Source: a virus. From it: a stretch of 40,482 nt of DNA. The notes under the pieces were generated by a model that ran no database searches, was not told the origin of the DNA, and saw only the letters and a list, made by a program, of their open reading frames with translations. This document shows positions 1-40,482 of the stretch, piece after piece; position 1 is the first letter of the stretch; each line of letters starts with the position of its first letter. The stretch covers positions 1-40,482 of IMG/VR virus record IMGVR_UViG_3300009373_000018. One strand, written 5' to 3'. Both the position numbers and the translations under genes were made by a program.

Positions 1-1
1 C

Positions 2-220
2 CCAACCAAAAAGGCAGTACTTAGTCAAATAATAGCCGGGATTACTGTGTTTGAAAAGAGCATTGAAATGCGAGTAGGGGAGAGAATCTATTCTCTGCCT
101 ATAAACGAAAAAGTCCCAGCAAACACAAGGTTCACTGAGACTAATATCGAGCGGGATCGACGAGACTCGAACTCGCGACCTCCGGCTCGACAGGCCGTTA
201 TATCTGCAATAATAGCGTAA
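2..220 (+). CDS. 3' end of a host-side reading frame running into attL (unrecognised)
   Basis: An open frame enters from the left edge and runs 72 codons before a TAA at 218-220. Residues 1-50 or so (containing IAGITVFEKSIEMRVGERIY and KVPANTRF) look like ordinary protein. From codon 50 the frame reads through the tRNA-derived att repeat, giving the familiar translated-tRNA peptide RDSNSRPP, so the natural C-terminus was probably altered by the tRNA or the insertion. The first part faintly recalls the C-terminal region of large serine recombinases, but I cannot assign it. It is the only chromosomal coding sequence left of the prophage. Confidence 0.3.
   Translation, partial: PTKKAVLSQIIAGITVFEKSIEMRVGERIYSLPINEKVPANTRFTETNIERDRRDSNSRPPARQAVISAIIA
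149..197. repeat. attL: 49-bp direct repeat, left prophage boundary
   Basis: These 49 bases are identical to 40363-40411. Positions 152-197 are the antisense of the 3' part of tRNA-Asp (acceptor 3' strand, T arm, variable loop, anticodon arm). The match ends after GGCCG, where the left copy continues TTATAT and the right copy continues GCGTTC into the rest of the tRNA. The left copy is therefore the displaced chromosomal 3' tRNA fragment, not a functional tRNA. The integrase stop codon lies only 25 bp away, the usual arrangement for an integrase beside its own att site. Confidence 0.93.
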
Positions 221-221
221 G

Positions 222-1262
222 TTACAGTTTTTGTTCCGATATCTGTCCGATTTGACCCCTATTTTTTAGTGATTTGACCCCTTTTTCAAGCTGATCTGAA
301 AGCTTTACATAGTCCTCTTTGAGTAGATCTAAGTACCATCGTTCTGTAACCTTTACGGAGCTATGGCCAAGAAACTTTGAGACTTCATATATCGAGGCCC
401 CGTTTCTCAATAAAATAGCTCCAGCTGCTCGGCGTAGATCGTGAGCGGTAAATTTAATTCCACAAACTATGGATGTTTTTTTGAATCTTTTCTGAATATA
501 TGTATAACCTTGTGGAATCGGAGCCACTCTTTCTTTCCATGATCGAAGGATCTCCATAGCTCGATTTGATAATTCTACTCGATGCTGTTTGTTTCCTTCA
601 CCTAAAACAATGAATCTTTCTTGCTCATTGAAATCTAACCATGAGAATTTTTTTTGTAGAAGTTCTCTAGCCCTAGCTCCGGTTAGAAGATATAGCTCGA
701 TAGTATCTAAAGTCTCTTGATCTACATCAGCTGCTAGGATCTGAGAGATCTCGTTATCTGACAGGATCCTAACTTTCTTAATCTTTTCTCGCATAAACGA
801 GATGCGAGGAACGGTATCAATATACTCCATGGACTTCGCCCAATTGAGCATTGCTTTAACAGATCGAATGTCAGTATTGATTCCTCCTGGATGTCGATGG
901 GCATTCTCTAATTTGAATCGCTCGAAATGCTCCCGCTTTACCTTATTCACATCTCCTACGATATTAAAGAAATTTGTGAGTGCGAGACTAGTGCGACGGT
1001 AGGTATTATAGTGCCGGTTTCTCATCACCCAATCAAGATATATGTTGATGAGCTTCGAGAGTTTGATTGTCTTGGGCCTGGCGCGATCGTACCCATATTT
1101 CATCCGGGTGATCTCCGCCTGCTTCAGCTCGTAGATCTTGCGAGCTTCCGGTTCAGACATATACAAAAATTCCTTACGGTCCTTTCCTGAATTGGGATCA
1201 ATATAGCGAAGGAGAAAACAGGGTTGACGGATAGCCTTGGGATAAGGCTTGAGAGTAGCCAT
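222..1262 (-). CDS. int: Tyrosine site-specific integrase
   Basis: A 346-residue lambda-type integrase that would recombine attP with the tRNA-Asp attB. The N-terminal part resembles an arm-binding and core-binding region (to about residue 160). The C-terminal catalytic domain shows the expected residues: Arg197 in TGARARE, His274 and Arg277 in HDLRR, His300 in LGHSS, and nucleophile Tyr310 in ERWY. Its C-terminus abuts attL. The sequence before the ATG has no clear Shine-Dalgarno, so translation may be weak. It is the last gene of the leftward lysogeny operon. No excisionase adjoins it; the small DNA-binding protein at 7510-7713 is the best candidate for that role. Confidence 0.96.
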   Translation of the reverse strand: MATLKPYPKAIRQPCFLLRYIDPNSGKDRKEFLYMSEPEARKIYELKQAEITRMKYGYDRARPKTIKLSKLINIYLDWVMRNRHYNTYRRTSLALTNFFNIVGDVNKVKREHFERFKLENAHRHPGGINTDIRSVKAMLNWAKSMEYIDTVPRISFMREKIKKVRILSDNEISQILAADVDQETLDTIELYLLTGARARELLQKKFSWLDFNEQERFIVLGEGNKQHRVELSNRAMEILRSWKERVAPIPQGYTYIQKRFKKTSIVCGIKFTAHDLRRAAGAILLRNGASIYEVSKFLGHSSVKVTERWYLDLLKEDYVKLSDQLEKGVKSLKNRGQIGQISEQKL

Positions 1263-1359
1263 AATTTAATCTAGTACACAAAGGAGAGAATGTTGTTTAG
1301 CCTGATCTTCTGATGAGACCCTTGCATAAACAACAGCTTTATTCACAGATTGAAAATAA

Positions 1360-1917
1360 TTAAGCTAAGGCAGAAGCTTCTTGGTTTATATAATTAATAT
1401 TATTATTCAGATCTCTTATTTTTGTAATTGGCTTCAAACGCTTAATTTTCTGTGGTATGTATTTTTTAAGTGCTGGAATCACATACTTAATAGTGATATA
1501 GAATATGCTATTTGTAAAAATGATTTTTATAAGTTTATTATCAAAGGACTTAATTATTTCCTTTAATTCATTAGATGGATGTTGTTCAATTTTCTCAACC
1601 AGATTACGAATCTCCAAAATATCTTCTTCTGTTAACTTATCCATTATTTCTTCTATGGTTTTAAGATGTAATCGATGTACCTTTTCAAAATAATGCAGAC
1701 AATAAGAGAGACGTTTGTATATAATCTGGAATAGTTCATCATTTTCATCTATCTCACCCTCTGCTACGAGCCAAATCAAGTTATCTCTCAATACAAAAAA
1801 CTCATAGAGCTTTTCTTTAAATACATGGCGAACAGAAAAACGTATATTGAAATTGGCCCTTCTGATCAATATATAAAGTACTATAAGGCCTATCTCAATT
1901 GTCAGTAGTTTCAACAT
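1360..1917 (-). CDS. Membrane-anchored protein of unknown function
   Basis: A 185-residue protein with an N-terminal hydrophobic segment (about residues 4-18, LLTIEIGLIVLYILI) followed by a lysine- and glutamate-rich, mostly helical body. A second, weaker hydrophobic stretch (IIFTNSIFYITIKYVIPAL) lies near residues 132-150. I recognise no family. The start ATG lies inside the 3' end of the preceding gene (1895-2152), a 23-bp overlap that suggests translational coupling and a joint job. Its base composition is AT-richer than the phage core. Prophage gene pairs like this often encode superinfection exclusion or another cargo function, but that is only inference from position and topology. Confidence 0.72.
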   Translation of the reverse strand: MLKLLTIEIGLIVLYILIRRANFNIRFSVRHVFKEKLYEFFVLRDNLIWLVAEGEIDENDELFQIIYKRLSYCLHYFEKVHRLHLKTIEEIMDKLTEEDILEIRNLVEKIEQHPSNELKEIIKSFDNKLIKIIFTNSIFYITIKYVIPALKKYIPQKIKRLKPITKIRDLNNNINYINQEASALA

Positions 1918-2152
1918 TTGATGGCCTCCCTGATGGGATTCTGTTTTCTAATATTTTATCTTGAAGACGATCTCGTTCCTGGACTAGGCGATCGATTTCT
2001 TTATCGGCCCTTCTTTCCACTAACTTAACTTTTTTCTCAATAGAATCCAAATATCGTTTTAACAAATACCATACTAAGAAAACGAGCAGGGTTATACCAA
2101 TTCCCCATTTGCTTAGGAGTTCCCTCAACAAATCTTTGAGTAAATCTAGCAC
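1895..2152 (-). CDS. Small single-pass membrane protein with coiled coil
   Basis: An 85-residue protein starting with GTG, preceded at good spacing by GAGGAGAA on the minus strand. It has one transmembrane segment at about residues 17-32 (IGITLLVFLVWYLLKR). A charged heptad-like helix follows (IEKKVKLVERRADKEIDRL and on to about residue 70), then a short polar tail. This resembles phage spanin-like or exclusion-type small membrane proteins, but it lies in the lysogeny operon rather than with the lysis genes, so an exclusion or sensor role is more plausible. It overlaps the next membrane-protein gene by 23 bp. No family is recognised. Confidence 0.75.
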   Translation of the reverse strand: MLDLLKDLLRELLSKWGIGITLLVFLVWYLLKRYLDSIEKKVKLVERRADKEIDRLVQERDRLQDKILENRIPSGRPSNVETTDN

Positions 2153-2215
2153 AATTGTTCTCCTCTAGCTTAAAATCTAATCTATTATCTTGATAGATTC
2201 TATATAATGATTTTT

Positions 2216-2419
2216 CTACATTTCCCTTACCTCGAGCATTGCGTCTGCCCATGCATAGGCCACCTTTGCTGTATATTCCATTTTTGATGCTTTAGGAATT
2301 AATGCTTGCATGGCTTTAGCTGCAAAATAATCTCGCAGTGACATCCCTTTATTTTGTGCAAAATCTGGACCAATTTGATGGGGAAATGCAGGTCCCCCAT
2401 CTTTTTTTTCTTCACTCAT
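2216..2419 (-). CDS. Small conserved phage protein of unknown function
   Basis: A 67-residue protein with the pattern GGPAFP, then GMSLRDYFAAKAMQALI, then YAWADAMLE, which recurs in small hypothetical proteins of many prophages. AGAAAGGA precedes the ATG on the minus strand. The function is not known to me. It is the first gene after the six-element hairpin array, so that array forms its upstream untranslated region if the operon is transcribed leftward from the methyltransferase. Confidence 0.8.
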   Translation of the reverse strand: MSEEKKDGGPAFPHQIGPDFAQNKGMSLRDYFAAKAMQALIPKASKMEYTAKVAYAWADAMLEVREM

Positions 2420-2452
2420 TGTTATTCCTTTCTTATTTCATCTCAAATCTTT

Positions 2453-2536
2453 GGGCGGTGACAAGGCGAAAGGAGCATTCCCTTGGGGGGGAAAGCATTA
2501 TGGTATGGAGAATACCATTGAGAGAGGTCACCGCCC
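2453..2536. repeat. Stem-closed element 1 of 6 (84 nt)
   Basis: The ends GGGCGGTGAC (2453-2462) and GTCACCGCCC (2527-2536) pair perfectly. Inside are two further hairpins: GCaTTCCC with GGGAAaGC around 2475-2496, and ATGGTAT with ATACCAT (2500-2518, 5-nt loop). Together they suggest a three-way junction. On the plus strand a T-rich tail follows. The motif CGAAAGGAG occurs near the 5' side at 2467. Confidence 0.8.
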
Positions 2537-2561
2537 TAATTTCTTTTCTTTCTAATTTTTC

Positions 2562-2624
2562 GGACGGTGATAGCAACTAAATCAAGGACGAAAGGAGATG
2601 TTGATGATGAGACTATCACCGCCC
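2562..2624. repeat. Stem-closed element 2 of 6 (63 nt)
   Basis: GGACGGTGATAG (2562-2573) pairs with CTATCACCGCCC (2613-2624) at 11 of 12 positions. The inner stem ATCAA (2581-2585) with TTGAT (2601-2605) carries CGAAAGGAG in its loop. This is the shortest unit of the series. Confidence 0.8.
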
Positions 2625-2650
2625 TAGTTCTATTCACTTAACAAAAATCC

Positions 2651-2724
2651 AAGGGTAGTGACCACAAATGGGGCTTGGGAGTGGATTGAATCCCAAGCTA
2701 AGAAGGAGTGTGGCCACTACTCTT
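2651..2724. repeat. Stem-closed element 3 of 6 (74 nt)
   Basis: AAGGGTAGTGACCAC (2651-2665) pairs with GTGGCCACTACTCTT (2710-2724) at 14 of 15 positions, counting one G-T pair. A perfect inner 8-bp stem, GCTTGGGA with TCCCAAGC, spans 2673-2698. The arm is TA where element 1 has CG, and the partner strand changes to match. Five Ts follow on the plus strand (2723-2727). Confidence 0.82.
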
Positions 2725-2734
2725 TTTAAATGTT

Positions 2735-2803
2735 GGGCGATGATCAGATCGAAAGGAAACATCATATCATGGAGTAGGTGTGATTGAAGTATAATCACCG
2801 CCC
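2735..2803. repeat. Stem-closed element 4 of 6 (69 nt)
   Basis: GGGCGATGAT (2735-2744) pairs with ATCACCGCCC (2794-2803) at 9 of 10 positions. CGAAAGGAA lies at 2750. The inner pairing (ATCA with TGAT) is weak. TTTATTTTTT follows on the plus strand. Confidence 0.75.
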
Positions 2804-2813
2804 TTTATTTTTT

Positions 2814-2887
2814 AGAGTAGCAACCACTTTTGAGGTAGGTCCCTCTGAGAGGTGGGGCTCATACCTGAACTGAGCGGTTACTACTCT
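2814..2887. repeat. Stem-closed element 5 of 6 (74 nt)
   Basis: AGAGTAGCAACC (2814-2825) pairs with GGTTACTACTCT (2876-2887) at 11 of 12 positions. The inner stem AGGTA (2833-2837) with TACCT (2862-2866) encloses a GC-rich stretch. It uses the same TA-type arm as element 3. Confidence 0.78.
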
Positions 2888-2898
2888 TATTTGATTCT

Positions 2899-2970
2899 GG
2901 ACGATGATCCTTCATGATAAATTGTGAGATGACACATCCTTTGGGGATTTTTATCACCTGATCACCGCCC
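2899..2970. repeat. Stem-closed element 6 of 6 (72 nt)
   Basis: GGACGATGATC (2899-2909) pairs with GATCACCGCCC (2960-2970) at 9 of 11 positions. The inner stem TGATAAA (2915-2921) with TTTATCA (2950-2956) is perfect. A T-rich tail follows on the plus strand. It ends 25 bp from the stop codon of the methyltransferase gene. Confidence 0.75.
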
Positions 2971-2995
2971 TAATTCTTTCTATTAGTTGTAAAAA

Positions 2996-3889
2996 TTAAA
3001 GCTGATTGTTAAAACGAAATTTTGAACCTTCTAAATACTCTTCAATAATATCGACACCAATCCAACGACGTTTTAGACGTTCACATACTTCTCCTGTAAC
3101 GTTGGATCCTGTAAATGGATCAATTACAAGATTACCTTCATCAGTAAGCATCTTAATAAAGAATTCTGGGAGACCAGCTGGATATCTTGCTGGGTGAGGT
3201 TTTATACCAGTTTCTCTACACATACGGAGATAACGGCTATTGCTTTCAGTATGTGAAAATTGGAGTAAATTTGGAGGAATGGCGCCTTTATGTCTTTTAT
3301 TGAATTTAGTAGATATCTGATGTCCGCTAGGACGAAGTTTTGCTTTATAACCATTCTTCAATAATAACTCCATGCTCTCACTATATGGCCTCAAGACATT
3401 CTTATTGCTTGCTTTGGGATGAGGATCTTTAGAAAGCCACCACATAAAATCTACAGCATCTTTAACTCTCTCACGACGAACTGTTACCCATTCCGCGGGA
3501 GTGGGAAGCTTAGCTGGATTATACCAAAAGAATTCTTGAGCAAGGTAAAATTTGAAGTTAGGTATCTTACAGAGTTCAAGTAGTAATTCGTATTGATATA
3601 GATTTTTGGTTGGTTGACCACGTGTCCAGCTACCACCGATATGAATTACTAAACTGCCTTTTTGTTTTAAAATGGTGTGAAAAATACATGCGAATTCTTT
3701 AAACCACTCTACATATTCTGTGGCATCAACATTTCCATATTCTTTCTTACGTTGTAGTGCAAAGGGAGGAGATGTCATTATAAGATCAACTTTGCCTTCA
3801 AGGGATTTATTTGAAAACAACTCTTTAGAGTCTCCCAAATAAGTTATTCCATATTCTGTTTCATAGTACGGTTTGGTATTTTTTAACAT
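2996..3889 (-). CDS. Type II DNA methyltransferase, N4-cytosine type (beta order)
   Basis: A 297-residue SAM-dependent DNA methyltransferase. The catalytic motif IV is TSPPF (residues 39-43) in MTSPPFALQRKKEYGN, the form typical of N4-cytosine enzymes. The SAM-binding motif I, DPFTGSN (257-263), is near the C-terminus, giving the beta order of motifs. It lies 13 bp downstream of a restriction-endonuclease-like gene on the same strand, so the pair forms a restriction-modification system and this enzyme would protect the lysogen's own DNA. The recognition sequence cannot be read from the protein. An N6-adenine specificity is possible but less likely with SPPF. The adjacent hairpin array begins 25 bp after its stop. 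Confidence 0.93.
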   Translation of the reverse strand: MLKNTKPYYETEYGITYLGDSKELFSNKSLEGKVDLIMTSPPFALQRKKEYGNVDATEYVEWFKEFACIFHTILKQKGSLVIHIGGSWTRGQPTKNLYQYELLLELCKIPNFKFYLAQEFFWYNPAKLPTPAEWVTVRRERVKDAVDFMWWLSKDPHPKASNKNVLRPYSESMELLLKNGYKAKLRPSGHQISTKFNKRHKGAIPPNLLQFSHTESNSRYLRMCRETGIKPHPARYPAGLPEFFIKMLTDEGNLVIDPFTGSNVTGEVCERLKRRWIGVDIIEEYLEGSKFRFNNQL

Positions 3890-3902
3890 TGATCGCTCTC
3901 TA

Positions 3903-5276
3903 TTATGGCAACTCTAGTTTTTTTATTTCCATAGCACGTTCTGCTTCCCGGTTCAGGGTGTTAGCTATAAATGTGGGATTTTCTGCGATCTTTTGAAGAT
4001 CTGTTGAATCTAGGAGGATCACGTTTAGGTTTGTAGAATTCATTACGTGTTGGGAATATGCCCTTGCATCACTGCTAATATTGCCTGTAGAAACCACCAT
4101 CACAACATTTGATTTTAGCTGAAGTGTTAATCCAACTTCTTTGGCTACATCATCGAGACGAACAAATTTTGTGTTTTTGCATTGAATTTGCCACCGAGAG
4201 AAAATAAGACGTGTACCCTCAAAGATCAAATCAACTTCGGCTCCCCCAGTAGCTGCCCCACGAAGGCGGGTTGCCACATATTTGAGGTCAATTAATCTCA
4301 TTAGGTAGAATGCAAGGGCTTCCAATGCCAATCCTTTGATGTGTCTATCGGATGACTTCAACTCTTCAAGAATTTCTGGAAGAGCCTTCCGTAGCATTGG
4401 GCGGAGATCTGAGTGAGCTTGACTTTCAAGACTACTAATTAATGGTTCAATGAGGTCAGTTCGTATTTTGTCTGTAAGCCGCACCTCAAAAGGCTTGGCT
4501 CCTCTTCCGGCTGCTTTTGTACCACGTTCAAGAGATATGAAACCTGCTTCCTGGAGAGGATAGAGTATAGTTTTAGGCAGCATTTTCTCATTGAACTGAA
4601 CACCATATGTTGTGCTGGCCAATTTCTCCACATCATTTGACAAATAAGGACCGTTATCACCTAGGTTTGCGAGAGTTTTTAGGAAAGCCCTTTGCTCATC
4701 AGTTAACATAGAAACTTCATCTATTGATTCTGAAGATGTACCAATAACCTCCTCAAGGCGCTTAGTATCTATTTGCCAGTCCTTAGAAGTCACAACACCA
4801 GCCTTTTCCAACCATAACCGCATTATGCTTGGATGTTTCCCGCCCCTGGGGAAATAAACCTCCCTTTCTGCTAACCAAGCACGCAAACTTAGAAGATTTA
4901 CCTTATCTCCCCTAGCCTGAATATCTTGAACAGTTTGTATTACTATCAATCCTTTAAGATTTACCAAGATGTTTTGTGCAAAAACACGATATAATTCATC
5001 GGGAGTCTTTTTCAGAGAGAGAAGCTGTTTACCGAAATCTGTTAATGTTCCATCACGATTTAGGAGGAGGTAGGCAATCATTCCCAGTTTACAATTGTTC
5101 GCCAACTTTCCGCGGTTATAATCACTGGTTAGATGGGATTCAAAGTATTCGAGCCTTATGGCATCTTCAAGGGCATGCCAATCCCCACTATGTTCTTCTG
5201 CAAACTCTAAGACTCGAACTAAATCGATCTGGCTTGGGGAGAATTCGCTACCGAATGGAAGATCACTTTTTACCAT
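3903..5276 (-). CDS. Restriction endonuclease with Mrr-like PD-(D/E)XK domain
   Basis: A 457-residue protein. The C-terminal third carries a nuclease core of the Mrr_cat type: Glu319 in LALEAL, Asp349 in GGAEVDLIF, and Gln365-Cys-Lys367 in WQIQCKN. The first 300 residues look like winged-helix or DNA-recognition modules (for example LTDFGKQLLSL, LSNDVEKLA and LLYPLQEAGFISLERGTK-like segments). The partner methyltransferase follows 13 bp downstream. Together they would cut unmodified incoming DNA, protecting a lysogen against other phages. AGGATC precedes the ATG. Having the endonuclease gene first means protection must come from transcription order, enzyme kinetics or pre-existing methylation. 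Confidence 0.88.
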   Translation of the reverse strand: MVKSDLPFGSEFSPSQIDLVRVLEFAEEHSGDWHALEDAIRLEYFESHLTSDYNRGKLANNCKLGMIAYLLLNRDGTLTDFGKQLLSLKKTPDELYRVFAQNILVNLKGLIVIQTVQDIQARGDKVNLLSLRAWLAEREVYFPRGGKHPSIMRLWLEKAGVVTSKDWQIDTKRLEEVIGTSSESIDEVSMLTDEQRAFLKTLANLGDNGPYLSNDVEKLASTTYGVQFNEKMLPKTILYPLQEAGFISLERGTKAAGRGAKPFEVRLTDKIRTDLIEPLISSLESQAHSDLRPMLRKALPEILEELKSSDRHIKGLALEALAFYLMRLIDLKYVATRLRGAATGGAEVDLIFEGTRLIFSRWQIQCKNTKFVRLDDVAKEVGLTLQLKSNVVMVVSTGNISSDARAYSQHVMNSTNLNVILLDSTDLQKIAENPTFIANTLNREAERAMEIKKLELP

Positions 5277-5336
5277 TTTCTGATCCTATATAGAATTTAA
5301 TTCCTCCTCGCCACGCTATCTTTATATGAATTTTTA

Positions 5337-5534
5337 TTATGATGTAGGTTTATGGCCGGCCTTATTAACCATAGACTTTCTCACACTGCTTAAAAACTCA
5401 TCCCATATCTTAAGGTACTGTTCCTTATCTGACTTAATACTTGTACCAGAATCATGTTGCACCTCTAAATGCGTACGTAATAATTCAAATGCAACATCCT
5501 GTGGTTTTTTCCCAACACAACAGCAATCACACAT
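5337..5534 (-). CDS. Small cysteine-rich-start protein, unknown
   Basis: A 65-residue protein beginning MCDCCCVGKKPQDVAF, with four cysteines within the first six residues, then an amphipathic helical region (FELLRTHLEVQ) and a second helix (YLKIWDEFLSSVRKSM). The ribosome-binding site GGAGG is strong and 8 bases before the ATG. The cysteine cluster could bind a metal, but no family is recognised. It is co-directional with the repressor upstream and the restriction gene downstream. Confidence 0.7.
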   Translation of the reverse strand: MCDCCCVGKKPQDVAFELLRTHLEVQHDSGTSIKSDKEQYLKIWDEFLSSVRKSMVNKAGHKPTS

Positions 5535-5654
5535 TATTATATCCTCCTATTTCTTCTTTATATGAACCACCTTTTGATATCACTTATAACATCACTTTCC
5601 GCTTAATTTCCACAACTGGATAGTAGAATAGAATGTGTTCATCTATGCAAACGT

Positions 5655-5783
5655 TTACTTCTTTTTCCTTTTTTTTGGATAGTTTATCGTCTCAACTACC
5701 GTTGTCGCAGGACGTTGCTTCGCTTTCTTTCTTGTAATAAATTGACCAGTTTTCGCATCTCTAGCTACTTTTCTTTTAGCCAT
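5655..5783 (-). CDS. 42-residue basic phage protein
   Basis: A short gene encoding 42 residues. It starts MAKRKVARDAKTGQFIT, passes through RPATTVVETI and ends PKKRKKK. Small prophage proteins with the layout AKTGQFITKKxA ... TTVVET are common, so I take it as real. AGGGAGGA stands 7 bases upstream of the ATG. Very basic ends suggest nucleic-acid binding, but the function is unknown. Confidence 0.72.
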   Translation of the reverse strand: MAKRKVARDAKTGQFITRKKAKQRPATTVVETINYPKKRKKK

Positions 5784-5795
5784 TTTGATTCCTCC

Positions 5796-5861
5796 CTATT
5801 TAATGAGTTTTATCATCAGGATGATACCGCTGAGGTAATACATACCATTTCTTTCAAACAT
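5796..5861 (-). CDS. 21-residue membrane micropeptide (possible)
   Basis: A tiny frame, MFERNGMYYLSGIILMIKLI plus Lys, has an excellent ribosome-binding site (AAGGAG, 5 bases before the ATG). It sits between the repressor stop (5897) and the basic 42-residue gene. The hydrophobic run YYLSGIILMIKLI could insert in a membrane. It may also act only as a translated leader coupling the following gene. Evidence is limited to the start site and position. Confidence 0.42.
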   Translation of the reverse strand: MFERNGMYYLSGIILMIKLIK

Positions 5862-5896
5862 TATCTCTCCTTATGCTAATAAATTAGATATCAAAT

Positions 5897-6652
5897 TCAT
5901 CGAGGCTTCACATGAACTACTTTATGATAAAAAACAATCTGATCGACTGTAAGCGTAGTTTTATGAGGTTTATAATCAGGATTAAGACTTATTAGATCAA
6001 TTTTATCTCCGTGGAACCTTATTTCCTTAACCATGGTTTCTTCAGAATCTTTCAGCTTTACTACAACTCTGTCTTTATTTTTCACTGTTGCAGCTGGACT
6101 ACCCCAGACTATATCACCAGGTCGAAATACTGGATACATTGATTCACCATATATTGAATCAACCCTTAGCGCATAAGCCGTAATATCTTTAAGATCGTAT
6201 GGTCTGACTAGCCACTCTTCAGCTGCTCCAACAGGATATCCCATATCATCAAAAGCCGCTCCTGTTCCTGCACCAATATTCCCTATTAAAGGAACACGTA
6301 GCCCTTCAATATCTGGAGGAGCCCAAAATGCATTCTTTGGTCGATCAGGTGAAGGAGGAAACTCCTCACCAGGCTTCAACTCTCGATCCTTAAACTCACA
6401 CTCAGTATGCTTATCGTTCCAAATAATATCTTTTTTAAAAACGTCTGCTAAGCTATTCAAATTACCTTCGTGAGGTTTTCCTTTTCCTAGCCTCCATCTC
6501 CACAAAGTATTTGGTCGAATTCCTATCTTTTTAGCAAGCAAACCTTGTTTCCAAGATTCAGCATCTTTCGAGTTCAACAACTCTTTAACAGATTCAATTA
6601 CGGGTTTCATATTCGAAATATAGTCTATCCTTGTTTCCTTTATATCTTCCAT
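5897..6652 (-). CDS. LexA/CI-like lysogeny repressor, S24 autoprotease
   Basis: About 251 residues from the ATG at 6652. The N-terminal helix-turn-helix lies around residues 36-70 (QGLLAKKIGIRPNTLWRWRLGKG). The C-terminal peptidase S24 domain has a putative cleavage site Ala128-Gly129 in GNIGAGT, catalytic Ser171 in GESMYPVFRPGDIV and catalytic Lys209 in MVKEIRF. RecA-stimulated self-cleavage would therefore induce the prophage. An upstream ATG at 6682 overlaps a TATAAT-like -10 on the minus strand, so I prefer 6652. The gene is divergent from the Cro-like gene and heads the leftward operon with the restriction-modification genes. Confidence 0.93.
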   Translation of the reverse strand: MEDIKETRIDYISNMKPVIESVKELLNSKDAESWKQGLLAKKIGIRPNTLWRWRLGKGKPHEGNLNSLADVFKKDIIWNDKHTECEFKDRELKPGEEFPPSPDRPKNAFWAPPDIEGLRVPLIGNIGAGTGAAFDDMGYPVGAAEEWLVRPYDLKDITAYALRVDSIYGESMYPVFRPGDIVWGSPAATVKNKDRVVVKLKDSEETMVKEIRFHGDKIDLISLNPDYKPHKTTLTVDQIVFYHKVVHVKPR

Positions 6653-6666
6653 TTGTAAAGATTTCC

Positions 6667-6703
6667 TTGACAAACAGTCCATTATAGATTACATTTGGAA
6701 TGT
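6667..6703 (+). promoter_or_regulatory. Rightward early promoter with overlapping operator
   Basis: A perfect -35 TTGACA (6667-6672) is followed by a 17-bp spacer and a -10-like TACATT (6690-6695). The perfect inverted repeat ACATT-TGG-AATGT (6691-6703) covers the -10, as a repressor operator would. On the other strand TATAAT (6681-6686, reverse) can serve as the -10 of the repressor promoter with a poor -35. The predicted rightward start near 6702 lies only about 5 bases from the ATG of the Cro-like gene, so that mRNA may be nearly leaderless. Confidence 0.68.
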
Positions 6704-6706
6704 ATT

Positions 6707-6949
6707 ATGGAAAGAGTAAAGGAAGTCTTAACAATAAAAGAAAGAAGCTGGGCTTGGCTCTCGAGGAAGATAGGAGTCTCTGAAACTCTTATGTCTCTTT
6801 GGAGAAAAGGAGAGCGCAGAGTTGTTGAGGTACACCAACTAAAAATGGCAGAAGTTTTGGGGGTACCAGTTGATTTTCTTTTTCCAGATGGAGTTCCTAT
6901 GCTAGAGCCCAATACACAAAAGGCGGATCCGGAAGCGGTAAATGTTTAA
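6707..6949 (+). CDS. Cro-like helix-turn-helix regulator
   Basis: An 80-residue protein beginning MERVKEVLTIKERSWAWLS. The helix-turn-helix is at about residues 17-40 (AWLSRKIGVSETLMSLWRKG), and the motif VLGVPVDFLFPD following the fold is typical of XRE-family phage regulators. It is the first gene of the rightward early operon and divergent from the CI-like repressor, the classic Cro position. A TTG at 6695 would extend it by four residues but lies in the -10, so I choose the ATG at 6707. It probably competes for the 6691-6703 operator. Confidence 0.85.
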   Translation: MERVKEVLTIKERSWAWLSRKIGVSETLMSLWRKGERRVVEVHQLKMAEVLGVPVDFLFPDGVPMLEPNTQKADPEAVNV

Positions 6950-6965
6950 TCCACCACTTCCGGAT
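6927..6965 (+). terminator. Hairpin at the 3' end of the Cro-like gene
   Basis: ATCCGGAAGCGGT (6927-6939) pairs with ACCACTTCCGGAT (6953-6965) at 12 of 13 positions, closing a 13-nt loop. TATTGTTTC follows rather than a clean T-run. Its position resembles an attenuator or tR1-like terminator between cro and cII. Confidence 0.5.
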
Positions 6966-7072
6966 TATTGTTTCAATCAGATCCCAATCGGTAGGATCCA
7001 GCATGATCAAATCTGAGAATCCTTCTAATCACTTACTACATAAAGCCAGCCACAAATTTGCGGGAGAGGACC

Positions 7073-7513
7073 ATGTTCAATGTTGAGCGGAGTTTTGCGA
7101 ATCTACTTTATCAGAAGTTTATCTTTGGTAAGGTCTATGCGGTCAAGGCCATTGCCCCGGAGATCGATGTTTCCCCATCAACTCTATACGATTATATCCA
7201 TGGTAGACTCACTTTTCCTCCGGATAAAATTCCTTTACTCTACAAAGCCACCGGTGATTGGGATTTCATTCGATTTTTTGTTGAGGATTCTGATCTCGCT
7301 GTCATACGTAAGCTACTGGCAAATCCATCCGGAGAACAAATAATCATGCAGGGATTGACAGTATGTGATCTTTCCGGTCAGGTAGCAGCTGAGATCAAAA
7401 CAGCAATGGCAGATAATAGACTTACAAGACAGGAGCGAAAGGACATTGTTAAACGAATCAAACCTCTAATACATACACTGGCAGCATTGGAAAAGGATTT
7501 GGAAAAGGAATGA
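7073..7513 (+). CDS. CII-like phage regulatory protein (CP76-like)
   Basis: A 146-residue protein from the ATG at 7073, which has GGGAGAGG four bases upstream. An in-frame TTG at 7058 would add five residues but lacks such a site. The N-terminal half reads as a helix-turn-helix (AIAPEIDVSPSTLYDYIHGR). FPPDKIPLLYKATGDWDFIRFF then matches the layout of phage CII/CP76-type regulators, where a helical C-terminal domain oligomerises. The C-terminus has NRLTRQERKDIVKRIKPLIHTL. It probably influences the lysis-lysogeny choice or early transcription. It is followed by a coupled small DNA-binding protein. Confidence 0.78.
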   Translation: MFNVERSFANLLYQKFIFGKVYAVKAIAPEIDVSPSTLYDYIHGRLTFPPDKIPLLYKATGDWDFIRFFVEDSDLAVIRKLLANPSGEQIIMQGLTVCDLSGQVAAEIKTAMADNRLTRQERKDIVKRIKPLIHTLAALEKDLEKE

Positions 7514-7713
7514 ATCACTTCACTCTCATTGATCGCTCACCCTGGTTATCTGTCTCAAGTATAGGAAAGTATCTTGATCTAAAGTCTCCCAAGACAATTC
7601 GAAAGTTTATTGAAGAGCATAAGGACGTCCTCGAGATAAGAATTATCGGTGGTGGCCAGAAACCACGGATTAGGGTAAAACAAAGTTCTATCGATAGGGC
7701 ATTATCCGCATGA
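7510..7713 (+). CDS. Small DNA-binding protein, excisionase-like
   Basis: A 67-residue protein: PWLSVSSIGKYLDLKSPKTIRKFIEEHKD, then IRIIGGGQKPRIRVKQSSIDRAL. This is the layout of MerR/excisionase-type winged helices, where a recognition helix is followed by a basic wing. The start ATG overlaps the stop of the CII-like gene (ATGA). It could be the directionality factor for the integrase or another early regulator. No separate xis is seen in the window. Confidence 0.62.
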   Translation: MNHFTLIDRSPWLSVSSIGKYLDLKSPKTIRKFIEEHKDVLEIRIIGGGQKPRIRVKQSSIDRALSA

Positions 7714-7865
7714 AAACGAAATCTAAAAGAGAAGAGGCCCATAAAACCATGATCGGTAAATATGGCAGGAATATTCAGCGAATTATTATTAAGGCAGCCC
7801 TGGGATTAGATCTAAAGAAAGGTGAGAAGGCTGCTTTTACGAGGCAGATGAGTATCAAAGGATGA
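7710..7865 (+). CDS. Small basic protein, unknown
   Basis: A 51-residue gene starting MKTKSKREEAHKTMIGKYG and ending RQMSIKG, rich in Lys and Arg and probably helical. It overlaps both neighbours by four bases (CATGA-type junctions), which is good evidence of a translated, coupled gene despite its size. No family is recognised; nucleic-acid binding is possible from its charge. Confidence 0.6.
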   Translation: MKTKSKREEAHKTMIGKYGRNIQRIIIKAALGLDLKKGEKAAFTRQMSIKG

Positions 7866-8017
7866 TTGATTTTTTAAACTATCAACCCTCGTTTTTATTT
7901 GGAATGAGAATATTTCACATTCTTCTCATGACACCATTAGTTTGGTGGTTAGTGACAAGAATCAGAGAAAACCGATCGATGAAGAACACGCCGAAAAGAA
8001 GAGGGATACTTAATTAA
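7862..8017 (+). CDS. Small single-pass membrane protein
   Basis: A 51-residue protein beginning MIDFLNYQPSFLFGMRIF. A hydrophobic segment (IFHILLMTPLVWWLVT, about residues 18-33) precedes a basic tail (RIRENRSMKNTPKRRGI), so the tail should face the cytoplasm. It is coupled to the preceding gene by an ATGA overlap. The function is unknown. A strong hairpin starts two bases after its stop codon. Confidence 0.58.
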   Translation: MIDFLNYQPSFLFGMRIFHILLMTPLVWWLVTRIRENRSMKNTPKRRGILN

Positions 8018-8018
8018 A

Positions 8019-8053
8019 AAGGAGCTTCTGAGAGGGGATCTCAGGAGCTCCTT
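8019..8053 (+). terminator. Strong 15-bp hairpin between early gene blocks
   Basis: AAGGAGCTTCTGAGA (8019-8033) pairs with TCTCAGGAGCTCCTT (8039-8053), with a single T-G pair and a 5-nt loop. There is no T-run after it (ACAATATA), so it may be a processing or stability element or a weak terminator that lets early transcription continue. It contains AAGGAG, which would be hidden in the stem. The next gene's own site GAAAGGAA lies 33 bp further on. Confidence 0.5.
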
Positions 8054-8086
8054 ACAATATATTCAATAGCGAAAGGAAGTTAAAAC

Positions 8087-9097
8087 ATGAGCGAAACAGA
8101 GACAACGAAAAAGGGCGGGAATGGGAAACCTGATGAGACTCCAGAGCTAATAGAGACACAACCATCAGCGGTTCCTGTAGTTTTCAGTCGGGATCCTAAG
8201 CAAGCATTAGCTCAGATGCGGGATTTGGTAAAGGATGTGGCCAAAGAATGTACTGGCCCCAACTTCATTAGCAATATCAAGGGGAAACAGTATCCCAAAG
8301 TTGAATGGTGGACAACGGTAGGAGCTTCATTAGGTCTTTTCCCTGTTAATGAATGGGCTAAGAGACTGGATAGAGATGGTGAGATTGTATACGAAGCCAG
8401 GGTTAGTGTGAGGAACCAGGGGAACGTTGTTACAGCTGCTCAATCACTTTGCTCCAGCAAGGAGGATAACTGGCATACTGAGAATAAAAAAACTGGAGAC
8501 ATAACACCTAAAGATGAACATGCAATCATGAGTATGGCAATCACTCGAGCTACTAGCAAATCATTCCGGATAGGTCTTTCCATGTTAGCTGTAATGGCCG
8601 GTCTTGAGCCTACTCCTGCAGAAGAGATCCCCCCGAATGGATTTTCTGATGATTTCAATAAGAAAAAAGGTCCCCCCAAAGAATCCAAAAAGGCCAGGAA
8701 AATCAGTAAGAAGCAGATGGAAAGGATTGAACAACTGGCCATTCATAGGTGGGGGGAAGATGTTTGGGAAGTGGAACTCAATAAGGCTATCGAACCAAAG
8801 ATGAAGGTAAAATCCTACAAGGATCTCACATACAACCAGGCCATGACTGTTGGTAAAAGACTTAAGCAGCTCATTGATGAACGAGAAGGAAAGACTACGG
8901 CTTCACTTGATAAGGTAGAGGATCTAATCAAGACCGCTGAATACACATGGAAGATGAAGGGCAAGAGTAATATTCTAGCTATTCTCAATGACAGAGCGAA
9001 AAAACGGTGGGGGAAAACGGTTGATAAGTTGGAGAGTGAACTAATCACACAGATGAAAAAGGACGTCCTGGATCTCAAGTTAAGGCCAACTGCGTGA
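8087..9097 (+). CDS. Probable phage single-strand annealing/recombination protein
   Basis: A 336-residue protein. The core, residues 40-175, has YPKVEWWTTVGASLGLFP, EARVSVRNQG, LCSSKEDNW and DEHAIMSMAITRATSKSFR. This pattern of a conserved SMA-TRA-SKAFR helix following a Cys-Ser segment is seen in phage recombination-associated proteins usually called hypothetical or Rad52/Erf-like. The linker 185-205 is lysine-rich, and the C-terminal part (KKISKKQMERIEQLA and on) looks like a helical DNA-binding or UBA-like appendix. The family assignment is inference; position at the head of the replication and recombination genes supports it. RBS GAAAGGAAG is good. Confidence 0.55.
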   Translation: MSETETTKKGGNGKPDETPELIETQPSAVPVVFSRDPKQALAQMRDLVKDVAKECTGPNFISNIKGKQYPKVEWWTTVGASLGLFPVNEWAKRLDRDGEIVYEARVSVRNQGNVVTAAQSLCSSKEDNWHTENKKTGDITPKDEHAIMSMAITRATSKSFRIGLSMLAVMAGLEPTPAEEIPPNGFSDDFNKKKGPPKESKKARKISKKQMERIEQLAIHRWGEDVWEVELNKAIEPKMKVKSYKDLTYNQAMTVGKRLKQLIDEREGKTTASLDKVEDLIKTAEYTWKMKGKSNILAILNDRAKKRWGKTVDKLESELITQMKKDVLDLKLRPTA

Positions 9098-9546
9098 CAC
9101 GAAAGCAGATCATACTTGATTTATTGATTAAAGCCAGGTTGCGTGATAATGACGTCAATCAGGGATGGCTTTTACATGATGATCTGGATCCAGCCAAACA
9201 AGTGTGGATATCCGGTGGATTCAGGCCAATCTACTATTTTCGTGGTCCCGATCGTGGTGGTGACGCAGCTGATGTCAGACTTAGAGAATTGCGGAGAGAA
9301 CACTTGGTCCCAATTGAACTACGGTGGCATAAGTGGAAGCTTCCAGTTTACAGTAAAGGAATAGAAATACCTAAGACGACACCCATTTATCGCATAGATC
9401 TATCTCAATCAGATATCCTGACCTATGATTGGACACCAGCTTGGGAAGAGCCTTTCAACTGGATATTTCAGCCCACAAATGGCCAACCGGTCTTTGATCC
9501 AGTCATACTTCACGAAACCAAAGAAGGGCAGCTGACATTCGTATGA
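9094..9546 (+). CDS. Early protein of unknown function
   Basis: A 150-residue protein starting at GTG, overlapping the previous stop by four bases. It begins TRKQIILDLLIKARLRDND and has a repeated aromatic pattern (GGFRPIYYFRGPDRGG, HLVPIELRWHKWKLPVYSK, YDWTPAWEEPFNWIFQP). The first 60 residues could form a small winged helix with a Gly-rich wing. No family is recognised with confidence. Tight packing in the early operon supports expression with the recombination genes. Confidence 0.7.
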   Translation: MTRKQIILDLLIKARLRDNDVNQGWLLHDDLDPAKQVWISGGFRPIYYFRGPDRGGDAADVRLRELRREHLVPIELRWHKWKLPVYSKGIEIPKTTPIYRIDLSQSDILTYDWTPAWEEPFNWIFQPTNGQPVFDPVILHETKEGQLTFV

Positions 9547-9794
9547 TCAACTCTTCTTCAAAATGTAAGAGCTGTGGAGCTCTCATTCTCTGGATGAAAA
9601 CGAAGTTCGAAAAATGGATCCCTGTTGATTTCGATGAGAAGTTCCTCAATCACGGTCAGTTCGATCCGGATATAGGGCATGTACCTCATTTTGCTACCTG
9701 TCCTAATGCTAGGGAACATGCTGATAAAATTCAGTCCTCTCAAAAAGAATTCTCTCATAGATTGCAAAAAATGGGAGGATTTAACAATGACTAA
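9543..9794 (+). CDS. Small zinc-ribbon-like early protein
   Basis: An 83-residue protein with CKSCGALILWMKTKFEKWIPVD, then GHVPHFATCPNAREH. The first CxxC and the later H/C residues form a likely single zinc site, a pattern that recurs in small phage early proteins of unknown function. Its ATG overlaps the preceding stop (ATGA) and its end overlaps the HNH gene start by eight bases. Confidence 0.75.
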   Translation: MINSSSKCKSCGALILWMKTKFEKWIPVDFDEKFLNHGQFDPDIGHVPHFATCPNAREHADKIQSSQKEFSHRLQKMGGFNND

Positions 9795-10239
9795 CCGTAA
9801 AAAAGATAAAAGTGACTACTCGAAGAAATTTAAGGATCCGAGATGGCAGAAATTGAGACTTAAAGTCTTTGAGAGAGACGAATGGTCTTGTCAAATGTGT
9901 GGAAATATAGAGGAAACGTTAGCAGTTCATCATTGCTATTATATTCAGGATAAAGATCCTTGGGATTATCCGATCCACGCACTCAGGACTTTGTGCGAAG
10001 AATGTCATGAGATTGAATATTACAACAGGAGATATGCTGAAAATTCACTTCTGGAAGCTCTAAGGCGTCTTGGTTATCTATCTGGCCATGTTGAAATATT
10101 AGCACACGGACTTTATTTACTCACTGGTGAATCCTTGCTTGTTCATGAGAAGACTTTTAGGAACTTTGGAGTGTTATCGAAACAAGTCGAGGCTAGCTTA
10201 ACAGAATTAATTACGAAAATGGGGGAGAACAAAAAGTAA
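9787..10239 (+). CDS. HNH endonuclease
   Basis: A 150-residue protein from the ATG at 9787, preceded by GGGAGGATTT. The HNH core includes CxxC (Cys35, Cys38 in SCQMCGN), His48-His49 in AVHHCYYI and Cys70-x-x-Cys73-His74 in LCEECHE, with PWDYP between. The remainder (LLEALRRLGYL and LLTGESLLVHE) is helical and unassigned. Being in the early region, far from the terminase, it more likely acts in host-DNA degradation or replication than in packaging. The frame is open further upstream to 9679, but the coupled ATG start fits the neighbouring gene spacing. Confidence 0.85.
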   Translation: MTNRKKDKSDYSKKFKDPRWQKLRLKVFERDEWSCQMCGNIEETLAVHHCYYIQDKDPWDYPIHALRTLCEECHEIEYYNRRYAENSLLEALRRLGYLSGHVEILAHGLYLLTGESLLVHEKTFRNFGVLSKQVEASLTELITKMGENKK

Positions 10240-10240
10240 C

Positions 10241-11059
10241 GTGGATAAGGTAAGGAAACGAATGATTCATTCTTCCATTTGGGAGAGTGATCAATTCGCT
10301 TGTCTTAACGGACGACAGCGATTGACCTATGTCGGTCTGATTTCAATTGCTGACGATGATGGTAGGCTTAAAGGGAATCCGATGCTTCTCAAGAGTAAGA
10401 TATATCCAATGGATGAAGGGATGTCATCGTCCACAATGGAGAAGGATCTTGTTGAGATCGAGAAGGTGGGATTGATAATCCGATATTCGGTAAACGGATC
10501 AGCATATATTCAACATCCAAACTGGTCCATATATCAGAAGATACGAAATGACTTATATGCCCCCTCCAAACTACCCCCTCCCGACGGGTGTAACGAAGAC
10601 GTTACGGAACCGTTACGGAAACGTGACGATACCGTTACTGTAACTAAACTTAACTTAACTAAACATAATATAGATAATGATCAATTTGAACAGCTCTGGA
10701 AAACCTACCCAGGCAAAGCTGAGCAGAAAGGATCTAAAAAGAAGGCCAGGGAGAAACTCCAGGCTAAAACTTATCCCTACACATTTGATGAGACCATGGC
10801 GGCATTCCAGAATTATGGACAATATGCTGAGAACGTGAAAAATGGTTATATCAAACAAGTGACAACATTCCTGAATGGTGACTTTGTTGATATCTGGAAG
10901 GATTTCAATCCAAATATGGAGGAAGATGAACACTCCACAGCCTTAATGGAATGTCCGGAGTGCAAAAATCAAGGAAATAGCAAGATTTGGGAAGTCCCCA
11001 GGACCATTGAGGAACCTAAATGTAAGATCCATCCTGAAATTCTATTGGAGAAAGTATGA
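10241..11059 (+). CDS. Replication initiator / DnaD-like protein
   Basis: A 272-residue protein with a GTG start one base after the previous gene. Residues 1-105 form a winged-helix-type domain (RMIHSSIWESDQFACLNGRQRLTYVGLIS, DDDGRLKGNP, IEKVGLIIRYSVNGSAYIQHPNW), the layout of phage replisome organisers. After a variable linker with a Thr/Val-rich stretch, a second segment (FEQLWKTYPGKAEQKGSKKKA, YIKQVTTFLNGDFVDIW) resembles the DnaD/replication-protein C-terminal module. The last 35 residues carry CPECKNQG, a possible zinc site. It would open or mark the phage origin and recruit host helicase. No iterons were identified in the gene. Confidence 0.75.
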   Translation: MDKVRKRMIHSSIWESDQFACLNGRQRLTYVGLISIADDDGRLKGNPMLLKSKIYPMDEGMSSSTMEKDLVEIEKVGLIIRYSVNGSAYIQHPNWSIYQKIRNDLYAPSKLPPPDGCNEDVTEPLRKRDDTVTVTKLNLTKHNIDNDQFEQLWKTYPGKAEQKGSKKKAREKLQAKTYPYTFDETMAAFQNYGQYAENVKNGYIKQVTTFLNGDFVDIWKDFNPNMEEDEHSTALMECPECKNQGNSKIWEVPRTIEEPKCKIHPEILLEKV

Positions 11060-11316
11060 ATGATTATATCTGTCAGTGGTGTGGTAATGAGGTTCAGTTT
11101 ATACCAGGGTATGGTTGGGCCCATGGCAAACAATCTGGTGGAGGTTTATATATGATGGAATGTCCCAACTGTGGCTGGAGAGAAGCACCTCATCCATCTC
11201 CAATTAACTGTCCCAACTGTGGTAGTAAGAATATCCGGGATAACCATTGTGTCTTACCTATCAATAAAAGGAGCAGAAATGAAACGTATATACATCGATA
11301 CAGAGACAACCGGTAA
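11056..11316 (+). CDS. Zinc-ribbon protein
   Basis: An 86-residue protein with three Cys pairs: CQWCG near the start, CPNCGW mid-way and CPNCGS after it. This suggests two zinc ribbons. The ATG overlaps the previous stop, and the 3' end overlaps the following exonuclease gene by 38 bases, an unusually long overlap for this operon. It may be a small nucleic-acid-binding partner; the exact role is unknown. Confidence 0.7.
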   Translation: MNDYICQWCGNEVQFIPGYGWAHGKQSGGGLYMMECPNCGWREAPHPSPINCPNCGSKNIRDNHCVLPINKRSRNETYIHRYRDNR

Positions 11317-11908
11317 GGATCCCAAGAAACATGGTGTAGTCCAAATAGCGGGCTTGGTCGAGTTGCCAGACTTACCCATGGGAGAGTTTAATTTTATGAC
11401 TAAACCATTCCCATTGGATGAGATTGATGAAGAAGCCTTGGAGGTCCATGGTCATAGCTTTGGGCAGCTCCAGGGATTCCCGGATCCGAAAAATACTCAC
11501 TCTGCATTCACAAACTTTTTAGGCGGTTATATAGACAAGTTTAACCGTATAGATAAGTTCATTGTGATTGGTTACAACGTCCGGTTTGATATTGACTTTC
11601 TGAGAGAATGGTTCATCAAATGTGGTGATCAATACTTTGGATCCTGGTTTCGATTTCCTCCGATCGATGTCATGAATCTGGCAGCATATATCATAGCTGA
11701 ACGTGATGAAGGGCAGCCTGATAATTACAAGCTAGAGACCATAGCCAATCATTTCGGATTTGACACTTCAACGATCGATCTGCATGATGCCATGGCCGAT
11801 ATCAGACTCACCAAGGATCTATTTGATAAGTTCCGTGATTGGCTGCCAGTTGTCGATTCATATCTCCAGGAGGCCTTGGATAAGACTGAGACTGTAAAAG
11901 AGCCGTAG
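11279..11908 (+). CDS. DEDDh 3'-5' exonuclease (DnaQ-like)
   Basis: A 209-residue protein from the ATG at 11279, which has AAAAGGAG eight bases upstream. The upstream in-frame extension has no such site. All five residues of a DEDDh exonuclease can be seen: Asp7 and Glu9 in YIDTETTG, Asp104 in YNVRFDIDF, His169 and Asp174 in LHDAMADI. It should remove nucleotides from DNA (or RNA) 3' ends and may proofread or process recombination ends. A pol-beta-type nucleotidyltransferase gene follows directly with one base between them. Confidence 0.9.
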   Translation: MKRIYIDTETTGKDPKKHGVVQIAGLVELPDLPMGEFNFMTKPFPLDEIDEEALEVHGHSFGQLQGFPDPKNTHSAFTNFLGGYIDKFNRIDKFIVIGYNVRFDIDFLREWFIKCGDQYFGSWFRFPPIDVMNLAAYIIAERDEGQPDNYKLETIANHFGFDTSTIDLHDAMADIRLTKDLFDKFRDWLPVVDSYLQEALDKTETVKEP

Positions 11909-11909
11909 A

Positions 11910-12398
11910 ATGGAATATAACGAAGCAAAAACGATAGCTGATGAGCTGCTAAGCGAAATCAGTATGTATTTCCATCGGATTGAGATAGCTGGCAGCATCA
12001 GACGTCAGAGGTCAGAAGTGAAAGACGTAGAGCTCGTAGGAATTCGAGATCTTAAGAGCCTTATTACTTTGAAATTCACTCTTGATAAGCATCCCAAGAT
12101 CAAAGGTAGAGTTGATGGAAAGTATATGCAGTTCAGGTATAAAGATGTCATAAATGTAGATCTCTTTTTTGCTGAAAAGGATAATTGGGGGAACATCTTT
12201 GCTATCCGGACTGGATCAGCGGAATACAGCCACAAGGTTCTAGCTCGAGGTTGGGTTGAGGCCGGCTATCGATCAGCTGAGGGGTATTTACGTAATAGCC
12301 AGGGGGGAAAGATCCCATTGTACGAAGAAAAGGACCTCTTTGATTTGATAGGCATTGATTGGATTCCACCTGAAAAAAGAGAAACGGAACTTTTATGA
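11910..12398 (+). CDS. DNA polymerase beta/X-type nucleotidyltransferase
   Basis: A 162-residue minimal nucleotidyltransferase. The signature is GSIRRQRSEVKDVELV (Gly28-Ser29, then Asp39 and Glu41 as metal ligands), and the third carboxylate is Asp84 in VINVDLFFAE. The C-terminal part (NIFAIRTGSAEYSHKVLARG, EEKDLFDLIG, IPPEKRE) matches the thumb-like end of family X polymerases. The canonical second Asp is Glu here. It lacks the 8-kDa lyase and most of the fingers, so it is a compact phage version. The preceding exonuclease suggests a gap-filling or end-processing pair. Confidence 0.83.
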   Translation: MEYNEAKTIADELLSEISMYFHRIEIAGSIRRQRSEVKDVELVGIRDLKSLITLKFTLDKHPKIKGRVDGKYMQFRYKDVINVDLFFAEKDNWGNIFAIRTGSAEYSHKVLARGWVEAGYRSAEGYLRNSQGGKIPLYEEKDLFDLIGIDWIPPEKRETELL

Positions 12399-12691
12399 CC
12401 ATCTATATCGATACGGCTATAAGGGGACATAATATGTCCCATTGTCACATGGCCTCAGATCTTTCCGGAGTTCAAGGTCAAAATGAATTGATGGCTTTTG
12501 CTAGAAAAATCGGCCTGAATTCTAAATGGCTGCAAAAATCAGGTCAATACAATGAGCATTTTGATTTATTCGGTTCCATGATGTTTAAAGCGCGTACATG
12601 GGGAGCTAAAGAGATTTCGCGCAAGGCTTTTGGTAAGATTTTAATATTGAAGCAAAAGAATTCGCAAGCCCAAAACGCCAAGGAAATATGA
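12395..12691 (+). CDS. DUF4031-like early protein
   Basis: A 98-residue protein: MTIYIDTAIRG, MSHCHMASDLSGVQGQNELMAFARKIGL, then WLQKSGQYNEHFDLFG and KARTWGAKEISRK. This layout matches DUF4031 proteins of bacteria and phages (MTIYVD at the start, CHM-AD, GL--WFQ, HYD). Function is unknown. It overlaps the nucleotidyltransferase gene by four bases, so a nucleic-acid role is plausible from context. Confidence 0.72.
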   Translation: MTIYIDTAIRGHNMSHCHMASDLSGVQGQNELMAFARKIGLNSKWLQKSGQYNEHFDLFGSMMFKARTWGAKEISRKAFGKILILKQKNSQAQNAKEI

Positions 12692-12816
12692 CAATCGCTA
12701 ACATATTGAAAAAACTCCAGTTTTCTGCTATAAGCGAGCCGAGACCAGGAGTTGGCCAGGTGGAGAGCGGCCTGGGGCTTGCGAGAAATTTATTGAATTC
12801 TTATGAGACGCATTAG
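12688..12816 (+). CDS. 42-residue coupled small protein
   Basis: A 42-residue gene starting MTIANILKKLQFSAISEPRP, with the ATG overlapping the previous stop (ATGA) and GGAAAT upstream. It ends 14 bases inside the Dam-type gene. It bridges what would otherwise be a 110-bp gap in a tightly packed operon, which supports it as real. No family is recognised. Confidence 0.5.
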   Translation: MTIANILKKLQFSAISEPRPGVGQVESGLGLARNLLNSYETH

Positions 12817-13603
12817 GCCTGTTTTTGGGTATTTCGGTTCAAAATATAATATAATGAGACATTTGCTGCCAATCATACCCTCCCATCATACTTATGTGGA
12901 ATCCTTTTGTGGTACGGCTGCTATGCTCATGGCAAAGCGACCATCCTATGTTGAAATAATAAACGATTTGAATGATGATATTATAAACCTTTTCAATATT
13001 CTTAGAGATCCAATACTTAGACAACAACTTATCGAAGAGATCGAATTAACTCCATATTCCAGAAAGGAGCATGAGCTCTCTTATTATCCTTGCGAGGACG
13101 TCCTCGAAAAAACCAGGAGATTTTTGATTCGCTCTAATCAGGGTTGGCAGGGCCGGACAACGAAATCTGGCTGGAAAACAGGGGAGAAGGAATTTAGATC
13201 AATTCATATATGGACGAAACTCCCACAACGACTTACGCGTTTTGCAGAACGCTTAAAGAACGTTCAAATTGAATGTCGGCCTGCAGTAGAAATAATAGAG
13301 AAACGAGATACACCTGATACTTTCCATTTCATAGATCCTCCCTATCCTGAAAAAACTTTAAAACAGAAGAGACGGGGATATCTATATCATATGACAGATA
13401 GAGAACATGAAGAACTAATTGATCTTATTCTTGGCTTAAAAGGGAAAGTATTAATTACCATGAATGAAAATTCGATCTATGACAAACTGCTGCAGGACAA
13501 TTTTCGTAAGGATTATATAGATAGCATTGACTGTCGTCAACAGCCAAGATTTGAAACTATCTATAGAAATTTTGAGGTCTATGGTCCTCTTTTTAGGAGT
13601 TAA
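12803..13603 (+). CDS. dam: D12-class DNA adenine methylase (Dam-like)
   Basis: A 266-residue class alpha (D12) adenine methyltransferase. Motif X is GYFGSK (residues 9-14), motif I is ESFCGTAAML (33-42; the usual FxGGG glycines are partly replaced by Thr/Ala), and catalytic motif IV is DPPY (178-181). Enzymes of this class usually make N6-methyladenine in GATC, though I cannot prove the target. It is an early gene without an endonuclease partner, so it probably protects replicating phage DNA from host nucleases or alters regulation. GATC is abundant in the genome. Confidence 0.88.
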   Translation: MRRIRPVFGYFGSKYNIMRHLLPIIPSHHTYVESFCGTAAMLMAKRPSYVEIINDLNDDIINLFNILRDPILRQQLIEEIELTPYSRKEHELSYYPCEDVLEKTRRFLIRSNQGWQGRTTKSGWKTGEKEFRSIHIWTKLPQRLTRFAERLKNVQIECRPAVEIIEKRDTPDTFHFIDPPYPEKTLKQKRRGYLYHMTDREHEELIDLILGLKGKVLITMNENSIYDKLLQDNFRKDYIDSIDCRQQPRFETIYRNFEVYGPLFRS

Positions 13604-13624
13604 AATGAGTGGTGGAAGCCAAAG

Positions 13625-14230
13625 GTGGTAGAAAAATCTGATACTACAGTTACCATTGGAAACTCAGAGCCGATCACTCTGGATGAACTTGAGCAATCGG
13701 TTGAATATTTAAAGAAAAGGAGGGAATCAATGGTAGGGGAAATCCGCTTTAACAAAATCAAGTATGACAACAAAGGTCGAGTCTGCTTGGTATATGATGA
13801 GATCGTATCTGATGACAAAGTGAATGAATATTCCATGAAATGTACTGATGCTCCACGTGGTGAATATAAAGAAGCGTTGGCAGCTCTTAAGATCCACGTG
13901 GTTGATATCTGTGAGATCCCAAAGAATCAGGCTGCAAAGCTTGAGATCCGTGGAGTATCCCTGAGCTGGAAGGATGGTATAATGGGAACTGTGATCACAG
14001 CCTTGAAAGATTTAGAGCGTTCAAACGCTCCATTGGTCCTCAACACTCCGCATTTACCAGAGGAATCATATTCTAAAGATGGAGAGATGTCCTGTTTGTC
14101 ACTGGAATGTGTGGAAGATATAAGGACACTGATCGAAGAAGCCAGACGGTACCTCGAGGGAGATAGGGCGCAAATCGATCTATTCGCGCCAGAAGTCGAG
14201 GCTGAAATAGAAAAGGCTGAGGAGAGATAA
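13625..14230 (+). CDS. Early protein of unknown function
   Basis: A 201-residue acidic protein. No ATG is available in frame; GTG at 13625 (GTGGTAGAAAAA) is the likely start. It has a central beta-rich part (VGEIRFNKIKYDNKGRVCLVYDEI, KLEIRGVSLSWKDGIMGTVITALKDLE), then a Leu/Glu-rich tail ending EVEAEIEKAEER. It may be a phage recombination or replication accessory protein, but I recognise no family. The gene follows the Dam-like methylase by 21 bp. Confidence 0.65.
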   Translation: MVEKSDTTVTIGNSEPITLDELEQSVEYLKKRRESMVGEIRFNKIKYDNKGRVCLVYDEIVSDDKVNEYSMKCTDAPRGEYKEALAALKIHVVDICEIPKNQAAKLEIRGVSLSWKDGIMGTVITALKDLERSNAPLVLNTPHLPEESYSKDGEMSCLSLECVEDIRTLIEEARRYLEGDRAQIDLFAPEVEAEIEKAEER

Positions 14231-14235
14231 GGATT

Positions 14236-14445
14236 GTGTGTTCATATACTGGCGAGACATCATGTAATCATGGAAAAATTCTTGAGAGCTATAGAGTAAT
14301 GGCTGAAAAGATAAACTCTATAATTAAAGATAAGACCTCTAAATATTGTTATGAATATCGTATTCGGTCAAATGAAGATCCCTTGTCAAAGGCTTTTAAG
14401 AACAGCTTAATCTTGGAGGCGTGGCTTGAGCAATTCGAATATTAA
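14236..14445 (+). CDS. Small unknown protein
   Basis: A 69-residue protein with a GTG start (MCSYTGETSCNHG), then KINSIIKDKTSKYCYEYRI and SLILEAWLEQFEY. Two or three cysteines could bind metal, but no family is evident. It overlaps the VRR-NUC gene start by 20 bp. Confidence 0.55.
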   Translation: MCSYTGETSCNHGKILESYRVMAEKINSIIKDKTSKYCYEYRIRSNEDPLSKAFKNSLILEAWLEQFEY

Positions 14446-14815
14446 GCTCACTGAAAAGGATATCCAGCGCCAGATCATGCAATACCTAGCGCATTTGCCG
14501 AATGTTGTTCCTCTATTCTGGCGTCAGAATTGTGGTAGTGTTAAAATCTTGGATCCAAAGTATCCCAATGATACACACCGATACCTCAAAGTCACATGGA
14601 ATCACAAAGGCCAACCGGTTAAGGGGATCTCAGATATAATTGGGGTGTTAAACGATGGAAGATTTCTGGCCATTGAAGTAAAGAGGCCAAGGGGCAAACC
14701 GACAAAAGCCCAACAATTCTTCATTGACCAAGTTAACGAGGCAGGGGGTCTAGCATTTGTGGCCAGATCCCTGGAGGATGTTCAAAATGAATTAGATCAT
14801 GTGAAGAGGACATGA
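14426..14815 (+). CDS. VRR-NUC-type endonuclease
   Basis: A 129-residue stand-alone VRR-NUC nuclease with PD-(D/E)XK residues Asp70 in GISDIIG, Glu84-Val-Lys86 in AIEVKRPRG and a following Gln96-Gln97 in KAQQFF. Its N-terminal glutamate is in LTEKDIQRQI. The start is TTG (14426), chosen because GGAGGCG lies 6 bases upstream. It would act on branched or replicating DNA, as phage VRR-NUC proteins are thought to act as Holliday-type nucleases. Confidence 0.85.
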   Translation: MSNSNIKLTEKDIQRQIMQYLAHLPNVVPLFWRQNCGSVKILDPKYPNDTHRYLKVTWNHKGQPVKGISDIIGVLNDGRFLAIEVKRPRGKPTKAQQFFIDQVNEAGGLAFVARSLEDVQNELDHVKRT

Positions 14816-15129
14816 TAGTTATTAAGAGATCAACTAGTGGTGTGTTTTTATATAATGATAATCCTATAAAGGTTGATTTTAAAATTTATTTTATGGATGA
14901 TCATGGTATTTGTGTTTCTCAAACTGAAACAGAATGGAACAGTAGTAATGAAAGTTTTTCCGGTAAATCAGAAGAAGAGACTATTATGATTACAGCCATT
15001 CCTCCTGATATATTGATTAATATGCTAGAGGAAATGATTAAATCTGCAAGATATATTTATGGTGATGCTAAATATGAAGAGTGGTCTCGAGAAGGATGGC
15101 TCACAATAGAAAATGGAGAGAGCAGCTGA
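14812..15129 (+). CDS. Unknown AT-rich early gene
   Basis: A 105-residue protein beginning MIVIKRSTSGVFLYND. Its beta-rich N-terminal half (FKIYFMDDHGICVSQTETEWN) is followed by an amphipathic helix (PDILINMLEEMIKSARYIYG). It is AT-richer than its neighbours, suggesting a different origin. Coupled at both ends: ATGA with the nuclease gene and TGATG with the Mor-like gene. No family is recognised. Confidence 0.65.
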   Translation: MIVIKRSTSGVFLYNDNPIKVDFKIYFMDDHGICVSQTETEWNSSNESFSGKSEEETIMITAIPPDILINMLEEMIKSARYIYGDAKYEEWSREGWLTIENGESS

Positions 15130-15446
15130 TGACAAAGATTTTCAGCTTAATGGAAAACAAAGAGTTCAAGGACGATATTGGTGGGGATCTGACTCCTGAT
15201 GATATGCCGAATGAGGACATGACAATCGTGGCTCTGGAAATGGGAGTAGATGTTGCCATTAAAATGTGTCAAAGTCTCGGAGGGTTAAGTATCTATATTC
15301 CTGGGAATGGATGGAGAGAGATCCGAAAAAGATATATCGAAAAGCATAGGGATGATATGAATACAAAACGAATGGCCATCACACTCGGGACTACAGAGCG
15401 ATGGATTCGTAAGGTATTAAACGATATCAACGCTAATCAATTATGA
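15129..15446 (+). CDS. Mor-like transcription activator
   Basis: A 105-residue protein from the ATG at 15129 (TGATG junction). It matches the Mu Mor/C family: a dimerisation helix (DMTIVALEMGVDVAIKMCQSL), then the hallmark GGLSIYIPGN (residues 51-60), then a C-terminal helix-turn-helix (MAITLGTTERWIRKVL, 82-97). In Mu such proteins bind dyad sites upstream of weak promoters and recruit RNA polymerase. Here it is the last early gene, ideally placed to switch on the structural genes. It overlaps the opposing gpG-like gene by 14 bp at their 3' ends. Best candidate to bind the palindromes at 19864-19922. Confidence 0.82.
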   Translation: MTKIFSLMENKEFKDDIGGDLTPDDMPNEDMTIVALEMGVDVAIKMCQSLGGLSIYIPGNGWREIRKRYIEKHRDDMNTKRMAITLGTTERWIRKVLNDINANQL

Positions 15447-15939
15447 AGTGTAGCATGGTATTTTTTATTCTATCAAGATCTTCATCAGTCAGCTGCAGGA
15501 ATGGTCTGGCAGGAATTTTAAATCCAGGATGGGTAACAGATTTTACTGGATGCTCAGCTCCTGGCCAAAAAAGAGCTTTTTTATTTCGTGGTCTGATAAC
15601 AAAAGGACCGGTCTCTCCCCCAAATTGATGCACAGCTGCATATTCCACATTTGTTCCTACCCTAGCAAAAGTCGCGCCAGATGATGGCGTGATGGATCCG
15701 GCCAATCGGCCGGTTGCCTGTAACATTTTCCCTGTATAGCCTTTTTCTTTTCGATTGGCCAAGGTAGATGGTGCCAGAGCCGGCCATTTAGGGCGACCTT
15801 CCTGCTCGAAATTGGCCTCAACTGCATCCAACATATCTTCTGCAACGGCCCTCATCATTGCTCGTGGATTCTTCGCACGTCGCATGGCCTTTTTGAGAAA
15901 GGCAATTGTTTCCTCATCGTGTATTTCGATGGTGATCAT
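15433..15939 (-). CDS. Mu gpG-like virion morphogenesis protein
   Basis: A 168-residue protein of the phage virion morphogenesis (Mu gpG) family. Signature segments are PRAMMRAVAEDMLDAVEANFEQEG, KWPALAPSTL, LQATGRLAGSI, VGTNVEYAAVHQFG and IPARPFLQL. In Mu this protein takes part in head or tail completion. It is the last gene of the inverted packaging operon. Its stop codon lies inside the Mor-like gene end, so two operons meet with 14 bp of shared sequence and no room for a terminator. Confidence 0.88.
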   Translation of the reverse strand: MITIEIHDEETIAFLKKAMRRAKNPRAMMRAVAEDMLDAVEANFEQEGRPKWPALAPSTLANRKEKGYTGKMLQATGRLAGSITPSSGATFARVGTNVEYAAVHQFGGETGPFVIRPRNKKALFWPGAEHPVKSVTHPGFKIPARPFLQLTDEDLDRIKNTMLHFIID

Positions 15940-16728
15940 CTAAGCCAGTCCTGACTGTGTCAGAATATCTGAATCATAGTCACTGAGATTGGGGGTCCAT
16001 AAAGCCTGGCCGGGATTGTTTGAAAATCCGAGATCAGGAGAAATAAGCTCACCTGTAGATGGATCCTTATAAAATGTTTGCTGGATACCGGTTTCAGGAT
16101 CCGCTTTGGCCTCCATCTTTCCTGTACCCTGTTCAACAGTCAATCCTTTTGATTCCACCTGATCAGCTGTTAAAGCTCTGACACGGCACCGGCATCGATA
16201 TCCATTAGGGGGGTAATGGGTATTCCAAAAGGGATCATCAGCATGAAAAACCTTCTCATGTAATTTCTTATGTTCTGGACGGGCAATATCATCATTAAGA
16301 GAGATATATTGCAAATATGGCCTTAGTTCTTTGTTTTCCTGGAAAGCCTTCCACCGGCCGGCATTATATGAGCTCATCATATTTGTCCGAAAAATTGTAT
16401 TAAGACGCCATGGAGATCCGAGTAGTACCTCTTCTCCCTCTACAAGTCCCTTTCCCCACCATCCATGCTTCTTGAGTGTAGGTTCAAGCTCCTCGCGGAA
16501 TTTATTAAGTGTGAGACCGTCTTTAATGGCAAGGCGGACTTCATTACGGATATCCATCAGAACGTCCATCTGAGTGACTCTGGCTACTGTGAATGCCTGA
16601 TTATGAGCCTCATTCAGCATATCTCTCCAATCCCATGTGATTTTATAGCCTTTAGACTCGAAGTATTTGATAGCGTCCTTTGGTTTTAGTCCAATGACGT
16701 ATGAGAGATTGACCTTACTTGGAGGCAT
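15940..16728 (-). CDS. Mu gpF-like / SPP1 gp7-type minor head protein
   Basis: A 262-residue protein. The central part has the RNTNM-type helix in FRTNMMSSYNAGRWKAF, and near residue 195 the motif PPNGYRCRCRVRAL, the CxC pattern typical of the phage Mu F-like/SPP1 gp7 minor head family. These proteins sit inside or at the portal vertex. It is immediately upstream of the gpG-like gene and overlaps the portal gene by 14 bp, the usual Mu order. It is shorter than Mu gpF because the C-terminal extension is missing. Confidence 0.88.
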   Translation of the reverse strand: MPPSKVNLSYVIGLKPKDAIKYFESKGYKITWDWRDMLNEAHNQAFTVARVTQMDVLMDIRNEVRLAIKDGLTLNKFREELEPTLKKHGWWGKGLVEGEEVLLGSPWRLNTIFRTNMMSSYNAGRWKAFQENKELRPYLQYISLNDDIARPEHKKLHEKVFHADDPFWNTHYPPNGYRCRCRVRALTADQVESKGLTVEQGTGKMEAKADPETGIQQTFYKDPSTGELISPDLGFSNNPGQALWTPNLSDYDSDILTQSGLA

Positions 16729-18151
16729 TTAATTTCCCCCATACTTGAGACACGAAAATTGTCCGAGTGAGCAGCTCCTCCAGATCCTTGGTTTTCATTT
16801 TGGGATATGTCTCAGCCAGTTTTTCCATGACATCATTATAGCTGAGTCCTTTCTGGATCATCTTAGTAACCGGTTTCAACATCATTTCAGCTTGACTCTG
16901 CAGTTCCTTATCTGAGAGCTCTATATTATCCAGGGCTCTCTGGTCTGGCTTCATAGGCCGTCTTGTATATTCAGTAAAACCAGGTTCCCCTCCTGGAGCT
17001 TTGGGAACTACCTCGAGATCCTGTTCCTCTAAACTATAATGTTCCATGTAATATTTCTTGGTGAATTGGACTCCGCTTTCATTTAGGGTCTTATCGCGGT
17101 CCGCTAGGTCCTTTCTGACGCCGCTTTCTTCAAACATTGAGAATTTTGGCAGCTCTGACGCGTCACTATTCCAGTTCAATTCATCAATCCATTGGATCAG
17201 CTGATTAAATGTATCCTCCACAAGCCGCTGATCAGCCAGGGCAATCCATTCCATTACTTGAATACCACTTTGTGATTTGGCATAACTCCCTGTTTCCGTA
17301 ACATCCATGGATACTGCCTGGCCAAGGATAGCCTCACTGATTTCACGATTACTGGAAATAATTTGTGACTCATAAACGTCCACTGTGGATTTACCTTTAA
17401 CTTCCAGGGGCTCAACTGAGGCATTATCCGGAATGGCAGCTACGGCATCGTGGACCATCTTTTCCAGCATATCCATTAAATCATCGATCTCCGGATCGGA
17501 AGCACCTGGTGGATGCTTGCCAAGTAAAAAGGGCATCCCATATTTTTCAATGAATAACATCCGGAATTTCTGACCGCCTTTTTTGAATGCTACCGGCCAG
17601 AAACACTTTGACATGATCCGCTCACCATAAGGATTTTTATAAGTGGCGTTATGTTGAGGATTCAGGAATTTCCGCGGTGGTAGTTCAATGCCCTGGAAAT
17701 TGTCTTTAGGACGGAATTTCAATTGATTTTCCTGACCATAGAGGAACCATTCAACTGGCTTTGCAATGACGGCCTCTGGCAGAATAAGGCTATCAATAAA
17801 ATGCCACATGACCTCTAAGGGTTGGAAGCCGTAAAAGGGGGCATTCAGTATATCACTGATGAGCTTATATACATTAAGCCGTTTGAATAGGTCCTCTATA
17901 ATTTTTGATTTATCAGATTTATCTTTACCGCGATCGATTTCCCATTTCAGCTTTAAAACGCCAGCTTTTCTTGCCGTCACACAAGCGCTTACCCTGGCAT
18001 CGGCCATAATCTCTTTATAAACTGAGATATCTTTACCGGCTTTCCGTAAGACAAAATCCGGATCCGGTAAGATCTGAGAGATAGCGAAATAGTCCATGGA
18101 TCTTGAACGTGTTACGATTTCTTTTGATAAAGATTGGGTTGCTTGGGCCAT
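16715..18151 (-). CDS. Portal protein (DUF935, Mu gp29-like)
   Basis: A 478-residue portal of the DUF935 family, the twelve-subunit ring at the capsid vertex through which DNA is packaged. Family features include ITRSRSMDYF-like N-terminal text, DARVSACVTARKAGVL, GFQPLEVMWH, KPVEWFLY, MPFLLGKHPPGASDPE and SEAILGQAVSMDVTETGS. The C-terminal 60 residues (ELQSQAEMMLKPVTKMIQKG and on) form a long helical tail typical of the family. It lies one base downstream of the large terminase gene. Confidence 0.92.
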   Translation of the reverse strand: MAQATQSLSKEIVTRSRSMDYFAISQILPDPDFVLRKAGKDISVYKEIMADARVSACVTARKAGVLKLKWEIDRGKDKSDKSKIIEDLFKRLNVYKLISDILNAPFYGFQPLEVMWHFIDSLILPEAVIAKPVEWFLYGQENQLKFRPKDNFQGIELPPRKFLNPQHNATYKNPYGERIMSKCFWPVAFKKGGQKFRMLFIEKYGMPFLLGKHPPGASDPEIDDLMDMLEKMVHDAVAAIPDNASVEPLEVKGKSTVDVYESQIISSNREISEAILGQAVSMDVTETGSYAKSQSGIQVMEWIALADQRLVEDTFNQLIQWIDELNWNSDASELPKFSMFEESGVRKDLADRDKTLNESGVQFTKKYYMEHYSLEEQDLEVVPKAPGGEPGFTEYTRRPMKPDQRALDNIELSDKELQSQAEMMLKPVTKMIQKGLSYNDVMEKLAETYPKMKTKDLEELLTRTIFVSQVWGKLNASK

Positions 18152-18152
18152 T

Positions 18153-19418
18153 TTAATAAGTCTCCATTATTTCTTGTGAATGTTTTGCACGTCTGGATCT
18201 AGCAGTTGGAATAGGTGATCCACCACCTTTCATATAAAGTAGGGCCTGTGATGTGGAATCCACCTGATCATTGAATTCCGCTGCAGGGAAATCAGCGCAT
18301 TCATTGATATAATCATTGACCCAGGGAGCATTCTCCGGCAAAGAACAATTACCTGCCTCAATAGTAGGAGTGACAGCATGAACTCTGGCAATTTTATCGC
18401 TGTCCATTTTAAAGGGCTTGATTGGGAGTGAGGTTTCCCTTTGAAGTTCCTGGATTACACTGATACCGCTGGCTTTATCTTCAATTACAATAACATCAGG
18501 TTTATATTTATTGTACATAAAAACCACCTGGCGTTTTAATTCCGGAAATTCTACTCGAGCTCTCCAACAATTAATTAGATAAAAGCCTGTTTTATATTGA
18601 TTCCAGGTAGTGCAAACAGAATAGCTATTCTCATCGCTTTTCTTAAATGCAGTATCCCATGATTGAATTTTCCTTATGGGTCTTTCCAGGGGTAGATCTC
18701 GATAATACTTCCACCAGGCACGTTTAATGATCTCTGCCTCAACATCATCAATGAACTCTCCGCCGATCTCCTGGCGCCTGATTGCCGGGGATACTTCAGA
18801 AACCAGTTCATCAATTTCAAAAGGATCCAGAAATGGATTGTCATAACTCGTGAATTGGAAATCTGTCCAGGTTGTCCTATCCTGTTTTGCTTTCTTGAAC
18901 AGAGTGAAAAAAAGTGCCTCATCGCTTTTGACGCGCTTTCCCTTGGGGGTGCCACCAATGATTCCATTCGCTTTGTAATCCATTAACATAGGTCTCACGG
19001 CATTATACCATATGTATGGATTTTTCAGAACGATACCGGCCTCATTGATAAAGACAAACTTGTATCCGAATCCTTCAATATTCTGAGGTTTCTCAGCACT
19101 TCTGAAATCACACAGAGCATTACCGATAGTGAGCTCCTTTTTTTGTTGGCGCCATTTCCACCATCCTTCCGGTAGAGCTGATAGAGTTGGCATGAAATAT
19201 CTCTCAACATATCGATCACAGTTGGATTGGGTAGTATCTACCCATAAAAGCGGGGAAAACTCTTCCATCATAGCTTCAACGTAGAAATTGGAAACTCCTC
19301 GAGTAAGACCAAAGCGACGTCCTTTTCCTATAACCTTAAACCTGGAATTGCATCCAAAAAGGATATCATTCTGGCCTGGATGATAGCTAATTCTCAGGCG
19401 TTTTCTCAGTGATGACAC
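18153..19418 (-). CDS. terL: Terminase large subunit
   Basis: A 421-residue motor and nuclease. The ATPase part shows an atypical Walker A-like GKGRRFGLT (31-39) and Walker B FVFINEAG (121-128). The RNase H-like nuclease has Asp255 in QSWDTAFK, Glu313-Asp314 in IEDKASG and Asp384/Asp387 in NDQVDSTSQAL. The sequence is of the Mu gp28-like type, shorter than Mu's own protein. Start is GTG (19418), inside the small terminase gene (32-bp overlap). It is inverted relative to the capsid gene. Confidence 0.92.
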   Translation of the reverse strand: MSSLRKRLRISYHPGQNDILFGCNSRFKVIGKGRRFGLTRGVSNFYVEAMMEEFSPLLWVDTTQSNCDRYVERYFMPTLSALPEGWWKWRQQKKELTIGNALCDFRSAEKPQNIEGFGYKFVFINEAGIVLKNPYIWYNAVRPMLMDYKANGIIGGTPKGKRVKSDEALFFTLFKKAKQDRTTWTDFQFTSYDNPFLDPFEIDELVSEVSPAIRRQEIGGEFIDDVEAEIIKRAWWKYYRDLPLERPIRKIQSWDTAFKKSDENSYSVCTTWNQYKTGFYLINCWRARVEFPELKRQVVFMYNKYKPDVIVIEDKASGISVIQELQRETSLPIKPFKMDSDKIARVHAVTPTIEAGNCSLPENAPWVNDYINECADFPAAEFNDQVDSTSQALLYMKGGGSPIPTARSRRAKHSQEIMETY

Positions 19419-19821
19419 GTTCTATCTCGATCTTGAGGGTCTGCTCATCACCTGTGGGCTCATCGGAGAGCAGACGTCTTAATTTGACAAGTCTATCCAG
19501 ATCCATTGTGGAATCGATATCGATTTTTTTCTTCTTTAGCCTCTTATCATACAGATCAAGTGATTCTTTGATAAGTTTCAGTTCTCGCTGCTTCATTTCC
19601 TCAAGGGCATCTTTGGCCATGAGGTGGAAGTCAGCCAGATCCTCCAGCTCCCTCGCTCGGATCCGTTTTTTCCAATTGTAGCGGGAACTCCATTTCTTGA
19701 TAGTAGAGAGAGACCGTTTGAACTTTTGGGCAACCTTTTTGAGTGTCCGTTTTTCATAGAGCAGATAGTAAAACTCAAAGGCTTTTTTCTGCAGCTCTGT
19801 TTCTCTAGGAAAGTATGCCAT
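19387..19821 (-). CDS. terS: Terminase small subunit (helix-turn-helix)
   Basis: A 144-residue DNA-binding protein. Residues 25-55 form a helix-turn-helix (RTLKKVAQKFKRSLSTIKKWSSRYNWKKRI), the YNW-type pattern found in small terminases, then a charged helical oligomerisation region. It should recognise the packaging site. The overlap with the large terminase gene is 32 bp. The ATG at 19821 has no good ribosome-binding site; the frame is closed upstream so no earlier start exists. The five tandem palindromes begin 43 bp before it. Confidence 0.82.
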   Translation of the reverse strand: MAYFPRETELQKKAFEFYYLLYEKRTLKKVAQKFKRSLSTIKKWSSRYNWKKRIRARELEDLADFHLMAKDALEEMKQRELKLIKESLDLYDKRLKKKKIDIDSTMDLDRLVKLRRLLSDEPTGDEQTLKIEIERVITEKTPEN

Positions 19822-19863
19822 GTGACATTGTCAAGTTTATCCATAAGTAGCGTCTTTTTTTCT

Positions 19864-19922
19864 GGAACGGTTCCCGGAACTGTTCACTGAACCGTTCCTG
19901 GAATGATTCCATGAATGGTTCC
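19864..19922. promoter_or_regulatory. Five tandem 11-bp palindromes, 12-bp period
   Basis: GGAACGGTTCC (19864), GGAACTGTTCA (19876), TGAACCGTTCC (19888), GGAATGATTCC (19900) and TGAATGGTTCC (19912) share the consensus GGAAYNRTTCC and are spaced exactly 12 bp. They lie in the divergent region between terS (minus) and the protease gene (plus). The obvious uses are a cooperative operator for the Mor-like activator, or a small-terminase binding (pac) site beside terS. The sequence alone cannot decide between them. Confidence 0.8.
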
Positions 19923-19941
19923 ACGTCATTCCAAAAAATCC

Positions 19942-19947
19942 TATAGT
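19942..19947 (+). promoter_or_regulatory. Possible rightward late promoter -10
   Basis: TATAGT lies 20 bp after the last palindrome and no TTGACA-like -35 stands 16-18 bp before it (TTCCAC is there instead). An activator-dependent promoter with the operator replacing the -35 would look like this, as at Mu Pm. A start near 19954 would give a leader of about 100 nt before the protease gene. Confidence 0.4.
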
Positions 19948-20023
19948 AAACTTTCACTGCACATGTTCTCATACCATCACCCTGTTTCCAGCATTGTCCT
20001 AAAAAGGCTCCCTGTAGTCGCGA

Positions 20024-20042
20024 ATGCAGGGGGCCCCTGCAT
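20024..20042. other. 19-bp perfect palindrome in the late leader
   Basis: ATGCAGGGG-G-CCCCTGCAT is perfectly symmetric around position 20033. It ends 14 bp before the protease start codon and upstream of its AAGGA ribosome-binding site. It could be an operator for a dimeric regulator or an RNA hairpin; the one-base centre makes a simple hairpin unlikely without opening the middle pairs. Confidence 0.65.
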
Positions 20043-20056
20043 ACATAAGGATTCTC

Positions 20057-21427
20057 ATGTGGATTGAAGTTTTTAAGACAGGAACTCACACGGATTCAGC
20101 TGGCAATACCAAGAAATGGACCTCTGAGGATCTGGATACGATTGCCACCAAATACAATAACCAGGATAAGGATAAGAAACATGATGCTCCAGCTGTAATC
20201 GGCCATCCGAAAACAGATTCACCGGCTTATGGATGGGTAAAAAACCTGAAAAGAAAAGGTGAAATCCTGTTGGCTGATGTTAAACCTACTGTGGATGAGT
20301 TCAAAGATTGGGTTAATAAAAAGATCTACAATAAAGTTTCCATTGCTCTATTTAAGGACAATCTTTTACGGCACGTGGGTTTTCTCGGGGGGGCAGCGCC
20401 GGCTGTGAAGGGATTGAAGGCCGCCAAGTTCGGTGAAGAGGAGGATTATATAGAGATTGAATTCATGGACCTGGAAACAGCCATGAATTTCCGTGGATTG
20501 GCCAGATCTCTTCGTGGAGTTCGGGAATGGATCATTGAGAAAGCCGGTAAAGAAAAAGCTGATGAGATCCTACCCAATTATGATTTAGATCGTCTATCCA
20601 GGGCGAAGAGTGATGATAACCGGCCAAGATATAATGATCCCTCAGAGGATCCAGGATTTGTCGATGACAAGGAATATGCTACCCTGGACCAGGTTGAGGT
20701 AGGTAATCCTTATCCCAATGAACATGCAGCCAGAGTAAAGAATCCAGATGATTTTCAAGAGAATAGTTTCCGGAGAAAAAAGATCAAGACGTCCCAAAAT
20801 AGTATATCGATGATCATTGGTCGATTAAAGGATAAGACCACTACCACCACACAAGCATATCGATTTCCCAGAGATTTATATACGGTTGATGAGGCCAAGA
20901 AGTGGCTCAAAGATCATAACTTAAAGTATTTATCTTTTGAACCTGCTACAAAATCAAAGGAGCATAGTGCAATGACCCCAGAAGAAGTAAAAAAGCTCGA
21001 GGATGAGAAGAAAGCTTTGAAAACAAAAATTTCCACGATGGAGCAGGAAAAAGTGCGTGAGAAAATCACGTCTTTTACGGATAAGCTCATCGAGGATGGA
21101 TGCAAACTAACGCCAGCTCAAAGGAATGAGCAGATCGAATTCCAAATGGTTCTAGCCGGTGTAGGGGAAATAGAATTTTCTGACAACGGCAATCCGGAGC
21201 AAAAGGAAAAGAAATCCGCTCTGGAAACTTATCAGGAGTTCCTGAAAAAACTTCCACGCCAGGTAGAGTTTAAGGAGATTGCCAAGGGGGGGAAACAGAA
21301 AGCGGATCAAACAAATTCTCAGGCTGTGGCTGATAAAGCGCTGGAGTATAAGGACAAGATGGATAAAAAGGGTCGGGCCATTTCTTACACGGAAGCCGTT
21401 GCTCACGTAGTTAATCAAGAGGATTAA
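20057..21427 (+). CDS. Head maturation protease with scaffold domain (Mu I-like)
   Basis: A 456-residue protein from the ATG at 20057 (AAGGA 6 bases upstream). An earlier in-frame ATG at 20024 lies inside a palindrome and lacks a site. Residues 1-140 match the Mu I-type protease (FKTGTHTDSAGNTKKWT, PAVIGHPKTDSPAYGWV, YNKVSIALF, HVGFLGGAAPAVKGL). A middle segment (NPYPNEHAARVKNPDDF, TTQAYRFPRDLYTVDEAKKWL) resembles XkdF-like phage modules. The last 130 residues, beginning MTPEEVKKLEDE, are coiled coil, the expected scaffold. First gene of the rightward late operon. Confidence 0.83.
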   Translation: MWIEVFKTGTHTDSAGNTKKWTSEDLDTIATKYNNQDKDKKHDAPAVIGHPKTDSPAYGWVKNLKRKGEILLADVKPTVDEFKDWVNKKIYNKVSIALFKDNLLRHVGFLGGAAPAVKGLKAAKFGEEEDYIEIEFMDLETAMNFRGLARSLRGVREWIIEKAGKEKADEILPNYDLDRLSRAKSDDNRPRYNDPSEDPGFVDDKEYATLDQVEVGNPYPNEHAARVKNPDDFQENSFRRKKIKTSQNSISMIIGRLKDKTTTTTQAYRFPRDLYTVDEAKKWLKDHNLKYLSFEPATKSKEHSAMTPEEVKKLEDEKKALKTKISTMEQEKVREKITSFTDKLIEDGCKLTPAQRNEQIEFQMVLAGVGEIEFSDNGNPEQKEKKSALETYQEFLKKLPRQVEFKEIAKGGKQKADQTNSQAVADKALEYKDKMDKKGRAISYTEAVAHVVNQED

Positions 21428-21476
21428 GTTTTTTAAATAGCCGCTTCACCAAAACATATAAAAAGGAGTTCTAGAA

Positions 21477-22217
21477 ATGTATCAGAATCCAATTTTGACA
21501 AAAACATTTGACGCAGCCGGAGCAATCACCAAGTATCGTATTGCTAAGATGTCCACGGATATCGCTGTTGTTGTGGCTGCAGCCGCGACGGATAAGCTTA
21601 TTGGTGTTAACGGCGCCATAACCCTGGCTAGTGGAGATAGGGGCGATGTCTACACCCATGGGATCGTAGAGGTCGAATATGGTGGAAATGTAACTCGTGG
21701 GGATCTACTCACCTCTGATTCCAGTGGTAGGGCCATTGCAGTTACCCTGGCGTTATTAAATACGGGCCGCTGTTCTATTCTTGGTCGCGCTTTGGTGAGC
21801 GGTGTTGTAGGGGATATCGGATGCGTGGATTTGTCTATCGGCGAATCCAGTATGACCAAAAAGATTGCTGGCGCCACCATGGTAGTGGGATCCGAATCAT
21901 CGAATACCATCAATGTGACAATCCAATTAACTGATCAGAATGGCGATGATCTGGCTGTCAGGGCATCTGTATTAGCCTATTTGTCTGATGATGCGAATGG
22001 GGATTCGATCGCGGCTACCGCTCCAGATGGAGGATGGGCTATTGGAACTGATGGATTGCTCATTCCTGTTGTTGCCAGTAAAGCGGCTCAATTGGTTTCT
22101 GAGTCTGATGGCGATATCGACGTAACCATTACTGAGTCCGGAGCTGATACTTGGTATCTCATTGTCTTACTACCAGATGGCACGTTAGTTGCTTCTGGCG
22201 CAATCACATTTGCCTAA
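21477..22217 (+). CDS. Capsid decoration protein (DUF2190-like plus Ig-like domain)
   Basis: A 246-residue protein. The N-terminal 125 residues (FDAAGAITKYRIAKM, TDKLIGVNGAITLASGDRG, YGGNVTRGDLLTSDSSGRA) match the DUF2190-type decoration fold that stabilises capsids. Residues 135-246 (INVTIQLTDQNGDDLAVRASVLAYLSDD and WYLIVLLPDGTLVASGAITFA) form an Ig-like domain of the kind displayed on phage surfaces. RBS AAAGGAG is strong. Position just before the capsid gene supports this role. Ig domains often bind sugars weakly, so adhesion to host or mucus surfaces is possible. Confidence 0.82.
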   Translation: MYQNPILTKTFDAAGAITKYRIAKMSTDIAVVVAAAATDKLIGVNGAITLASGDRGDVYTHGIVEVEYGGNVTRGDLLTSDSSGRAIAVTLALLNTGRCSILGRALVSGVVGDIGCVDLSIGESSMTKKIAGATMVVGSESSNTINVTIQLTDQNGDDLAVRASVLAYLSDDANGDSIAATAPDGGWAIGTDGLLIPVVASKAAQLVSESDGDIDVTITESGADTWYLIVLLPDGTLVASGAITFA

Positions 22218-22279
22218 TAGTGAGGGGCATTAATAAAGCCTAATCACGGTATAATAACATATTGAAGGAGATTTGAAAA

Positions 22280-23218
22280 ATGCGAGAATTCGCCTTACAA
22301 CCTTTTCCATCTGATCCTGAGCTGCTCGCAATAGCGATCGCTTATAAAAACGCCAGGTTTATTGCCGATCAGGTGATGCCTCGAGTCCCTGTTCCCAAAC
22401 AGGAGTTTAAATACTGGACCTGGCCAAAGGGAGAATATTTCACCATTCCTAAGACGTTGGTAGGCCGTAAAGGCCAACCTAACAAGGTGGAATTCTCTGC
22501 CACGGAAGCCACGGCCTCTTGTTTAGGATATGGCCTGGCTGATGACATTCCCAATGATGATCTGGAAAACGCTCCGGACAATTTCAACATCATTGGCCAT
22601 GCAGTTGAGAGCATTGCGGATTTAGTGGCTCTGGATCGTGAAAAACGCGTTGCGGATCTCGTATTTGCAGCTGGTCAATATGCTTCCGGAAACAAGACTC
22701 AGCTATCTGGGACCAGTCAGTGGAGCGATTATACCAATTCAACGCCGATCATTGATATTTCGACCGGCCTGGATGCCTGTATCATGAGACCAAATGTGAT
22801 GGTCATTGGCCGTCTTGCTTGGTCAAAACTTGCTGGTCATCCGGATATCATGAAAGCTGTAAACCGAACGGCCGGAGACACCGGTATTGCGCGGCGCCAG
22901 GATGTTGCAGCTCTCTTTGAGCTTGAGGAGATCCTGGTAGGTGAGGCTTTTTATAATACAGCCAAAAAAGGTCAGACTGTTTCTCTGTCACGTTTATGGG
23001 GTAAACACGCTTCATTGATTCTCCGCGATCAACTGGCCGACACACGTGGCCGGATCACCTTTGGATATACTGCTCAATGGGGATCCAAAGTGGCTCGACA
23101 GGATCCGGATAAAAATATCGGCCTCAGAGGTGGAGTAACAGTTGTTAGTGGTGAATATGTTAAAGAGGCCATCACAGCCAATGATATGGGATATTTTGTC
23201 CAAGACGCTGTTGCCTAA
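22280..23218 (+). CDS. Major capsid protein
   Basis: A 312-residue protein with the layout of HK97-fold capsids of Mu-like hybrid phages: LQPFPSDPELLAIAIAYKN, IADQVMPRVPVPKQEF near the N-terminus, then the helix of NIIGHAVESIADLVALDRE, PNVMVIGRLAWSKLAGHPD in the P domain, and WGSKVARQDPDKNIGLRGG near the end. It lies after protease/scaffold and decoration genes, before the head-completion genes. RBS GAAGGAG is good. GATC occurs twelve times in 22301-23220, about three times the chance rate. Confidence 0.9.
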   Translation: MREFALQPFPSDPELLAIAIAYKNARFIADQVMPRVPVPKQEFKYWTWPKGEYFTIPKTLVGRKGQPNKVEFSATEATASCLGYGLADDIPNDDLENAPDNFNIIGHAVESIADLVALDREKRVADLVFAAGQYASGNKTQLSGTSQWSDYTNSTPIIDISTGLDACIMRPNVMVIGRLAWSKLAGHPDIMKAVNRTAGDTGIARRQDVAALFELEEILVGEAFYNTAKKGQTVSLSRLWGKHASLILRDQLADTRGRITFGYTAQWGSKVARQDPDKNIGLRGGVTVVSGEYVKEAITANDMGYFVQDAVA

Positions 23219-23239
23219 TCTTGAAAGGAGAAATATAGG

Positions 23240-23611
23240 ATGCCAAGATATAAGGTCAAATCGCCATTAAAGCATGATGGTAAGATCTATGAAGTTGGAG
23301 TTGAGACTGATCTTCCTGCAGATGTGGGGAAATACCTTGTAAGCTGTGGAACCGTTGAGAGAGTTACCTCTAAATCGAAACCGGAAACAGAGCCAGAAAC
23401 GGTATCAGAGGAGAGTCTGGAGCCTCAGCCTGAGCCGGAGACAGAAACCGAGGAAAGTGATCATTCAGATTACGTTCTGGATTATGGGAAACACGAAGGG
23501 AAACGGCTTTCGGAGCTTGATGATAAGTATTTAAGGTACCTGTCCAGGTCTGGTAAAACTGAAGAGTTAATGGCTATGGCAAAAGCGGAGCTCGCGTCCA
23601 GAACTGAATAA
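23240..23611 (+). CDS. Head-region protein with DUF3820-like C-terminal domain
   Basis: A 123-residue two-part protein. Residues 1-40 (YKVKSPLKHDGKIYEVG, DLPADVGKYLVSCGTVERV) resemble a small module common downstream of phage capsid genes. An acidic Glu/Pro/Thr-rich linker (45-75) follows. Residues 78-115 (DYVLDYGKHEGKRLSELDDKYLRYLSR) match the DUF3820 fold (YGKYKGxxLxEL-P-DYLxWL), more often found in nuclease C-termini. A repeated fusion to a head protein would be unusual. Role probably in head completion; nucleic-acid binding by the C-terminal part is possible. Confidence 0.7.
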   Translation: MPRYKVKSPLKHDGKIYEVGVETDLPADVGKYLVSCGTVERVTSKSKPETEPETVSEESLEPQPEPETETEESDHSDYVLDYGKHEGKRLSELDDKYLRYLSRSGKTEELMAMAKAELASRTE

Positions 23612-23617
23612 TGAGAG

Positions 23618-24082
23618 ATGTCATATTGCACGGAAGCGGATATCAAAAGTCTTTTAATTCCAGAGACTATCCTGGCTCAATTAACCGATGATTCAGCCGG
23701 AACAACAGTTGACTCCGCTAAGGTTACCGATGCCATCACCAAAGCCGATGCTTTAATCGATGGATCTCTGAGATATAAGTACTCCGGCGAACTTCCACTC
23801 TCTCCCATCCCTGAACTTATCGAATCCCTTTCAATTGCTATTGCCGCATACTATCTGTACCGCCGGCGCCATGATCATGAAGGGATTCCGGAACCAATTA
23901 CTGAGGGATATAAAGATGCCAAGGAAACTCTGAAATTAATCAGAAAAGGAGAACTGGATCCTGGTATCCTGGCAGCCGGCACGAATGTTGGCCAGAGCTA
24001 TAGAACCAATAAAGTGGCTGCTGATCGAATTTTTGATGAGGATAAAATGGACAATTTTTACAGTGGCCCTGATACAGACTAA
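23618..24082 (+). CDS. Head-tail connector protein (DUF1320, Mu gp36-like)
   Basis: A 154-residue protein beginning MSYCTEADIKSLLIPETILAQL, then AKVTDAITKADALIDGSLRYKYS and PELIESLSIAIAAYYLYRRRHDHEGIPE. These are the family hallmarks of DUF1320 connector proteins, which attach to the portal. A single ATG overlap with the next gene shows translational coupling. Confidence 0.88.
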   Translation: MSYCTEADIKSLLIPETILAQLTDDSAGTTVDSAKVTDAITKADALIDGSLRYKYSGELPLSPIPELIESLSIAIAAYYLYRRRHDHEGIPEPITEGYKDAKETLKLIRKGELDPGILAAGTNVGQSYRTNKVAADRIFDEDKMDNFYSGPDTD

Positions 24083-24498
24083 TGACGGTAAAAGATATTG
24101 AAGACTCTATTGTCACAAAACTTTCGACAGATATCACCGATTGGAGGGTGGAACGCTGTCCTGAAGAACCTGAGAAATATGAATTTGTACATCCTAAAGG
24201 TGCGATCTTAGTTGCGTATGAGGGTAGTGAATATGAAGATCCGAAAGCTAATGCTCCAACAGCGATTAAACAGAATCGGACAATTACTATCGCCCTTCGA
24301 CTTATTCATAAGAATCTTTTCATACATCATGGAATATATTCAAAACTTGATGAAATCAAAACGTCCCTCACAGGTCATCAGGTGGATCCTGGATATAGTA
24401 AGATGTATCCAGTCAGCGATTCTTTTTTGGCTAAGACTGAAGGATGTTGGCATTGGATTTTCATTTGGGCCTTTGACGGCGAGGAATTCAATGAATAA
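24082..24498 (+). CDS. Mu gp37-like tail terminator/neck protein
   Basis: A 138-residue protein with the gp37 family pattern: KDIEDSIVTKLSTDITDWRVERCPEEPEKY, GAILVAYEGSEYEDP, then TITIALRLIHKNL and LAKTEGCWHWIFIWAFDGEEF. These proteins end the tail tube or join it to the head. The gene overlaps the connector gene by one base and precedes the tail-tube paralogues. Confidence 0.82.
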   Translation: MTVKDIEDSIVTKLSTDITDWRVERCPEEPEKYEFVHPKGAILVAYEGSEYEDPKANAPTAIKQNRTITIALRLIHKNLFIHHGIYSKLDEIKTSLTGHQVDPGYSKMYPVSDSFLAKTEGCWHWIFIWAFDGEEFNE

Positions 24499-24513
24499 CA
24501 AGGAGTTTTTATT

Positions 24514-24930
24514 ATGAGTATTACTCGTACAAAAGTTATGTATGGGCCTTTCAATCTAACTATGACTGGCGGGACAGGATTTTCTATTAGTGGTTTAATG
24601 AAAGACAGGGTTGTAATGAATGCGGAGATGAAGAGGGGAAATAGAGTCCTGGAGGATGCCACGGAACAGAATTGGGAAGCAGGACGGGTTATGACTTTGG
24701 AAATTACCATTGATGAAGTCAATACAGCCGATCTGGCCCTTATCGAAGCCTGCACAGCTTTAACAATCTTATTCACCAAGCCGAATAAAACTCTCACAGT
24801 CGCAGCTGCAGTAGCAGACACATCAACTCTGGCTATTTTCGCCGATGTCGTAGATGGAAAAACGAAAATCACAGTTATTAAGACTGCAAAGATCGGTTCG
24901 GCGTGGACTGATGTATTTACATATGCCTAA
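24514..24930 (+). CDS. Tail-tube-like protein 1
   Basis: A 138-residue beta-rich protein: MSITRTKVMYGPFNLTMTGG, EMKRGNRVLEDATEQNWEAGRVMTLEITI and ALTILFTKPNKTLTV. It is paralogous to the next gene (shared xxKVxYGPFxL, GxRxLxD-xxxxWEEGR-xxxEIT and TKxxKTxTI). Position after the neck proteins and an all-beta look suggest a tail tube subunit. RBS AAGGAG. I do not recognise a named family. Confidence 0.62.
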   Translation: MSITRTKVMYGPFNLTMTGGTGFSISGLMKDRVVMNAEMKRGNRVLEDATEQNWEAGRVMTLEITIDEVNTADLALIEACTALTILFTKPNKTLTVAAAVADTSTLAIFADVVDGKTKITVIKTAKIGSAWTDVFTYA

Positions 24931-24946
24931 TTAAGGAGATTTTGAT

Positions 24947-25372
24947 ATGGGACTTACAGCATCAAAAGTTCTTTATGGACCATTTGATTTGGACTGCCTA
25001 GTTGCCGGTACTCCGGATGTTAGTCAGTATGCACGAACCGGATTAAAGGAGGATTCCGTTGCCTTCAATGGTGAAACATTTGAAGGTGAGGAAAGATTGG
25101 GTGATGGATCCAAAGTCTATTGGGAAGAAGGTCGTGAGTTGGTGATTGAAATAACACTATCAGAATTGGATCCCACAGCTACTACTGGAGATCTCAAAAA
25201 GATCGAGGATGCCGATAAGATCACCCTGGCTTTCACTAAATCTAGTAAGACCATTACGATTACGGATCTTGATAATATCATTGCCAGCATCGATGGTCTC
25301 AAGACCAAGATTATTGCTAAAAAGTCTAAGCCGTTGGCCGATGAATGGTCATCCATTTTTAGTATAGCGTAA
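24947..25372 (+). CDS. Tail-tube-like protein 2 (paralogue)
   Basis: A 141-residue protein with the same layout as its upstream neighbour: GLTASKVLYGPFDLDC, EGEERLGDGSKVYWEEGRELVIEITLSEL, ITLAFTKSSKTITI. An insertion (PDVSQYARTG) sits near residue 25. The pair probably arose by tandem duplication; one copy may form the tube and the other a cap or decoration. RBS AAGGAG is good. Confidence 0.62.
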   Translation: MGLTASKVLYGPFDLDCLVAGTPDVSQYARTGLKEDSVAFNGETFEGEERLGDGSKVYWEEGRELVIEITLSELDPTATTGDLKKIEDADKITLAFTKSSKTITITDLDNIIASIDGLKTKIIAKKSKPLADEWSSIFSIA

Positions 25373-25382
25373 GGGGGCGGAC

Positions 25383-25556
25383 ATGAGTAAAAAGAAACTT
25401 GTGAAAATGGTGAAACCAGATGGCTCAAGGATCTTGGTGCATCCAGAGGATGTGGATCATCGCAAAACACTCGGATGGAAGATTTGGGAGGATTGGAAAA
25501 AAGAACAGGCGGAAAAGAAAGGCTCGAATGAAGGAAAAGATAAAAAAACATCTTGA
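25383..25556 (+). CDS. 57-residue basic protein
   Basis: A short gene, MSKKKLVKMVKPDGSRILVHP to EGKDKKTS, with GGGGGCG four bases before the ATG. The PDGSRILVHPEDVDHRKTLGWK stretch resembles small phage proteins found near tail or lysis genes. Its end overlaps the membrane-protein gene by 29 bases. Function unknown. Confidence 0.6.
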   Translation: MSKKKLVKMVKPDGSRILVHPEDVDHRKTLGWKIWEDWKKEQAEKKGSNEGKDKKTS

Positions 25557-25866
25557 AAATCCACTCTCGCGCCTTTTGTGGCAAGCCATAGTGATCATAT
25601 TCATGGCCGGTGTCATTTGGGCTACCATGACGGGTCGGATTACGAGAAACAGTGATGATCTACAGATCCATAATGGTGACACTACAGTCCACATGAACCT
25701 AGAAGAAAAGCAAGACTTCATATTGACTAAGGAGAGATCTAAAAGGAATGAAACAGCGATTGAGAAACTCCAGGGAGAGATGAAACAGGAGATCAAGGAA
25801 GTTCGCCAGGAACTCCGATATGGATTTGAGGACCTCAAGGATTTCATTAAAAATGGAGGAAACTAA
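25528..25866 (+). CDS. Membrane-anchored coiled-coil protein, possible lysis accessory
   Basis: About 112 residues from the ATG at 25528; the longer frame starting at 25420 lies over the previous gene and lacks a good site. It has one transmembrane helix (residues 14-34, LLWQAIVIIFMAGVIWATMTG) followed by a long heptad helix (EKQDFILTKERSKRNETAIEKLQGEMKQEIKEVRQELR). The topology resembles an inner-membrane spanin or holin accessory, and a holin-like gene follows three bases later. No lipoprotein partner was found. Confidence 0.6.
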   Translation: MKEKIKKHLENPLSRLLWQAIVIIFMAGVIWATMTGRITRNSDDLQIHNGDTTVHMNLEEKQDFILTKERSKRNETAIEKLQGEMKQEIKEVRQELRYGFEDLKDFIKNGGN

Positions 25867-25869
25867 GAC

Positions 25870-26100
25870 ATGGTAAAACTTATCAACAACTTAGTTGGAT
25901 TGTTTGTGGGCGAAAACAGCAAAAAACGTCAGATTGGGATATTCCTGGCGTTTCTATTCTCTGGCCTATACTGGGCTGATGTGATCACACTTGAGTTATA
26001 TGAAGCGATCATACCCTTTGTGATTCTATGGACGGGGGCTGCATTCAGCGCTAGGCTCACCAAGTTGAGCAATACTGTAAAACAGGCCAAAAGACTTTGA
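25870..26100 (+). CDS. Holin-like protein
   Basis: A 76-residue protein with two hydrophobic segments (about 22-38, IGIFLAFLFSGLYWADV, and 44-60, AIIPFVILWTGAAFSAR), a polar N-terminus and a basic C-terminus (QAKRL). Small size and two segments fit a class II-type holin. It sits with the membrane-anchored coiled-coil gene and upstream of the M15 lysin (33081), which is separated by 7 kb of tail-fibre genes. Confidence 0.68.
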   Translation: MVKLINNLVGLFVGENSKKRQIGIFLAFLFSGLYWADVITLELYEAIIPFVILWTGAAFSARLTKLSNTVKQAKRL

Positions 26101-26117
26101 TAAGATGAAGATAAAGG

Positions 26118-28676
26118 ATGGCGGACAAATACACTTCAATATACGATGGTCCGGAGATTGATTCCAGGCTCGGAGAAGGAAAGACATCTTATGATGAGAC
26201 TGTTCAATTTCGTGGTGATGTAGCTCCAAGTAATTCCCCTGTTTATTCCTCCATATCTAGCGTTATCCAGGACGACGGATCCGCGAAAATCACAATCCAG
26301 TGGACCTACACGCAGGGAACCAATAAGGCGCACGGATTCATAGTCCGGTATTCGCACGGATCTGCCTCCGGTCAAACCGTCAATTCTGCCTCCGCCGGGG
26401 AGAAGCGGGATTCCACAACAAGAAAATTCGAGATCATTATTCCGTCTCATCACTATATCTCGCTTGGTGTCTCAGCCTATTATTCCTCGAGGCTTAAGAC
26501 AATTGAGACATCCATAATAACACATACCAATTGGACTGATTATCAGCCTTTTTCGCTCATAAGATTTGGTTCTGATGTAAAGATATTCGGCAAAAATGAC
26601 GATCTTGGGACTATCCATGATAATCAGTTCGAGTCTAAGGAAGAACTCATTGAAGCGGGAATTGAAGGTTTTCTTGCGACATTCTCCAATGAAGACAATG
26701 AGAGTCGGAATGGATCAAACATAGGAAATGATACACGTAATGATGCAAAGGCAAAGGAAGCCCACACTGGAACATCTAAGTATCGTCAGGAATTTGCCCC
26801 TGATCCACCGACAAATTATCAAGCAGGATCAGTCACGGTCAATGATGATCAGAGTATAAACATTCCGTTAACTTGGGATCTCCCAGAGGATAAAATTGAT
26901 GGCTTCACATTCCGTTATGCGGTTGGTGCTGATGATACCGTTGTGATAGACGAAAATAGTCCTACGCTCAAATTATCCGCGCATCAAACAGGACACGTTT
27001 TAGAGGGTATTTGTGAAGGCAAATATATTAAGACTTCACTCAAAGCCTATATCACCACAAATCTCGGACTTCTCTATTCATCTGCTGTAACTGTTAATAT
27101 AGACAGGACCGCAGAAAGCGTAGAATTTGGCGAGACTACACTTCCAGCTAATACATTGATGGAAACCGGGGGTCTTATCAAAAGAAGAGATGCGGGCGGA
27201 ATAGACGCGGATGCGTTACCTGAAAGCGCAACAAAGAAATGGGCAAGCGAAACAGGAGCAGACATTACTGGTGATCATACGGCGGATGATACGTCCAAAG
27301 TATCGGGGAGAGCTGCGGGGACTGTAAAAGATGAAGCAATCGCCGGTAAAGCAGCAAAGGATAAGATCGATGCTGATGTTGGTGCAAACACATTAGAAGA
27401 TACAATAGGATCACAAGCTAAAGTTGATGCTCGTTTATCGTCAACAGAGAAAACAAGGCTCAACAATGGTATGAGTCCAGACAATCTAAAGAATTTGGAG
27501 AATGCAGACGTAAGCATTAACGCAAATGGCACTTTAACGGGAGCTGGTGGTGGTCAAGTGACACCTGCGGGAATAGGCGCAGAAACGCCCGCAGGGGCAC
27601 AAAGCAAAGTGGATACACGTCTTAGTTCAACAGAAAAGACGCGTCTTAATAACGGCATGAGCCCTGATAACTTGAAAAATCTTGAGAACGCAGACGTTTC
27701 CATCAATGCCAACGGAACATTATCAGGCGCGGGGGGAGGACAAGTTACACCAGGGGGAATTGGGGCTGAAACACCTTCTGGGGCACAAACAAAGGTAGAC
27801 ACCAGGTTATCTTCAGCAGAAAAAACCAATCTTGACAATGGTTATAATCCATCAGGAGCAAAAAATCTTGAAAATGCTGACATTCTTGTTTCAGATGGTG
27901 AACTAGACGATGTTTTTGACAAAGAGGGAGATCAATATCAAGTTAAATCTGATGTAGGTGTGCAGAGCAAAATTCAAACAATGAAGCAGATAAATGATCG
28001 TGGATTTGAATCTCGAGAAGAGCTTGACGAAGCCAGCCAGGAGGGATTTATGGTCACGTTTGCTGGTGAGAGGAACGGAGCGAAGGCAGGATCTAATATC
28101 GGACACGTACCCGAGAAGATCGAGTCCCAGGACGTAAGAATTGGCCCGTCTAAGACCATAAAGGACGTCATCGGAGTCAAGCCCGTAAAAAGAGGGTCTG
28201 CCCTTTCACGAATATGCGGGTTGTTGAGCGGTGCTGGAATTGGGGATGCCGTAAAACAGAACATTATCTGGGTTCACAGTTCCGTCGCTACCGGGTATGG
28301 ACAGGAAGCGAGCGTTGCAACCATTTCCGAAAATGCGTCCACTTATAAAAATAAGGTCCGAGCACCCTACTTCCACGACGACGACAATAAAAAATTGACA
28401 TTACAGGTATTCGTCTACTTGGAGGACTCGTCCGACACCGCAACGATAAAACTTGAACTTTACGAAATAAGCTCTGGAAGTCCGTCTCTGCTTACATCAG
28501 ACGAAGGAAGCGTTACCGGTCAGAGCTGGACGTTAACAAGACTGAGCATAGAGTTGACCCCAGGGTTAGAAATGACTACGCAAAAAACGTATGAACTGCG
28601 GATTTACTTAAAAATTAGTGGAGTAGAGTGGGTCTCACTCTATTACAGTGTGATCTTTGCTGAGGGTAGTGAATAG
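26118..28676 (+). CDS. Large tail-fibre protein with internal repeats
   Basis: An 852-residue fibre. It starts MADKYTSIYDGPEIDSRLG, then has two Fn3-like beta segments (ITIQWTYTQGTNKAHGFIVRYSHG and IPLTWDLPEDKIDGFTFRYAVG). The central part carries a 60-residue repeat with RLSSTEKTRLNNGMSPDNL, ENADVSINANGTL and GAGGGQV, seen in two almost identical copies and one degenerate copy (about residues 435-600). The C-terminal 150 residues (VKQNIIWVHSSVATGYG onward) form a new beta domain, perhaps receptor-binding. The two good repeats differ at most synonymous sites. Confidence 0.75.
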   Translation: MADKYTSIYDGPEIDSRLGEGKTSYDETVQFRGDVAPSNSPVYSSISSVIQDDGSAKITIQWTYTQGTNKAHGFIVRYSHGSASGQTVNSASAGEKRDSTTRKFEIIIPSHHYISLGVSAYYSSRLKTIETSIITHTNWTDYQPFSLIRFGSDVKIFGKNDDLGTIHDNQFESKEELIEAGIEGFLATFSNEDNESRNGSNIGNDTRNDAKAKEAHTGTSKYRQEFAPDPPTNYQAGSVTVNDDQSINIPLTWDLPEDKIDGFTFRYAVGADDTVVIDENSPTLKLSAHQTGHVLEGICEGKYIKTSLKAYITTNLGLLYSSAVTVNIDRTAESVEFGETTLPANTLMETGGLIKRRDAGGIDADALPESATKKWASETGADITGDHTADDTSKVSGRAAGTVKDEAIAGKAAKDKIDADVGANTLEDTIGSQAKVDARLSSTEKTRLNNGMSPDNLKNLENADVSINANGTLTGAGGGQVTPAGIGAETPAGAQSKVDTRLSSTEKTRLNNGMSPDNLKNLENADVSINANGTLSGAGGGQVTPGGIGAETPSGAQTKVDTRLSSAEKTNLDNGYNPSGAKNLENADILVSDGELDDVFDKEGDQYQVKSDVGVQSKIQTMKQINDRGFESREELDEASQEGFMVTFAGERNGAKAGSNIGHVPEKIESQDVRIGPSKTIKDVIGVKPVKRGSALSRICGLLSGAGIGDAVKQNIIWVHSSVATGYGQEASVATISENASTYKNKVRAPYFHDDDNKKLTLQVFVYLEDSSDTATIKLELYEISSGSPSLLTSDEGSVTGQSWTLTRLSIELTPGLEMTTQKTYELRIYLKISGVEWVSLYYSVIFAEGSE

Positions 28677-28678
28677 AC

Positions 28679-29446
28679 ATGTCTTTTGAGAGATATTCTA
28701 AAACTATGGGCAACAACTCTAAGGATCTTTTACCGTTTCACGGGCAGAGTTTCAATAAGGGAGTGGGTGGTCAGACTGCCGCCCTGATCCGTCAGGCGGG
28801 GAAACAATTATACATTCCCCAGGATGACTCACTTGTGGGAGCATGGCTCTTTGATGAAGGTAAAGGATTGTTTACGAGGGATCATAGTATTTATAGGAAT
28901 CATGGAACGATTGTTGGTGCAGATTGGGTGGCTGATGGATTGGATTTTGTAGATACAAATAGTGATTATATTAATGTTGATGGGTTTGTTACAGAATCAC
29001 AATATCTAACTGTGAGTGTATGGTTGGCGAGCACACAGTCTGGAATCAATAATCTTCTTGTAGATGGTAATCCTGTTAGATTTATATGTGGGTGGAATAC
29101 AACTACTTCGGGCACGCTCGGTTTATATAGTGGCGGGTGGAAAGAATTTGGTGCCGCACCGAATGATGGTCTATGGCATCACATAATTTGGATGGCAGAT
29201 TATGACAAGGCAAGAATGTATGTTGATGGTTCTTTAGTTGGTACGGAACAGCAAATGACTCCGATTGATTTGAAGTCTGCTACCCAATTTAAAATTGGTT
29301 CAGCTTACGCTGGGGACGAATATTACTTTGATGGTATTATTCATTCCGTCTTTATCTACAACCGAGCCCTCGCCGCCGAAGAAATATCCAATATCTACAA
29401 TGCTGGAATGTATTTAACTCAAGAACATTTGGAGTATGAGATATGA
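28679..29446 (+). CDS. LamG-domain tail protein 1
   Basis: A 255-residue protein. After a 50-residue leader (FERYSKTMGNNSKDLLPFHGQ), one concanavalin A-like/LamG domain spans about 55-240: LVGAWLFDEGKG, LDFVDTNSDYINVDGF, WHHIIWMADYDKARMYVDGSLVG, FKIGSAYAGDEYYFDGII and ALAAEEISNIYNAG. These domains bind carbohydrates and often sit on phage tails. Two bases after the large fibre; likely an adhesin acting on the host surface. Confidence 0.8.
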   Translation: MSFERYSKTMGNNSKDLLPFHGQSFNKGVGGQTAALIRQAGKQLYIPQDDSLVGAWLFDEGKGLFTRDHSIYRNHGTIVGADWVADGLDFVDTNSDYINVDGFVTESQYLTVSVWLASTQSGINNLLVDGNPVRFICGWNTTTSGTLGLYSGGWKEFGAAPNDGLWHHIIWMADYDKARMYVDGSLVGTEQQMTPIDLKSATQFKIGSAYAGDEYYFDGIIHSVFIYNRALAAEEISNIYNAGMYLTQEHLEYEI

Positions 29447-31161
29447 GTTATTCAAGGGATAGAGGATCGATCATTGTCAAACCTTCAATGCTAATCGACG
29501 CAGACGCTTTCAAGATCGGTGGCTCGCCGTTGGTTGTACTACATGATCCTGTCACGGGAGAGCAAGAAATCTTGGGATTTAATCATCCTGCGGTTATTCC
29601 GGGATGTTTCGGCTTATGGGTATTTGATGAAAAGAATACAAGCTTATTGTATGATAAGAGCGAGGAAGGAAATAATCTGACGGGTACAAGTATAAGTGCA
29701 GCATTATATAAAGATACAATATTTGGTGTAGCCTATGATTTCCCGGGGGCAGCAGACTATTTTTCAATAGCTGATAATCCAAGTATTAGTCCGACAAAAC
29801 AGATCACGATTGAGGCTATTGTTAATGCTGATATTACCTCTGGAACACGTTGTATCGTTTATAAACTGAATACTTACGCTCTTTTCATATCTGATAATAT
29901 TTACGGTCAAATCTTTGACGGAGCAGTTGAAAAACGTGCAAATGGAACCACTGCGCTTTCTACAGGGAAGTGGTATCATGTCGCTATGACTTATGACGGT
30001 GTTGTTGTAAAGGTTTTTCTAAATGGCGAAGAAAATGGGTTGCTTAATTATAGTGGAGACATTGATGACACCGCAAATTCATTATTCGTGGGGAAAACTT
30101 CCGGTGCTTCTGGTTATTTTGATGGCAAGATAGCAGCAGTCCGTTGTTGTAGTCGTGCTCTCAAACCCCACGAATTTATGCACCATTGGTATTTTAATAC
30201 TCTTGTTAATGGAAAGTTCAATTCGGATGGGGCAGTTCTATTCGATCCCCAAGTCTCAGCATTCAAGGCTCGCAAGGTTTTCACGGTACAAGCCGATTGG
30301 GACAGTAGGGGACAGATGAAATCAAGCAATATCATTGTAAACAACATTCGTGGTGTACCAGATGAAAGCTTTGTGCCAATGCAGAATGATCCGAGCAAGT
30401 TGATCGTGGGTGGATTGCCACTTGTTGACGATAAGACAGTGGCTTGCTGGATTCTGGACGGTTCAATTAATGAAGACGGAAAGGAAGTTGATCTCGGTGC
30501 GGGCGGTCATCATGCGACAATAAATAATTTGGTAAGTCCCAACGATTATCGCAATACCCGGTTTGGGAGATATTGGGATCTTGGTGGCTCGGAAGACTAC
30601 TTTTCAGTTCCTGATCACGACGACTTTTCATTTGGAGACGGATCAAATGATTCGCCGTTCAGCATTGAAGCACTTATTAAGATGGATGCCGCAAGTCTCT
30701 TTAGAATTATAACTAAAGGTATTTATAATACAGACGCAGAATGGGAGTTTAGTTTAGGTGGCGACAGTAAATTATTTGGTCATATATACGATGAAAGCGT
30801 AGCCTCTTGTTTTATTGGTCGTTCATATCAAACTGCATTGACTTCTTATCAGGGAGAATGGATTCATGTCGTGATGACTTATAACGGTAGTGGAGCATCC
30901 TCGGGGATTAAATTATATCTTGATGGTATTCAAGTTGATAATGCGAACGATGAGACTAATCCCGGGAGTTATGTTGCAATGGAGAATTTGACCCATGATG
31001 TCTGGATTGGAAGATCGGATACAACTTACGCCAACGGTCTGATCGCATTCGTCCGCATTTCTAATGTAGTACGAGAAGCTGATGAAATAGCTCACAATGC
31101 ACAATTGATTCATCGTGCCAACGCTCAATTCCAGGATCTTCTACTTCCGGTGGGGGATTAA
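29443..31161 (+). CDS. LamG-domain tail protein 2 (two domains)
   Basis: A 572-residue protein with two LamG/concanavalin A-like domains. The first spans about 48-245 (GLWVFDEKNTSLLYDKS, WYHVAMTYDGVVVKVFLNGEE, GKTSGASGYFDGKIAAVR). The second spans about 330-560 (VACWILDGSINEDGKEVDL, WIHVVMTYNGSGASSGIKLYLDG, IGRSDTTYANGLIAFVRIS). Between them, KARKVFTVQADWDSRGQMKS is unassigned. The start overlaps the previous stop (ATGA). No GGATCC occurs in the whole block, unlike flanking phage genes. Confidence 0.78.
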   Translation: MSYSRDRGSIIVKPSMLIDADAFKIGGSPLVVLHDPVTGEQEILGFNHPAVIPGCFGLWVFDEKNTSLLYDKSEEGNNLTGTSISAALYKDTIFGVAYDFPGAADYFSIADNPSISPTKQITIEAIVNADITSGTRCIVYKLNTYALFISDNIYGQIFDGAVEKRANGTTALSTGKWYHVAMTYDGVVVKVFLNGEENGLLNYSGDIDDTANSLFVGKTSGASGYFDGKIAAVRCCSRALKPHEFMHHWYFNTLVNGKFNSDGAVLFDPQVSAFKARKVFTVQADWDSRGQMKSSNIIVNNIRGVPDESFVPMQNDPSKLIVGGLPLVDDKTVACWILDGSINEDGKEVDLGAGGHHATINNLVSPNDYRNTRFGRYWDLGGSEDYFSVPDHDDFSFGDGSNDSPFSIEALIKMDAASLFRIITKGIYNTDAEWEFSLGGDSKLFGHIYDESVASCFIGRSYQTALTSYQGEWIHVVMTYNGSGASSGIKLYLDGIQVDNANDETNPGSYVAMENLTHDVWIGRSDTTYANGLIAFVRISNVVREADEIAHNAQLIHRANAQFQDLLLPVGD

Positions 31162-31163
31162 TC

Positions 31164-31907
31164 ATGGGACGAATAATTGAAAGATCAACACTCGCAAAGA
31201 TAGCCAAGTCTCAGAAACCGCTCTCAATGCTCGGAAGCAAGGGCTATTTCGATCCTGCTAATATTCTCGGTTCTTATCCAAGACCGTTTTATGTCGAAGC
31301 CGGTAGCATCATAGTAGTTAATTGTTTCGATGATAATATTGTAGACAGCATTTTGCTTGATTTTACGGAGAATCAAAATGGAACGATCACTGGAGCAATC
31401 CTTAGTTCAGAGAGCAAATTCCGGGAGTCATTATTATTCAATGGTAGTAGCGATTACATAGATTTTAGTAATCCAGCTATTTTTGATCTAACAAGCCAGA
31501 TCACATTAGAAGTGTGGATCAGGCTTAATAGTACAAGTGGTACACAAATTTTCATTGGTAAAGGGGGTACTGCTTGGGATCTCTTACTTAGTGGTGGTAA
31601 TTATAGAATTTTCATGAATAATGGGGATGTTACATGCCAAAGCAGTACAGGAGTAAATACGACGGATTGGCATTATATTGCGGCTACTTATGACGGAAGC
31701 AATGTCAGACTTTATTGTGATGGGGTTGAAATTGCCAGTGCAGCTGTTGTCGATTCAATTGATACGAATGCTAATAATGTTCGAATTGGTGCTACAGTAG
31801 CGCCTGCCAATTACTTAAATGGCTATTGTGCGGGAGCAAGAATATCAAATCGAGCCAAAACTGCAAATGAGATCCACGATTATTATAATGGATTAATGGG
31901 ATTATAA
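31164..31907 (+). CDS. LamG-domain tail protein 3
   Basis: A 247-residue protein with a 50-residue leader (GRIIERSTLAKIAKSQKPL) and one LamG domain: IVVNCFDDNIVDSILLDF, SLLFNGSSDYIDFSNPAIF, WHYIAATYDGSNVRLYCDG, VRIGATVAPANYLNGYCAGARISNRAKTANEIHDYY. Same architecture as LamG protein 1 but a different leader. Its stop overlaps the next start by one base. Confidence 0.78.
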   Translation: MGRIIERSTLAKIAKSQKPLSMLGSKGYFDPANILGSYPRPFYVEAGSIIVVNCFDDNIVDSILLDFTENQNGTITGAILSSESKFRESLLFNGSSDYIDFSNPAIFDLTSQITLEVWIRLNSTSGTQIFIGKGGTAWDLLLSGGNYRIFMNNGDVTCQSSTGVNTTDWHYIAATYDGSNVRLYCDGVEIASAAVVDSIDTNANNVRIGATVAPANYLNGYCAGARISNRAKTANEIHDYYNGLMGL

Positions 31908-33079
31908 TGAGAACGCTATACTATAACAATTTTCAGTTACAGGGACTCCCAACTCTAAGATCGCTCGATGCACAGCCAGCACTTCCTGTTGGCAATCCTC
32001 AATTCAGATCAGGACAGTTCTGGAATCGTTCTAAAGGACATGGAATTGAGTTGGCAGAAGTTACAACGAATGTGATGAAAAATCCTGTTTTTGAGGACAA
32101 TACGAATTGGGCAAGTTATGATTATGGGGGGGCGACTGGAACCAGAACTTTCGGATATGTAGCACATGATCTTATGTCTAAAATTAAGACAGCATTGCGA
32201 CTTACAAAAAGTGATGGTGGTGCCGGTGGTTGGGGTGTGCGACAGACCACGGTAGGTGCTGTTGAGCATACATTCACTTGTTACTTCAAGGTTCTTTCAT
32301 ATTCGTCAGGAGCACAAATAAAATTGCTTAAAGGTGGTAATACTACTATTGCTTTGACTTCTGGGCATATTAATAAATGGGCAAGAATATCTCTTACATA
32401 TAACGATGCCGATACAAATCTTTACTTATTTATTTTGGATGCTGATGCAGATATACTTTTTACAGGTTTTCAAACAGAGGCAAAAGCTAATGCTACTCCA
32501 TTTCATACATTGGATTCTTATAATTTATCAGGCGATCAAATAGCACGTTCTACCCAATATCTCAAGATTCCAACAGCGGGGAACTTCCCAGGAATGGATG
32601 AGGGAACAATTTTAATTAGTTTTAGATCTGATTGGGCAAGCACTACTGGGCTAAACCCTTATTTATGGAACATGTTGACATCTGCTGGGACAGATGAGTG
32701 GTATTTACGGTATTTACAAGCAAGCGATAAATTTACTTTTTATATGACAGATGGAACGGGAACTACTATTCTATCAGATGCTCAGTCTTTTGCAGTAGGA
32801 GATAAGTTTCTTTTAATATGTACTTGGAACGGTTCTGTTGGAGAACTATATGTTAATGGGGTAGCTGCACCAGCACAGACAAAAACACAAAGAAGTATAA
32901 CATTGAGGGAATCATATATAATTGGAGCAGATCAAATTGCTTTTGCTGATAACTTGAACGGTGTTATAGATGAGTTTGCCATCTTCGACCAGGCCATAAC
33001 TCAACGCATGGTGGACCACATCTACAACAATCTATTTTCAAGAGGAAAAACCATGCTGGGAGCAGGATTTTTAAATTAA
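31907..33079 (+). CDS. LamG-domain tail protein 4 with extra N-terminal beta domain
   Basis: A 390-residue protein. Residues 55-180 form a carbohydrate-binding-module-like beta segment (VTTNVMKNPVFEDNTNWASYDYGG, VEHTFTCYFKVL). From about 215 a LamG domain follows (QYLKIPTAGNFPGMDEGTILISF, FLLICTWNGSVGELYVNGV, FADNLNGVIDEFAIFDQAITQRMV). It is the last of four LamG genes and precedes the lysin gene by one base. GNFPGMDEGT resembles terminal adhesin modules; receptor specificity is unknown. Confidence 0.75.
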   Translation: MRTLYYNNFQLQGLPTLRSLDAQPALPVGNPQFRSGQFWNRSKGHGIELAEVTTNVMKNPVFEDNTNWASYDYGGATGTRTFGYVAHDLMSKIKTALRLTKSDGGAGGWGVRQTTVGAVEHTFTCYFKVLSYSSGAQIKLLKGGNTTIALTSGHINKWARISLTYNDADTNLYLFILDADADILFTGFQTEAKANATPFHTLDSYNLSGDQIARSTQYLKIPTAGNFPGMDEGTILISFRSDWASTTGLNPYLWNMLTSAGTDEWYLRYLQASDKFTFYMTDGTGTTILSDAQSFAVGDKFLLICTWNGSVGELYVNGVAAPAQTKTQRSITLRESYIIGADQIAFADNLNGVIDEFAIFDQAITQRMVDHIYNNLFSRGKTMLGAGFLN

Positions 33080-33080
33080 G

Positions 33081-33491
33081 ATGGTCAAGAAAAAGAGAGT
33101 CCGGCCACATATTACGGTCCAGGAGGCTTTTTGTCGCTGTGGTTGTGGTTTAATCCAGAGTGATAAGACTCTGGATTGGGTGAACATGTACATAGAGCTA
33201 TGCGGTTTTTCGATACCGATATCCACACTGGCTAGGTGTAGAAACTACAATCGTAAGGTCGGAGGAGTGGACGATTCTCCTCATCAGCTCATAGAAGTAC
33301 CTGGAGAAGGAGCTGGTGATTTCAAGGCCAGGAATCCACATAAGCGTATGAAGATGATTGATGCTGCCATGGCATTAGCCCACCTTGGATTCATTAACCA
33401 GGTTGAATGTGCTGATCGGCATATCCACTTAGCCAAGTTGCCAGACGATCACCGGCTGGCTGGATGTTTTAATTGGGGGAAATCAAGATGA
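33081..33491 (+). CDS. Peptidase M15-type endolysin
   Basis: A 136-residue protein of the M15 (D-Ala-D-Ala carboxypeptidase/L-Ala-D-Glu endopeptidase-like) fold. Candidate zinc ligands are His68 in DSPHQL, Asp80 in GAGDF and His114/His116 in ADRHIHLA. The N-terminal CRCGCG is common in phage members. It has no signal peptide, so it needs a holin such as that at 25870. It would cleave peptidoglycan at lysis. Its stop overlaps the chaperone start. Isolated from the holin by a long fibre block. Confidence 0.83.
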   Translation: MVKKKRVRPHITVQEAFCRCGCGLIQSDKTLDWVNMYIELCGFSIPISTLARCRNYNRKVGGVDDSPHQLIEVPGEGAGDFKARNPHKRMKMIDAAMALAHLGFINQVECADRHIHLAKLPDDHRLAGCFNWGKSR

Positions 33492-33913
33492 CGGATGCAG
33501 ATGTGAATACATATACAATTAACGATCGTGAATTCAGAATGATTCAGGATATGACTCTCGATGTCTTTTCCAGACTCTCTGAGATAATGACAGATCTTGT
33601 TGATGAAAAAGGTGAAATAACCATGACGAAACTCATGAGCTTTACCCGAAACAGTCAAAGGCTTAGAGATCTTGTCACACTTATTCTGGAGCCAGTGAAA
33701 TTGGAGTCACTATCCTGGCTTAATCCAAAAAGATATCTGGGTCGGAATCACGATCTCTGGCATGATTTGAAGCATATAACCATTCCTGATTTACTGCAGG
33801 TGATCTCGGATTTTTTCGCTTTAGGGGGGCCCTTGCAGAACGCTTTCCCTTCGTTTTCAGCCCCCCGGACTCAGGATTCGAAACAAACGCCTTCGATTCA
33901 ATCAGAGGCGTGA
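33488..33913 (+). CDS. Tail assembly chaperone (short form)
   Basis: About 141 residues from the ATG at 33488, with GGGGGAAATC upstream. The middle is helical (LDVFSRLSEIMTDL, LMSFTRNSQRLRDLVTLILEP), then HDLKHITIPDLLQVISDFFALGG. Position directly upstream of the tape measure and a following short frame in the -1 register fit the conserved G/GT chaperone pair. Protein sequence similarity alone would not identify it. Confidence 0.68.
   Translation: MTDADVNTYTINDREFRMIQDMTLDVFSRLSEIMTDLVDEKGEITMTKLMSFTRNSQRLRDLVTLILEPVKLESLSWLNPKRYLGRNHDLWHDLKHITIPDLLQVISDFFALGGPLQNAFPSFSAPRTQDSKQTPSIQSEA
33811..33817 (+). promoter_or_regulatory. Candidate -1 frameshift slippery site
   Basis: T TTT TTC (zero-frame codons TTT 33812-33814 and TTC 33815-33817) is a canonical X-XXY-YYZ heptamer at Asp-Phe-Phe of the chaperone. 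A run of six G follows at 33824. The -1 frame stays open from here through 33915 to the stop at 34053, adding FRFRGALAERF and onward to VALREQDVRKRIK. Confidence 0.6.
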
Positions 33914-33915
33914 CA

Positions 33916-34053
33916 ATGGTTATCTATAATTTGACTGGTGATTTAGCTCAATATGATAAGATCAAGAACATGCCTATCGAGATAGTATATGAATGGCTGG
34001 AGGTTGCTCTGAGAGAGCAAGACGTCAGAAAAAGGATAAAAATCAGTGGCTAA
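33916..34053 (+). CDS. Tail chaperone frameshift extension (or 45-residue gene)
   Basis: From an ATG at 33916 the frame reads 45 residues (MVIYNLTGDLAQYDKIKNMP to KRIKISG). The same frame is open upstream to at least 33811 without a stop, so it can be the C-terminal part of a -1 fusion of about 190 residues with the chaperone. The ATG has only a weak ribosome-binding site. It ends inside the tape-measure gene start. Fusion is the more likely expression. Confidence 0.6.
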   Translation: MVIYNLTGDLAQYDKIKNMPIEIVYEWLEVALREQDVRKRIKISG

Positions 34054-36241
34054 AAAAACGACATCAACGATAATCGAGATCCGTGGGGACATAAAGGATA
34101 TCAAGCGAAAACTCGACCAGGTTAATGCAAACATCAAGGGATCCCAAAAGCAGGTAGCACAATCAAGTAATTTAATGTCCAGGGATTTTAAGAAAGTTGC
34201 CATCTCAATTGCAGCTGTCACTGTGGTCGCTGCAAAGATGTGGGCTACCTTCATAAATCCTTCCATTGAGTTACAGACTCAAATGGCCAATGTTCACACC
34301 CTAACAGATCTATCAACAACTTCTCTTGTACGTATGACAGAACAGGTACATGATCTTTCTACAGAGATTCCGAAAGCAGCTCCGGAGCTAGCTGCAGGAT
34401 TGTATCAGGTGGTATCAGCTGGAGTAGACGCATCGAATCAACTAAACGTTTTGGAGGATTCAGCAAAGGCTGCAACTGCAGGGGTGGCTAGTACTACTCA
34501 AGCCTTGGAATTGGGAGCTGCTGTAATCAAGGCATACGGAAAAGATTGGCAAGATTTTGAATCCATCCAGGACCAAGCATTTAAGACAGTTGAATTAGGA
34601 CAGACAACCTTTGGCCAATTGGGATCAGGAATTCAACGAGTGGCAGCTCAGAGCGCTACCTTGAAGATCAGGACAGAGGAGGTATTTGGAGCTTTTGCAA
34701 CACTCACCGGTGTTACTGGAAGCACAGCTGAAGTATCTACTCAATTAAGAATGATATTGACCGGATTGATCAAACCGAAAAAGGAATTGTTAGCGCTGAT
34801 AAAAGACACAGAATTTGCCACTGTTGAGGAGATGGTCCAGACTAAAGGATTAATTGGGACTCTAGATTTTCTGAAAGAAGCTACAGGCGGCCAGGCTGCA
34901 GAGTTAGGAAAAATGTTCGAAAGTGCCGAATCAATTACGGCTCTCCTAGCTTTAATGGGGCCTCAATATGAAACGTTGATTGAAAAGACCGATGAAATTA
35001 CTAATTCTACGGGAGCCATGAATGACGCTTTTGAAAAGCAAATGAATACTTTTGAAAACCAGGTGAAGATTTTGGCAAACAAATTTACTCCAGCATTAAT
35101 AGATGTGACTAGTTGGTTGACACAAGGCGTCATAGCAGCAAATGAGTTCATGAATAGTATAACTGAGACATCGTTAGAAAGAACTATAAAGGAACTTAAG
35201 GATCTTGGTGTAGAGACTCTAGACTATGAATTGGCCATAGCTAAGTTTCGAAAAGCTCAGGCAAAACTGGAGGCCGCTGGATTAGAGGATGAGGAGACAA
35301 TTAAAAAACGAATTGTTGAAATGGAAAAAGAACGTATTGATGTAATTACTCGATTGGCTGAGGAACAAACAAGTCTCGTGGAGTCCGGTGAAACTGAGGA
35401 AATCCTGAAGAGGCGTATTGCTGATTGGCAAAGTATCATAGCATTAGGATCAAGGGAAACGGGTGTGTCTGTACAAAAAACGGCTCGTGCGAGTATTGCA
35501 GATGCTGAGGCAAAGCTCTCCGCTGTTGAATCTACAAGAGCTCAGAGGGATGAATTAGAGGCTACTCTCGAAACATCGAAAGAAGAATTAGTACTAGTCG
35601 AAAAACAAAGACTAGCAAAAGAACAGGTTGCCGCTATTGAGGGAGTTATTGCGGAGAAGGCTAAGGAGACCAAGGAAGAACTAGAAGGCCAGGATGAAGC
35701 AGCAGGTGATCTACCTCCTAGTAGACGTGAAGCCACTGCTGAAGAAAAAAAATTGGCTCATTTTGCAGCAGCTACATCTGCATCTTTAATTACATCTGCG
35801 ATCGCAGGAGATGATCTAGGAGATTCTTTGAAAAGGGCAGCAATTCAGTTAGCCATTATGGTGGTCCAGGCACGGATCTATAATGCTCTTATGAAAAGCG
35901 CAACGCTCGGACCATTAGGAGCTATTGCTGGCTTTCTCGGTTTTCATAAAGGCGGTCTCATTATGCATGGGGGAGGGGGAATTCCTAAAATGCACGCTGG
36001 CGGAATGAGACCAGATGAGCGATTGATCATTGGCCAGACAGGTGAATTTATGCTGAAGAGAGAAGCTGTGAGGGGAATTGGTCAAAGTAATCTCGAAGAG
36101 ATGAATCGAACAGGCCAAGTGCCTCCTGGAGCCGGAGGTCAACAGGTTCTTAATTTCGATAAGTTGATAACGACACAGGAATTCTATCAGGATCACATCA
36201 AGCCAATCATGGATGAACAGGCGGACCTGGATCTGTCATGA
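34046..36241 (+). CDS. Tail tape measure protein
   Basis: A 731-residue protein with a GTG start overlapping the chaperone extension by 8 bases. Residues 70-340 match the TP901-type tape measure core (ELQTQMANVHTLTDLS, APELAAGLYQVVSAGVDAS, AATAGVASTTQALELGAAVI, ELGQTTFGQLGSGIQRVAAQ, TGVTGSTAEVSTQLRMILTG). A coiled-coil part (360-560) and hydrophobic segments near 595-650 follow. The short length suggests a tail of moderate size, since tape length sets tail length. Confidence 0.9.
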   Translation: MAKKTTSTIIEIRGDIKDIKRKLDQVNANIKGSQKQVAQSSNLMSRDFKKVAISIAAVTVVAAKMWATFINPSIELQTQMANVHTLTDLSTTSLVRMTEQVHDLSTEIPKAAPELAAGLYQVVSAGVDASNQLNVLEDSAKAATAGVASTTQALELGAAVIKAYGKDWQDFESIQDQAFKTVELGQTTFGQLGSGIQRVAAQSATLKIRTEEVFGAFATLTGVTGSTAEVSTQLRMILTGLIKPKKELLALIKDTEFATVEEMVQTKGLIGTLDFLKEATGGQAAELGKMFESAESITALLALMGPQYETLIEKTDEITNSTGAMNDAFEKQMNTFENQVKILANKFTPALIDVTSWLTQGVIAANEFMNSITETSLERTIKELKDLGVETLDYELAIAKFRKAQAKLEAAGLEDEETIKKRIVEMEKERIDVITRLAEEQTSLVESGETEEILKRRIADWQSIIALGSRETGVSVQKTARASIADAEAKLSAVESTRAQRDELEATLETSKEELVLVEKQRLAKEQVAAIEGVIAEKAKETKEELEGQDEAAGDLPPSRREATAEEKKLAHFAAATSASLITSAIAGDDLGDSLKRAAIQLAIMVVQARIYNALMKSATLGPLGAIAGFLGFHKGGLIMHGGGGIPKMHAGGMRPDERLIIGQTGEFMLKREAVRGIGQSNLEEMNRTGQVPPGAGGQQVLNFDKLITTQEFYQDHIKPIMDEQADLDLS

Positions 36242-38409
36242 GCCTAACCTTGCCGGCTGCATACGAGGCAGCTCTAAAAAGGCCTTTCAAAGAAAATTGG
36301 TTGATCAAACTATTCTACGATTCGGATCCTGATTCTAATCCTAATAATTGTTTAAAACTTTCCTTTGATGATACTGAAGCCGATAGTCAGGAATATCATG
36401 GCTCCATTCTAAATGAGCCATCGATCAGAGAATCGATCGATCTCCGGAAAGGGATTGCAGGAACTGATAATATCCGCCTCGAGGTTGCGAATTTCAAATA
36501 TAAAGGAGATGACCTTTCTGCAGAACTGCTAGGTGGACCCAATAAATATATCAACAAAGATGTCCGGATTTATTCTCAGCTCAATGATGAGAGTACGCTC
36601 TCAAACTGTCTCCTTATTTATGAGGGACGTCTTCTGATTCCCATTCATACCGCAACAAAAGTCTTTCTGACAATCATCCAGAAAAGGCCATGGTCCCTTG
36701 TGGATATCCCTCAGGTCCTATCCACCATGGCTAGGATCCATCATCCGATTGTTTATGGATCCTACACACCGAATGCCTCAACCAGAACATCTAAGGCTTT
36801 CTGTCCCAATGTGAATTTATATCCCTGTCCAGTGGTAGCAATCATTGGTCAAGATATCCTTGCGCTGCAACCACAAGCCCTGGATGGATCCGGAGGTCAG
36901 GAGGGAAGGCTCCATATTTATGAAAAAAACGCAGATGTCTTTGCACCCCTTACAGATAGCGGGGACAACTATGAGGACGCAACACATACGAAACCCTCCG
37001 AGCCTGGAGATTTTTCTAAACAAGTAAAGCAGCTCTATCGAGGTTTCAAATTAAAACCTATTGCTGTTCACGAAGATAATGAGTGGACCGATGCGGAAAG
37101 GGCTTTCAACAACAGGGATGACGACAATTACAATACTTATACCATTGCAACTGAAAACAGGAGCTCGGTCGGGACCACCACCAAAACTATATATCTCGAG
37201 GTGCCTCAGCTTATAGGGAAACTCATGGGTACGAATATATTGCAGCTTCAGATCAGATATCGATTGACCAGGACATCATCCGGAGGTACGCCCACAGGTA
37301 CAGTAAAACTTATCAATCGGACTTATGGTCGTAGTGATGAAATTGCATCACTTTCAAGCGATGGTAATACAGGGGATCTGCTATCATCGGCAATTAATAT
37401 GACGACCAATTATAATTCAAATGATTATCAGATGCCTGAATATATCGCCATAGAACTCGAGATAGATTATACTGGTGGTACCGGTACTCTTACTGGGCTT
37501 GCTCGGATCTATGATGTTCATATCATTGTTAAAGGATATCTTGATTTCACAAATGATCGTGAAGCATCACAAAATATTTTAGATGGCCTGGATAAAGTCT
37601 TTTGTGGAGCTGATGGTTTGGCTAAGACTTACAATGGTGGTTCCGGAGCTGCTACCAAGATCCATGAGATTCATCGAGATCTATTGGCCAGATATGCAGG
37701 CTTTGATGAAGCTGATGGGAATCTTCTTGGATGGAGTTCCCTGGATACGGACAGAGCTAGCTGGCTTGCCAGGTTATGGATCCTGGATCCACCCTGGAAT
37801 TTGAATGCCATTCTCAGAAAGCTAGCTTTTGAAGGGGGATTTATTTTCCGGATCCGACCAGGTGGTGGTCGATATATCCATATCCTGGACTCATATGGAT
37901 CCGGAGATCTTGCTCACACCCTTACTAAGAATGATGTCAGAAACCTGGAGATCCAATGTTCCAAGATCTCATCCTTGATCACTAAAAGAAATATCCGGTA
38001 TGAGCGTCATCCTGCAGAAAAAAAATATCTGAGTTCTATCACTAGCACAAATGCAACTGCTCGGGCCGATTGGAATATTGGGGCTAAGGAAAATATCATC
38101 GATAGACCACTCGATTATTATGTAGCGCCTACACCGGCTACGGACCCCACAGCTGGTAATCCTAATGATGATTTCGCGTCATATTACAATGCCATCAATG
38201 GTGATATTAAACTGATGGGCAAAAGCGATATCGTAAATGGGATAATGTTCGATTTGGAGGCTGGTGACGTTATAGCCTTTGATCATACAAATATGATCGT
38301 GGATCCATACGGCTATTCCTGGCAAAATAGAGCTTTTATGATTACGAAAATGATCCGGAAAGTTGGATATCGCGCATGTGAGTTACAACAAGTAGGGACC
38401 GTGACATGA
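36238..38409 (+). CDS. Tail hub / central tip protein
   Basis: A 723-residue protein beginning MSLTLPAAYEAALKRPFKENW. The N-terminal 200 residues are beta-rich (ESIDLRKGIAGTDNIRLEVANF), followed by WSLVDIPQVLSTM and a long insert. The C-terminal part has NILRKLAFEGGFIFRIRPGG-like text and ENIIDRPLDYYV. Position after the tape measure fits the tail hub of siphoviruses, although no named family is recognised. Twelve GGATCC occur from here to 39245. The ATG overlaps the previous stop. Confidence 0.66.
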   Translation: MSLTLPAAYEAALKRPFKENWLIKLFYDSDPDSNPNNCLKLSFDDTEADSQEYHGSILNEPSIRESIDLRKGIAGTDNIRLEVANFKYKGDDLSAELLGGPNKYINKDVRIYSQLNDESTLSNCLLIYEGRLLIPIHTATKVFLTIIQKRPWSLVDIPQVLSTMARIHHPIVYGSYTPNASTRTSKAFCPNVNLYPCPVVAIIGQDILALQPQALDGSGGQEGRLHIYEKNADVFAPLTDSGDNYEDATHTKPSEPGDFSKQVKQLYRGFKLKPIAVHEDNEWTDAERAFNNRDDDNYNTYTIATENRSSVGTTTKTIYLEVPQLIGKLMGTNILQLQIRYRLTRTSSGGTPTGTVKLINRTYGRSDEIASLSSDGNTGDLLSSAINMTTNYNSNDYQMPEYIAIELEIDYTGGTGTLTGLARIYDVHIIVKGYLDFTNDREASQNILDGLDKVFCGADGLAKTYNGGSGAATKIHEIHRDLLARYAGFDEADGNLLGWSSLDTDRASWLARLWILDPPWNLNAILRKLAFEGGFIFRIRPGGGRYIHILDSYGSGDLAHTLTKNDVRNLEIQCSKISSLITKRNIRYERHPAEKKYLSSITSTNATARADWNIGAKENIIDRPLDYYVAPTPATDPTAGNPNDDFASYYNAINGDIKLMGKSDIVNGIMFDLEAGDVIAFDHTNMIVDPYGYSWQNRAFMITKMIRKVGYRACELQQVGTVT

Positions 38410-39245
38410 CCACAATCCCATTTTATACGAGTGATAATAAACAATTCTTTACCAGCGATGACAAGGAATTCCATGTTCCTATATTTGCAGCTGATACAAT
38501 TTATTTCGATTCGATTGGTCTGGCAGATGCTACGATTACGGATGGATATGTCTCAGGTGGCAATTTCAATGTAGCATCGGACAACACCGGTCTCGAGAAT
38601 TTGGTGGACCAGCACCTTAGCGCTCCCTGTTTATTTGGCGGATCCACACAATCCGGAGTGAGATTCAGCCTGGCAGCTCAGAAAGATATCGATTTTTTCG
38701 CATGTTACTATCCATTCGAAGGATATGATCATGTAATCAAACTGTATGGATCCAACAGTGCAGCTTCCGGATATTCTCTGATCACAACAGCTGTAGCGTC
38801 CAGACAGGGATGGGTGATCACTGATTTTACTCAGGTCACATATCAATATCTGGTCCTCCAGGTTGAACGTCACACTATAGATCTCAAGATCTCAGAGCTG
38901 ATCATTGGTGAAGCATGGAATCCCTCAGAGATTTTTGACGCTGGTTGGATCCTGAATGATGAACCTTTGGTGATTATTAATTTGGCCGATAGCGGTGTTG
39001 AATATGCTGTCAAAAAAGCCACTCCGAAAACCGGTTGGAATTATATCCTAACTGGTATCGGTGACACATTCAAAGCCGAACTGGAGCTATTCAGATCTGG
39101 TTTAGAAAAGATTCGTAAGAAATTCATCTATCATTTTGATGATTATGATCTCAATTATGTGAAACTGACTAAGGCATCCCTGAGATTCATAAATGATAGT
39201 GGTCGATATAAAACCAGGTTTCATATGAAAAAGCAGGAGGCATAA
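38406..39245 (+). CDS. Distal tail protein 1
   Basis: A 279-residue beta-rich protein. It shares with the next gene the motifs IYFDSIGLADATITDGYVSGG, an EIIIG-type strand (ELIIGEAW), and an end with a strand before a C-terminal RF-MKKQ (LRFINDSGRYKTRFHMKKQ). It is probably a tail-tip or side structure. GGATCC sites occur here. It overlaps the hub gene by four bases and its paralogue by one. Confidence 0.62.
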   Translation: MTTIPFYTSDNKQFFTSDDKEFHVPIFAADTIYFDSIGLADATITDGYVSGGNFNVASDNTGLENLVDQHLSAPCLFGGSTQSGVRFSLAAQKDIDFFACYYPFEGYDHVIKLYGSNSAASGYSLITTAVASRQGWVITDFTQVTYQYLVLQVERHTIDLKISELIIGEAWNPSEIFDAGWILNDEPLVIINLADSGVEYAVKKATPKTGWNYILTGIGDTFKAELELFRSGLEKIRKKFIYHFDDYDLNYVKLTKASLRFINDSGRYKTRFHMKKQEA

Positions 39246-40012
39246 TGTCAAAGGCATTTGTCTATGATTCAATAGGTCTGATTGATGCTACAATTGAGGA
39301 TGGTACTTACAATCCAGGGACGGGTGTTTTTACACCTGGGGCCGTAATTACTAATGAAGAAAGGTTTAACGATCAGTCAATAAGCTTTGCTGTTAGCGGA
39401 TTTGATTTGAATGAAATGGAAGAGTTTGACGTTGAAAGTTCAAAGGCGGCAGATGTAATAGCAGTATATTTTTCGGCAGATGAGGCAGATGATTTATTGC
39501 TATATGCTACGGATGTTGATGATTCACCAGGGACATCTCCAGTAGTTACTACACCACTTATGACCTCTCTAGTTGCTGGTTGGAATGTTTTTACTTTCAC
39601 TGAATTGACAAAACGGTATTGGTTTCTGAGGGCTTCAACTGGTACTATCGCAGGACTTTGTGAAATCATAATTGGAAAGAAATATGACTTTGAGCAAGTT
39701 TTCAGTTCTGGTGGTGAAGAAGATGATCGACCAGATGGGATCCGGATTGAAAAATCGGTGGGGGGAATCGAATACTCCAGAAAACTCCATGACCTTAAAT
39801 CGGAATGGGTGGGATCCTGGCAGGGGTTATCAGCATCCGAAAGAACCAATCTCCGGAATATCAAAACAGCTTTATCCGGTAATTTCTTAAAATTTTTGTA
39901 TTGTGACGGATCGGCTTATCATTGGGTCCGCATGTCTCCGGATTCGTTGAGGATCCGAAATGATGGGGGTGTTTATTCAACCAGAATCCAGATGATAAAG
40001 CAGCTCGCTTAA
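39245..40012 (+). CDS. Distal tail protein 2 (paralogue)
   Basis: A 255-residue protein like its neighbour: FVYDSIGLIDATIEDGTYN, then LCEIIIGKKYDF, and a C-terminal SPDSLRIRNDGGVYSTRIQMIKQ. The pair looks like a duplication followed by divergence; one may replace or decorate the other at the tip. It is the last gene of the late operon; a strong stem-closed element follows 17 bp later. Confidence 0.62.
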   Translation: MSKAFVYDSIGLIDATIEDGTYNPGTGVFTPGAVITNEERFNDQSISFAVSGFDLNEMEEFDVESSKAADVIAVYFSADEADDLLLYATDVDDSPGTSPVVTTPLMTSLVAGWNVFTFTELTKRYWFLRASTGTIAGLCEIIIGKKYDFEQVFSSGGEEDDRPDGIRIEKSVGGIEYSRKLHDLKSEWVGSWQGLSASERTNLRNIKTALSGNFLKFLYCDGSAYHWVRMSPDSLRIRNDGGVYSTRIQMIKQLA

Positions 40013-40029
40013 CTTTTAAGTTAAGTTTT

Positions 40030-40095
40030 AGGCGGATCGATCGCCGTGGTTTTCTCCAGAAATGTCCGCATCCGGCTACGGTATATGATCCGCCT
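40030..40095 (+). terminator. Stem-closed terminator-like element after the late operon
   Basis: AGGCGGATC (40030-40038) pairs perfectly with GATCCGCCT (40087-40095) across a 48-nt interior with further inner pairing (CCGT with ACGG, TGG with CCA). TTTTAATTAG follows. It resembles the six left-end elements in size, GGCGG arm and T-rich tail. It probably ends late transcription, but its branched form is unlike a simple terminator. Confidence 0.62.
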
Positions 40096-40323
40096 TTTAA
40101 TTAGATAATTAATCTGTACTAATACCTGCTAATTTCACCCCTATTTCTCCTCGATACGTAACTAATTTTCAAATAATCTGAATTAGCAATAATCATATAG
40201 TATATTATATGTTTTGGGGCAAAAAAACTCATTTTAATATAGCTTCAGAAACCACTTTTTCCGATATTTTTCCGGTTTTTATACCCTTTTTTATCTATTT
40301 TTACCTATTATCGTATATATGAT
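40096..40323. other. AT-rich stretch before the tRNA, no gene seen
   Basis: This stretch of about 230 bp has many A/T runs and no frame I would call. It holds no clear promoter. It is the phage arm beside attR and may contain integrase arm-binding sites, but I cannot point to any repeated motif. Confidence 0.5.
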
Positions 40324-40346
40324 AAACCCCCGGAGATAGGGGGTTT
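40324..40346 (-). terminator. tRNA terminator hairpin
   Basis: AAACCCCC (40324-40331) and GGGGGTTT (40339-40346) form an 8-bp stem with a 7-nt loop. On the minus strand it lies 20 bases after the tRNA 3' end and is followed by TTTAT, fitting a Rho-independent terminator. Because it is on the phage side it was brought in by attP. Confidence 0.75.
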
Positions 40347-40362
40347 CTCGTCGATTATCGAG

Positions 40363-40439
<77 letters not shown>

Positions 40440-40482
40440 AAACACTAATATCAAGAAACTCGCGATCTTCCCGACTGCTGAA

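Follow-up and report, generated by a model that had tools for sequence, protein, structure and literature searches.

The window analysed here, a whole record of 40,482 bp, belongs to a temperate phage, in which a leftward gene run starts at the S24 repressor and ends at the integrase (Table 1). The order of the genes in this run is repressor, Mrr-type endonuclease, M.PvuII-family methyltransferase, three small genes and integrase, and the methyltransferase matches PDB entry 1boo with an E value of 4e-94. The restriction-modification pair (2996-5276) combines this methyltransferase with an Mrr_cat endonuclease rather than one of PvuII type, as does a homologous locus (L261). At 1360-2152 lie two small overlapping genes, apparently membrane-anchored, and the 185-aa product of this region gives a weak PADLOC match to '1TM-TIR' (E 7e-6). 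Elsewhere in the window, a 15-bp inverted repeat (AAGGAGCTTCTGAGA/TCTCAGGAGCTCCTT, 8019-8053) stands directly 5' of the CGAAAGGA ribosome-binding site that serves the 8087 gene, the early region (12803-13603) encodes another DNA methyltransferase, an adenine enzyme of the D12 class, the terminase, portal and virion morphogenesis genes (15433-19821) are on the minus strand, flanked by plus-strand blocks, and four successive genes with Laminin_G_3 lectin-like domains (28679-33079) possibly encode receptor-binding protein variants.

Behind the methyltransferase gene (PvuII type) of the leftward prophage operon, six stem-closed units in tandem (2453-2970), each 63-84 bp long, form an array that fills the gap up to the following gene; its edges lie 25 nt past the methyltransferase stop (2996) and about 34 nt short of the start of the 67-aa gene (2419), these two genes being on the same strand. 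The arms of the units form twelve related 10-mers of alternating orientation in the lysogeny region; arms such as GGGCGGTGAC have no self-complementarity and are not palindromes themselves. The unit centres are unevenly spaced, and the best direct-repeat family in the array has 17 nt and four copies, with 76-94% identity to its reference. Units 3 and 4 on the one hand, and units 5 and 6 on the other, look like copies of one duplicated pair.

Table 1. Position, strand and main characteristics of the array units and of the neighbouring phage genes.
Feature	Position	Strand	Remarks
Integrase	222-1262		end of leftward operon
67-aa gene (phrog_2201 family)	2216..2419	-	next gene downstream; SD-like AAAGGAA just beyond array
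Unit 1	2453..2536	-	84 nt; transcribed last; 10-bp closing stem GGGCGGUGAC/GUCACCGCCC; two inner hairpins; CUCCUUUCG predicted unpaired
Linker 1-2	2537..2561		25 nt; T-rich on plus, A-rich in a minus-strand RNA
Unit 2	2562..2624	-	63 nt; stem of 12 bp including one G-U; loop with CUCCUUUCG predicted unpaired
Unit 3	2653..2722	-	70 nt; TA-type stem GAGUAGUGGCCAC/GUGGUCACUACCC with one G-U and one A-C; inner hairpin of 8 bp; CUCCUUCUU predicted unpaired
Unit 4	2735..2803	-	69 nt; stem of 12 bp including two G-U; UUUCCUUUCG predicted half-exposed
Unit 5	2815..2886	-	72 nt; TA-type stem of 14-15 bp including two G-U; inner hairpin
Unit 6	2899..2970	-	72 nt; transcribed first; stem of 11 bp, two G-U; inner hairpin GUGAUAAA/UUUAUCAU
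Other linkers	2625-2652, 2723-2734, 2804-2814, 2887-2898		between successive units
M.PvuII-family N4-cytosine DNA methyltransferase	2996..3889	-	upstream of array in transcription; stop 25 nt before unit 6
Restriction endonuclease-like gene (Mrr_cat)	3903..5276	-	partner of methyltransferase
S24 repressor	5897-6682		start of leftward gene run
CII-like regulator	7058-7513
Mu-type head genes			portal, protease, gp36/gp37-like
tRNA-Asp			right end of window; partial repeat near left end

The array is real. A uniform detection rule (10 consecutive pairs with at most two wobbles and a loop of 40-65), applied to both strands, finds precisely the six units and no extras on the minus strand; on the plus strand it gives three places, of which one is spurious. 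In 100 dinucleotide shuffles of the region the minus strand yielded no unit in 91 cases and a single unit in 9, and the plus strand at most two units; the six units of 63-84 nt that the first-pass annotation had described between the methyltransferase and the next gene are, thus, all recovered. Relative to shuffled sequences, the folding z-scores of units 1-6 are -5.9, -5.7, -6.1, -2.7, -4.8 and -4.9 on the minus strand and -5.4, -4.3, -4.8, -1.7, -4.3 and -0.8 on the plus strand. Inner hairpins, which had been ascribed to every unit, are convincing in units 1, 3, 5 and 6 (in unit 6 on the minus strand), but not in units 2 and 4.

Pairing and strand of the closing stems

The twelve outer pairs of the units were aligned with a register set by hand and with the loops replaced by N. 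In this alignment 94.4% of the cells are paired on the minus strand, a value which is partly built in, given that the register was picked from the same stems. Seven of the twelve closing pairs are changed on both sides (minus strand), and the covariation score lies above all 500 shuffles (0-1 of the 500 reach the values). Better controls than absolute pairing are given by the permutation of partners, in which the own partners (68 of 72 paired) are equalled by 8 of the 720 permutations, and by a register in which the arms pair across the linker, where the same five units have 46 of 60 positions paired, against 58 of 60 in the closed-unit register. The pairwise differences between arms comprise 99 transitions and no transversion, a pattern expected if the stems evolve between G-C and A-U through G-U steps, and the extension of the stem past the 10-mer is specific to each unit.

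These results bear on several claims made from a first reading of the locus. The quoted 5' arms do fit one 10-mer, with transitions only, and the proposal that the arms are selected to pair finds support in the covariation, in the transitions-only pattern, in the preference for own partners and in the fold z-scores. As to the statement that most changes are matched on the other arm, seven of the twelve pairs are two-sided. The CG-to-TA change at positions 4-5 is probably one event, and independent double changes are few, since the unit pairs 3+4 and 5+6 look like a single pair that was copied. The covariation was, moreover, measured among six paralogous units of one locus, with some changes shared by descent (3/5, 4/6), and the statistical case for the stems rests on few independent changes. 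The matching of the arms could also be explained by template-switch repair of quasi-palindromes.

Concerning the strand, nearly all stem imperfections are A-C on the plus strand, which corresponds to G-U on the minus strand; paired stem cells amount to 94.4% on the minus strand versus 84.7% on the plus strand, and, relative to shuffles, all six units fold better on the minus strand. The minus strand being the coding strand of the operon, an RNA, if made, would be in sense and part of the mRNA. The evidence for such a leftward RNA is good but not overwhelming, given the few independent events. No terminator-like site (a GC-rich hairpin with a loop of 3-8 nt and a U-tract) occurs in 2453-2970 on either strand, and no array-specific promoter stands out, the number of promoter matches being equal to the shuffle mean.

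Relatives and known systems

With Rfam 15 at the gathering threshold, the tRNA is the sole match in the whole window and the array has none; a relaxed search gives sub-threshold chance matches (best E 0.03-0.05). No DNA match spanning the array was found in GenBank phages, and pattern scans of IMG/VR (with the unit and with two neighbouring arms) gave chance matches only. Across about 1,100 genomes from four phyla, pattern searching found no locus with a second neighbouring match. A detector of tandem stem-closed units, run on 258 loci including related phage loci, returned this array, GC-rich chance matches and one unrelated exact tandem repeat. The latter (L036:2727-3153) consists of four near-exact 114-bp repeats, every one of them closed by an inverted repeat of 10 bp (ATTCGTACCG/CGGTACGAAT). 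Stem-closed elements of another kind (GGGCGGTGATCG...CAATCACCGTCC, with longer complementary arms on the outside) occur at L019:1641-1728 and 5330-5416 and at L079:6447-6534; with two copies in one contig and similar interiors, they are probably a small dispersed repeat, unrelated to the array. A covariance-model search (148 genomes, E 1e-4) was uninformative, since the units themselves score only 23-29 bits.

The array is absent from two restriction-modification homologues, L259 and L261 (the latter with the endonuclease followed by the methyltransferase), and is thus not a fixed part of this module. IMG/VR searches with single proteins (methyltransferase, integrase, the 185-aa protein and portal) found no relatives; portal relatives show 35-51% identity and are scattered across many phyla. 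The exact tRNA-Asp pattern has no match in the genome contigs, the best identities (95-97%, in the phylum of G017) being too weak for a host assignment. Since the closest protein relatives are distant and the stems would drift, this absence of relatives is weak evidence. Within the window, the 10-mer (with at most two mismatches) occurs elsewhere at chance level overall and not at all in the repressor region, and no Nop-domain protein, processing enzyme, RNA-binding partner or transposase was recognised by Pfam among the 38 ORFs scanned.

In the literature we found no matching description, the nearest form being the TIGR arrays. TIGR-Tas arrays, which occur in phages, are tandem stem-loops processed to single stem-loop RNAs, and the present array resembles them in its tandem stem-loop units, variable interiors and phage location (PMC12045711). 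Their 8-12 nt dual spacers are flanked by boxes C/D (PMC12045711). The units described here differ from TIGR arrays in having one common stem sequence class. Although these arrays are the closest in working, we do not file ours under TIGR-Tas, because no Tas (Nop-domain) protein was recognised in the 38 window ORFs scanned by Pfam. REPINs and repetitive extragenic palindromes share the inverted-repeat ends which form a hairpin in intergenic DNA (PMC3116915, PMC3733652). However, the arms of our array are non-palindromic, its six copies stand in one tandem block with no dispersed copies found within the 40-kb record, and no REP-associated transposase was recognised among the scanned ORFs. As in CRISPR, palindromic repeated text alternates with unique sequence, but near-identical direct repeats are absent, linkers and arms vary and no cas gene was recognised; a CRISPR-like linker register was rejected, the covariation fitting the closed unit better (46/60 versus 58/60 paired). 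Type III toxin-antitoxin loci also have tandem structured RNA repeats in mobile elements. ToxI-like RNAs consist of near-identical short repeats, whereas these units have 63-84 nt and unrelated loops, and no ToxN/CptN/TenpN toxin was recognised beside the array (the neighbours are the methyltransferase, the endonuclease and three small proteins, and those scanned with Pfam gave no toxin match). Integron attC sites, too, are imperfect hairpins lined up in tandem, in which the ends are conserved and the centres vary. Their ends carry RYYYAAC/GTTRRRY boxes, which are absent from the unit ends (on reading the sequence), as are cassette genes between units, and no integron integrase was recognised. 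Every one of these readings (CRISPR, attC, REPIN and type III antitoxin), like that of terminators, lacks a defining feature, and the claim that the array belongs to no named family stands as far as Rfam (at gathering thresholds) and the systems compared here are concerned.

Loops and possible roles of the array

No two loops resemble each other more than expected by chance, in agreement with the divergence of loops already claimed, and loop matches elsewhere in the phage are not above shuffles. Nevertheless, text resembling GAAGGAG or CGAAAGGA had been reported for four units and is indeed present in units 1-4: the 8-mer UCCUUUCG is exact in the loops of units 1, 2 and 4 (of 2000 sets of shuffled loops, 8 contain an 8-mer common to three loops), while unit 3 carries CUCCUUCUU instead. 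The predicted fold of the array leaves CUCCUU free of pairing in units 1-3 (0.78-0.99), and UUCCUUUCG of unit 4 half unpaired. The exposed CUCCUU(U/C) text, in three or four units, is complementary to Shine-Dalgarno (SD) sequences, including the CGAAAGGA that precedes the 8087 gene and the AAAGGAA of the 67-aa gene, the latter being predicted to be open in the folded array. The predicted pairing of the loops with the start regions of the phage does not exceed that of shuffled loops (mean best -19.4 versus -18.6, sd 0.55), and the best single duplex, between unit 3 and the gene at 12803, is equalled in 5% of shuffles, so that the SD complementarity amounts to a hint.

Our leading reading, which we hold tentatively, is that the array would be a tandem structured-RNA element within the leftward transcript of the lysogeny operon, from which single units, differing in their loops, may be processed. 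Possible, but rather unlikely, is that the hairpins simply remain in the operon mRNA, where they block 3'-to-5' decay or act as RNase sites, separating the methyltransferase part of the message from the integrase part, with loops that have no role. The operon strand, the exactly filled intergenic gap, the strong stems and the A-rich linkers are all consistent with this, but it leaves unexplained both the single 10-mer stem class set against unrecognisable loops and the UCCUUUCG common to three loops, and six copies exceed the need. An origin as mobile or copy-prone hairpin DNA of MITE or REPIN type, with the arms as terminal inverted repeats kept alike through recent copying or template switching and the interiors as passengers, is in our view unlikely. 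While the inverted-repeat ends, the unrelated interiors and the apparent duplication of units 3+4 and 5+6 would suit remains of this kind, there is no other copy in the 40-kb window or in the IMG/VR pattern scans, no target duplication is visible at the unit ends and no transposase, REP-associated or other, was recognised in the scanned ORFs; additionally, the arms are not palindromes and copying does not predict a G-U bias on one strand.

The twelve related 10-mers, alternating in orientation in the lysogeny region, might also suggest an array of 10-bp DNA-binding sites (operator- or centromere-like), which we consider highly improbable in view of the covariation within units, the unit-specific extension of the stems beyond the 10-mer, the absence of the 10-mer from the repressor region (and its chance level elsewhere) and the uneven spacing of the unit centres. 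Least probable of all is the earlier proposal of rightward (plus-strand) small RNAs or terminators against the flanking genes. The T-rich tails on which it was based are real (T 63, A 32, over all linkers), with fair U-tracts at units 3 and 4, but they are uneven (A exceeds T in linker 2-3), and this T-rich text 3' of the units on the plus strand corresponds to the A-rich linkers of a minus-strand RNA. The G-U pairs, nearly all of them on the minus strand, the better folding of that strand, the A-C mismatches of the plus-strand stems (84.7% of cells paired), the plus-strand folds of units 4 and 6 (equalled by about 7% and 20% of shuffles) and the empty terminator scan across the array, whose loops are far too long for the intrinsic type, all argue against it.

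Under the structured-RNA reading, each unit would be an independent module, in which compensatory and G-U changes maintain a 10-15 bp closing stem that holds a variable, partly single-stranded loop. The stems would serve as a common scaffold or as a recognition and cutting site, so that as many as six small RNAs, protected by their stems, might be yielded or displayed by the transcript; the loops, being exposed, would be the working part, acting on putative targets. We favour these roles of the stem (scaffold or recognition) and of the loop (payload) over mRNA protection because the stem class is conserved while loop similarity is lost; transcription, processing and the two roles are what we infer from the sequence. 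The most likely output of the loops would be translational control, via the complementarity of CUCCUU(U/C) to SD sequences. Bolder, and quite unlikely, is the idea of a new class of phage RNA array, in which six modules with a covarying common stem and diversified loops would be cut into small RNAs, each with a different target.

CRISPR and TIGR systems store several guides as arrays with fixed stems and variable loops. A phage array of this form without a recognised partner protein would be a candidate for an undescribed multi-RNA regulator or decoy and, even if it only stabilises the mRNA, it would offer, in one locus, a clean case of stem evolution through G-U steps.

Follow-up and report, generated by a model that had tools for sequence, protein, structure and literature searches.

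Five tandem dyads between the divergent late operons of a viral contig: a probable bidirectional operator for a Mor-family activator

Introduction

Five palindromes stand in tandem between the two late operons of the viral contig analysed here, and their position raises the question of which protein they serve and for what function. The whole stretch of DNA (40,482 nucleotides, hereafter the window) is a 40.5-kb record that encodes a tyrosine integrase, an S24 repressor, a CII-like protein and a replication initiator. A first-pass annotation, made from the sequence alone, had read the palindromes as an operator for a Mor-like activator of late genes, with a packaging (pac) site as the rival explanation. 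According to our analysis, the array is a real and conserved element that very probably has a function. Sequence comparison further makes it likely that it is a single late control element, namely a bidirectional operator/promoter for a Mor-family activator. A literature search found such an array described nowhere.

Results and discussion

Genomic context of the array

The gap with the array is the only one from which both late operons diverge, and the gene map confirms that it separates a packaging operon (terminase to portal) from a head-tail operon (protease and capsid), as had been annotated (Table 1). The small terminase gene lies 43 bp from the array, and the start of the head protease is preceded by AAGGA. 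The Mor-like protein, annotated as the product of the last early gene, was borne out by a match to PF08765 over the cut-off (E 9e-8), with a likely start of the gene at 15129.

Table 1. Coordinates of the features discussed, numbered from the first letter of the window.
Feature	Position	Strand	Remarks
Array of five GAAYNRTTC dyads	19864-19922		12-bp period; homologues in L002 and L023
Candidate -10 TAAACT, protease-capsid operon	19947-19952	+	32.5 bp from outermost dyad centre 19917
Candidate -10 TAAACT, terminase-portal operon	19834-19839	-	32.5 bp from dyad centre 19869
Alternative -10 TATAGT	19942-19947	+	5/6 match
Mor-family activator (PF08765)	15081-15446	+	last early gene; proposed binder
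Left late operon	15433-19821	-	small terminase to G-like
Small terminase	19387-19821	-	left late operon; has helix-turn-helix
Large terminase	18153-19418	-	left late operon
Mu-type portal	16715-18151	-	left late operon
F-like	15940-16728	-	left late operon
G-like	15433-15939	-	left late operon
Right late operon	20057-40012	+	head protease (start 20057), scaffold, major capsid protein, downstream plus-strand genes including tail

The units of the array, GGAACGGTTCC (at 19864), GGAACTGTTCA (19876), TGAACCGTTCC (19888), GGAATGATTCC (19900) and TGAATGGTTCC (19912), follow each other in exact 12-bp steps, with dyad centres at 19869, 19881, 19893, 19905 and 19917. The five palindromes and their period were thereby confirmed, with all 45 positions of the inner 9-mer GAAYNRTTC fitting across the five units, while the next-best five-in-a-row elsewhere in the window reaches 32 of 45. 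The longer form GGAAYNRTTCC, which the annotation had given for every unit, is complete in two of them and carries one mismatch in the remaining three. The tandem palindromy of the array amounts to 21 of 25 pairs; among 200 whole-window simulations with a Markov-1 model the top value was 20, attained once. The junctions between the units are also dyads, so that the array can be described as ten 6-bp half-sites, alternately inverted. Seven further GAAYNRTTC sites are scattered over the window, and none of them is flanked, even on one side, by a -10-like TANNNT hexamer 32.5 or 33.5 bp away. An RNA hairpin in the array (z -3.1) was rejected as its function and is regarded as a by-product of the palindromes.

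Relatives carrying the dyad in the same gap

In order to compare the array among related phages, several searches were combined. The array is near-identical in L002, and a search for homologues of the small terminase returned one near-identical contig, together with psiM2 and psiM100, which are without the site. A scan for GAANNNTTC in three copies with a 12-bp period yielded about 80 unrelated loci and L023, which shows the divergent layout of the window and has three dyads at 12 bp that are near-identical in sequence to those of the window. The N-terminus of its protease is 62% identical to that of the window.

Further divergent relatives were sought by the protease N-terminus, in viral contigs and in genomes. 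The gap of L215, a Thermodesulfovibrio contig, holds a single 25-bp perfect palindrome, AATCTTTTGAACTGTTCAAAAGATT, with the core dyad of the window, that of L214 one long palindrome that shares this core, CTACTGAATGGTTCATTAG, and that of L198 two dyad variants 24 bp apart. In addition, Mor proteins were aligned and viral contigs were searched by Mor, the gap being inspected afterwards. This search gave L251 as the sole new record with the full layout, and its predicted gap holds the palindrome ATACTCCTGAACGGTTCAGGAGCAT. Within the phylum to which L215 belongs, 395 genomes were also searched for Mor homologues, and of the loci examined L303 and L304 have the full divergent layout. A search for the dyad only in the 395 genomes gave hits at background level (17 genomes), which overlapped with Mor solely in L215's own genome. 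The dyads have CTNNTGAAYNRTTCANNAG in common, and independent relatives carry 1, 2, 3 or 5 copies of the core dyad per gap.

Three other divergent relatives have short gap repeats of other sequence. These are CGACTGAGTCGA (12 bp) in L188 (4930-4953), AATGTRGTATACT (13 bp) in L186 (4907-4937) and TATGCA-type repeats (11-12 bp) in L192 (4540-4690). The two-sided -10 spacing described below is absent from all three, for which reason they were rejected as support, and the repeats perhaps serve another regulator.

The head protease (20054-21427) deserves a separate remark. Only its residues 218-306 match other viral contigs (L174-L183, 44-65% identity), and since the protease of L023 is without this stretch, it looks like a movable insert.

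A two-sided spacing of the -10 hexamers

On both sides of the array, a TAAACT hexamer stands at the same distance from the nearest end dyad (Table 1), the minus-strand hexamer being an exact mirror copy of the plus-strand one across the array. The first-pass annotation had proposed a promoter without a -35, which agrees with our inspection: CGTCAT (plus) and a run of A (minus) occupy the positions 17 bp upstream of TAAACT. It had placed the -10 at TATAGT, downstream of the array. This hexamer is indeed present, overlaps TAAACT on the plus strand and matches the -10 better, but its role is questionable, and the geometry that is conserved is that of TAAACT. The distance of TATAGT is 27.5 bp to the centre of the last dyad and 33.5 bp to the last of the junction dyads.

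For the statistics, offsets of 18.5-51.5 bp from the outermost dyad centre were evaluated at eight dyad-bearing loci. TANNNT is found at 32.5 or 33.5 bp on 15 of the 16 sides, and at most once at each other offset. Seven of the eight loci have it on both sides, all at 32.5 or 33.5 bp, and at the remaining 32 offsets tested it is two-sided in none of the eight; the eighth locus has GATAAT and TAAAAT at 33.5 bp. When the flanks are shuffled, the window by itself gives a probability of 0.0024.

Because the rule was first noticed on part of these eight loci, its independent support comes from a reverse search of the viral collection, from L303 and L304, both of which fit the rule, and from a sequence-blind scan. 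The reverse search covered 2.9 million viral contigs, with the spacing in the grammar set to 32.5 bp. It gave six matches, L251 among them, all of which lie in the late gap between terminase-side genes and the protease; by our own estimate, which assumes roughly 60-90 billion bases, about 0.2-0.3 chance matches are expected. The sequence-blind scan looked for a palindrome with symmetric TANNNT in 16 divergent gaps. It chose exactly the GAAYNRTTC-like dyad in L251, L215, L214, L198, L303 and L304, and nothing in the nine divergent gaps without the dyad. The dyad centre of L304 had first been chosen by eye, and the scan then gave the same centre. A strict version over 218 kb made six calls, five in the late gap and one stray. 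The window was called only with the 9-bp core, because its outer dyads are without the extended symmetry of 19-25 bp, and L023 was uncalled because one of its two -10 hexamers begins with G.

The minus-strand -10 is close to the start of the small terminase (19821-19839), and the small-terminase mRNA of the window is predicted to be nearly leaderless. The same prediction, leaderless or nearly so, is made for the protease mRNA of L023 (promoter to start, 2435-2449). Shine-Dalgarno sequences are weak or missing at both genes, which fits the prediction.

The Mor-family protein as candidate binder

The Mor-family protein of the window also matches the profile of Mu Mor (1rr7, E 1e-4), and its predicted structure was too weak for use (mean pLDDT 61). 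All ORFs of the window were compared with the dyad-bearing loci, the early regions of some records being covered in part. Among the non-structural proteins, Mor alone had a relative in each of the five loci L198, L251, L303, L304 and L215, although the Mor of the window is only about 30% identical to that of the relatives. Small terminase, repressor, CII and initiator were not common to the loci compared. L215 and L198 encode a small Mor beside G, and Mor was found in two further contigs that had been retrieved by the operator, the longer ones of the six. It was not found in the L214 genome; L023, L255, L257 and L259 are fragments without Mor. From this distribution we infer that a Mor-family protein binds the dyads. 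The annotated Mor-like operator in the divergent late region is therefore well supported by the comparison as regards the conserved dyad, the fixed two-sided -10 and the shared Mor, with the binding itself predicted from sequence.

Alternative explanations

If the array were a pac site, the small terminase would bind the dyads and packaging would start there. Its location directly upstream of the small terminase gene, whose product has a helix-turn-helix, is that of pac sites, and pac commonly involves repeated sites in the neighbourhood of this gene. Unlike a pac site, the array is kept when the terminase is replaced: L023 retains it beside small and large terminase genes unrelated to those of the window, with a methylase gene between them and the array, so that linkage to a cognate small terminase is lost. 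In L215, L198, L251 and L254-L257 the dyad is found mid-gap although the operon begins with a gene other than the small terminase, and the closest characterised small terminases, those of psiM2 and psiM100, have no such site nearby. The dyad is also present in transposable phages, namely L251, L303, L304 and L198, each with a gene for a Mu-type transposase, and in Mu-type phages packaging begins at the left genome end. These observations disfavour the rival named by the first-pass annotation, and we consider it very unlikely.

Replication iterons, with the initiator binding the array as an origin, are highly improbable to a similar degree. The array has the same period as the tandem 12-bp GAANNNTTC iterons and a similar unit, with those of L079 resembling the window's closely. 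Such arrays sit inside the replication-initiator genes of many unrelated phages, whereas the array of the window is in another gene context, 9 kb from an initiator gene (10241-11059) whose own 11-bp repeats differ from the array and adjoin an AT-rich stretch. Among the dyad-bearing loci compared, several of which encode a Mu-type transposase, no relative of this initiator was found, and iterons leave the fixed two-sided -10 spacing unexplained. Somewhat less improbable, yet still unlikely, is an operator through which another regulator, such as the CII-like protein, the S24-type repressor or a host factor, would repress or activate the late genes. Any dimeric regulator could use such dyads and the window encodes S24 and CP76/CII-like proteins; neither of these was found in the compared dyad-bearing relatives, whereas Mor was, and a dyad about 42 bp upstream of the start suits an activator that replaces the -35. 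We give almost no credence to a coding repeat, in which the array would encode a short E-x-F-x peptide (12 bp being four codons) and the palindromes would be a by-product. In L023 a 17-codon ORF with a Shine-Dalgarno sequence (2469-2522) runs through the array and spells MSSESFRERFSERFTRN, and the window has a similar frame. However, the eight units use the codons GAA and TTC only, never GAG or TTT, the bases on either side of the centre are complementary in seven of the eight, and the relatives with a single dyad could not encode the repeat.

Two observations on replication genes stand apart from these considerations. Within the initiator gene of the window (PHROG replication initiation protein), GTTAC-type repeats with an 11-bp period (10590-10643) are followed by the AT-rich stretch, and this region is likely a lambda-O-like origin. 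In L037, L039, L044, L054, L067, L079, L027 and L030, 12-bp GAANNNTTC arrays are located within replication-initiator or primosomal genes or at their edge, possibly representing a common iteron type of unrelated phages.

Proposed mechanism and significance

Returning to the Mor-dependent operator/promoter, we posit that Mor-like dimers would occupy the two ends of the array. Each dimer, located about 42-43 bp upstream of a start site, would stand in for the -35 and recruit the host sigma-70 RNA polymerase to the TAAACT on its side; a -10 centre 32.5 bp off puts the dyad at about -42. One promoter would serve the genes from small terminase to G, the other those for protease, capsid and tail. 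In most relatives, a single dyad would serve both promoters. In the window (five dyads), L023 (three) and L198 (two), the end dyads would be separated, each with its own -10 at unchanged distance. We further infer that Mor activates both divergent late promoters and that the role of the inner dyads is probably to raise affinity or cooperativity, or to let both polymerases load together.

The annotation had also suggested that five dimers could line up along one face of the helix, with 12 bp as about one turn. This part did not hold. As 12 bp correspond to about 410 degrees of B-DNA, adjacent dyads are turned by about 50 degrees and are off one face. Occupation of adjacent dyads by Mor dimers is also unlikely, because the published footprint of Mu Mor (-56 to -36) covers about 21 bp; by analogy, alternate dyads, at the 24 bp seen in L198, could be filled. 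The distance between the end dyads is 0, 24 or 48 bp in every case, the cases being too few for a rule. A doubtful extension, which we mention tentatively, is a late switch with adjustable operator length, where 12-bp expansion would split a shared switch into two and the inner dyads would serve cooperative assembly. In that event, the two divergent promoters of a single dyad must compete for polymerase, and end dyads at the above separations, each retaining its -10, would give two independent switches.

The earlier reading of the array as a Mor operator was thus correct in its main lines, with errors in some details. What follows from it is a testable operator/promoter grammar, CTNNTGAAYNRTTCANNAG with TANNNT 32.5 bp off each side, which finds late promoters of uncultured Mu-headed phages by sequence alone. 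It applies to a clade of Mor activators for which a search of about 50,000 GenBank phage records gave no match. The natural series of operators with 1, 2, 3 and 5 copies can moreover be used to probe tandem operators at divergent promoters.

Comparison with phage Mu

At the Mu middle promoter Pm, the Mor dyad is centred at -43.5, and the promoter has a -10 but lacks a -35, which Mor replaces (PMC4390567, PMC4287176). The window resembles Pm and Mor, and the related C protein and late promoters, in that a Mor-family protein is encoded and a later gene class would be controlled. The dyad lies about 42-43 bp upstream of the predicted start, a -10 is on hand and a convincing -35 is absent. The distance from dyad to -10 centre, about 34 bp in Pm, is 32.5 bp on both sides in the window and 32.5-33.5 bp over the eight loci. 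The operator itself differs. That of Mu Mor has 16 bp, with two 5-bp inverted repeats and a 6-bp G/C-rich spacer (PMC4390567), whereas here the 5-bp repeats are 1 bp apart and form an 11-bp dyad, which is extended to 19-25 bp in relatives. Unlike Pm, one element would serve two divergent promoters and is expanded to five tandem copies, and unlike Mu, this phage has a tyrosine integrase instead of a transposase. Divergent promoters by an activator site are also known from the Mu mom region, where two of them adjoin the C-protein site (PMC4287176). There the activator moves polymerase between the promoters, whereas here the geometry is the same on both sides and both promoters would lead to late genes. 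We therefore regard the element as a putative new operator variant of the Mor/C activator kind.
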